From assembly GCA_002712305.1 (NCBI GenBank), contig PATE01000122.1:1-35772 (forward strand): a stretch of 35,772 bases of DNA, read 5' to 3'. A model generated the notes under the pieces. That model saw only the letters and a list, made by a program, of their open reading frames with translations, did not search any database and was not told the DNA's origin. The number at the start of each line of letters is the position of its first letter. Within the stretch, counting starts at the first letter, position 1. This document shows, one piece after another, positions 1-35,772 of this stretch. Source of the DNA: Gemmatimonadota bacterium (GTDB taxonomy: Bacteria > Latescibacterota > UBA2968 > UBA8231). The position numbers and the translations under genes were made by a program.

Positions 1-560
1 AGGAATGCTGCAACCTGCGCGGTTACAGCATTCAAGTTCGCAGGCGCTCGTCGCGACGTGCCGGCAATTGCTGAGAACCTCAAAATATGGCGCACCGAGC
101 GCCCTGGAAACGCGTCGGCATTGGATGGCGAGCACGACACACCATTGCCCAGTGCGTCGATTGCAACGACAAATTACTTGTCAGTGTCCGCCAGTTTGCC
201 GCTTCCGATCAGGCCGGCAGCAATCAGTGTCTCATATCACCGGTGAAACCACGGACGAGGCAGCCTGACCCATCGCTGCGGCTGGATAGCAGAGAGGACA
301 TCGTTGCGCCCGCGGCCGTTCTGAACCATCGCAGAGACGAACGCTCATCCAGTAGCTGCACGTCTCGGCACCGGAAAGCCCCTTGCGCAGGGCACACCAG
401 ACGCACAGTCATGCCGCTTGTAGTTCCTATCCGCAGGGCAACGTTAGCAGTGAAGTCGAGAAGTAATCGCCTACAGGTAGAGAATGCAGCCGCCCCCAGC
501 GAGTGTGCAAAAAGCGAGCACGGCAACATATCAATGTGGCTCTCAAGGTACTATGATTGT
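1..560. other. No gene recognised at left edge
   Basis: I read both strands and found only short overlapping open frames with no recognisable motif, no good ribosome-binding site and Arg/Ser-rich translations typical of out-of-frame high-GC DNA. It may be intergenic or decayed DNA downstream of the TMEM43-family gene. Confidence 0.5.
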
Positions 561-600
561 CTGAGCTCCAGCGGCTTATAGCTCCACCGCTGGAACTCAG
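561..600. terminator. Hairpin downstream of TMEM43-family gene
   Basis: An inverted repeat pairs 561-574 (ctgagctccagcgg) with 587-600, giving 13 pairs with one C/A mismatch around a 12-nt loop. It lies 12 nt beyond the stop of the minus-strand gene ending at 613, so it could end that transcript. No T-tract follows on either strand, so an intrinsic terminator is only a possibility. Confidence 0.45.
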
Positions 601-612
601 ATGCGCTAACGT

Positions 613-1845
613 TTACTTGTTGGCGTATTTCCTTGCACCAAAGAATCCGCCAGCAGCAAGCAAGAGAAGTATGATAGATAGGAACGGCCGTGCGACGAAC
701 CAGGCGATTGCAATGGTTAGCAAAGCCAGTGGCAGCGCAATTAAAATGGCAACCAGCGTCGTACCAACGCCTACTACAGTGCCCATATGAATGCCGAAAA
801 ATGGAATCCGATCAATCACGGTCTCCAATATTTTAAACAGCATGGCAAGTCCTGCTGCCATAGCAACGAGGCCTGCCAAGCGTAAGATCCAAGTCTCTAA
901 TGCAAGCTCTTCTTCCGCCGTGTTAAACATGAGGTCTGCACTCGCTAACCCAACCTGTAGCAATTCAACCGTGCCAGTCTTGCTCAAATAGGGCTCCAGA
1001 CGATTGCCCTTCTGACGCGAGACCACACTGATTTCTGTCGGCGATGGCACGACTTCAAATTGCACCTTCAAATCGCCAATTTCAGGTTCGTCCGAATCGG
1101 CTCCGACATAGAGTCCGTTGCCCGTTCGGTGCACCGTCCAATCCCCAATTCGGTCACGCACTTCAGCCGGCAGGCGCAGCGCCTCAAACGCATCTATTTT
1201 TTCGATTAGCGATGACGAAAGTTGGAACACACCGACTATGATCTCATCAGCGGCAAACTCATCGCTGGGATAGGGAATCGACGACGGATTGCTACGCCCT
1301 CGGCTTCCCTTGCGGTTAAATGAACCCGAGTCAATGTGCTGTTCAGACCACACTTTTCGATACGTATATCGGGTTACCGTCTTCTCGCCACCGCCACTCA
1401 CCTTTTCTTTGCGCTCTTCTTTTTCTTCTTCCCACTGATACATTTCAGTCACGCGCCGTAGTTTCAGCGCACGTGCTTCAATCCCAAAATCCAGATCAGC
1501 TACTATGTCTTGGGTTGCCGCTTCACCCGAGAAGTGAATGAGTCTACCATCATTTGATGCGTCGAGAGCATCCGCGACCACTGGAACCACAGCACCCTTA
1601 CCCTCTTCAAGCGCCAACGAAACGTCTACAGCACGCCCCTCGTTCCAGAACAACAGCGGAAAGGCAGCTAGAAAGAGCACGAACCCTGCGATGGACTTAC
1701 TGGCTTGCTCCTGCAGACGCGAACCCCATGACTGGTGGGTTACTTCCGTAAATGAATCACCATCGCCGCCAGAATCGACAAAGTCCTCATTGCCGTCTTC
1801 CTCGGATGAATCTGCTGGCTCTTCGTAATACTCTTCATCGGCCAT
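613..1845 (-). CDS. TMEM43 (DUF1625) family membrane protein
   Basis: Encodes about 410 aa of the TMEM43/LUMA family. The bacterial members have no settled function. A very acidic N-terminus of about 35 residues (runs of Glu/Asp) is followed by a hydrophobic segment around residues 52-67 and directly by the family signature FWNEGRAV. A long soluble middle part follows, then three or four hydrophobic segments in the last 90 residues. The start chosen is the ATG at 1845, because gggaga sits 6 nt upstream of it; an in-frame ATG at 1881 would add 12 residues without such a site. The gene stands alone, with the IS91 remnant upstream. Family assignment is fairly sure; any role (membrane-domain organisation, by analogy with the eukaryotic protein) is inference. 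Confidence 0.8.
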   Translation of the reverse strand: MADEEYYEEPADSSEEDGNEDFVDSGGDGDSFTEVTHQSWGSRLQEQASKSIAGFVLFLAAFPLLFWNEGRAVDVSLALEEGKGAVVPVVADALDASNDGRLIHFSGEAATQDIVADLDFGIEARALKLRRVTEMYQWEEEKEERKEKVSGGGEKTVTRYTYRKVWSEQHIDSGSFNRKGSRGRSNPSSIPYPSDEFAADEIIVGVFQLSSSLIEKIDAFEALRLPAEVRDRIGDWTVHRTGNGLYVGADSDEPEIGDLKVQFEVVPSPTEISVVSRQKGNRLEPYLSKTGTVELLQVGLASADLMFNTAEEELALETWILRLAGLVAMAAGLAMLFKILETVIDRIPFFGIHMGTVVGVGTTLVAILIALPLALLTIAIAWFVARPFLSIILLLLAAGGFFGARKYANK

Positions 1846-1957
1846 GTGTCTCTCCCAATTCCTGGTTGAATACGCACTCACCGAATATGCAAAAGTGATA
1901 TATACATACTATCATCTATCGCGTCGATGGTGTGGTTAAGCACGATAAGGCACCATT
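1846..1957 (-). promoter_or_regulatory. AT-rich putative promoter region of the TMEM43-family gene
   Basis: This stretch is clearly more AT-rich than its surroundings and contains TATA-like runs around 1895-1915 on the minus strand (tatgtatatatc). It lies 50-70 nt before the chosen start codon. I cannot fix a -35/-10 pair with certainty. Confidence 0.3.
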
Positions 1958-2326
1958 ATGGCCAAGTTGCTGGCCAGAGTGTTTCAGTACGACGTCACCA
2001 TGTGTCCCACCTGCGCGGGGCGGATGAAGACCATTGCTGCTCTCACTGCGCCCTCTGCGATTGAGGCGTTTCTCAACGCCGTCGACTTGCCATCTCGAGC
2101 GCCACCGATCGCACCGTCCCGCCTGGATCGCCAACTCGAATTCGATGAGCCCGCCTGCATTCAGGCGGGTTTCAGCCGATATCCCTGTGCGCACGCGCCT
2201 GGCGGTTGCCGCAACGCGACCGCTTCGGCACGTCGGCGCATAGTAGTTTCAAAAGGCATTATCGTGAGTCTGGTGTTCCCTGTGCAAGCGATTTCTGCCG
2301 TGTCGGGACCTGTCTCTGATTGTTGA
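1949..2326 (+). pseudogene. C-terminal remnant of an IS91-family (Y2) transposase
   Basis: The frame from 1958 encodes LLARVFQYDVTMCPTCAGRM, then KTIAALTAPSAIEAFLNAVD and later PPIAPSR and a QLEFDEP-like segment. This is the pattern at the C-terminus of IS91-type transposases (LLARVF, a CPxCxG pair, then a PPxxPAR-type tail). A stop at 1946-1948 precedes it, and the catalytic HUH and tyrosine region is absent, so only the tail survives. The frame past about 2170 looks like element end or flanking DNA. It cannot move by itself. It probably marks an older rolling-circle element later disturbed by the neighbouring IS3 insertion or deletion. Confidence 0.7.
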
Positions 2327-2682
2327 ACGGCCGTATTCTGGTGGGTCAGGGGCCACCGCGCCTCGCGGTGGATCCAGGCAATTGGATTCGGGCACAGCCC
2401 CATCCTCTGCAGCCGGCGCGCAGGGCGACGGCGACTCAGGCTGCTTCGTAGTTTTCCTGGGATCAAGATCCCAGGGTGGTTCTATCCGGGTAGTTTCTTG
2501 TTTTCGTTGCGACCAAACCCACCAGTACGTGAGTCAGACTTTCCTGATGATCTCCCATGTATTCAGACGCATGATTCGGATCAACGCTGGCGAAGCCTCT
2601 GGACGTGGTGTCATTTCTATTCAGATCGTTTGTGCCGGCTCTCTGATGGGAATGTGGACACTGCCGATTGTGGTTGATGTTG
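2327..2682. other. Non-coding stretch between IS91 remnant and IS3 element
   Basis: No convincing gene on either strand. A small palindrome, ctgggatcaagatcccag, lies near 2457-2474. The rest may be IS91 end sequence or eroded DNA. Confidence 0.4.
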
Positions 2683-4811
<2,129 letters not shown>

Positions 4812-5119
4812 AGCTCACACACTGTACGACGGCAGGGAGACAACGTAGTGCAGGGCATTACCCACTGTCTCCGTGCGCAGTTCACCGCCGTTGGCGGCGT
4901 AGACTTGCTCACCTGGCGCTCCCCATGTAGATCCATAGCGACCTTCTCTAGCGGGTGACGGTTGTGGGGCTGGGCCTACAACGAACTTGGCCCACATTCT
5001 GGACCTGGGTCCCGCAAAGGCCGTGCCATTGCACCTTTTGGCGATCTTTCTGTTCTTGGATTCATGACCTTCTCCCTCCCTTTTCCCGGGCGGCCCTTGC
5101 GGACGCCCCGTTCCGCTTC
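4812..5119 (-). other. Intergenic stretch with a possible eroded coding fragment
   Basis: About 300 nt separate the flippase gene from the secreted-protein operon. On the minus strand, 4815-4940 reads as well-behaved coding (GAPGEQVYAANGGELR ... HYVVSLPSYSV then stop), resembling the tail of an exported enzyme, but I do not recognise it and no body of the gene remains upstream. The operon promoter should also lie here; I see no strong -35/-10 pair. Confidence 0.3.
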
Positions 5120-6928
5120 ATGATCCGCCTCAGTTCTGTCCTCCTTCTGGTGATCGCTACCGCCGTGAACGCCATCGAGTTTGTCGGCGTCGGCGTCGGC
5201 GACGGGGCGCTATCGTGGGACCAGGCCAAGTCATCGTCGCGGTTCGTCACTGTCGAGGCCGACAGCATTTGGATGTGGGACATTGCCACGGAGGCCAATC
5301 TGACCCCTGGTCTGGCCGAGCGTGGCGGCTTCGCCCTCTACGCGGGCGAGACCGGGATTGACACCCTGCGCACGACGGCGCTCTTCGACGGCGACCTGAC
5401 GACCTACTTCGACCCGGACGAGAATGCCGCCATCGAGCGCTCGTCCGCCATCCTCGTGGATCTCGGCGGTACCTTCAACATCAACCGGGTGCGCTTTGTT
5501 CCGCGCCTCGACGTCATCCACCGCAACCGTTTCCTGCAGGAGTTTTCCCTGCGCTCGGCGCTGATCCTGCCCCTCGGTGGCGTCGATCTCTTACTCGAGC
5601 GCAGTCTGGCGCATTTTCTGGCGCCGAATGAAAATACCGAGCCCGTCGTCGACCTGCGGTTCAACTCCGTGAGCGCCCGTTTCGTGCAGCTGGTGCCGCT
5701 GACCGGTCGCGCCTGGGAGATTGCCGAGCTCGAGGTCTATAGCGACGGCACCGTGCCCCAAGGCGAGTATGTGTCCGTGCCGCTGCCGGCGAGGCAAGCG
5801 ACGCCGGTGTGGGGCCAGGTTCGTTACGAGGGCGGCAATCTGGCGCAAGCGCCGTTCGTCGTGCAGACCCGCACCGGGCCCGATCCCCACCCCGTCCTCC
5901 ACTTCATCAAGAACGGCGACGAGCTCGTGCCGATTGACGGGGACTCGTGGGCGACAACGCGACCCGGTCTGCAAGGTCCAAGGGAGCCGAACCCGGCGTG
6001 GAGTGGTTGGTCGACGGTAACCGAAGGCGCCGTGCGCTCGCCGTCACTGAACCGCTACCTGCAGTTCCGCGTGGCTCTGCCGGCGCCCGGCACCGGCCTG
6101 GGGCAGCTGCGCTTCGATTACAGCTTTCCCCCCATCGCCCGCGACCTGGCTGCCGAGATCTGGCCACGCACTGCCACCGCCGGTGTCGAAACCGACTTCA
6201 CCTTGTTCCTGGCAGCCGAGATGAAGACCTCCGGCGCCGTGCAGCGGCGGGATACGGGTTTTCGTCAGATCGAGGTGCGTACGAGCGTAGAGATCTCTCG
6301 TGTCGGCCCCGTGTTCGTCGACGACGAGGAGGTGTTCGCCACCGCCCAGGTCCAACCCGGCGTGGGCTTCAGCCTCAACTTGTGGGAGCGAGTCCTGAAG
6401 GACGGCAGCTTCCTGCAGATCGAGTTGACCGCCGCCGCTCTGCGTGACCGCACACAGTTCGAGGTGCGCGCCGTCGATCGCCGCTCCGACGTCGATGACG
6501 GACAGTCCGTCGCCTACCAGTTGGCGCGCCCTGCCGACATCGACGTTTCGACGCCGGGGGGTGGTCTCATCGTCGATCTCGACGCTGACGGCGGCGACGG
6601 GCGGACCGAACTGCTGGCCAACATACGCCTCCACAGCCCGGTGATCACCCCCAATGGGGACGGTGCCAACGACGCACTACAGGTGTCGCTGTCGTTGCTC
6701 AAGCTCCTGGAGCCTGCGCGCCTGCGACTCGAGATCTTTGGCCTCGACGGCCAGCGTGTGCGCCGCGCGGTGGATAGGCCAAGCACCAGCGGCAATCTGA
6801 CCTTGAGCTGGGATGGCCGCGATGACGCCGGCCGGGTGGTGCCGCCGGGCAGCTACGTCTACCAGATTCGAGTTGACGCCGATGCGTCCAACGCCCGCCA
6901 TCACGGCATCGTGAGTGTTGCGTATTGA
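5120..6928 (+). CDS. Secreted discoidin-like protein with NGDG/FlgD-Ig C-terminal domain (paralogue A)
   Basis: A 602-aa exported protein. The start is placed at the ATG at 5120, which opens a signal peptide (MIRLSSVLLLVIATAVNA); the frame upstream is not coding-like. Residues about 80-210 resemble an F5/8 type C (discoidin) fold: an ALFDGDLTTYFDP loop, then ILVDLGGTFNINRVRFVPR, ending in IAELEVYSDG. A second beta-rich part follows, then a block shared with its paralogues (FPPIARDLAAEIWP, GVETDFTLFL, FRQIEVRTS). From residue 510 comes TPNGDGAND, and a FlgD-Ig/CHU_C-like domain with WDGRDDAGRVVPPGSYVYQI, ending in SVAY. It is the first gene of the operon; its stop overlaps the TTG start of the next (TTGA). 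No ribosome-binding site is seen. Binding of a glycan or surface polymer is an inference from the discoidin-like part. Confidence 0.8.
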   Translation: MIRLSSVLLLVIATAVNAIEFVGVGVGDGALSWDQAKSSSRFVTVEADSIWMWDIATEANLTPGLAERGGFALYAGETGIDTLRTTALFDGDLTTYFDPDENAAIERSSAILVDLGGTFNINRVRFVPRLDVIHRNRFLQEFSLRSALILPLGGVDLLLERSLAHFLAPNENTEPVVDLRFNSVSARFVQLVPLTGRAWEIAELEVYSDGTVPQGEYVSVPLPARQATPVWGQVRYEGGNLAQAPFVVQTRTGPDPHPVLHFIKNGDELVPIDGDSWATTRPGLQGPREPNPAWSGWSTVTEGAVRSPSLNRYLQFRVALPAPGTGLGQLRFDYSFPPIARDLAAEIWPRTATAGVETDFTLFLAAEMKTSGAVQRRDTGFRQIEVRTSVEISRVGPVFVDDEEVFATAQVQPGVGFSLNLWERVLKDGSFLQIELTAAALRDRTQFEVRAVDRRSDVDDGQSVAYQLARPADIDVSTPGGGLIVDLDADGGDGRTELLANIRLHSPVITPNGDGANDALQVSLSLLKLLEPARLRLEIFGLDGQRVRRAVDRPSTSGNLTLSWDGRDDAGRVVPPGSYVYQIRVDADASNARHHGIVSVAY

Positions 6929-9438
6929 ATCCCCTACGCGCCGCTGTTGCACTTCCGCTACTCGCCGCCTTCGTCGCAGCCCAGGAGCCTGAGGAGCCCA
7001 CTGATCCTGGCTACCGAGTCATCGGTAGCCAGGTCGTCGTCGAGGGCGCCGAGCAGTGGGCGGCGTGGCAGGCGCCGGAGGGTGCGGCTGTCGTCGGCGA
7101 GGACGGTGTGTCGCCGCGGTTACTGCAGCGGCGCACGAATGTGACCCTGAACGCCGAGAGATTCTTCTTCTACGACGGCGACCAGGACACAATCTACGGC
7201 GGCGTACGCATCGCCCGTTCGGGTGCCGAGACTGCAGAGCTCGCCATCGATGGCGACCCGACCACGTACTGGGAGCCGGATCCTACGACCCCGGTGGACG
7301 ACTGGGTTCTGGAGGTCTACCTCGGCCGTTCCGTCGTCGTCGAGCAGGTCATCGTGCGTTTTGCTGCCGAAGGGGAGGGGGACCCGTTCCTCAAATTCCG
7401 GGTGCGGTTGTCTGACGGAGACGATTTCATCGAGCGCACCAGCGTGGTCGAGTACTTCCGCGCCGGCCAGGTGAACATCGCCAACAAAGACCAGCGCGAG
7501 TTTGTGTTCGACGTGCGCCCGCAGCGTCCGGTGCCAGATGGCGTCGCCGGCGAGGTCGTACAGTTCGTCCGCATCGAGGCCCTGGACTCTGATGGTCCAC
7601 GGGGACGGGAAGTCGATGCGTATGCGTATGCCGCCTTGCCCGCAGAGGAAAAAGGGGCCATCGACTATTTTCGGCGCACCGTGACCGGGCGCGTATTGCC
7701 GGTGGACGAGCTCACCTGGATCGAACTACCCGATGAGGAGCGCGGCCCAGTCAGCTATTTCCGCTGGGAGCGGCCCCGGCTGGCCGAGATCGAGGTCGTC
7801 AGTCCGGGCGAGAACATCGTACTGCTTACTCAGGAGCGAATCAATCGGGAACAAGGCGTCCTGGGTAACGTTCTGCGTGCCCTCACCACCGATGGCAATG
7901 TCGGCTCGGAGTCCTTGATCAAGCCCTACGACCCGCTGCGCGATCGCAACCAGCTCGAGGTCGACCTGGGCGCCAAATACTGGCTCGACCGGATCCGCAT
8001 GGTGGCGTTGCACAAGCCGATGCGGGCGTACCAGGTGCTGCTCTCGGACGGCTCCTTCGATCCGAGCGGTGAACGGCTTTGGAACGAGCTGGATGAGCGC
8101 GCCAATCGCGAGCGCTACCTGCAACTGCAGGAAGGATTTCCGCTGCAGGAAGTCCGCTACATCCAGATCCGGGCGCTGCAGTTGCTGGGCACCGAGACGG
8201 AGGCAGGCACCCTGGCCGAGTTGCAGGCCTACGGCGAGGGCTACGTATCCGAAATCGAGCTGACATCGCCCGTCATCAAGCTCGGGGCGTCGCGTATGTT
8301 CACGAGCCTTTCGTGGGACGGCGAGGCGCCGAATGAAACCCGAATCGACATCCGCACGCGCGCCGGCGATGATCTGACCATCCTCCACCGCTACTTTGAC
8401 AGGTGGGGTCGCGAGATCAGCCAGGAGGCCTGGGAGGCGGTGCGCAACGAGTTCCGTGGTCGCGTGGAGGAGGTGGAGCTACCCGGCCCCCGATGGAGCA
8501 GCTACAGCGAGCTCTATCGTGAGTCGGGGGAGATGTTCCGGTCACCGAGCCCGCGGCGCTTCGCCCTCGTCAACGTCCGCCTGAGGACGACGAACCCGCA
8601 GCGCCGGGCCCTGATCCGTCGCCTGCGAATCGGACTGGCGCCGCCGCTTGTGGATCAGACCTTCGCCGAGATCACCCCGTCGCGGGACGTCGAGCCCGGG
8701 GTCGACACGGAGTTCACGATGTACCTACGGCCGCAGTTCGCCTCAGGCGATCCTGGCTTCGACGGCATCGGTCTGCGCTCGACCTCGACGGCGCCGGTGG
8801 AGCTGCTCGGTCTGCGCGCCGCCTCCGAGAGGCTGCTAAGCTTCGGCACCGGGCAGGATCTGCTGGAAGCGTCCAACATCGAGTCTGTCGACGGCGGTGT
8901 CGACATTACCCTGCCGGAGGCGGAGCGGCGCTCCGGCAGGATCTACGAGCTTCGTTTCCGAACCCAAGTCTTCCTCTCGGGAACGACGTTCCAGGCGCTG
9001 CTGTCGTTGGCCTCGCGGCCTGGCGTGGTGCAGCAGGCCAGTGACGGGGACGCAGTTGATTTTGTGCAGAGCCAGACCCTTGTCGCTCTGTCCCAGCTGC
9101 GTCCCGGCCGTCTGCTCGATGCTCTGCAGATCGAACCGCCGGTGTTCACGCCCAATGGGGATGGCATCAACGACAACACCATCGTCGGCATCGACGTTTT
9201 CCAGGTGCGCGGCAGCAACGCCCGCATCGGTGTCGAAGTGTTCGATCTGACCGGCGCCCGGGTCCGCGACCTGTCGCAAACCGCGCCGTCGCCGAGTGGT
9301 CGCCACCAGATCCTCTGGGATGGCCGCGACGACGGTGGCCGTCTTGTGGCGCCCGGCATCTACGTCGTGCGCGCCGCGATCGATGTCGACGCGTCGACCT
9401 CCGCTCAACGCACGGGGCTCATCCATGTCGCCTACTAG
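6925..9438 (+). CDS. Secreted protein with two discoidin-like regions and NGDG/FlgD-Ig C-terminus (paralogue B)
   Basis: An 837-aa exported protein, apparently started by TTG at 6925, which overlaps the previous stop; the signal peptide MNPLRAAVALPLLAAFVAAQ follows at once and no ATG is available nearby. Two discoidin-like regions are visible: AIDGDPTTYWEPDP with WVLEVYLGRSVVVEQVIVRF (about residues 105-145), and a second with ALTTDGNVGSE, LEVDLGAKYWLDRIRMVAL and LAELQAYGEG (about residues 310-445). The shared block (PPLVDQTFAEITPSRDVEPG, then TEFTMYL and GFDGIGLRS) follows. TPNGDGIND starts near 742 and the FlgD-Ig-like end carries WDGRDDGGRLVAPGIYVV and HVAY. It is the longest of the four paralogues, mainly through the duplicated discoidin part. 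The next gene starts inside its last 14 nt. Confidence 0.8.
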   Translation: MNPLRAAVALPLLAAFVAAQEPEEPTDPGYRVIGSQVVVEGAEQWAAWQAPEGAAVVGEDGVSPRLLQRRTNVTLNAERFFFYDGDQDTIYGGVRIARSGAETAELAIDGDPTTYWEPDPTTPVDDWVLEVYLGRSVVVEQVIVRFAAEGEGDPFLKFRVRLSDGDDFIERTSVVEYFRAGQVNIANKDQREFVFDVRPQRPVPDGVAGEVVQFVRIEALDSDGPRGREVDAYAYAALPAEEKGAIDYFRRTVTGRVLPVDELTWIELPDEERGPVSYFRWERPRLAEIEVVSPGENIVLLTQERINREQGVLGNVLRALTTDGNVGSESLIKPYDPLRDRNQLEVDLGAKYWLDRIRMVALHKPMRAYQVLLSDGSFDPSGERLWNELDERANRERYLQLQEGFPLQEVRYIQIRALQLLGTETEAGTLAELQAYGEGYVSEIELTSPVIKLGASRMFTSLSWDGEAPNETRIDIRTRAGDDLTILHRYFDRWGREISQEAWEAVRNEFRGRVEEVELPGPRWSSYSELYRESGEMFRSPSPRRFALVNVRLRTTNPQRRALIRRLRIGLAPPLVDQTFAEITPSRDVEPGVDTEFTMYLRPQFASGDPGFDGIGLRSTSTAPVELLGLRAASERLLSFGTGQDLLEASNIESVDGGVDITLPEAERRSGRIYELRFRTQVFLSGTTFQALLSLASRPGVVQQASDGDAVDFVQSQTLVALSQLRPGRLLDALQIEPPVFTPNGDGINDNTIVGIDVFQVRGSNARIGVEVFDLTGARVRDLSQTAPSPSGRHQILWDGRDDGGRLVAPGIYVVRAAIDVDASTSAQRTGLIHVAY

Positions 9439-12181
9439 GAGCCTGCGACATGCGGCCTGCGGGTTGGCGGCACTGGCCTTCGCCCTGCAATTCTGTGCCG
9501 GCCAGGTCTGGGGTCAGTCGTACGGCGCCCAGGCGACGTCCCTTCTGGCCCAGCGCTCCTCCGAAGAGTTGTCGCCGCAGTTCGAGGTGGTCTACACGAC
9601 CCCGGCCCTCTACAAGTGGTACGGTCCACGGCATCTGTCCACCGGCTATCAGCGGCCGTGGTACCAGGATCAGCTGACCAACTATGCTCAGCAGCACTAC
9701 CAGAGGTACCTCAACGCCGGCTTGGAAGGGGACGAGTGGCACGACGCCTTCGGTCGGCGCCTGGGAAGGGGCTGGCTTGTCTATACGTGGGAGCAGGAGC
9801 AACCCGGGCGTAACGGCTCGCGGATTCGGCAGGGTAGCTTTTACAGCAGTGTCTTCGGGCGCCTTGTCATCTCCTCCGATACCGCCGGTGGCGGCACGTA
9901 CCGGCTTATGGTTGGTTCCGAACTCGACGCGCGGTTGACACCGATGACGTTTTTCAAGCCCAACTTCGAAGGCGTCCGGCTCGACTATGCCACAGACCGC
10001 CTGACGTCGACCTTCCTCTTCTCCCGGCCCTCCGACCCCGGCAACGCGGGTCGCACCAACTTCACCCATGTCGCAGCCGGCCACGCCGAGGTGCAGCTGT
10101 TCGATCTGGCCAAGATCGGCGCCACCTACGTTAACGCCCACACCGCCAACTCGGAGGACGAGTTCAGCGTCGGCAACCCCCTTGCCGGGGTGCTGACGAC
10201 GGCGCAGAACCAGGCCCTGTCGACCCTGTGGGTCCAGGTCCGTGACGACTCACCCGTGGACGGCAGCGGTGGGGCTACGGTGTTTGGCCACGACATCATC
10301 CTTGTCGACACCGCCGGCGTCGAGCTACGCGGCTCGGAGATCGATTTTCTGCCCGCCATCGCCGGTGCCCGGTTGCGCGATGGCGCCCTCGTCGCCGATG
10401 GCTCGGAGATGATGCTGTTCGAGTATGACCTGGCCAGCCTGCGCGACAAAGGCGTCGACCCAGAATCGATCACCGCCGCCACCATCGAGATGGCATTGGC
10501 CAACGACTACCATGTCGAGATGGCTTCCGACCTGCAGACCAACGGCGAGCGGTTCAATCCAGAGACCGTGTTGCTCACCTACGCACGAGCTGAGGGCAAC
10601 GTGCAGGACGACAGCAACGGAGAGTTGCTGCGCCTCGGTTACGGTCTACCGACCGGCAACGAGCTCATCGGCCTGAACTGGGACCTCGTGAATTGGGGCG
10701 GGCTGTCGGTGCAGGGCGAGGTGGTGCTCAACCGGCAGCATCGGCGATACCCCAACACGCGCACTGAGGATCGTCACGAGATGGTGCGCCGGGCGCATGC
10801 CGCCTACGGCATCGCCGCTTACCAGCGGCTGCCCATCAACCTGTTCGTCGAAGGCTTCCACATCGCCGATGCCTACTCGACGAGCTTCTGGCTCCCTCAG
10901 GCGGGAGGTATCGTTCAATATGAGGCGCCGGTACCGATGTTGTACGAGTTCGTCGACGACGACGACGATCACGACTCCATTCCGGAATGGCAGCGGCCCT
11001 TCCAGCGCACCTCCCAGGGCATCGCCTGGCCGGGTTACGACGTGGATGGCGACTTCCTGCATGACTACAACCAGAACAACAACCCGCGGCCACCGTGGAC
11101 GGTGTCGATTCCCGGGCGGCCGTCGAGCGTTCCGACGAACCGCAACCGCAACCTGATCCCTGATTATGAGGAGTCGTTCCTGCGGTTTCGCTCTGACCGG
11201 CCCGAGTTTCTCTTCGGCGTGGATATGAACCACAACGGCACGCCCGACCCCTTTGAGAACGACCTTCTACCCGACTACCCCTACAAGGCCGATCACCAGG
11301 GTATCAACGCCTACGCCAGGTGGTCGCCGACACCGCAGATACGGCTATTGGCGGGACGCCAGGACATGGGGCTTATCTCCGGTGACGGCAACACCGAGTC
11401 GTGGTACGCCATGCTGACCTGGACCCGCCGACTGGGACGCGGCGGCCGGCTGCGGGTGTTCGACTTCGGCGCGCTCGTGCAAGACGACATTCGCGACGAT
11501 CTGCAGACCTGGGTGCAACCCCTGGGCGCTGTCGGTCGCATGCGCGACGTGCGAGACCTGCTGGCGGCGCAGGATACCTGGCGCAACACGCTCTACATCG
11601 ACGCCGATCAGAGGTTGTCGGCAGGGCTGCGCCTATTCCACCGCCTCAAGTGGGAGAGCTGGTGGCAGCGCCGTGCGCGCCTTGAGGTCGCCGACGAGGA
11701 GGGGCGCATGCGCTCTGGCTTTCTTGGGATCATCAACAAGGGGGAGTGGACGATCCCCATCGGGCTCGGCGTCCTTGAGCCACGGGTGAAGTCCGAATTC
11801 AGGGCCGATCGGCCCTTCAGCACACGGCTGCCGCCGGCTCGCAGCCATGAGATGTCCGGCTATCTGATGTGGACACAGCCGATCTTTGCCGAGCAGACCT
11901 CCGTCAATTACTACGCCCGCTACGGTCGTCAGCTGTTCGACACCGAACTGCAGGTCGGCCTTGAGCTCGTCCGTTTCTGGATGCTTGAAGGCACGCGGCC
12001 AGACGTCGGCGAGGACTTCAATGGCCAGACCGTCGTGGCGCAGATCATCAACCGCGTCGGTTATCTCGGTTACCACCTGGTCACCCGGGCCGGTATTCAG
12101 TACGGGCGGCGGAACTTCGAAAGCATCGAGGACGAACGCACGTCAATGCTGTTTGTCACGATGAACGCAGGCCTCCAGTGA
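9425..12181 (+). CDS. Large outer-membrane-type protein with calcium-loop-like insert (OMP paralogue C)
   Basis: A 918-aa exported protein, started at the ATG at 9425, giving a signal peptide (about MSPTRSLRHAACGLAALAFALQFCAGQVWGQ). Much of the chain alternates polar and hydrophobic residues and is rich in Tyr/Trp/Arg, as expected of a beta-barrel. A shared N-terminal region has YKWYGPRHL, NYAQQHYQRYL, LTPMTFFKPNF. Around residues 510-615 lies an Asp/Asn-rich insert (DDDDDHDSIPEW, DVDGDFLHDYNQNNN, DMNHNGTPDPFEND, PDYPY) like thrombospondin type-3 or EF-hand calcium loops. The rest of the chain looks like barrel strands, although it does not end in the usual aromatic residue. It is a clear paralogue of the protein at 14121-16775. 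A dedicated OM partner for the preceding secreted proteins is the best guess from context; I know no named family. Confidence 0.75.
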   Translation: MSPTRSLRHAACGLAALAFALQFCAGQVWGQSYGAQATSLLAQRSSEELSPQFEVVYTTPALYKWYGPRHLSTGYQRPWYQDQLTNYAQQHYQRYLNAGLEGDEWHDAFGRRLGRGWLVYTWEQEQPGRNGSRIRQGSFYSSVFGRLVISSDTAGGGTYRLMVGSELDARLTPMTFFKPNFEGVRLDYATDRLTSTFLFSRPSDPGNAGRTNFTHVAAGHAEVQLFDLAKIGATYVNAHTANSEDEFSVGNPLAGVLTTAQNQALSTLWVQVRDDSPVDGSGGATVFGHDIILVDTAGVELRGSEIDFLPAIAGARLRDGALVADGSEMMLFEYDLASLRDKGVDPESITAATIEMALANDYHVEMASDLQTNGERFNPETVLLTYARAEGNVQDDSNGELLRLGYGLPTGNELIGLNWDLVNWGGLSVQGEVVLNRQHRRYPNTRTEDRHEMVRRAHAAYGIAAYQRLPINLFVEGFHIADAYSTSFWLPQAGGIVQYEAPVPMLYEFVDDDDDHDSIPEWQRPFQRTSQGIAWPGYDVDGDFLHDYNQNNNPRPPWTVSIPGRPSSVPTNRNRNLIPDYEESFLRFRSDRPEFLFGVDMNHNGTPDPFENDLLPDYPYKADHQGINAYARWSPTPQIRLLAGRQDMGLISGDGNTESWYAMLTWTRRLGRGGRLRVFDFGALVQDDIRDDLQTWVQPLGAVGRMRDVRDLLAAQDTWRNTLYIDADQRLSAGLRLFHRLKWESWWQRRARLEVADEEGRMRSGFLGIINKGEWTIPIGLGVLEPRVKSEFRADRPFSTRLPPARSHEMSGYLMWTQPIFAEQTSVNYYARYGRQLFDTELQVGLELVRFWMLEGTRPDVGEDFNGQTVVAQIINRVGYLGYHLVTRAGIQYGRRNFESIEDERTSMLFVTMNAGLQ

Positions 12182-14121
12182 TGCGACGTCACGTCAACCG
12201 ATTGCGCTGGTTAGGCTGCCTGGTGCTGGCCCTGTGGGCCGCCGGGGCGCAGGCTCAGTTGCGCACCTACATCCTCGGCGAGCGTGCCGAGCCGTGGTCG
12301 GAGGGGGGCGGCCTCGTCGAGCCGGTGCGCAACATCGGGAGGACCTTCAGCGCTCGCCTGGACACCGGTAATGTGCCGGAAGACGACATCGAGTTCGTCG
12401 CTCGTCCGGGCTGGATCAGTCCGCGCTTCTTCGATGGCCAGACCAACATCGCCAGCCTCGTCATCGACAGTCCGGGCCGGGTGCGGGCGCCGAACTCTCA
12501 GAACATTTCCCGGGCACTGCTAAATCAACAGCTCGAGGGCATCGTCAACGGCGACCACGACATCGCCTACGAGCGCAAGCCGACGACGTTCGTGCCCGAG
12601 ATGCCGGCCTTCGGCATCTGGATCATCCTCGATTTCGGTCGTCAGGTGGGCGTCAACCGGCTGAGGTTCTACCCGCGCAATACCGTCGAGGCGACACCGC
12701 AGACGCCGTTCGAGAACGACTTCCTACGCGGCTTCGAACTGTGGATCAATCCCGAGATCACGAACTCCGCCGAAGGTCGGCCCGATGTCCTCGTCGAACG
12801 CCGTCCCAACAACGACGATGCCGTCGTCGAGATCGACATCGATCCCCGCTATGTTCGTCTCATCAAGCTGCGCTCGCTAACGGAGACCCCCTTCGAGATC
12901 GACGAGCTCGAGGTCATCGGCTCCGGCTACATGGGCCGGGGGACCTGGTTCTCCGACCTCATCGACCTGGGAGGACCGGCGACCGTGGGCCCTGTGCGCT
13001 GGCGGGAGCGTGTCGTCGGCGAGGAGGCATTCTCTAGCACCCAGGTGCGGGTCCGCACCGGAGATGACGACACGCCGCTGCTGTTCGAGCAACGTGGCGC
13101 CGCCTGGGATCCGTTCGACCCGAATCCCCCCGGCTTCACCGAGGTGGATGCCGAGACCTACTGGAGTCTCGACATCACCGAGCGCGGTGAGGTCGTCGAC
13201 GACGTCGATCACTGGAGCGCGTGGAAGACGGTGGACAACGGCGGTCTAATCGGTGGCCGGCTGCCCCGCCAGTTCGTGCAGTTCGAGATCGGCTTTGCGG
13301 GGCGCATCGCCGATACCCGACAACTCGACTGGCTGCAGTTCGATTATCTGCAGCCACCGATCGCCGACACCTTGCGAGCCGAGGTCTTTCCTCGCCGGGC
13401 ACCGGTCGAGCGGCGGGCCACCTTCCGGTACGCGGTGCAACTACGGCGCAACGGCGACATCCTCGGCTTCGACGAGCTCGAGGTCGATACCACAGTGCCG
13501 GTGGAGAACATCCGTGACGTCACCGTCAACGATATTCCCGTGCCCTTCGAAGTGGCATACGCGCGGGATGACGCCTTCCGCCTGTTATTGCCCCTCATCG
13601 ACGGCGACGGCGATGTTCTCGAATTTGCTTTCGACCTGCCTGTGTTCCGGTTCGGCACGACGTTCTCGGGGCGCGTCGTCAACAGCCGCTTCGAGCGTGT
13701 GCCGCAGCGGCTCGAGGCCGGAAACGCCAATGACTTCGGCCCCGGCGACGACGATGATCTGTCCAACCTGTTCGTGTCGATCCCGGAGGAGCGCATCGGT
13801 AAGCTGGTGGGTACGATCGCTCTGTCCGACAAAGTCATCACGCCGAACGGAGACGGGATCAACGACGATGTGCACGTGCAGTTTAACCTGCTGCAACTCG
13901 TCGATGTGGCACCGGTGCGTTTCGAGGTCTTCGACCTGGCCGGTCGGCGCGTCGCCAACCTCGACCTTGGCGAGCGGTCCCTGGGACCGGCCGACTTCCG
14001 CTGGGACGGCACCGGCTCTGATGGCCGGCTGTTGACACCCGGCACCTACGTGTGGAGGCTGCTAGTAGCGGCCGATGCCTTTGACGAGGAGCATATGGGT
14101 ATCCTGGCGGTCGCATACTGA
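12181..14121 (+). CDS. Secreted discoidin-like protein with NGDG/FlgD-Ig C-terminus (paralogue D)
   Basis: A 646-aa exported protein. The ATG at 12181 overlaps the preceding stop (TGATG); a GTG just before it (12178) is an alternative start. Signal peptide: MRRHVNRLRWLGCLVLALWAAGAQA. A discoidin-like part spans about residues 70-245 (WIILDFGRQVGVNRLRFYPR, then FEIDELEVIGSGYMGRG). The shared block has LQFDYLQPPIADTLRAEVFP, ATFRYAVQL and GFDELEVDTT. TPNGDGINDD starts at 554 and the end has FDLAGRRVANLD, WDGTGSDGRLLTPGTYVWRL and AVAY. It stands directly before a second ~900-aa OMP gene, the same order as paralogue B with OMP C. This repeats the cargo+OMP pair. Confidence 0.8.
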   Translation: MRRHVNRLRWLGCLVLALWAAGAQAQLRTYILGERAEPWSEGGGLVEPVRNIGRTFSARLDTGNVPEDDIEFVARPGWISPRFFDGQTNIASLVIDSPGRVRAPNSQNISRALLNQQLEGIVNGDHDIAYERKPTTFVPEMPAFGIWIILDFGRQVGVNRLRFYPRNTVEATPQTPFENDFLRGFELWINPEITNSAEGRPDVLVERRPNNDDAVVEIDIDPRYVRLIKLRSLTETPFEIDELEVIGSGYMGRGTWFSDLIDLGGPATVGPVRWRERVVGEEAFSSTQVRVRTGDDDTPLLFEQRGAAWDPFDPNPPGFTEVDAETYWSLDITERGEVVDDVDHWSAWKTVDNGGLIGGRLPRQFVQFEIGFAGRIADTRQLDWLQFDYLQPPIADTLRAEVFPRRAPVERRATFRYAVQLRRNGDILGFDELEVDTTVPVENIRDVTVNDIPVPFEVAYARDDAFRLLLPLIDGDGDVLEFAFDLPVFRFGTTFSGRVVNSRFERVPQRLEAGNANDFGPGDDDDLSNLFVSIPEERIGKLVGTIALSDKVITPNGDGINDDVHVQFNLLQLVDVAPVRFEVFDLAGRRVANLDLGERSLGPADFRWDGTGSDGRLLTPGTYVWRLLVAADAFDEEHMGILAVAY

Positions 14122-16775
14122 TGACAAATCGGAACCACATCGCGGCGATCCTCGCCCTTTGTCTCCTTCTCGGCACGGCGACGACAGTGGCGGCCCAGGA
14201 CTACGGCGCGCGCCTGGGCACTGTCAAGCGCGGCGGCCGCGTCAGCTTCGAGCCCACCGGCCCCGGCGTGCTGTTCGATGCCCTCGATCCGGCTCTGCGC
14301 AAGTGGTATGTGCCGCAGGAGCTGTTCGCCGAGTACCAGTGGCGGCAGTGGGAATACTCCAACTACGCCCGGCAGAACTACCAGCGATACGTGTCGACGT
14401 CGCTGGAGGGGGACTACTGGTACGACGTGTACGGCAACCAGCTGACCCAGGGCTGGCTGATCTACGACTGGCGGCAGGAGAATCCGACCCCCTTTGGTAG
14501 CGTGCTGGAGAAGAGCGGCCAGTTCAGTTCATGGTTCTCATCGGTGGCCATCGCCTCCGATCACAAGGGGCAGTACCACTACTCTATCACCGTCGGCTCG
14601 CGAATCCGCACGACCCTGACGCCGATGACGTTCAGCAAGCCGAACTTCGATGGCATCCAGTGGGACTTCGTTTCCGACAAGCACGCCCTCACCCTGCTGT
14701 TGTCGCGCATCAGCGAGCCGAACTCGCCGACCTTCTTGCCGGAGGGGCTGACGAGCAACACAAATCTGTTCGGCGCGCGCGTGGAAGCGCGGGTGGGGGA
14801 TTTCGTCAAGGTTGGCGGCACCTTCGTCAACGCCCACCACTCGGTGACGCAGCTGGATGCCATCAACGGCGATGTGTTCTCCGGTGCCCTGGCGGAAGGG
14901 CAGAACTTCAGCGTCGTCGGCCGCGTACAGGCGCTGATCTCCGACGATTCACCGGACGACGGCGTGGGAGGCGGCGCGCTGTTCTCCTCTGACCTCGTCA
15001 TCGAGGACCTTGAGGGTCAGAGCTTCCGTGCCTCCGAGATCGGCTTCCGGCCGCTGGTGGAGGGTGGTTTCCAACGTCGAGGGTTCCTCGCTGCCGACGG
15101 CCACGAGGAGATCCTGCTGACCTACGACTTCAACGACCGAACCTACTCCGGTCCCGATCCCACCGAGATCCGCCGCGTCGAGATGGAGCTCGTCGTCGCC
15201 AACGACTACCGAATCGATATCGCCTCCGATCGTCAGCGCAATGCCAATGGTGCGGTCGTCTTCCTGCCCTACACCCGCGCTCGGGGCAACGTCAAAGACG
15301 GCTCCAACCAGCGTGTCCTGCGTTTCGACTACGGTGTGCCGACGGCGAACCAGATCGCTGGTTTCACCGTCGAGATGACAGACCTGAAGGGTGTCGATGG
15401 CTTCCTCGAGGTCAACGTCAACACCCGCTACCGCAAATATCCGAACCCCCACACGAAGCGTCACACCTCGGACAGCGATCGTGCCCTCGGCTGGCTCGCC
15501 AACCTGTCGCACAAGCGCTACCCCTGGTTCACTTTCTTCGAAGCCTTCGGCATGGATCCCGGCTACTCGACGTCGATCGTCACCATCGACAAGAGGGAGG
15601 GGGTACCCGACTACGACAACCAGCTCGAACTCTATGAGTTCGTCGCCGACAACGACGACGCCGACCAGTTCGCCGACCGCCGGCGCAAAGGATCGACGGC
15701 GGGCGACCGCGATGTTTTCCCCGGCCTCGATGAGAACAACGACCGCATCTGGGACTTCAACCAGAACGACAACAGGGACCGGCCCAACTTTCTGCCCGAC
15801 TGGGAAGAGCCATTCCTCCGCTATTACGCCGACCGGCCCGAGTTCCTTTTTGGCGTCGACGCCAACCACAACGGCACGGTGGACCGATTCGAGAACGACG
15901 ACGAGCCCGACTATCCCTATCGGCGAGACCAGGAGGGCTACAACGTCTACGGGGGGGTGCACCTGGGACCCGACGTGCGCTTCACGGTCGGTCGCATGCG
16001 GATCAAGCAGCTCTCCGACGACCGACACAACCGTGCCGTCTACGGACAACTCGTCGTCGACTTCAGGACCTCGGCCTATGGTCGGCTGCGGCTCTTCCAG
16101 GACCTTCGGCGTGTCCGCGACACGATCCGGGATGACCTGCTGCAGTGGGTGCAGCTGCCGAACACCCGTGGCAGCCTTCGTCTCGTCATCGATGAGCTGC
16201 CCGCCCAGGATACGTGGGTGAACAACACCTGGCTCGGCTGGGAGCACGAGCTCGTGCGTGGCCTGAAGCTCGACAACCGGATGAAGTGGCAGCTCCATCG
16301 CCAGCGAGACGAGGAGCTCGCTCTCGAGCTTCGCGGCCACCGCGAGGCTTCGTGGTTCTACGGACTCGTCAACAAGGCTGAGTACAGCCTGCAGCTCGGC
16401 ACATGGACCCTGCAGCCCCGCTGGAAGAGCGAGTGGCTGCAGAACACGCCGGTGCGCCGGTCGCTGCCCCGTCGTCACGAGCTCGACGAGTTGTTCATGC
16501 TTGTCGTTCGCCACCCCATCATGCAAAAGAGCTTCGTCGAGGGCGGCGTCGAGTACCAGCTGTTCAACCAGTTGAAGGACCCGGTCCCGCCGGGTGCCGA
16601 GCCCGATTTCACGGCGGTGACGACGACGGTGCAAATGACAAACCTCTCCGACTATCTCGGCTACCAGCTGACGACAACCCTCGGTCTGGAGGTCACCCGT
16701 CTCGACCTTCGCTTCGAGCCCACACAGACGCGGACCCGCGGGTTCCTGACGATCTATGCTGGCATCGAGCGCTAG
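14121..16775 (+). CDS. Large outer-membrane-type protein with calcium-loop-like insert (OMP paralogue E)
   Basis: An 884-aa exported protein; its ATG overlaps the preceding stop (TGATG). Signal peptide: MTNRNHIAAILALCLLLG, cut near AAQ. It aligns by eye over its length with the protein at 9425-12181: RKWYVPQELFAEYQWRQWEY, NYARQNYQRYV, TLTPMTFSKPNFDGI, SDDSPDDGVGGGALF, ELVVANDYRIDIASD. At about residues 515-600 it has the same Asp/Asn-rich insert (DENNDRIWDFNQNDN, then FLFGVDANHNGTVDRFEND, then PDYPY). The C-terminal third has repeated amphipathic strands and ends IYAGIER. Likely a beta-barrel of the outer membrane with a calcium-binding extracellular or periplasmic insert. Function unknown. 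Confidence 0.75.
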   Translation: MTNRNHIAAILALCLLLGTATTVAAQDYGARLGTVKRGGRVSFEPTGPGVLFDALDPALRKWYVPQELFAEYQWRQWEYSNYARQNYQRYVSTSLEGDYWYDVYGNQLTQGWLIYDWRQENPTPFGSVLEKSGQFSSWFSSVAIASDHKGQYHYSITVGSRIRTTLTPMTFSKPNFDGIQWDFVSDKHALTLLLSRISEPNSPTFLPEGLTSNTNLFGARVEARVGDFVKVGGTFVNAHHSVTQLDAINGDVFSGALAEGQNFSVVGRVQALISDDSPDDGVGGGALFSSDLVIEDLEGQSFRASEIGFRPLVEGGFQRRGFLAADGHEEILLTYDFNDRTYSGPDPTEIRRVEMELVVANDYRIDIASDRQRNANGAVVFLPYTRARGNVKDGSNQRVLRFDYGVPTANQIAGFTVEMTDLKGVDGFLEVNVNTRYRKYPNPHTKRHTSDSDRALGWLANLSHKRYPWFTFFEAFGMDPGYSTSIVTIDKREGVPDYDNQLELYEFVADNDDADQFADRRRKGSTAGDRDVFPGLDENNDRIWDFNQNDNRDRPNFLPDWEEPFLRYYADRPEFLFGVDANHNGTVDRFENDDEPDYPYRRDQEGYNVYGGVHLGPDVRFTVGRMRIKQLSDDRHNRAVYGQLVVDFRTSAYGRLRLFQDLRRVRDTIRDDLLQWVQLPNTRGSLRLVIDELPAQDTWVNNTWLGWEHELVRGLKLDNRMKWQLHRQRDEELALELRGHREASWFYGLVNKAEYSLQLGTWTLQPRWKSEWLQNTPVRRSLPRRHELDELFMLVVRHPIMQKSFVEGGVEYQLFNQLKDPVPPGAEPDFTAVTTTVQMTNLSDYLGYQLTTTLGLEVTRLDLRFEPTQTRTRGFLTIYAGIER

Positions 16776-16782
16776 GCACCAA

Positions 16783-18162
16783 ATGATGGCGACGTCGACG
16801 CGCGCAACTGTGGCCCACATCCTGTGCCTCGCGCTGCTGGCCCTCGCCGGCTGTGGCAGCGAAAGCTCGTTGCCGGCCCCCGTGGCACCGCCGGATCCGG
16901 GTCCGTCGCCCTTCGCTGATCCGGCACTCACGCAGGCGGTGCGCGGCGCCCTCGACCTCGACGCCCACGTGCCCTTTGCAGCTGAGGCGCTCGACAGTCT
17001 CAGCCAGCTGGTTGCCCGTGACCTGGAGATCACTAGCCTGGAGGGTCTCGATACACTGGCGTCGCTGCAGGTTCTCGACATCGGCAACAATCATATCGAT
17101 GATCTGGGGCCACTGTCGGGTCTATCGCAGTTGGTTCGGCTCGACGTCAGTAGCAATGCGCTAACATCGCTGACGCCGCTGCGCAACGTGCGCAGCCTGC
17201 AGATCGTGTTCGCCGAGCACAATCTGGTCACCGACGTGTCGCCGCTATTCTTCCTGCCTTTGCTGGAGCGTGTCGATCTGACCGGCAACCCGGTGCCGGC
17301 GATCCACCTGCTGCGATTGTCGGAGGGCGGTACCGAGGTACGCTACGGCGGCCTGTCGGAGATTGCCGTGCTCTGCGACGAGCCGCCTGTCGTGCGCAGC
17401 GGACGGTTGACCGTCGAGCGCCTGTTCGATCTTCTCAAGCTCCCCAACGGCAACCGCTGCCTCGATATCGACGGTAGCTTGACCCTGTCCAAGCTGCCGG
17501 TGGAGAATCTGCAAGACATTCGCACCCTGCGGCGTGTGGACGGCACGCTCCGTATCCGGCAGAACGCACAGCTGCTGGAGATCTCTGCATTGGCGAGCCT
17601 GTCGGAGGTGACTGGCGGCCTGCAGATCACGGAGAACCCCTTTCTGGAGAGCCTCGACGGCCTCGAGGCACTGGGAACGATCGGTGGCCGCCTGCAGATC
17701 CTCAACAATGCCGCGCTGGCTGACCTCGGTAGTTTCAGCAACCTCGGTCTGGCCAACGGCATCACGATCAGCGGCAACACCAACCTGCAGAGCCTCGAAG
17801 GCCTCGAGGCACTGGAGCAGATTCTCGGTTCCCTCGTCCTCAACGCCGCCGGCGTCACGTCGCTGGAGGGGCTGCACAACCTACGCACCATTCAGGGTGG
17901 CATCCTCAGCATCACAAACAACCCGGTCCTGACCGACCTCGGCGGCTTGCGCAGCCTGGAAACGATCTCGGGGGGCGTGACCATCCGCAGCAACGCCGAC
18001 CTGCAGACCCTGGCCGGATTCGATCCCGGCCGCGTTGGCGGCCGCATCATCTTCGAGAACAACCCGAGACTTTCCAGCACGGCGGTGGACGACTTCCGCG
18101 AACGCATGCGTCAGCGCGGCTTCGACGGTACCGTCATCAACCGCAACAACGGCGGTTCCTAG
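16783..18162 (+). CDS. Leucine-rich-repeat lipoprotein
   Basis: A 459-aa lipoprotein. Start at the ATG at 16783 (a second ATG follows directly at 16786), 7 nt after the preceding stop. The signal peptide ends in a clear lipobox, LLALAGC, with the lipidated Cys at residue 24 followed by Gly-Ser-Glu. A short Pro-rich linker follows. Residues about 85-170 hold internalin-like LRRs (LQVLDIGNNHIDDLGPLSGL, LVRLDVSSNALTSLTPLRNV). From about 220 to the end come irregular 20-24-residue repeats of the receptor-L type (GGLQITENPFLESLDGLEAL, GGRLQILNNAALADLGSF, GGVTIRSNADLQTLAGF). It is the last gene of the operon. A surface ligand-binding or scaffold role is inferred. Confidence 0.85.
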   Translation: MMATSTRATVAHILCLALLALAGCGSESSLPAPVAPPDPGPSPFADPALTQAVRGALDLDAHVPFAAEALDSLSQLVARDLEITSLEGLDTLASLQVLDIGNNHIDDLGPLSGLSQLVRLDVSSNALTSLTPLRNVRSLQIVFAEHNLVTDVSPLFFLPLLERVDLTGNPVPAIHLLRLSEGGTEVRYGGLSEIAVLCDEPPVVRSGRLTVERLFDLLKLPNGNRCLDIDGSLTLSKLPVENLQDIRTLRRVDGTLRIRQNAQLLEISALASLSEVTGGLQITENPFLESLDGLEALGTIGGRLQILNNAALADLGSFSNLGLANGITISGNTNLQSLEGLEALEQILGSLVLNAAGVTSLEGLHNLRTIQGGILSITNNPVLTDLGGLRSLETISGGVTIRSNADLQTLAGFDPGRVGGRIIFENNPRLSSTAVDDFRERMRQRGFDGTVINRNNGGS

Positions 18163-18191
18163 GAGCCTGTCCGAGTATCCCATTCAGGCTC
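18163..18191 (+). terminator. Hairpin right after the operon's last stop
   Basis: gagcctg (18163-18169) pairs perfectly with caggctc (18185-18191) around a 15-nt loop, starting directly after the stop of the LRR lipoprotein. No T-tract follows, so it may be an RNA-stabilising hairpin or a mobile-element end rather than an intrinsic terminator. Confidence 0.35.
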
Positions 18192-18215
18192 GAGGGCGTC
18201 AGGAACGCGCTGGTC

Positions 18216-18368
18216 GTGATAAGAGGACGTAGGTCAAGTAACCTTTATCGACTCAGCCATGATGGACTTGTTGGACCGGATTACACGGGCAGCATCGCCG
18301 TAGACAATGACAGTTTCATTTACGTAGCCGACATGATTAACAGGCGCATTCAGAAGTTCGCGCCCTAA
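18216..18368 (+). pseudogene. NHL-repeat beta-propeller C-terminal fragment
   Basis: The open frame that ends with the TAA at 18366-18368 encodes GPDYTGSIAVDNDSFIYVAD followed by MINRRIQKFAP. This is a textbook NHL repeat (I-A-V-D-x-x-x-x-I-Y-V-A-D-x-x-N-x-R-I-Q-K-F) ending at a natural stop. Only one blade is recognisable and there is no start or signal peptide, so it is the eroded tail of a larger propeller protein. Confidence 0.6.
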
Positions 18369-18422
18369 TCCTAACCCGCCCCCCGGCGTCCAGATGATTA
18401 CAGATACTGGCGTCGAACTCAC

Positions 18423-20459
18423 TCAGTAAGCGACGGCCACGGTTCCAGTCTCGACGAACGTGCCGGCTCCGAGGGCTGCCTCGATGCGGTACACGTAGAG
18501 TCCCGGCGCCACCAACTGACCAACCTCATCCCGTCCGTCCCAGCGAGCCAGCCCGGCCGAAGCGCCAGACCGTGTGTAGTCACCGGCAGAGACGCTGGGT
18601 AGTACGAGATGGCGCAGGGCACGTCCGCTGAGGTCGTGGATACCGACGACGATACGCACGGGTGCGATCGTCCGCGACAGGATAAATTCGATCACCGTTT
18701 CGTCATTCATGCCGTCGCCATTCGGCGTCAGTACAGGCGGGTTGGCGGCAACCCGTCCAAACCCGCGCTGAAGCGGATCGGTGGCCAGCAGGCGCCATCC
18801 GTCGTCGGTCGCTTCGGCGACGTTGAGGGGGTCGTCGGATTCCGGCGCGTACAGCCAACTGCGGAACAGGTGGGACAGCGTAAACGTGCTGGCCTCGAAG
18901 CCGATGCCCAGCTGTGTGTCCGTTGTGATCGGCGGGTCGAAGTGAAGGGACAGCATTTCATCCGTCGACTGCCATCCAGCCAACGACGCTCCGCCCAGGC
19001 CGAAGATCTCGCCGAGGATGGCGCCGGAGGGCACTGCCAGCTCCAGGCGCTCGACGCCGTCATCATCGGGTCCGAAGGCGAGATCTACGGTGTAGAGAAA
19101 CTCGGTGGCCACACCCATGGAAGCACCGTTCGGTGTTACTCGGCCCTGGGCAGAGGAGACGGCCACGTCCTGCGAGGAGAAGTCGATGGACAGCGAGCCC
19201 AGTGAGGGTGTCGTACGGTCGTCCAGCGTATTGAGGTTGACGCGGTACTGCACGAGGCTAGCCGGCTCCGGCGACGGAAACCACAAACCATCGCTCTCGG
19301 CGACGGCGCTCCAGCCGTCCTCTGGATCGACGAAGTCGGAAAGTTCGTTGCCGGTACGGAACTGCAGGGAGAGCGCCGTGTCGACCGGCAGGTCGGCATC
19401 CCAGTGCACGCGGCCGAAATTCTTGTGGCTCGCCGTGCCCAGATCCAGCGGCGGCGACACATACGTGCCCCGGTAGTTGTGGCCGGTACCATAAGCTTCG
19501 ACCTCGGCGACCAGGGGCTGGGAGTTGTCCGAGGCCTCGGTGACGACGACACGCAGGAATCTTATGACCTCGGGCTCGAAAGTCACCTCTGTCCGGGCGT
19601 ACTCGCGGATGTCCTGCAGGAAGCCGATCTCGACCCACTGGACGCGGTCGTGGCTTTGCTGCACGGAATAGCCGCGTATCGAGTTGCGCTTCCGCTCGGT
19701 GTCGTCGTCGCCAAAAGTGATGACGCGGACCTTGTGCATTCGTCGCGGTGAGCCCACGTCGATCTCGATCTTCTGGTCGATCGGGTCCGGCCGGCCGCGC
19801 CACGCGGTGCGCAGGTCACCGTCGGAGGTCTCCTCCGGGCTACGCGGGTTACCCAGGGCCAAGTTCACGCCATCCAACCGATTCAGACTCACGGAGCCGG
19901 CCATCGAGCCGATATCGACATCGCCTGAGAAACCGGCGAGCACGGTGGCGGACGAGCTCACCGGCACCGAGAGGCGGTCGCGGTCGATGGAACCCTCTTG
20001 CGGTACGGCCCAGTCGTCCGACTTGGAGACGTCGGCCGTCGTCCATGCCAAATCGGCCGGCTCCTTGTCCGAACAGTACCAGGGCACCAGGCTGCGGTCG
20101 GTGGTGGACGGCGCGACCAGCAGTGAGTCTTCCAGGTGTGCACGTAGATGGGTGAGGAAGCCGTTGCCGACGCCGAGGCCGTGGTTGACGACGCGTAGGG
20201 CCAGGTGGTTGACGCCGGAGTCAAGTTCGACGGGAACCGTCAGCACCTGTGTCCAGTCCGAGCCCGAGCCGACGTACTCACCATTGAACCAAACTTCGTA
20301 GCTGTCGACGGCGGCCACCTGCAAGGTGCCGGGCGCGGCCTGCTCCGTGGAAATCGTCCCACGATAGAAGGCAGTGCGGCGCCAGGTAGTCTGCTCCCAT
20401 GTGTCGGCATGGGCGGCCGTGGCGAGCACGAACAGGGCGAGAGAGATAGCACGAATCAT
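18423..20459 (-). CDS. Secreted discoidin-like protein with NGDG/FlgD-Ig C-terminus (paralogue G)
   Basis: A 678-aa exported protein. The start is set at the ATG at 20459, which opens the signal peptide MIRAISLALFVLATAAHA; an in-frame ATG at 20516 would prepend 19 non-signal residues. The N-terminus has a galactose-binding-like part (VAAVDSYEVWFNGEYVGSGS, then LALRVVNHG), an addition not seen in the operon paralogues. A discoidin-like part follows (TSDGDLRTAWRGRPDP, KIEIDVGSPRRMHKVRVITF, VAEVEAYGTG), then the shared block (GVATEFLYTVDL, VERLELAVPSG), TPNGDGMNDE at about 578, WDGRDEVGQLVAPGLYVYRI and AVAY at the end. It converges on the operon, separated by about 260 nt. No Shine-Dalgarno is visible. 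It probably belongs to the same surface system. Confidence 0.8.
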   Translation of the reverse strand: MIRAISLALFVLATAAHADTWEQTTWRRTAFYRGTISTEQAAPGTLQVAAVDSYEVWFNGEYVGSGSDWTQVLTVPVELDSGVNHLALRVVNHGLGVGNGFLTHLRAHLEDSLLVAPSTTDRSLVPWYCSDKEPADLAWTTADVSKSDDWAVPQEGSIDRDRLSVPVSSSATVLAGFSGDVDIGSMAGSVSLNRLDGVNLALGNPRSPEETSDGDLRTAWRGRPDPIDQKIEIDVGSPRRMHKVRVITFGDDDTERKRNSIRGYSVQQSHDRVQWVEIGFLQDIREYARTEVTFEPEVIRFLRVVVTEASDNSQPLVAEVEAYGTGHNYRGTYVSPPLDLGTASHKNFGRVHWDADLPVDTALSLQFRTGNELSDFVDPEDGWSAVAESDGLWFPSPEPASLVQYRVNLNTLDDRTTPSLGSLSIDFSSQDVAVSSAQGRVTPNGASMGVATEFLYTVDLAFGPDDDGVERLELAVPSGAILGEIFGLGGASLAGWQSTDEMLSLHFDPPITTDTQLGIGFEASTFTLSHLFRSWLYAPESDDPLNVAEATDDGWRLLATDPLQRGFGRVAANPPVLTPNGDGMNDETVIEFILSRTIAPVRIVVGIHDLSGRALRHLVLPSVSAGDYTRSGASAGLARWDGRDEVGQLVAPGLYVYRIEAALGAGTFVETGTVAVAY

Positions 20460-20599
20460 GGAAGGAAGATACGAAGGCGCGTCAAACGCGCTCTGTGGTA
20501 CATCGACGAAGAGCATGCCCAGCTCGTGCCTCTGAGTGCCGAGGTGGTTGATCAGCTTCTTCGTCTACGGTAGCGCCTCACGTGGGTGCCTCGAGATTT

Positions 20600-20624
20600 C
20601 GGGACGTCCCGGCATATCGCGATA
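20600..20624. promoter_or_regulatory. Two adjacent perfect palindromes (possible operator)
   Basis: cgggacgtcccg (20600-20611) and tatcgcgata (20615-20624) are each perfect inverted repeats, 3 nt apart. They lie about 140 nt upstream of the minus-strand gene starting at 20459, where an operator would be expected. No regulator is identified. Confidence 0.35.
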
Positions 20625-20848
20625 GATCATTCCGTGCCAACTTCCGAGCCGGAAACACTCAGGGAAATCCATAACAACAAGAAAAACAGATAGTCACTGC
20701 GCCATCTCGAGCTGACAATGATCGCTGGCGCCGGCCTTGCTGGAGTCCGGGGCGTTGAGACGGGGCTGGCGGCGCCACGGGTCGGGCGCTACCAGGGATC
20801 GCCGTTGCCCGCATGCGTGTGGGTTGTATTTCACCGACAATGGGGTGA

Positions 20849-20998
20849 GAGAACCGTATTCTTACCGTTGACGATTCCCTGTCCGGGGTGCTTGCTATCG
20901 ACCTGAGCTACAACCCGTCGAATGGTATCATCTCGGGTGTCATCGTCGTCGACGGCGTGGTTGTGGACGTGTCCCACCGGTTATGCTGTCCGGAGTGA
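20849..20998 (+). pseudogene. Beta-propeller repeat fragment
   Basis: A short frame ending at the stop 20996-20998 encodes NRILTVDDSLSGVLAIDLSY then NPSNGIISGVIVVDG. This fits the repeat of NHL/SMP-30-like propellers (LxVxDxxLxxVxAxDLxxGxxxIIS). It has no start and is preceded by an in-frame stop at 20846-20848. Probably a relic; the rest of 20460-21027 shows no gene. Confidence 0.4.
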
Positions 20999-21006
20999 AA
21001 CGGTTC

Positions 21007-21021
21007 CCCCGGTCAACGGGG
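21007..21021 (-). terminator. Small GC hairpin after the dehydrogenase gene
   Basis: ccccg (21007-21011) pairs with cgggg (21017-21021) over a 5-nt loop, a few nt beyond the stop of the minus-strand gene that ends at 21028. A short gttt run follows on that strand. A weak intrinsic terminator is possible. Confidence 0.4.
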
Positions 21022-21027
21022 ACACTC

Positions 21028-23535
21028 CTATCGAATCAGCAGGAGGCTCTTCACTTGCACGCTGGCCGCCGCTTGCAGCCGATATAGATAAACACCACTG
21101 GCCATGGCATTGCCATCGTCGTCGCGGCCATTCCAGACGACCTCATGAGATCCAGCGTGAAGAATCCCATCGACCAGGGTCACCACCCTCTGGCCGGCCA
21201 TGTTGTAGACGGCCAGTTCCACGGGTCCGCCATGCGGAAGTGAGAAGCTAATCATCGTGTTGGGGTTGAAAGGATTGGGATAGTTCTGGGCAAGCTGGAA
21301 CGAGGCAGGTTCAGCACTGTTCTCGACGGCGACATGGGTGGCCCCCATTCCGCTGATCCAACGTCGAATCAACTCAGCTCCCTCATGATCTATCACCGAG
21401 GTTGCCAGGGGCGGCATGCGGGACTCATCCACATTCAACATCCGCAGGTAGACCAATGAGCGCTCGGGGGCACCGGGGGTGATCAGCGCGGCCTCCTCTA
21501 CGCCCAACTCATCAAGGGCCGGCTTCACGTTCAGCGTGTGCGTCAGCTCAAGGGGTGTGGAGAACCGCAGGTCCATATTGGAACGACCCGTACTGTGTGG
21601 CCGATGGCACTGAGAGCAATTGGCGTCCAGGTACGAGCGAGCACGTCGCGCCACATCTTCGTCGTCATCGTGCGGCTCGGGCTGTGAGGGGAGATTGCCG
21701 TCTTCTCCAAGGCCATTGCTTCCAAAGAGCCCGATGTGGTCGTAGCTGCGCAACTGTTGATCCCTGATGTCCCCGTATAAGTGGGTCCGATTCAACTGCG
21801 CCGTGTGGGCCCCCAGTACGAAACCGGCCGCTCGCGTGTGACACAGGTTGCACTCCGCCCGACTCGGAAAGTAGTAGGACTGCTCTCGATGGCCGTCAGG
21901 ACTCTCCGGGTCCACGATGGTGTAGGTCTCCGAGTGACTGTCGTCGAGCAAGGTCGCATCCGTACCAGTGTCGTTCCAACGGTAGCTCAACCCCGACCAC
22001 TCCACGCCTCTGGCGTTCTTGACGAGCAGTCGGGTCTCCACGATGTGACGGCTCTCCGGGTCACCCTTCACCATCTCCAGGTAGAAGTTCTTCACGAATA
22101 CCGTGCCATGCGGGAAGCGCCACGGACCGTCGGGCGAGAAGCCGATCAGCTGTTGGTTCGGTAAGACCATCAAGCGGGTCTTGTCAGCGCCGTCGGACCA
22201 CAAGGGGGAATTGACCGAGTAAGGAATTAGACCCGAAGCCGGGGTCTGTAAGGTGACGTCGCTGAACAGGCCCGAGACGGAGAGGGTCAACGGGATCTGC
22301 TCGGGTTCTGTCTCTGATGGCATGTCCTCCAGGACGTAGGTCGGACCCTCAGAGGTCAACACATAGATCTCCCCGGATTCATCCTCTCCAAAACTCGTGA
22401 TAAAGGAAGGACTCACGGCAAGGAGGTGGTTCTCGACGTGTCCGGCCTGGCGCCGCAGGGCCCAGATCCTGCCGTCGACATAGTCTCCGTATATATAGGC
22501 CCCCTGCAGCGACGGCAGGCGAGTGCCCCGATAGACGAACCCCCCGATCATCGCGGCAGCGCCCCGGTGTGGATAGCTGAAGACAGGTGGCGCGAAGCCG
22601 GCCGCGTCACAATCGGTTCGGGGAGGGTTGCAAGCATTTCCCTCTATGATGGGCCAACCGTAGTTCCTGCCCTTCTCAACCACGTTCACTTCTTCCCAGA
22701 AGTGCTGGCCCACGTCCCCGGCCCAGAGTTCACCCGCCGGATCGAAGCTGAATCGCCAGGGGTTTCGCAGTCCCCAGGCCCAGATCTCCTCGCGCCAGCC
22801 GCGGTCGTTCCCGACCAGCGGATTATCGTTCGGGATACCGTAAGGCAGCTCTCCCATTCGGGTGTCTACGTCGATCCGCAGGATGGAGCCCTGTAGGAAC
22901 GCGGGATTCTGGGCAAGGTTGACACCATCCTCGTCGGTGCCGTGACCATCCCCGAGCGCGACATACAGATACCCATCTGAACCGAAGGCGAGTTGGCCCC
23001 CGAAGTGGCTCGGCGAAGGCTGGTCGATGTCCAACAGGATGCGCTCACTGGAGGCATCCGCAGAGTCAGGATTGGCGTTGGAAACCCTGAACTCCGAAAT
23101 CCGCGAAACCACCTCTCCGTGGGTGTAGTACACGAAGAACCGCCCGTTGTCGGCATAGTCCGCGTGAAAGGCCATGCTTAGCAAACCCGACTCAAAGTGC
23201 GAGGAGTTCACCTGGTCTCGGATCACCAGGAAGAGCCTCGCACTCAGTACTGCATCCCCGTCGGTGTGCCAGACCTGGATGAGGCCGTCCTTCATGAGCC
23301 AGAAAAGACGTTGGCTCCCGTCTCCGGCATGCGTGAGGGCAACCGGCAGTTGGCCGACACGATCGGCAAAGACCTGCCGCAGGCTCATATCGGTTGAGGG
23401 AGCCGAAGTACGAATGGCAAACGAGGTGTTCGCCTCACGCTCGTTGATTCCGTACGGGGGTGTCTGAGCGGCTAACGAAACTGTCGTGGCAGCGACGCCG
23501 CAGAAGAGGCGGATGATCAGTGGCCAGAAGTACAT
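21028..23535 (-). CDS. Quinoprotein (GSDH-type) sugar dehydrogenase fused to SO2930-like diheme cytochrome and a type A sorting tail
   Basis: 835 aa from the ATG at 23535 (signal peptide [20 protein letters not shown]); an upstream ATG at 23592 is possible. Three modules are visible. Residues about 45-405 form a PQQ-dependent glucose/sorbosone dehydrogenase propeller ([49 protein letters not shown]). Residues about 415-735 match the SO2930-family diheme cytochrome pattern ([20 protein letters not shown], then [11 protein letters not shown]) with two heme motifs, CNLCH at 562-566 and CSQCH at 640-644. The last 80 or so residues form a Por/FlgD-type secretion tail ([47 protein letters not shown]). 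It would oxidise a sugar or alcohol at the cell surface and pass electrons to its own hemes. Substrate unknown. It diverges from the transpeptidase gene across 205 nt. Confidence 0.85.
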
Positions 23536-23740
23536 GCGCCGGATGGTGATCAAACGAAACGCGCCCGGCCTCCTTGTCGGTGATGGTAGCATGTCTGAAC
23601 GAAGTCAGGACAGGCGGGCAGGGTCAAGCGACCCGCGGGCGGGGCCTGGCCTTGACCGGCGCCAGTCCACCGTTCGACTATATGCGAGCCCGCCCCAGTT
23701 CCTTCCTGCAGGTGAATCTCCTTCACCCGGAGGCCATCCC
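23536..23740. promoter_or_regulatory. Divergent promoter region
   Basis: The dehydrogenase gene (minus) and the transpeptidase gene (plus) start on opposite sides of this 205-nt stretch, so both promoters must lie here. I cannot name -35/-10 boxes. The only clear signal is ggagg at 23729-23733, the ribosome-binding site of the transpeptidase. Confidence 0.45.
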
Positions 23741-25561
23741 ATGAGTACCAGGTCGATCCGATCGCGCCGCCGGGTCCGCACCTCCACAGCCCTGTTTCTC
23801 GTACTGGCTGCCGTCTCGGCGAGCCACGCCTGGCTGAGCTTCACGAGCAAGCCGTGGTTGGGCAAGGAGGCTGTATACGCCGCCAATGGTATCGTCTCCA
23901 CCATGCATCCTATGGCCTCTGAGGCGGGGCTCGAGATCCTGCGGCAAGGCGGCAACGCCTTCGACGCCGGTATCGCCGCCGCCCTCGCGCTGTCGGCGGT
24001 CGAGCCGTGGATGGGTGGCCCCGGTGGAAGTGCCTACTGCCTCGTGTACGATGCCGAGAGCGGGGAGATGTGGGCGATGGACGCCTCCAGCCTCGCCCCC
24101 GCAGCGGCGAGACCCGAGGATTTCACACGCGAGGCTCTGTCAGAGGGGCACCGGGCCATGGGGATCCCGGGCGCCATGGCAGGTTATGCCGCCGTGCTTG
24201 AGCGTTTCGGTTCCATGTCCTTCGGCGAGGTGGTTCAGCCCGCCCTGCACTACTTGGAAGAGGGTTCGGTCCTCACTCAGTTCGGAGCGACCATCACCGG
24301 TTGGCTGTGTGGCCACTGTCCCGAAGCCTTCCCTAACTTCGGCCGCGTCTTCGCCCCCAACGGCAAGCTGCCCGGGACGGGCGACATCATGAAGAACCCG
24401 GAGCTGGCGAGGACGTACCGACGTCTGGCAGCTGACGGTGGCGACGATTTCTATCGGGGTGCTGTGGCCAGTGAGATGGTTGCCTACATGCGCGAGAACG
24501 GGGGAATCTGGTCGAAGAGCGACCTGGCCGACTACGAGGTGAAGTGGCGCCGCCCCCTGCAGGCCACCTACGGCGAGCTGGAGATCTACGGAGTCCCGCC
24601 ATCCGCTTCGTCCCTCACGTGGATGCAAATCCTGACCATCCTCGAGGAATACGACCTGCAGGCCATGGGCCACAACAGCACGGCCTACGTCCATCACTTC
24701 CTCGAGGCGCAGAAGTTGGCCCACGCCGACGGCTATCAATACGTCGCCGATCCTGATTTCGTGCCGTCACCGACCGATCTGTTACTGTCCGAGGTCTACG
24801 CTTCCGTGCAGCGTCGTCGCATCGACGCCGGCCGGGCGGCGACGGGGAGAGTGCGCTACGGCAGCCCCACGTCGTGGACCCGTGATCCGGATGGGGCCGA
24901 GCTTCCCGCACCCGTGCCTGCAGGGCCCGCTGCCGAACCCCGCACCGGGTCGGGTGAGCCGCTGGAGGGCTCGACGTCCCACATCATCGTCGCCGACGCG
25001 GCAGGCAACTGCTTTACCTTTACCCACTCGCTGGGGAACATTTACGGCGGCCACGACGTGCTGGGCACGACTGGCGTTCTCGGCAGCAATATCATGGACT
25101 GGTTCGATGTCGAACCCAACGTATGGAGTGGCGAAGCCAGCAGTCTGATCCTGGCGCCGGGCAAGCGCAATCGTTTTACGCTGAGTCCGGGCATCATCAC
25201 GGCCGAGGGCAAGCCCTACATCCTTATCGGCGGTTCCGCCGCCGAGACGACCATGCCCGGGATTGCCCAGGTGTCACTGAACATGGTGGAGTTCGGCCTC
25301 GATCCGCAGGCGGCCATCGAGTCACCGCGCGTCGTCTACGGTGATGTCCTGCATTGGACCGGAGGCACCGACGTCCATCTCGAGCCCGAGGTCGCCGCCA
25401 CCATCGGCGACTCCCTGAGGGCCCTGGGCCACGAGGTTGCACCCAATGAGGGTCGACGGCCGATCACCGGCCATGTAAATGCGGTGATGATCGATCCCAC
25501 CACAGGACACATGGTGGGTGGCGCTGAGGTTCGCGCCGACGGACACGTGGCCGGGTACTGA
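23741..25561 (+). CDS. ggt: Gamma-glutamyltranspeptidase family protein
   Basis: 606 aa, with ggagg 7 nt before the ATG at 23741. An N-terminal hydrophobic segment (about residues 14-32) preceded by Arg-rich residues is a signal peptide or anchor. The large-subunit motifs are clear: GIVSTMHPMASEAGLEILRQ then GGNAFDAGIAAALAL and PWMGGPGGSAYC. The autocleavage and nucleophile site is STSH at 411-414, with Thr412 as the likely nucleophile; the family usually has TTH, so the following Thr is replaced by Ser. The small subunit has the expected GGSAAETTMPGIAQV and GGAEVRADGHVAGY end. Such enzymes cleave gamma-glutamyl bonds (glutathione, polyglutamate) or beta-lactam side chains in the periplasm. 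The substrate cannot be read from sequence. Confidence 0.88.
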   Translation: MSTRSIRSRRRVRTSTALFLVLAAVSASHAWLSFTSKPWLGKEAVYAANGIVSTMHPMASEAGLEILRQGGNAFDAGIAAALALSAVEPWMGGPGGSAYCLVYDAESGEMWAMDASSLAPAAARPEDFTREALSEGHRAMGIPGAMAGYAAVLERFGSMSFGEVVQPALHYLEEGSVLTQFGATITGWLCGHCPEAFPNFGRVFAPNGKLPGTGDIMKNPELARTYRRLAADGGDDFYRGAVASEMVAYMRENGGIWSKSDLADYEVKWRRPLQATYGELEIYGVPPSASSLTWMQILTILEEYDLQAMGHNSTAYVHHFLEAQKLAHADGYQYVADPDFVPSPTDLLLSEVYASVQRRRIDAGRAATGRVRYGSPTSWTRDPDGAELPAPVPAGPAAEPRTGSGEPLEGSTSHIIVADAAGNCFTFTHSLGNIYGGHDVLGTTGVLGSNIMDWFDVEPNVWSGEASSLILAPGKRNRFTLSPGIITAEGKPYILIGGSAAETTMPGIAQVSLNMVEFGLDPQAAIESPRVVYGDVLHWTGGTDVHLEPEVAATIGDSLRALGHEVAPNEGRRPITGHVNAVMIDPTTGHMVGGAEVRADGHVAGY

Positions 25562-25599
25562 GGCCTAAAGCGATGGGTGGCCGGCGCTAAAGCTGGCCG

Positions 25600-25900
25600 C
25601 CGTACCGACTACTGTAGGACAGAATCATTTCGGCGACGCGCTCCCGCCACACCTCTCAGCGCCCATGGTCCTGCCGGTGTGCTGTGATGTCACTGGCGGC
25701 CTCGTCGAGCAGGTCCTGGGCTTGGCGCTGCGCCTGGGACCCCGCGTGGCGGCGAACTGCTGCAAAGCGGTGGCGTAGCGGTAGTCGTCGAGTCCCTCAC
25801 GCACCATCTCGTAACGTCGCAAGTGGACGAGGCCTTGTTCGGGTTGCAGGTAGATCATCTGGCATCCTTGGACGTCTTCGTTCCACGGCCGATCATGCGC
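25600..25900 (-). pseudogene. Broken C-terminal fragment resembling a DUF4091 glycoside-hydrolase-associated domain
   Basis: On the minus strand, from about 25894 downward, the frame reads RPWNEDVQGCQMIYLQPEQG followed by LVHLRRYEMVREGLDDYRYA. The RxEMVREGLDDYxY pattern is typical of the C-terminal end of DUF4091 proteins. At about 25735 the meaning continues in another frame (DLLDEAASDITAHRQDHGR), then an in-frame stop, then EVWRERVAEMIL. An in-frame stop also precedes the fragment. One frameshift (equal to a one-base deletion) and one stop make it nonfunctional. Confidence 0.6.
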
Positions 25901-26010
25901 CGCCGCTCAGCGGCACCCTCAGTTCGCGTGGTCCTCGCTCCAGCTCTCGCCTTGGCTGATCTTCGAGGCATAACATATGATCGAGGTGACACCCGCGAGA
26001 AGGAGGCAGC

Positions 26011-27009
26011 TTGCAGACCCGTGAGATTCATCTCGTCGAGTATCCCGATGGGTTGCCGACGTCTGAGCACTTCCGCTTGGTCACGACCGAGTTGCCAGAT
26101 CCTCAGGACGGCGAGGTTCTGGTGCGAAACCGCTTCATGTCCGTCGATCCTTACATGCGTGGCCGGATGCGCGAGAGCAATCCGTATTTCACTCCATTCG
26201 AGATCGGTGCCGTACTTGAGGGTGGCAGTGTCGGCGAGGTCATCACCTCAAACTCAGACGATCTTGCCGCAGGTGACTTCGTCACCGGTTTCTATGGATG
26301 GCGTGAGCATTTCGTTGCCGCGGCAGACAGTCTGCGACGCGTAGATCCCAAACGTGCCTCGCTGTCGACATATCTCGGCACGCTCGGAATGCCGGGGATG
26401 ACGGCCTACGTAGGATTGCTGGATGTTGGGCAAGCGGAGTCCGGCCAGACGGTGTATGTCTCAGCCGCATCGGGCGCCGTCGGTTCCATTGTCGGCCAGA
26501 TTGCCCGAGTCAAAGGCTGCCATGTCGTCGGTAGTGCTGGGTCTGACGAGAAGGTAGCTTGGCTCAGAGACGAAGCCCGTTTTGACGCGGCCTTTAACTA
26601 CAGGTCAGAGGGCGATCTATCCTCGCAATTGGCCCGCCACTGCCCCGACGGGATCCATGTCTATTTCGACAATGTCGGCGGAATTCACCTGGAAGCTGCT
26701 CTTGAGCACATGAAGTTTCACGGCCGCATCGTTCTGTGCGGCATGATTGCCCAATACAACGCGACCGTGCCGACCTCTGGCCCGGCAAACATGATGCTCG
26801 CCGTCGGTAAACGTCTCACCCTCCAGGGTTTCATTGTCAGCGACTACAACCATCGTGGGGCCGACTTTCACAGCGACATGGCCGCATGGATTGAGGCCGG
26901 TGAGATCACGTGGCGAGAGACTGTAATCCAGGGACTCGAGAGGTCTCCAGACGCCTTCATCGGGCTCTTCAAAGGGGACAACATTGGCAAGATGGTCGTG
27001 GAGATATAG
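26011..27009 (+). CDS. NADPH-dependent MDR-family oxidoreductase (zinc-independent, CurA/YncB-like)
   Basis: 332 aa of the medium-chain reductase/prostaglandin reductase-like group. The start is TTG at 26011, supported by aaggagg 4 nt upstream and by alignment of the first residues with the family (REIHLVEYPDGLP). It has the GroES-like front part with MSVDPYMRGRM, the Rossmann fold with SAASGAVGSIVGQIAR (about residues 150-168), and YFDNVGGIHLEAAL, all diagnostic of this zinc-free group. No zinc ligands are seen. It would reduce the double bond of alpha,beta-unsaturated carbonyl compounds with NADPH. The HAD gene starts 23 nt later, so the two may be co-transcribed. Confidence 0.88.
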   Translation: MQTREIHLVEYPDGLPTSEHFRLVTTELPDPQDGEVLVRNRFMSVDPYMRGRMRESNPYFTPFEIGAVLEGGSVGEVITSNSDDLAAGDFVTGFYGWREHFVAAADSLRRVDPKRASLSTYLGTLGMPGMTAYVGLLDVGQAESGQTVYVSAASGAVGSIVGQIARVKGCHVVGSAGSDEKVAWLRDEARFDAAFNYRSEGDLSSQLARHCPDGIHVYFDNVGGIHLEAALEHMKFHGRIVLCGMIAQYNATVPTSGPANMMLAVGKRLTLQGFIVSDYNHRGADFHSDMAAWIEAGEITWRETVIQGLERSPDAFIGLFKGDNIGKMVVEI

Positions 27010-27032
27010 AGAACAGGTGCTTAGGTGAGGCA

Positions 27033-27686
27033 ATGATCACACACCTGCTGTTTGATCATGATGGTGTCCTTGTGGACACCGAGCAGTGGTACTTCGAGGC
27101 GACCCGTGAAGCTCTCGCTCGACTCGGCGTGGTCATGACGTTTGACGATTACAAGCAACATCTGGTCGACGGTGCGTCATCGTGGACGGGAGCGGAGTCT
27201 CAGGGAGCAACACCTGATGATATCGACGGCGCGCGCAGCTGGCGCGATGATCGTTATCAACACTACCTGCAGACCTGCGATATCGACATCGATGGTGTCG
27301 CCGAGGTTCTGAGCGAGTTGGCTCAGACCTATCAGATGGCGGTCGTGACCACCTCAAAGCGTCGCGACTTCGAACTGATCCATCGGGATCGGGCCCTGCT
27401 CGATGACATGGAATTTGTGCTCTGCCGGGAAGACTACGTCGAAGCGAAACCGGCGGCCCAGCCCTACGAGGCGGCCCTCAAGCGATTCGACATCCGTCGG
27501 AATCAGGCGATTGTGATCGAGGATTCTCGACGTGGTCTGGCTGCTGCCGAAGCCGCGGGTATCGCGACGGTGAAAGTGCACAACGAGTTTGTCGCGTTTC
27601 AGCGAGCGGCTTCAGACTATGCGATCCCGTCACTCAGTGAACTCCCGGACTTGCTACGAGGAATTTCGCGGAGTGAAGGGAGGTGA
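27033..27686 (+). CDS. HAD-superfamily hydrolase (beta-phosphoglucomutase/phosphatase-like)
   Basis: 217 aa; the ATG at 27033 has aggtgagg just upstream. Motif I is FDHDGVLVDTE with D8 as nucleophile and D10 as acid/base; motif II is VVTTSKRR, motif III lies around VEAKPAAQ, and motif IV is VIEDSRRGLAAAEAAG. The helical cap (about residues 16-90) is of the C1 type. The small size fits a phosphoglycolate phosphatase-like or beta-phosphoglucomutase-like enzyme. The second residue of the motif is His in place of the common Leu/Met, which is tolerated. Its stop overlaps the GTG of the next, broken gene. Confidence 0.88.
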   Translation: MITHLLFDHDGVLVDTEQWYFEATREALARLGVVMTFDDYKQHLVDGASSWTGAESQGATPDDIDGARSWRDDRYQHYLQTCDIDIDGVAEVLSELAQTYQMAVVTTSKRRDFELIHRDRALLDDMEFVLCREDYVEAKPAAQPYEAALKRFDIRRNQAIVIEDSRRGLAAAEAAGIATVKVHNEFVAFQRAASDYAIPSLSELPDLLRGISRSEGR

Positions 27687-28107
27687 CTGCCGATGGAACG
27701 CAGACTATGACCGGCGAGATGGTCCTGTGGTATCTGGATCTGTTCGAAGAGCTGGGCATCAAGGTGTGGATTGATGGAGGTTGGGGCGTAGATGCGCTGC
27801 TGGCCACCAAAGCCGTCCCCATGATGATCTCGACATCATGCTTCCATCCAAGGACGCGCCCCTCCTCGTAAAACATCTGCACGGAAGAGGTTTCACAGAG
27901 TGCCCACAGATGACGAATGTGAGCGGAACTTCGTGCTCGGTCATCCCGAACACGGCAGGATCGACTTCCACGTATTCGAGTTCGCCTCAGACCATAGCGC
28001 TGTGTATCGCCCGAGAGAGGTCGATTGGCATATCTCAGCTTCTGAACTTGCTGCGGAGGGTACGATCGCAGGACGCACGGTCCGTTGCTTTTCTCCAGAG
28101 TACCAGG
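27683..28107 (+). pseudogene. Frameshifted aminoglycoside-2''-adenylyltransferase/LinA-like nucleotidyltransferase
   Basis: The gene begins at GTG 27683 (overlapping the preceding TGA). The protein is spread over three frames: IKVWIDGGWGVDALLA in the first, RPHDDLDIMLPSKDAPLLVK in the second, and CERNFVLGHPEHGRIDFHVF with GTIAGRTVRCFSPEYQVR in the third. Together these give the nucleotidyltransferase core (GGWGVDxLLG, then HxDLDI, then the RCxSPExQV end). The breaks lie near 27800-27815 and 27895-27905; each corresponds to one lost base. The C-terminal end is missing, because a methyltransferase tail takes over at about 28108. Not expected to work, and no inference about drug resistance should be drawn. 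Confidence 0.75.
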
Positions 28108-28440
28108 TGCGATCGCTTTGTCATCGAAGTTGTGGTGCCGCAGCTGCAACGCCTGGCGCAGGGTGAGTGCCTCGTCCGCCATGACCCCAGTGAAGGGCAC
28201 TGGGGTGTCGATGAGTACGATATTGCTACACAGGGGCTCGTGTCGTGCCACACGCGCATCCGAGAGGGACATGCGGAGATGTCATCTGTGCTGTTCAGAT
28301 ACGTCTGGCCCGCCGAACTCGATCTGATGGCACAACTCGCCGGCATGGAACTCAGCGATCGATGGGCAGGATGGGATCAGGAGACCTTCACCAGCAACAG
28401 CCAGAGGCATGTGTCTGTCTGGGTGAAACAGGCTGGCTAG
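28108..28440 (+). pseudogene. C-terminal fragment of a SAM-dependent methyltransferase
   Basis: From 28108 one frame encodes CDRFVIEVVVPQLQRL, then EGHWGVDEYDIATQGLVSCH, then FRYVWPAELDLMAQLAGMEL followed by SDRWAGWDQETF and RHVSVWVKQAG. This is the usual C-terminal third of class I methyltransferases with the RYxxPxELDLMAxLAGxxLxxRWxxWD pattern. The SAM-binding glycine-rich motif that should come before it is absent: the sequence joins straight to the nucleotidyltransferase remnant. A deletion between two neighbouring genes explains this. Confidence 0.7.
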
Positions 28441-28456
28441 AAGCAACAGACACACA

Positions 28457-29192
28457 ATGATCGAAATTGGCTCTGTCCACGAGATCGTCAGGTATCCCGT
28501 CAAGTCGATGGCCGGTGTCGTCACGACATCGGCCCCTCTCGGCTGGCATGGCCTGCCCGAAGATCGTCGCTTTGCTGTCCGAAGAGTGGATGACAAGGGT
28601 GGCTTTCCCTGGGTGTCGGCCAGTCAGTTTCCGGAGATGGTGCTCTACCAACCCGTCGGGCTCGATGTATCCCCTGAAGAGCCCCTTCCGACCCACGTGC
28701 GCACTCCTGATGGAGCGGATCTGGCCATCGGGAGCAATGAGTTGGATTCGCATCTTTCGGAGCGGATCGGACGTGCCGTCGAAGTGACGAGGGCCAAACA
28801 CGGCGTGTTTGATGAAGCGGCACTGTCGGTGATCAGCCAGCGACGGTCGCCAGGATTGACCAGGAAGCCGGGTTGAGCCTCGATCGACGAAGATTCCGCA
28901 CCAATGTGGTGATCCAGACCGATCTACCCGATGGATTCGTCGAGGACGGATGGGTTGGAGGGAGACTGGTGTTCGGTTAGGACGCTGATTCGGCTGTCGC
29001 CAGCGTCACGTGAGAAACCTGCGCTGTGTGATGATCAACGTCGACCCGGACACGGCCGAGAAGGATGCCAGGGTCATGAAAGCGGTGGTTGGGCTAATGA
29101 GAATCATGCGGGCGTGTATGTATGCCACCGTGGTTCAGTCTGGCAGAATTCAGGTGGGTGATGCCGTGCAACTCATCCGTGACGATCCGTGA
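28457..29192 (+). pseudogene. Frameshifted MOSC-domain protein (YcbX-like)
   Basis: The first frame (28457 to about 28840) gives the MOSC N-terminal barrel: VHEIVRYPVKSMAGVVTTSA, PEDRRFAVRRVDD. The second frame gives the start of the MOSC domain proper, LSLDRRRFRTNVVIQTDLPD then GWVGGRLVFG. The third frame (from about 29010) gives LRCVMINVDPDTAEKDARVM with the family's RCxMxxVDPDT and a final VQSGRIQVGDAVQLI. All parts of a ~240-aa protein are present in order, so this is one gene broken by at least two frameshifts, both equal to a net loss of one base. MOSC proteins handle sulfur or molybdenum-cofactor-linked reactions. The RCxM cysteine is retained in the third part. Confidence 0.75.
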
Positions 29193-29331
29193 GCCCCGGA
29201 GCCGATCGGCCGCTTCGGGTAGCGGCACGTCGCAGGCGACGGTCAGTGTTTGACGTGCTTTCCACACGACGGTACCGTGAGTCCCACTCTGGATTCAACA
29301 ACGAGCTCAACTCGAACGAAACAGATTGCAG

Positions 29332-29760
29332 ATGATTTCACGCGAAACGACGATGAAGCGGGTTGTGCTGGTGCGCATCGCTCCGGGCGAAGACATCCTG
29401 CAGGGTCTGCGCAAGGCGGTTGCCGATCACGGGATACGGAATGGGTTGTTTCTGACCGGCTTTGGCTCGGCGAGCCATTCGCACTTCCACGTGGTGATGA
29501 GCAACGAACTGCCGCCGAAAGAGAGCTATCCAAAGAGTATCCAGCCTCTGGATATCTGCTCCTTCAATGGGTTTGTGCTGGATGGCAAGGTGCACTGCCA
29601 CATCGACTTCTCCGACGAGCGCAACGGCTTCGGTGGACATCTCGAGGGAGGCACGCTGGCGCTGACCTTCGCCAACATCGCCATCGGTGAGATCGAGGAC
29701 AGTGTGAGCATCGCGGGTTGGGATACGATCATCGAAGAAGAGGAGCTGCAGTCGAAATGA
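29332..29760 (+). CDS. PPC (DUF296) domain protein
   Basis: 142 aa forming one PPC/DUF296 domain. It has the expected start (RVVLVRIAPGEDILQGLRKA), the central GLFLTGFGSASHSHFHV, the HCHIDFSDERNGFGGHLEGG segment and the C-terminal strand. In plants this domain joins AT-hooks; stand-alone bacterial members have no fixed role, and no AT-hook is seen here. Start codons ATG 29332 and ATG 29353 are both possible; a TTG at 29326 is less likely and no good ribosome-binding site decides it. Its stop overlaps the ATG of the dioxygenase gene (ATGA), so the two are translationally coupled, hinting at a shared metabolic role. Confidence 0.8.
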   Translation: MISRETTMKRVVLVRIAPGEDILQGLRKAVADHGIRNGLFLTGFGSASHSHFHVVMSNELPPKESYPKSIQPLDICSFNGFVLDGKVHCHIDFSDERNGFGGHLEGGTLALTFANIAIGEIEDSVSIAGWDTIIEEEELQSK

Positions 29761-30497
29761 CGGAGACGGAGAAGGCGATTCAGGAGGTCGATGTCTACGG
29801 GTTCACCATCCTGGAGAGTGTCCTGAGTCGCGACGATGCCGATGCGATGCGGGAGTCACTCATCGAGTGTATGGCCGAACACGGCACCGACTCGAATCAT
29901 CGCGGCACGGCGGGTCACGTGGCGAATCTGCCGGTGATGGACAAGGTCTTCTGGCCGACGATCGATCATCCGCGCACGCTGCCGATTCTCGAACACTTTC
30001 TTGGCACGAACCTGATTCTCGGCTCGCTGAACGCGCGCATCGTGCGACCCGGTGACGGACTGCAGGGCCTGCACAGCGATATTCCCGAGTCGATGCTGAA
30101 CATGGCGTCACCGGTGATGATGAACACGGTGTGGATGCTCGACGAGTTCACCGAAGAGATCGGGGCGACACGGGTGATTCCCGGTACCCATCGGTCGGGT
30201 ATGGGGCAGCCCCCGGAGGGGCTGGAGCTCAAACATGTGGTGACCGCCCTCGCGCCGGCGGGTTCGGTGCTAGTGTTCAATGGACAGACCTGGCATGGTG
30301 GGGGGGCGAACAATGGCGACCGCAATCGTCACGCCCTGTTCGGCCACTACCGCAAACACATGTTGGTCTTTCAGCTGGATCCGCACGACGAGTTTCCGCC
30401 AGATTGGTACGACGATCTCAACGATCGACAGAAGCAACTGCTGAGAATGCAGAACGGTGCCGGCGCGCTGCACGCGGCAGATGCGCACTTCCGCTAA
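29757..30497 (+). CDS. Phytanoyl-CoA dioxygenase (PhyH) family protein
   Basis: 246 aa Fe(II)/2-oxoglutarate-dependent oxygenase. The metal triad is visible as H106-x-D108 (LHSDIPES) and H180 (WHGGG), and R191 eleven residues later is the likely 2-oxoglutarate anchor. The order VYGFTILESVL at the start and GATRVIPGTHRSG in the middle is typical of the family. The start ATG at 29757 overlaps the preceding stop. Members hydroxylate varied small molecules, so the substrate cannot be named; the neighbouring epimerase and CocE hydrolase suggest a small-molecule breakdown route. Many uncultured marine and soil FCB-like lineages carry large numbers of these genes, which supports the lineage guess. 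Confidence 0.88.
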   Translation: MTETEKAIQEVDVYGFTILESVLSRDDADAMRESLIECMAEHGTDSNHRGTAGHVANLPVMDKVFWPTIDHPRTLPILEHFLGTNLILGSLNARIVRPGDGLQGLHSDIPESMLNMASPVMMNTVWMLDEFTEEIGATRVIPGTHRSGMGQPPEGLELKHVVTALAPAGSVLVFNGQTWHGGGANNGDRNRHALFGHYRKHMLVFQLDPHDEFPPDWYDDLNDRQKQLLRMQNGAGALHAADAHFR

Positions 30498-30532
30498 GGA
30501 TCTGGAGATGCAGACTGAAGGCAGGAGGATCG

Positions 30533-31321
30533 ATGGCCGCTGAATCGCAGAAGATCGTCGTGTTCGGGGCCGCCGGGTGGGTGGGTCGCGCCGTGCTGAC
30601 CAGCCTCGAAACGCACGGCCACACGATCCGTGCCTCTGACTTCGGTCCGGAGGCGTGGAAGACATACGAGGAGTTCGACGGTTCATGGTCAGCAGGTGAG
30701 GTCATGCACTGCGACATCAGCGACTACGACCAGGTGGATGCCGCCATCGACGGCATGGATGCGATCATCCACACGGCCGTGCTCGGTAGCAAAGGGGGTG
30801 GCTACGGGGCTGGCAGCGATGCACCCTGGCTGGTGAATCTCAAGGGATTGTGGAATGTGCTCGATGTGGCCCGCGAACGGGAGATCCGACGTGTCGTCCA
30901 CATCGGTTCCTGTCAGGTCCAGCATCCTGATGGCACCTTCTTCGATGCTAACGTGCGGCGTCCCGACGGATCAGCCTATGCGGTGAGCAAACGTCTGCAG
31001 GAGGAGATGTGTCGTCAGTTCCACGACGCTTTCGACATGTCCATCGTTGTGCTGCGGCCTTGTTCCATCAACGACAGCCAACTCGGCCTGAGCAAATACG
31101 GGAAACCCCTCGGAAAACAGGACGTGGGTTCGGTCTGCCGTCACGATCTGGCCGAGGCCTGTCGTCTCTCGGTCGAGGTGGAGGGCATCGTCTTCGAGAT
31201 CCTGCACACGGCCGGTCTGCCCGAAGCGGACGAGTTCTGCAACACCGCACATGGACGCGAGGTGCTTGGCCTGACCTACCAAGGCGATCTGCGGCGCTTT
31301 CCCGAGAACGGTGACTCGTGA
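30533..31321 (+). CDS. NAD(P)-dependent epimerase/dehydratase (extended SDR)
   Basis: 262 aa with ggagg 5 nt before the ATG at 30533. The Rossmann motif GAAGWVG is at residues 12-18 and the catalytic YxxxK at Y149/K153 (YAVSK), with a Ser in IGSCQV upstream as the third member. The chain is short for the family (usually about 310 aa), with a reduced C-terminal substrate part. It would act on a sugar or sugar acid; nothing fixes which one. It lies 35 nt after the PhyH gene, and its stop overlaps the GTG of the hydrolase gene (GTGA). Confidence 0.87.
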   Translation: MAAESQKIVVFGAAGWVGRAVLTSLETHGHTIRASDFGPEAWKTYEEFDGSWSAGEVMHCDISDYDQVDAAIDGMDAIIHTAVLGSKGGGYGAGSDAPWLVNLKGLWNVLDVAREREIRRVVHIGSCQVQHPDGTFFDANVRRPDGSAYAVSKRLQEEMCRQFHDAFDMSIVVLRPCSINDSQLGLSKYGKPLGKQDVGSVCRHDLAEACRLSVEVEGIVFEILHTAGLPEADEFCNTAHGREVLGLTYQGDLRRFPENGDS

Positions 31322-33351
31322 TCGAATTCGAGCCCAAAGACGGCGTGCGCTTCATCAAGGATGTGCGTGTGCCCATGGCCGACGGCGTCGAATTGTCGCT
31401 GGACATGCATGTACCGGTGGAGGCAGATGGTTCGCAGGACTGGGCCACAACGCCACGCCCGCTGTTGATGGAATACATCCCCTACCGCAAGGATGACAGT
31501 CCGCCCTACTCGGGATATCACAACGACTTTGCGCAACACGGCATCATCGGGGCGCGTCTTGACTGCCGCGGTTCCGGCGCCAGCGGTGGTGTGACGGCGG
31601 ATGAGTATTCTGTGCAGGAACAGCTGGACGGGGCCGCCGCCATCGAATGGCTGGCGACGCAGCCCTGGTGCACGGGCAAGATCGGCATGATCGGTGCTTC
31701 GTACGGCGGGTTTACGGCGGTGCAGATCGCCGCCCTGGCACCCGAACACCTGACGACGATCATCCCCATCTATTTCACCGACGACCGCTATACCGACGAC
31801 TGTCACTATCGCGGTGGTGCCATGCGCTGTTACTACGACATCGGCGCCTACGGTGCATCGATGATCGGCATGAACGCCATGCCGCCCTATCCGGAGTACA
31901 GCGGACAGGACTGGGCGCGTCTCTGGGAAGAGCACATCGAACAGAACACGCCCTACTTGCTCACGTGGCTGGCGAATCAGACGGATGGCGCCTACTGGCG
32001 TCCGGGCAGTATTCGCGACCGTTACGATGAGATTCGCTGCTCCGTCTTCATGATCGGTGGCTGGCGCGATGGGTATCCGAATCCGCCGCTGCGCACCTTC
32101 GAACACCTCACCGTTCCCAAGCGACTGCTCATGGGGCCGTGGAATCACACGCGACCCAACGCAGCGATTCCCGGACCTCGCGTCGACTACGTGAGCGAAG
32201 TGCTGCGCTGGTGCGATCACTGGCTCAAGGGAGAGGACAATGGGGTCATGGAAGAGCCGGCGGTGCAGGTGTATATGCAGAGCTACGACGAACCTCGTGC
32301 CGATCGTACCGAGACCCGCGGATACTGGCGTGCTGAACAGGACCTGCCCATGGGTGAACGGATCTGGTCGCTGGCGACGGGCGGACGACTGATCGACGAG
32401 GAAGAGGATCAGGAGGGGGTCGACTGCTATCGATACAATCCCACCGTCGGTACCTGCGGTGGGTTGTGGAGTGGGGGTGTTCCCTATGGTCTGCCCACCG
32501 ACCAGCGACCCGACGAGATTCACTCCCTCAACTACACGACCGAGTCTCTGACGGAACCTGTGGAGATCCTCGGGCGGGGACAGGTGACTCTGAACATTCG
32601 GTCGACGGCACCGGTGATGGCTTTCGCCGCTCGGCTCAGCGACGTGGCCCCCGACGGTACGAGCGCCCTGGTCTGCACGGGCGTCCTGAATGCCACCCGA
32701 CGTACCTCGCTAGAGGAGCCTCAACCGCTGAAGCCGGGGCAAACCTACGAGATCACCATCGACCTGGATGCCACGGGCTGGCGCTTCGAGGCGGGTCAGC
32801 GGATTCGACTGTCCGTGTGCAGTGCGGACTTTCCGAATCTGTGGCCCACACCTTATGCCGGTGAGAACGATGTGTTGTTCTCGAAGGATTGTCCGTCGCG
32901 GGTGACGCTACCCACCGTCGCTGTGCGCGATGCTGAAGGTGGGGTCACGCCGGGTGATGAGATCGACTTCAAGCCCGGTGATGACGCGGAACCGTATCGG
33001 GAAGCGCCCAACGAACCGGTGTGGCAGATCGTGCGGGATGTGATGGGACGTCGTACGGGGCTGACGACGTTGCAGAGCAATGTCAGTCGGGTGAGCGACG
33101 ACATGGAGGTACGCAACAAGCGGACCCTCGATCTGTGGGTGAGCGAGGATGACCCGGCGAATGTGTCGGCCAAGGGTCGGCACACGCGTCATATCGTGCG
33201 TCGCGATGGAGAGATGGTGGTCGATTCGATCTGCAATCTGAGATCTACGGTCGATGCGTTTCACTGCACCATCGATCTGAACATCACCGTCGACGACTTG
33301 CCCCACGCGCAACGCCGCTGGGTGCAATCGTTTCCGCGTCAGTTGCTGTAG
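31318..33351 (+). CDS. CocE/NonD-family hydrolase (X-Pro dipeptidyl-peptidase S15-like)
   Basis: 677 aa, started by GTG at 31318 overlapping the preceding TGA. The alpha/beta-hydrolase part (about residues 15-310) has the nucleophile S128 in GASYGGF, D251 in WRDGYPNP and H277 in GPWNHT, so the triad is complete. The PRPLLMEYIPYRKDD and DCRGSGASGG stretches are typical. The C-terminal jelly-roll domain of the family follows (QRIRLSVCSADFPNLWPT). The last 100 residues go beyond the usual end and may be an added domain. The enzymes cleave esters or amides. No signal peptide, so it is cytoplasmic. It ends the overlapping run that began at 29332. Confidence 0.9.
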   Translation: MIEFEPKDGVRFIKDVRVPMADGVELSLDMHVPVEADGSQDWATTPRPLLMEYIPYRKDDSPPYSGYHNDFAQHGIIGARLDCRGSGASGGVTADEYSVQEQLDGAAAIEWLATQPWCTGKIGMIGASYGGFTAVQIAALAPEHLTTIIPIYFTDDRYTDDCHYRGGAMRCYYDIGAYGASMIGMNAMPPYPEYSGQDWARLWEEHIEQNTPYLLTWLANQTDGAYWRPGSIRDRYDEIRCSVFMIGGWRDGYPNPPLRTFEHLTVPKRLLMGPWNHTRPNAAIPGPRVDYVSEVLRWCDHWLKGEDNGVMEEPAVQVYMQSYDEPRADRTETRGYWRAEQDLPMGERIWSLATGGRLIDEEEDQEGVDCYRYNPTVGTCGGLWSGGVPYGLPTDQRPDEIHSLNYTTESLTEPVEILGRGQVTLNIRSTAPVMAFAARLSDVAPDGTSALVCTGVLNATRRTSLEEPQPLKPGQTYEITIDLDATGWRFEAGQRIRLSVCSADFPNLWPTPYAGENDVLFSKDCPSRVTLPTVAVRDAEGGVTPGDEIDFKPGDDAEPYREAPNEPVWQIVRDVMGRRTGLTTLQSNVSRVSDDMEVRNKRTLDLWVSEDDPANVSAKGRHTRHIVRRDGEMVVDSICNLRSTVDAFHCTIDLNITVDDLPHAQRRWVQSFPRQLL

Positions 33352-33370
33352 CGCCGCGTTGTGCGAGGCG

Positions 33371-33990
33371 CCCTGCTCAGGCGATGTATTTGTCGAGGTG
33401 ATCGTAGTCGATCGTTTCGCGGTCGAGCTACTGGCGCAGGATGATGTGAGCGCCCCCATCAGATACTTGTAGCGCTCGTCGAGTTTGACCTTGAAAAGTG
33501 TGCCGCCGCCTGCGTTGACGGCGGGCCCTTGTGATTCACGGTCGGGATTGCTGTTGAAACGACCACGCGCCTGGGTCACCACCCGCGACTCGATGTCCAT
33601 GCCACGGTGAGAATGCGCTTCACGCGATCGCCATCCACGACCTGCACCAACCAGATCGATGTCTCTGACAACTTCACTGCTGTCGCACTGAGACAGTGCC
33701 CCATGGCCTTTCCCTCATTGGCCAGAGAGCGGGCATTGGACAGCTCCTGAATCGTCCAGGTGAGCGTACGAGCCGTCGTCTCATCTTCTTCTTGTGCGTA
33801 GTAGTAGGCCAGCGTGCGGTGGCGTGTCGAACCGGGCGCGGCCTTGGCGATGCGATTCGGATCGCTGACGCTGTTGCCGTACACGAGAAGGAAATCGTCT
33901 CAGGAAACGACGTTCTCCAGGGGCACGAATCCACCGCCGTAGCTCGTCGACACCGGAAGGCGACGCCCGTCGGTCGAGATCGATTGGGCT
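33371..33990 (-). pseudogene. Eroded C-terminal part of an unrecognised exported or glycosidase-like protein
   Basis: On the minus strand, coding-like stretches follow each other in different frames: RLPVSTSYGGGFVPLENVVS, a stop, DDFLLVYGNSVSDPNRIAKA, TLAYYYAQEEDETTARTLTW, KAMGHCLSATAVKLSETSIW then LVQVVDGDRVKRILTVA, then (new frame) GGGTLFKVKLDERYKYLMG, and finally HIILRQ, a stop, LDRETIDYDHLDKYIA. At least two frameshifts and two in-frame stops break it. I do not recognise the family. Confidence 0.5.
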
Positions 33991-34317
33991 CGCTGGAGAG
34001 TTGTGCCAGGGCTGTTCCTTGCTGTAGCCCTCCGGAGAGCCGCCCTGAAAGTTGAGCGTCACCGCCAGCAATCCGTGGTCTCGGTAGATGGGCAGGGCCT
34101 CGATGAACTCCGCCACATTTCGCGCTGCGTCCCAGGTCCCCGAGTCGGGATAGGCCCAACGATGCACGGTCTCCGGGTTTTCGTCGTCGAAGGTGGCTTG
34201 AATCATGCGACTGTTGAGCAGCAGGACTTCGATGGGTTCTTCGCGAAAGTGGCAGCCAGCGTACGTCGGTGTGCCATCGATGAAAAAGCGATCGATCTCG
34301 ATGTGAATGGTTGTCAT
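33955..34317 (-). pseudogene. N-terminal remnant of a glycoside-hydrolase-like hypothetical protein
   Basis: From the ATG at 34317 the frame gives IEIDRFFIDGTPTYAG, then TFDDENPETVHRWAYPDSGT and LNFQGGSPEGYSKEQPWHNS, a style seen in TIM-barrel glycoside-hydrolase-like proteins (HGLLAVTLNFQGG, then a WHNS loop). After the WHNS loop at about 33990 the translation turns Arg-rich and no body of the enzyme follows, so the gene is cut there and joined to the fragment above. The assignment to a glycosidase fold is a guess from the pattern. Confidence 0.5.
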
Positions 34318-34380
34318 GGGTCCTCGCTAGACAGTCGAGCGTCTCGAGAGTACTGTAGGGGAACCGTCCCTCTTCGCTAA

Positions 34381-35349
34381 TTGGATCATTCACGCTTGAG
34401 ATCCTTCCTCTTCATCATCAACGAACGTGCACGCGGAGGGGACGCTGCGGCTCGCGTGCAACGCCTGATCGCGGATGGCCCTCTTGCCGACGCCGATGTG
34501 GAGTCGGCTTTCTTCGTCGACGACGAGGGAATCCGCCGCGGACTCGCCTCCTTGGACGAGGCGCGTCTCCCCGTCGCCGTCGGTGGGGATGGGACCCTGT
34601 GTTCGGTGGCGCGGATTCTGCGGGCCGACGGACTCTCAGAACACTCAATGGGGATCCTTCCCCTGGGTACGGGAAATGGTGTTGCCCATTCCCTTGGCAT
34701 CAGAGACCTCCAGACGGCGGTCGAGGTTCTTCTGGGAGGTGGGACACGGCGCATCGATGTCATGGCCACAACACATCCGGCGGCACCGCTGTCGTTGCTG
34801 AGTGTCAGTGTCGGTCTGGAATCAGAGGTGATGCGGGACTATCAAGCGTGGCGGCATCGTTCGCGGTGGATCGGTGCGGCCGTCGGTGTTGCCCGACACG
34901 GAATGAGTCGCGTGTCAGATGTGATGGTGGAAGCGGACGGACAGCGTATCGTGGAGACGACGGACAGGATCTGCAATGTCGGTCTGCACAACATGCCCTG
35001 CTATGGATTCGGCGTTCGCCCTCACCCGATAGCTGATCCTGCAGACGGGTTTGCCGATGTACGGCTGCATCGCTCGCGGGTTGCTTACTGGGCGTGGATG
35101 GGGGCCGCCACACTGCGTGCTAGCAGACCTATTCGCCCGACGATCCATCCGTCGACCCCACCGACAGGGCCGATCGCAGCGCCAGAGGATGAGTCCGAGA
35201 GTTGGCAGACCAATCGACCTGGCAGACTCCGGATTCAGCACGCGACGATTTCGACATCGCACCCGGTGCAGATCGATGGTGAATCTGCACCGGCGGCGAC
35301 ATTCGATGTGGACATCTTACCTAACGCGTTGTCCGTACTGGCTCCCTGA
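34381..35349 (+). CDS. Diacylglycerol/lipid kinase family protein (YegS/BmrU-like)
   Basis: 322 aa. The kinase signature is clear: FIINERARGG near the start (residues 11-20), the nucleotide-binding VAVGGDGTL with GGDGT at 68-72, and PLGTGNGVAHSLG at 94-106. The C-terminal beta-sandwich carries the final QIDGE motif (HPVQIDGESAP), as in the family. Starts at 34381 (TTG) or 34393 (TTG) are equally possible; no ATG is suitably placed and no ribosome-binding site decides it. Members phosphorylate diacylglycerol, sphingosine-like or other lipids. It diverges from the broken gene at 34317. Confidence 0.87.
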   Translation: MDHSRLRSFLFIINERARGGDAAARVQRLIADGPLADADVESAFFVDDEGIRRGLASLDEARLPVAVGGDGTLCSVARILRADGLSEHSMGILPLGTGNGVAHSLGIRDLQTAVEVLLGGGTRRIDVMATTHPAAPLSLLSVSVGLESEVMRDYQAWRHRSRWIGAAVGVARHGMSRVSDVMVEADGQRIVETTDRICNVGLHNMPCYGFGVRPHPIADPADGFADVRLHRSRVAYWAWMGAATLRASRPIRPTIHPSTPPTGPIAAPEDESESWQTNRPGRLRIQHATISTSHPVQIDGESAPAATFDVDILPNALSVLAP

Positions 35350-35357
35350 ATCCGATC

Positions 35358-35772
35358 TCAATGGGCCGCTGCGGCGATCTGGGTCTGGGGATTTGTCAGG
35401 CTCCAGATATACCAGTACGTGTCGAAACCCGTCGCACTCTCGAGGCGCGGATTGCCGGGGAAGGATCGTGTCGCTGTATCAAAGGCATGCTGTTGTTCGC
35501 CACGCCTCAAGATCCATCCGGCGTCGTTCTGGTTCAGTTTGTCACCCGGTGCCAAGCCACCAGGCTGCGGTGCCTTGGAAGGGGGAGTCTCTTGACACAC
35601 GATAGAGAAACAGACGCCGTTCCCCGATGGCGACGACACCACCGCCATCGAATCGATCGTGGGCGACGACCCGCGGCACTTCGCCGACGTGCAATCCGTA
35701 CAGGAGAGCCTGAAGTCGACGAAGAGAATCGTCGTAGTCATCTCGCTCGGAGACGATCTCCTCAATCAGGAG
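35358..35772 (-). pseudogene. Partial, frameshifted protein at the right edge, possibly DUF3179-like
   Basis: Read from the right edge, the first frame gives VSERDDYDDSLRRLQALLYG and GVVAIGERRLFLYRVSRD, then a stop near 35555. A second frame continues with DKLNQNDAGWILRRGEQQHA and ESATGFDTYWYIWSLTNPQT, ending at 35358. Together they look like one C-terminus. The TGFDTYWYIWSLTNPQT end resembles the FWFxWxxFxPxT end of DUF3179 proteins, but only weakly. The gene start lies outside the window. Confidence 0.4.

Follow-up and report, generated by a model that had tools for sequence, protein, structure and literature searches.

In Latescibacterota, a phylum that is uncultured and occurs in sponges and sea water, gene order and co-occurrence link a large, unnamed family of outer-membrane proteins (OMPs), with dozens of members per genome, to exported surface proteins of a glycan-binding type (cargos). 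Two members of this OMP family, C and E, are encoded within a run of six genes (A–F) in the window, by which we mean the whole 35,772-nt stretch of DNA analysed (contig C122 of the host genome, a Latescibacterota draft assembly of 4.77 Mb). The most likely reading, which we hold with about as much belief as doubt, is that C and E are dedicated outer-membrane carriers or anchors for A, B and D as surface proteins like those of the type IX secretion system (T9SS).

The six-gene locus and its conservation

Re-reading of the open reading frames confirmed the arrangement given in a preliminary description of the locus, with six same-strand genes that overlap by 1–14 nt or stand 7 nt apart and a signal peptide or lipobox on each product. 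Signal peptides can be read in the sequence at the N-termini of A–E, while F, described as a leucine-rich repeat (LRR) lipoprotein, carries the lipobox LALAGC and LRRs detected with Pfam. The discoidin-like/FlgD-Ig character attributed to A, B and D is borne out by FlgD_ig matches above the Pfam cut-off in all three, and that of C and E as large paralogous OMPs by their 36–38% identity and by the modelling of E as a barrel. Alternative starts are possible for D (GTG at 12178) and open for F (ATG at 16756). A fourth cargo gene, on the minus strand, lies just beyond the run and, together with A, indicates that cargos also occur without an OMP of their own.

Table 1 Features of the locus and its surroundings (window positions).
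Feature	Position	Strand	Description and basis
Genes A–F	5120–18162	+	Six genes on the same strand; all products with export signals
Gene A	5120–6928	+	ATG start; exported cargo, discoidin-like, C-terminal FlgD-Ig/CHU_C domain, C-terminus VAY
CHU_C/FlgD-type C-terminal domain of A	6641–6913	+	T9SS type B-like sorting domain; PF13585, 31.8 bits
Gene B	6925–9438	+	TTG start, 4-nt overlap with A; exported long cargo, 837 aa, FlgD-Ig C-terminus
Gene C	9425–12181	+	ATG start, 14-nt overlap with B; OMP paralogue 1, unnamed large barrel family
EF-hand-like loop DMNHNGTPDPFE in C	11222–11257	+	Possible Ca2+ site; sequence motif
Gene D	12181–14121	+	ATG start, 1-nt overlap with C; exported cargo of 646 aa, successive beta domains leading to FlgD-Ig/CHU_C
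CHU_C/FlgD-type C-terminal domain of D	13831–14106	+	TPNGDGIND motif; Pfam and sequence
Gene E	14121–16775	+	ATG start, 1-nt overlap with D; OMP paralogue 2, unnamed large barrel family
Barrel region of E	14544–16763	+	~23–24 long strands; AlphaFold model, strand count approximate
Beta-strand domain inserted in E barrel	14913–15290	+	Between strands ~6 and 7, possible plug; AlphaFold model
Long D/N-rich, highly conserved loop of E	15633–15929	+	Conservation and AlphaFold model
EF-hand-like motif DANHNGTVDRFE in D/N-rich loop of E	15858–15893	+	Sequence motif
Gene F	16783–18162	+	ATG start, 7-nt gap after E; LRR lipoprotein, occasional partner
Orphan cargo	18423–20516	-	697 aa, discoidin and FlgD-Ig, ends VAY; type found in motor-linked clusters

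Elsewhere in the window, an IS3-type transposase pair lies immediately upstream of the locus (2733–4015), with a gene for Amj, the alternate to the lipid II flippase MurJ, directly downstream of the transposase (4008–4811). A protein of the TMEM43 family, whose name comes from an animal protein, is encoded at 613–1881 (229.6 bits).

The nearest named relatives of the host are Latescibacterota MAGs, some of which are labelled Gemmatimonadetes. In the closest of these, SI074_bin69, genes A–F are complete at 79–93% identity (E at 93%), and the order A-B-C-D-E is kept in another genus, in a complete genome from the host's taxonomic family (G018; identities of 41, 51, 55, 56 and 62%, respectively). 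B-C-D-E also occur in order at locus L073, and D-E at four further loci. Orthologues of A were found in the same place at L028 (87%) and L127 (41%), those of B at L028 (89%), L127 (51%) and L073 (47%), and those of C at the same three loci (89%, 55% and 46%). Gene order at the locus is conserved, with F no more than an occasional partner whose relatives adjoin OMPs at some other loci only.

The locus had also been described as containing a duplicated cargo and OMP module. The repeat is real and extends far beyond one operon, but the idea that B-C had recently been duplicated in tandem to give D-E was rejected: C and E have separate orthologues in other genera, which makes them two old paralogues and not a recent copy, and B and D belong to different cargo classes. 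In place of the single six-gene apparatus first envisaged, the locus proved to be one of many paralogous substrate–OMP modules in the genome.

Pairing, expansion and co-occurrence of cargo and barrel genes

Cargo and OMP genes are paired, the OMP family is expanded, and the two kinds of protein co-occur across genomes. At least 12 OMPs of the family are encoded on six contigs of the host. Every searched genome from the host's taxonomic family had such OMPs, and so did genomes from several further families of the phylum, bringing the total to 39 of 64 genomes. The complete genome G018 contains about 47 OMPs; for 33 of the 47, a cargo gene in the same orientation lies upstream at a distance of at most 300 bp. 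Among the remainder, one has a cargo 881 bp away, ten stand behind another OMP and three have neither. At public loci (n = 86), the gene directly upstream was a cargo in 54 cases, another OMP in 27 and neither in five. As the cargo genes of G018 number well over 100, many cargos are without a barrel of their own. In OMP-positive genomes, searches with the cargo profile recovered the cargo body (E 1e-24 to 1e-224); in all ten of the OMP-negative genomes searched, they gave the cargo C-terminal domain only (best E 5e-15 or weaker).

Distances between the OMPs of G018 correlated with those between their adjacent cargos (r 0.59 overall and 0.88–0.91 inside cargo classes). The correlation was equal for adjacent and next-nearest cargos (0.58 for both), which points to co-duplicated modules and not to the identity of the binding partner, and co-divergence was therefore not taken to prove a partnership with the adjacent cargo. 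It was weaker for the C-terminal 100 residues of the cargos than for the remainder (0.38 versus 0.61), and the C-terminal domain is therefore not indicated as the contact with the barrel.

A second type of cluster was seen at L108, L109 and L110 in the host (contigs C57, C21 and C43) and at L147–L149 in G018. It comprises a type A-like FlgD protein, a cargo like the minus-strand one in the window and two to three divergent OMPs, together with a TPR protein, a DUF4159 protein and, in several cases, a MotA/TolQ/ExbB proton-channel gene. Genomes G045–G048, from one other family of the phylum, seemingly have this cluster type alone. In one such cluster a PorV/PorQ-like protein (L148:6931-7788; 42 bits against a cut-off of 90) is encoded between a cargo gene and an OMP.

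Structure of the barrel proteins and possible roles in uptake or a surface layer

C and E matched no Pfam or NCBIfam family above cut-off, and a PDB sequence search with the OMPs returned no match; C scored 1066 bits against the OMP profile. When E alone was modelled with AlphaFold, using an alignment with 44 relatives, a beta-barrel of ~23–24 strands was obtained (mean pLDDT 77.5, pTM 0.75), with the N-terminal 130 residues poorly predicted. The best fold matches of this model (SlpA, MtrB, OmpG and FimD) had TM-scores of 0.42 or lower, and hence no close solved relative was found.

The modules recall the SusC–SusD pairs of Bacteroidota: each large barrel is matched by one surface binder, the paralogous pairs number in the dozens within one genome, and the cargos contain discoidin domains. 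On this reading they would serve nutrient uptake, the exported discoidin protein capturing glycans atop an importing barrel. Such a role is consistent with the weak fold matches of E, which include XusA/BtuB-type TonB-dependent barrels, and with the MotA/TolQ/ExbB genes beside the second-type clusters. We nonetheless consider it unlikely, as no TonB-dependent receptor or plug family was found in any of the 44 OMPs searched, a result on which membership of C and E among TonB-dependent receptors or SusC proteins was rejected. In addition, there was no SusD family match, the cargos, unlike SusD, are not lipoproteins, and many of them are without an OMP. Gene sets for sugar degradation were not seen, and no sugar-degrading enzyme family was among the 25 commonest in 86 neighbouring genes.

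The top three fold matches of E, with the best E-values of the search (1e-7), were SlpA/S-layer deinoxanthin-binding complexes of Deinococcus, which likewise contain a very large outer-membrane barrel. Together with the conserved and possibly Ca-binding D/N-rich loop, these matches would suit a static surface layer, in which the OMP forms a base plate like the SlpA complex and is tiled by cargos. This arrangement appears quite improbable, since the TM-scores of ~0.2 indicate generic barrel likeness only and dozens of pairs that have diverged within one genome are more readily explained as a varied repertoire than as a single lattice. No SLH or coiled-coil part was recognised.

Type IX secretion features and a proposed route to the cell surface

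The C-termini of the cargos resemble T9SS type B signals in their sequence. CHU_C (PF13585, cut-off 27 bits) matched A at 31.8 bits and D at 29.6 bits but fell short in B, at 22.9 bits; it was also matched by 43 of 44 aligned cargos (E up to 0.001). In a set of 157 non-redundant cargos, Tyr is the last residue of 155, and PNGDG is present in 75%, the motif taking the form TPNGDGxND. The three scores obtained against the formal type B model TIGR04131 (16.2, 16.4 and 18.4 bits) lie under its cut-off of 35; these scores and the terminal Tyr set the domains apart from those of known type B substrates. FlgD-Ig domains as such are not specific to T9SS. Besides these C-terminal domains, A, B and D carry discoidin-like and further beta-sandwich domains. 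An F5/8 type C (discoidin) domain was above cut-off in B and weak in A. AlphaFold predicted D with confidence as beta domains strung in a chain (mean pLDDT 88.7), and the weak fold matches of this model include C5a peptidase, galactose oxidase, PorU and fucolectin. A second C-terminal class consists of 13 other FlgD-type proteins, mostly K/R-ending and none with PNGDG (0 of 13), one of which passes the type A model TIGR04183. The window itself encodes a protein of this type A-like class, an exported glucose/sorbosone dehydrogenase-like protein with a FlgD-Ig C-terminus ending in LLLIR (21028–23592).

The suggested co-occurrence with T9SS genes was found: both SprA and PorV passed their cut-offs in the host and in every one of 30 relatives, as did PorU in eight of ten genomes including the host (670 bits; cut-off 420). 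As SprA and PorV are also present in relatives that lack the OMP, the presence of a T9SS is not OMP-specific. The GldM model TIGR03517 had no match in any genome, control genomes among them. PorP/SprF was above cut-off in none of ten genomes, with control genomes equally without a match, so that its absence from these genomes is not proved. The host has two full-length PorU sortase-like genes (G000:C52:46127-49276 and G000:C57:22460-25549), the latter ~12 kb from a second-type OMP cluster.

In Bacteroidota, a type B substrate gene is commonly followed by the gene for its cognate PorP/SprF carrier, and such cognate pairs exist alongside orphan substrates that share one shuttle (PMC12618676); the carrier binds the type B substrate on the cell surface (PMC9143113). 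The modules described here are like SprB–SprF and PG1035–PorP in that a surface protein which is exported and ends in a CHU_C-like domain is encoded directly upstream of a barrel, in that pairs are accompanied by orphan substrates, and in the presence of SprA, PorV and PorU in the genome. By contrast, the barrel is three times larger than PorP/SprF (~880 aa versus ~300 aa), contains a domain insertion as well as a D/N-rich loop, and is present in ~47 copies in G018 versus a handful. It has no detectable sequence kinship to the PorP/SprF models (PF11751 matched 0 of 44 OMPs, and TIGR03519 neither C nor E). SprF has cysteines in its periplasmic tail, whereas most of the OMPs have no Cys after the signal region and SprF-like conserved cysteines are absent.

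Among the neighbours of the OMPs, where PPIases and TPRs dominate, the parvulin-type PPIase was the commonest family (18 of 86), and in G018, 26 of the 32 parvulin genes are found no more than 12 kb from an OMP, versus 4.2 expected from circular shifts. There is no PPIase gene within the window's own locus. A PPIase is a component of the T9SS translocon complex (PMC12611786). The clustering of PPIase genes agrees better with a role in export or assembly than with nutrient uptake.

Nearby PPIase genes would also suit a barrel that itself exports its neighbour, independently of SprA and in the manner of an usher or two-partner pore. E shares with the chaperone-usher barrels FimD and PapC a wide barrel, a beta domain inserted near strands 6–7 and a weak fold match, and cargo and barrel co-occur, while SprA is found without them too. 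However, TM-scores to ushers were only ~0.2–0.3, no usher, POTRA or TpsB family was found in the 44 OMPs, and there were no chaperone-usher pilins. With a T9SS-like C-terminal domain on the cargos and SprA, PorV and PorU in the host, we regard self-export by the barrel as improbable.

On the favoured reading of the barrels as T9SS carriers, cargos A, B and D would leave the cytoplasm by Sec export, be assisted by a periplasmic parvulin PPIase and cross the SprA translocon by way of their C-terminal FlgD-Ig/CHU_C domain. Each could then be handed to the barrel encoded directly downstream and be anchored on the cell surface, where its discoidin domains may bind glycans; the cargos are probably sugar-binding. 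We infer for the barrel the function of a carrier, and a barrel–cargo pair would work like SprB–SprF or PG1035–PorP of Bacteroidota.

In keeping with the earlier view that no described system has this make-up, none was found in the open-licence literature, which yielded no description of the cargo–OMP pair nor of a T9SS in Latescibacterota. Taken together, these observations suggest that the phylum has its own way of exporting dozens of proteins and holding them on the cell surface. A broader proposal, which we put forward tentatively and with doubt somewhat outweighing belief, is that Latescibacterota evolved unrelated, very large carriers for T9SS-like surface proteins, with ~50 barrels and their cargos per genome, often a PPIase gene nearby and a MotA/ExbB-type motor gene in some clusters, as a new surface-display system. 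If the barrel does carry T9SS cargo, T9SS carriers would not be limited to small barrels of the PorV, PorP and SprF type, and T9SS with cognate carriers would reach well outside Bacteroidota, where the literature mostly places T9SS. It would also open a way to understanding the attachment of these bacteria to particles or hosts.

Follow-up and report, generated by a model that had tools for sequence, protein, structure and literature searches.

Large outer-membrane proteins encoded next to candidate type IX secretion cargo in Latescibacterota: a possible counterpart to SprF

Barrels of the PorP/SprF family, which are paired with type IX secretion system (T9SS) cargo carrying a type B C-terminal domain (CTD), are the closest precedent for the gene pairs described here (PMC9143113, PMC12618676). 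As in the pairs SprB-SprF and PG1035-PorP, the gene for an outer-membrane protein (OMP) lies directly downstream of a gene for cargo of the CHU_C class, and in both cases the pairs are paralogous and stand apart from type A cargo. The Latescibacterota OMPs differ from PorP/SprF in being three times larger and in having about 23-24 predicted strands rather than 14, and their partners differ from PorP/SprF cargo in that the CTD ends in Tyr.

Gene order at the locus and in its relatives

The window, which is the whole stretch of DNA that was analysed, is one 35.8-kb contig from a 4.77-Mb genome that is 91% complete. A sequence-only reading of this DNA had assumed a Bacteroidota setting, which has to be corrected: the closest loci among the matches listed are up to 93% identical and belong to Latescibacterota-type MAGs, several of them labelled Gemmatimonadetes at NCBI. 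Latescibacterota is a bacterial phylum that has received little study, and we found no paper that treats Latescibacter together with the T9SS. The central genes form a plus-strand run in which each gene overlaps the next at its end, from the first of three proteins of the type here called NGDG to a leucine-rich repeat (LRR) protein. The features are as follows.

4955..6928, plus strand: NGDG protein 1, 657 aa in the ORF list, although translation probably begins close to 5120; CHU_C/FlgD-type CTD; ends GIVSVAY
6925..9438, plus strand: NGDG protein 2, 837 aa, encoded immediately 5' of OMP 1; F5/8-type domain; FlgD_ig/CHU_C CTD; ends GLIHVAY
9425..12181, plus strand: large OMP 1, 918 aa, with a signal peptide and of no known family
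12178..14121, plus strand: NGDG protein 3, 647 aa, encoded immediately 5' of OMP 2; CHU_C 29.6 bits; ends GILAVAY
13810..14118, plus strand: CTD of NGDG protein 3, residues 545-647 (ITPNGDGINDD...LTPGTYVWRL...LAVAY); CHU_C 34.5 bits for the CTD alone
14121..16775, plus strand: large OMP 2, 884 aa, a predicted barrel of about 23-24 strands
14850..15329, plus strand: beta-sandwich insert of OMP 2, residues 244-403, between barrel strands in the AlphaFold2 model
15558..15929, plus strand: Asp/Asn-rich (Ca2+-binding-like) loop of OMP 2, residues 480-603, the most conserved segment of the family and probably external
16756..18162, plus strand: lipoprotein-like LRR protein, 468 aa, with LRR_4 and Recep_L_domain by Pfam; a recurrent downstream gene
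18423..20516, minus strand: NGDG protein 4, 697 aa; F5/8 domain; ends GTVAVAY

The window thus holds, as had been claimed, two OMP paralogues of about 900 aa (36% identity over 907 aligned positions, E 2e-174), and each directly follows an NGDG gene, with overlaps of 14 bases (NGDG protein 2 and OMP 1) and 1 base (NGDG protein 3 and OMP 2). Both OMPs start with a signal-peptide-like N-terminus; translation of OMP 1 is taken to begin with the ATG codon at 9425, although the ORF list gives a longer frame that opens with GTG at 9296. Members of the LRR protein cluster lie directly 3' of an OMP in 12 cases. Just 5' of the operon is an IS3-type transposase gene (rve integrase core; 3050-4015, plus strand) beside a putative membrane protein gene (4008-4811), and at 21028-23592 on the minus strand a glucose/sorbosone dehydrogenase-like domain is fused to an SO2930-type diheme cytochrome c, with a T9SS tail of type A that scores 33 bits with TIGR04183 (cut-off 23).

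The architecture of the NGDG proteins consists of a signal peptide, a galactose-binding-like F5/8 domain, more beta-sandwich regions and a CHU_C-type CTD with a Tyr-terminated strand. Two of the window proteins score over the Pfam cut-off of 27 bits for CHU_C (PF13585). NGDG protein 1 does so at 31.8 bits, with an F5/8-type domain below its Pfam cut-off; NGDG protein 2 reaches 30.2 bits for FlgD_ig (cut-off 27) and stays below the CHU_C cut-off at 22.9. All 133 CTDs in the set match CHU_C at E 0.01, and 124 of them match TIGR04131 at the same threshold, the window member scoring 22.9 bits against a curated cut-off of 35 for that model. The AlphaFold model of NGDG protein 3 (mean pLDDT 92) has C5a peptidase, PorU, CBM32/discoidin and Ig folds among its fold matches, and profile comparison gave matches to FlgD and F5/8-type chains.

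With each species represented by a single genome, a scan returned at least 468 OMP relatives, of which the best 80 were kept. In the 86 loci compared, the gene directly upstream of the OMP encodes an NGDG protein in 88 cases; 20 other OMPs are the second or third of a tandem array, eight are neither, and eight are cut by or too near a contig end. The tail residue of the 88 upstream proteins is Tyr in 87 (the "VAY" tail) and Phe in one, and none of them is of type A. Proteins with a type A domain (YPNPFN...LL(K/R)), of which 12 of 12 match TIGR04183, do occur nearby in the loci, but never directly upstream of an OMP. The pairing of NGDG and OMP genes is therefore far beyond chance. In a complete relative, 800 kb sampled at even steps without selection contained 15 NGDG CTDs, about as many type A CTDs (18) and five OMPs, four of which follow an NGDG gene; extrapolation gives roughly 120 NGDG proteins and 40 OMPs for that genome, and some genomes appear to hold dozens of OMP copies. 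The host genome has about a dozen OMP paralogues, every one clustered with NGDG genes.

The pairing is not strictly one to one, since NGDG proteins are in excess (15 vs five), 20 OMPs are in tandem, and some OMPs have a gene for a CBM9-like protein upstream in place of an NGDG gene. OMPs without an NGDG gene upstream were seen in loci L073, L082, L086, L091 and L093, with the CBM9-like gene in that place in L073 and L086. In the distant genome G011 (L209:191-1694), an NGDG gene in two frames, with a CTD ending ILVK, is followed by a gene for a PorV-family barrel and then by the OMP gene, so that an OMP need not replace a shuttle.

An undescribed family of large barrels

Neither window OMP has a significant match in Pfam, NCBIfam, PHROGs or the PDB sequences, the single sub-threshold Pfam match being one to OMP 1 at E 0.04. 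They appear to form an undescribed family, nameless in Pfam and NCBIfam. The remark of the sequence-only reading that the OMPs are unlike SprF is borne out by PF11751 and TIGR03519, the PorP/SprF models, neither of which matches them; nor do they fall by sequence into a known unrelated family such as the porins or the TonB receptors, Pfam and NCBIfam finding no TonB plug or TonB-receptor domain in them. Pfam also finds no usher domain, and FimD is a weak fold match only.

The AlphaFold2 model of OMP 2 (pLDDT 79.1, pTM 0.76) has about 23-24 barrel strands as counted from the DSSP output. Its insert (residues 244-403) is mostly of high pLDDT and made of short non-barrel strands, its placement being taken from the strand list. 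In the loop at residues 480-603, 46 of 124 columns are at least 90% conserved among 71 OMPs, and the loop is kept in distant paralogues too. Judged from the alternation of short turns and long loops in the model, insert and loop probably both lie outside the cell. An usher-like topology, with its insert and about 24 strands, was considered and rejected because the DSSP strand count locates the insert outside the cell, at about the junction of strands 7 and 8, a position that we take to be unlike that in ushers.

The best matches in a fold search with OMP 2 were SlpA/SDBC (E 5e-8), followed by MtrB (3e-6), FimD (5e-5) and porins; FadL/PorV chains were absent from the top 50. TM values reached no more than 0.25 relative to the query (0.41 relative to the target), and at values this low only the description "large outer-membrane barrel" is supported. 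The leading position of SlpA/SDBC, likewise a large barrel, together with the numerous paralogues, could suggest that OMPs and NGDG proteins form a surface lattice as in Deinococcus. We consider this improbable, as the alignment is not rigid (TM 0.15-0.20, rmsd above 20 A), no SLH domain is reported by Pfam in the OMPs, and operon-specific pairs would be odd for a lattice.

Two further T9SS components were compared directly. The OMPs share with the SprA/Sov translocon the character of a large T9SS outer-membrane barrel, but profile comparison found no homology (hhalign probability 0.3%) and the host has a SprA of its own. Nor was homology to PorV found: the FadL-type shuttles PorV and PorQ are T9SS outer-membrane barrels of the same genome, but they have about 320 aa against about 900, and profile comparison found no similarity.

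The type IX system of the host and its phylum

The SprA of the host scores 656 bits with TIGR04189 (cut-off 200) and its PorU 606 bits (cut-off 420); an adjoining PorZ-like gene reaches 210 (below the cut-off of 260), and five PorV-family matches are over their cut-off. No PorP/SprF was found in the host genome by PF11751 or TIGR03519, and GldM (PF12081), from the motor, was not detected there, which counts against the reading preferred below. Among 64 genomes of the phylum, none has a TIGR03519 match over the curated cut-off, 39 have OMPs and 60 have SprA, including 36 of the 39 with OMPs, so the T9SS core is more widespread in the phylum than the NGDG-OMP addition to it. The same counts bear on the suggestion that the OMP itself translocates NGDG proteins, in the manner of an usher or a two-partner system and independently of SprA. 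The beta-sandwich insert within the barrel and the weak FimD matches are in keeping with it, but the CTDs are of the T9SS class, SprA is nearly always present and Pfam gives no usher match, and we regard this suggestion as very improbable indeed.

Full-length NGDG proteins were found at E 2.7e-32 or better in exactly the 39 genomes with OMPs, and at best at 4.1e-15 in the other 25. Two complete genomes without OMPs had, in 800 kb, no clear NGDG/VAY CTD apart from one weak and unlikely match, compared with 15 in 800 kb of an OMP-bearing genome. The OMPs are present in six families (f1 and f5-f9) and absent from four (f2-f4 and f10); as the distribution follows families, few independent events lie behind the co-occurrence.

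We also considered whether the OMPs replace PorP/SprF, with near mutual exclusion between the two, as PF11751 matches occur in 14 of 25 OMP-less genomes, all of one family, vs two of 39 with OMPs. This was dropped because NF033709, the PorV model, gives far higher scores to the three PF11751 matches examined, two of which pass its cut-off while the third narrowly misses it; these three fall far below the TIGR03519 cut-off or do not match TIGR03519. Other T9SS-like arrangements were seen in the collection. L162:7508-13604 and L023 show PorZ-like and PorU genes on the contig of a three-OMP cluster, some 10 kb 5' of it; at L164:6586-10180 a cargo-like protein with an FlgD-type tail is directly followed by two PorV-family genes; and at L211:4376-10980, in the OMP-less family f4, genes for a SusC-like protein with a TonB plug, a protein with the tail HIEKFIVVR and a PorV-family member stand in a row, possibly as a cargo-shuttle arrangement.

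On the linkage to CHU_C-type CTDs and the lack of a PorP/SprF match, the OMPs occupy the position of SprF without being SprF. The comparison holds for gene order and CTD class and not for family, since the OMPs fail the tests of sequence and of predicted fold. In the strict sense of SprF, the OMP could act as a shuttle or export factor specific to its cargo, receiving NGDG proteins from SprA and serving their secretion, not their retention. The gene order and the exclusive link to one CTD class resemble the type B/sprF pattern (PMC12618676), and PorP/SprF is missing; however, the known shuttles are FadL-type barrels of 14 strands (PMC9143113) to which an OMP of about 23-24 strands is unrelated, a PorV-family barrel is encoded beside NGDG protein and OMP in G011, and the region that co-varies best with the OMP is not the CTD. 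This role for the OMP is in our opinion quite unlikely.

Coupled divergence, neighbouring genes and a proposed role

Distances between OMPs and distances between their adjacent NGDG proteins are correlated (79 pairs, r 0.56; no more than 0.22 in any of 999 within-genome shuffles), and within genomes the value is 0.465 vs 0.29. Duplication of whole operons would explain such coupled divergence without contact between the two proteins. By region of the NGDG protein, the within-genome r is 0.56 (residues 27-130), 0.55 (131-250), 0.45 (251-390), 0.58 (391-535) and 0.28 (CTD), so the CTD tracks OMP divergence least, and the use of a mirror-tree by domain as a pointer to CTD recognition failed. A plain alternative for the low value of the CTD is saturation of its short distances. 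As type B signals may require up to 235 residues in addition to the core CTD (PMC12618676), the high r of residues 391-535 would fit recognition close to the CTD.

Genes that recur in the 86 loci include those for PpiC/SurA-type prolyl isomerases (47 loci), secreted CBM9-like proteins some 300 aa long (45 loci) and DUF6785-type membrane proteins (23 loci); in a number of loci the gene directly 3' of the OMP encodes a PMT_2-TPR glycosyltransferase-like protein. The clusters were built by BLAST linkage and took their names from the few members that were scanned; the TPR cluster is heterogeneous. Since a peptidyl-prolyl isomerase was found with SprA in Flavobacterium (PMC9143113), the isomerase fits OMP biogenesis and T9SS export alike. 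The PMT_2 and TPR proteins, which resemble protein O-mannosyltransferases, lie directly 3' of OMPs at L053:9965-12199, L060:6465-8663, L073:12684-14909 and L079:11872-13818, and glycosylation of the OMP or the NGDG protein is possible. A C-terminal tail of the form TWGxIKxxF or similar is common to the CBM9-like proteins at L021:11611-12471, L045:12704-13693, L046:12562-13419 and L047:12931-13791, possibly as a further sorting or anchoring tail.

These neighbours and the region-wise divergence make nutrient uptake the main rival to an anchoring role. The OMP would then be a channel or receptor of large size, with NGDG and CBM9-like proteins as surface glycan-binding lids delivered by a T9SS that does nothing else, and DUF6785 as a possible inner-membrane step, in likeness to SusCD-type systems, where an outer-membrane barrel is also encoded with a surface glycan-binding-like protein. 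The F5/8 domains of the NGDG proteins, the frequency of CBM9-like and DUF6785-type genes, the porins and TonB-type receptors among the weak fold matches and the closer tracking of the OMP by non-CTD regions all agree with uptake. SusCD-type systems differ, however, in that the OMPs have no TonB plug or receptor domain and are paired with T9SS-type cargo instead of a SusD lipoprotein; the literature found shows no function for DUF6785, whose transport role is a guess, and uptake would not require linkage to one CTD class. Uptake is unlikely on balance, if less so than a shuttle.

Because the linkage is tied to CTD class, anchoring is our first choice, namely that the OMP is the dedicated surface partner and anchor of NGDG proteins exported by the T9SS, to which we give a probability of roughly 45%. 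The NGDG proteins would be type IX secretion cargo exported through the SprA translocon of the host, and the large OMP encoded downstream would form a surface complex with the NGDG protein or proteins of its operon. The OMP would most likely keep these proteins on the cell, as SprF does SprB and PorP does PG1035 in Bacteroidota, and its conserved loop may lie outside the cell and contribute to the interface. The facts are in favour of a surface unit in which NGDG protein and OMP are dedicated to each other and which the T9SS feeds. The earlier proposal of a cargo-specific, SprF-like partner stands only in part: a cargo-type CTD, the presence of a T9SS, the SprF position, an OMP unrelated to PorP/SprF, linkage to CHU_C-type and not type A domains, and the lack of curated PorP/SprF in the phylum speak for it, while the weak tracking of the OMP by the CTD, the intervening PorV-family barrel in G011 and neighbours that allow nutrient uptake speak against it. 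We suggest more tentatively, as a possibility on the doubtful side, that another class of outer-membrane partner arose in Latescibacterota, unrelated to the first and dedicated to cargo with a Tyr-terminated form of the type B T9SS signal. It would consist of barrels of about 24 strands with an external Asp/Asn-rich domain, present in dozens of copies in some genomes, and would stand in for the missing PorP/SprF.

How the T9SS recognises type B cargo and how this cargo is retained is still to be settled, and work so far has used the PorP/SprF barrels of Bacteroidota. An OMP that is unrelated and far larger, yet encoded at the same place, would offer an independent test of the features that such a partner needs, and the locus points to a T9SS in another phylum with a different set of outer-membrane partners. 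The OMP family has no name in the domain collections even though some genomes seem to carry so many copies, and, as its members sit in the place of SprF, they may represent a second way of holding type IX proteins on the cell surface.
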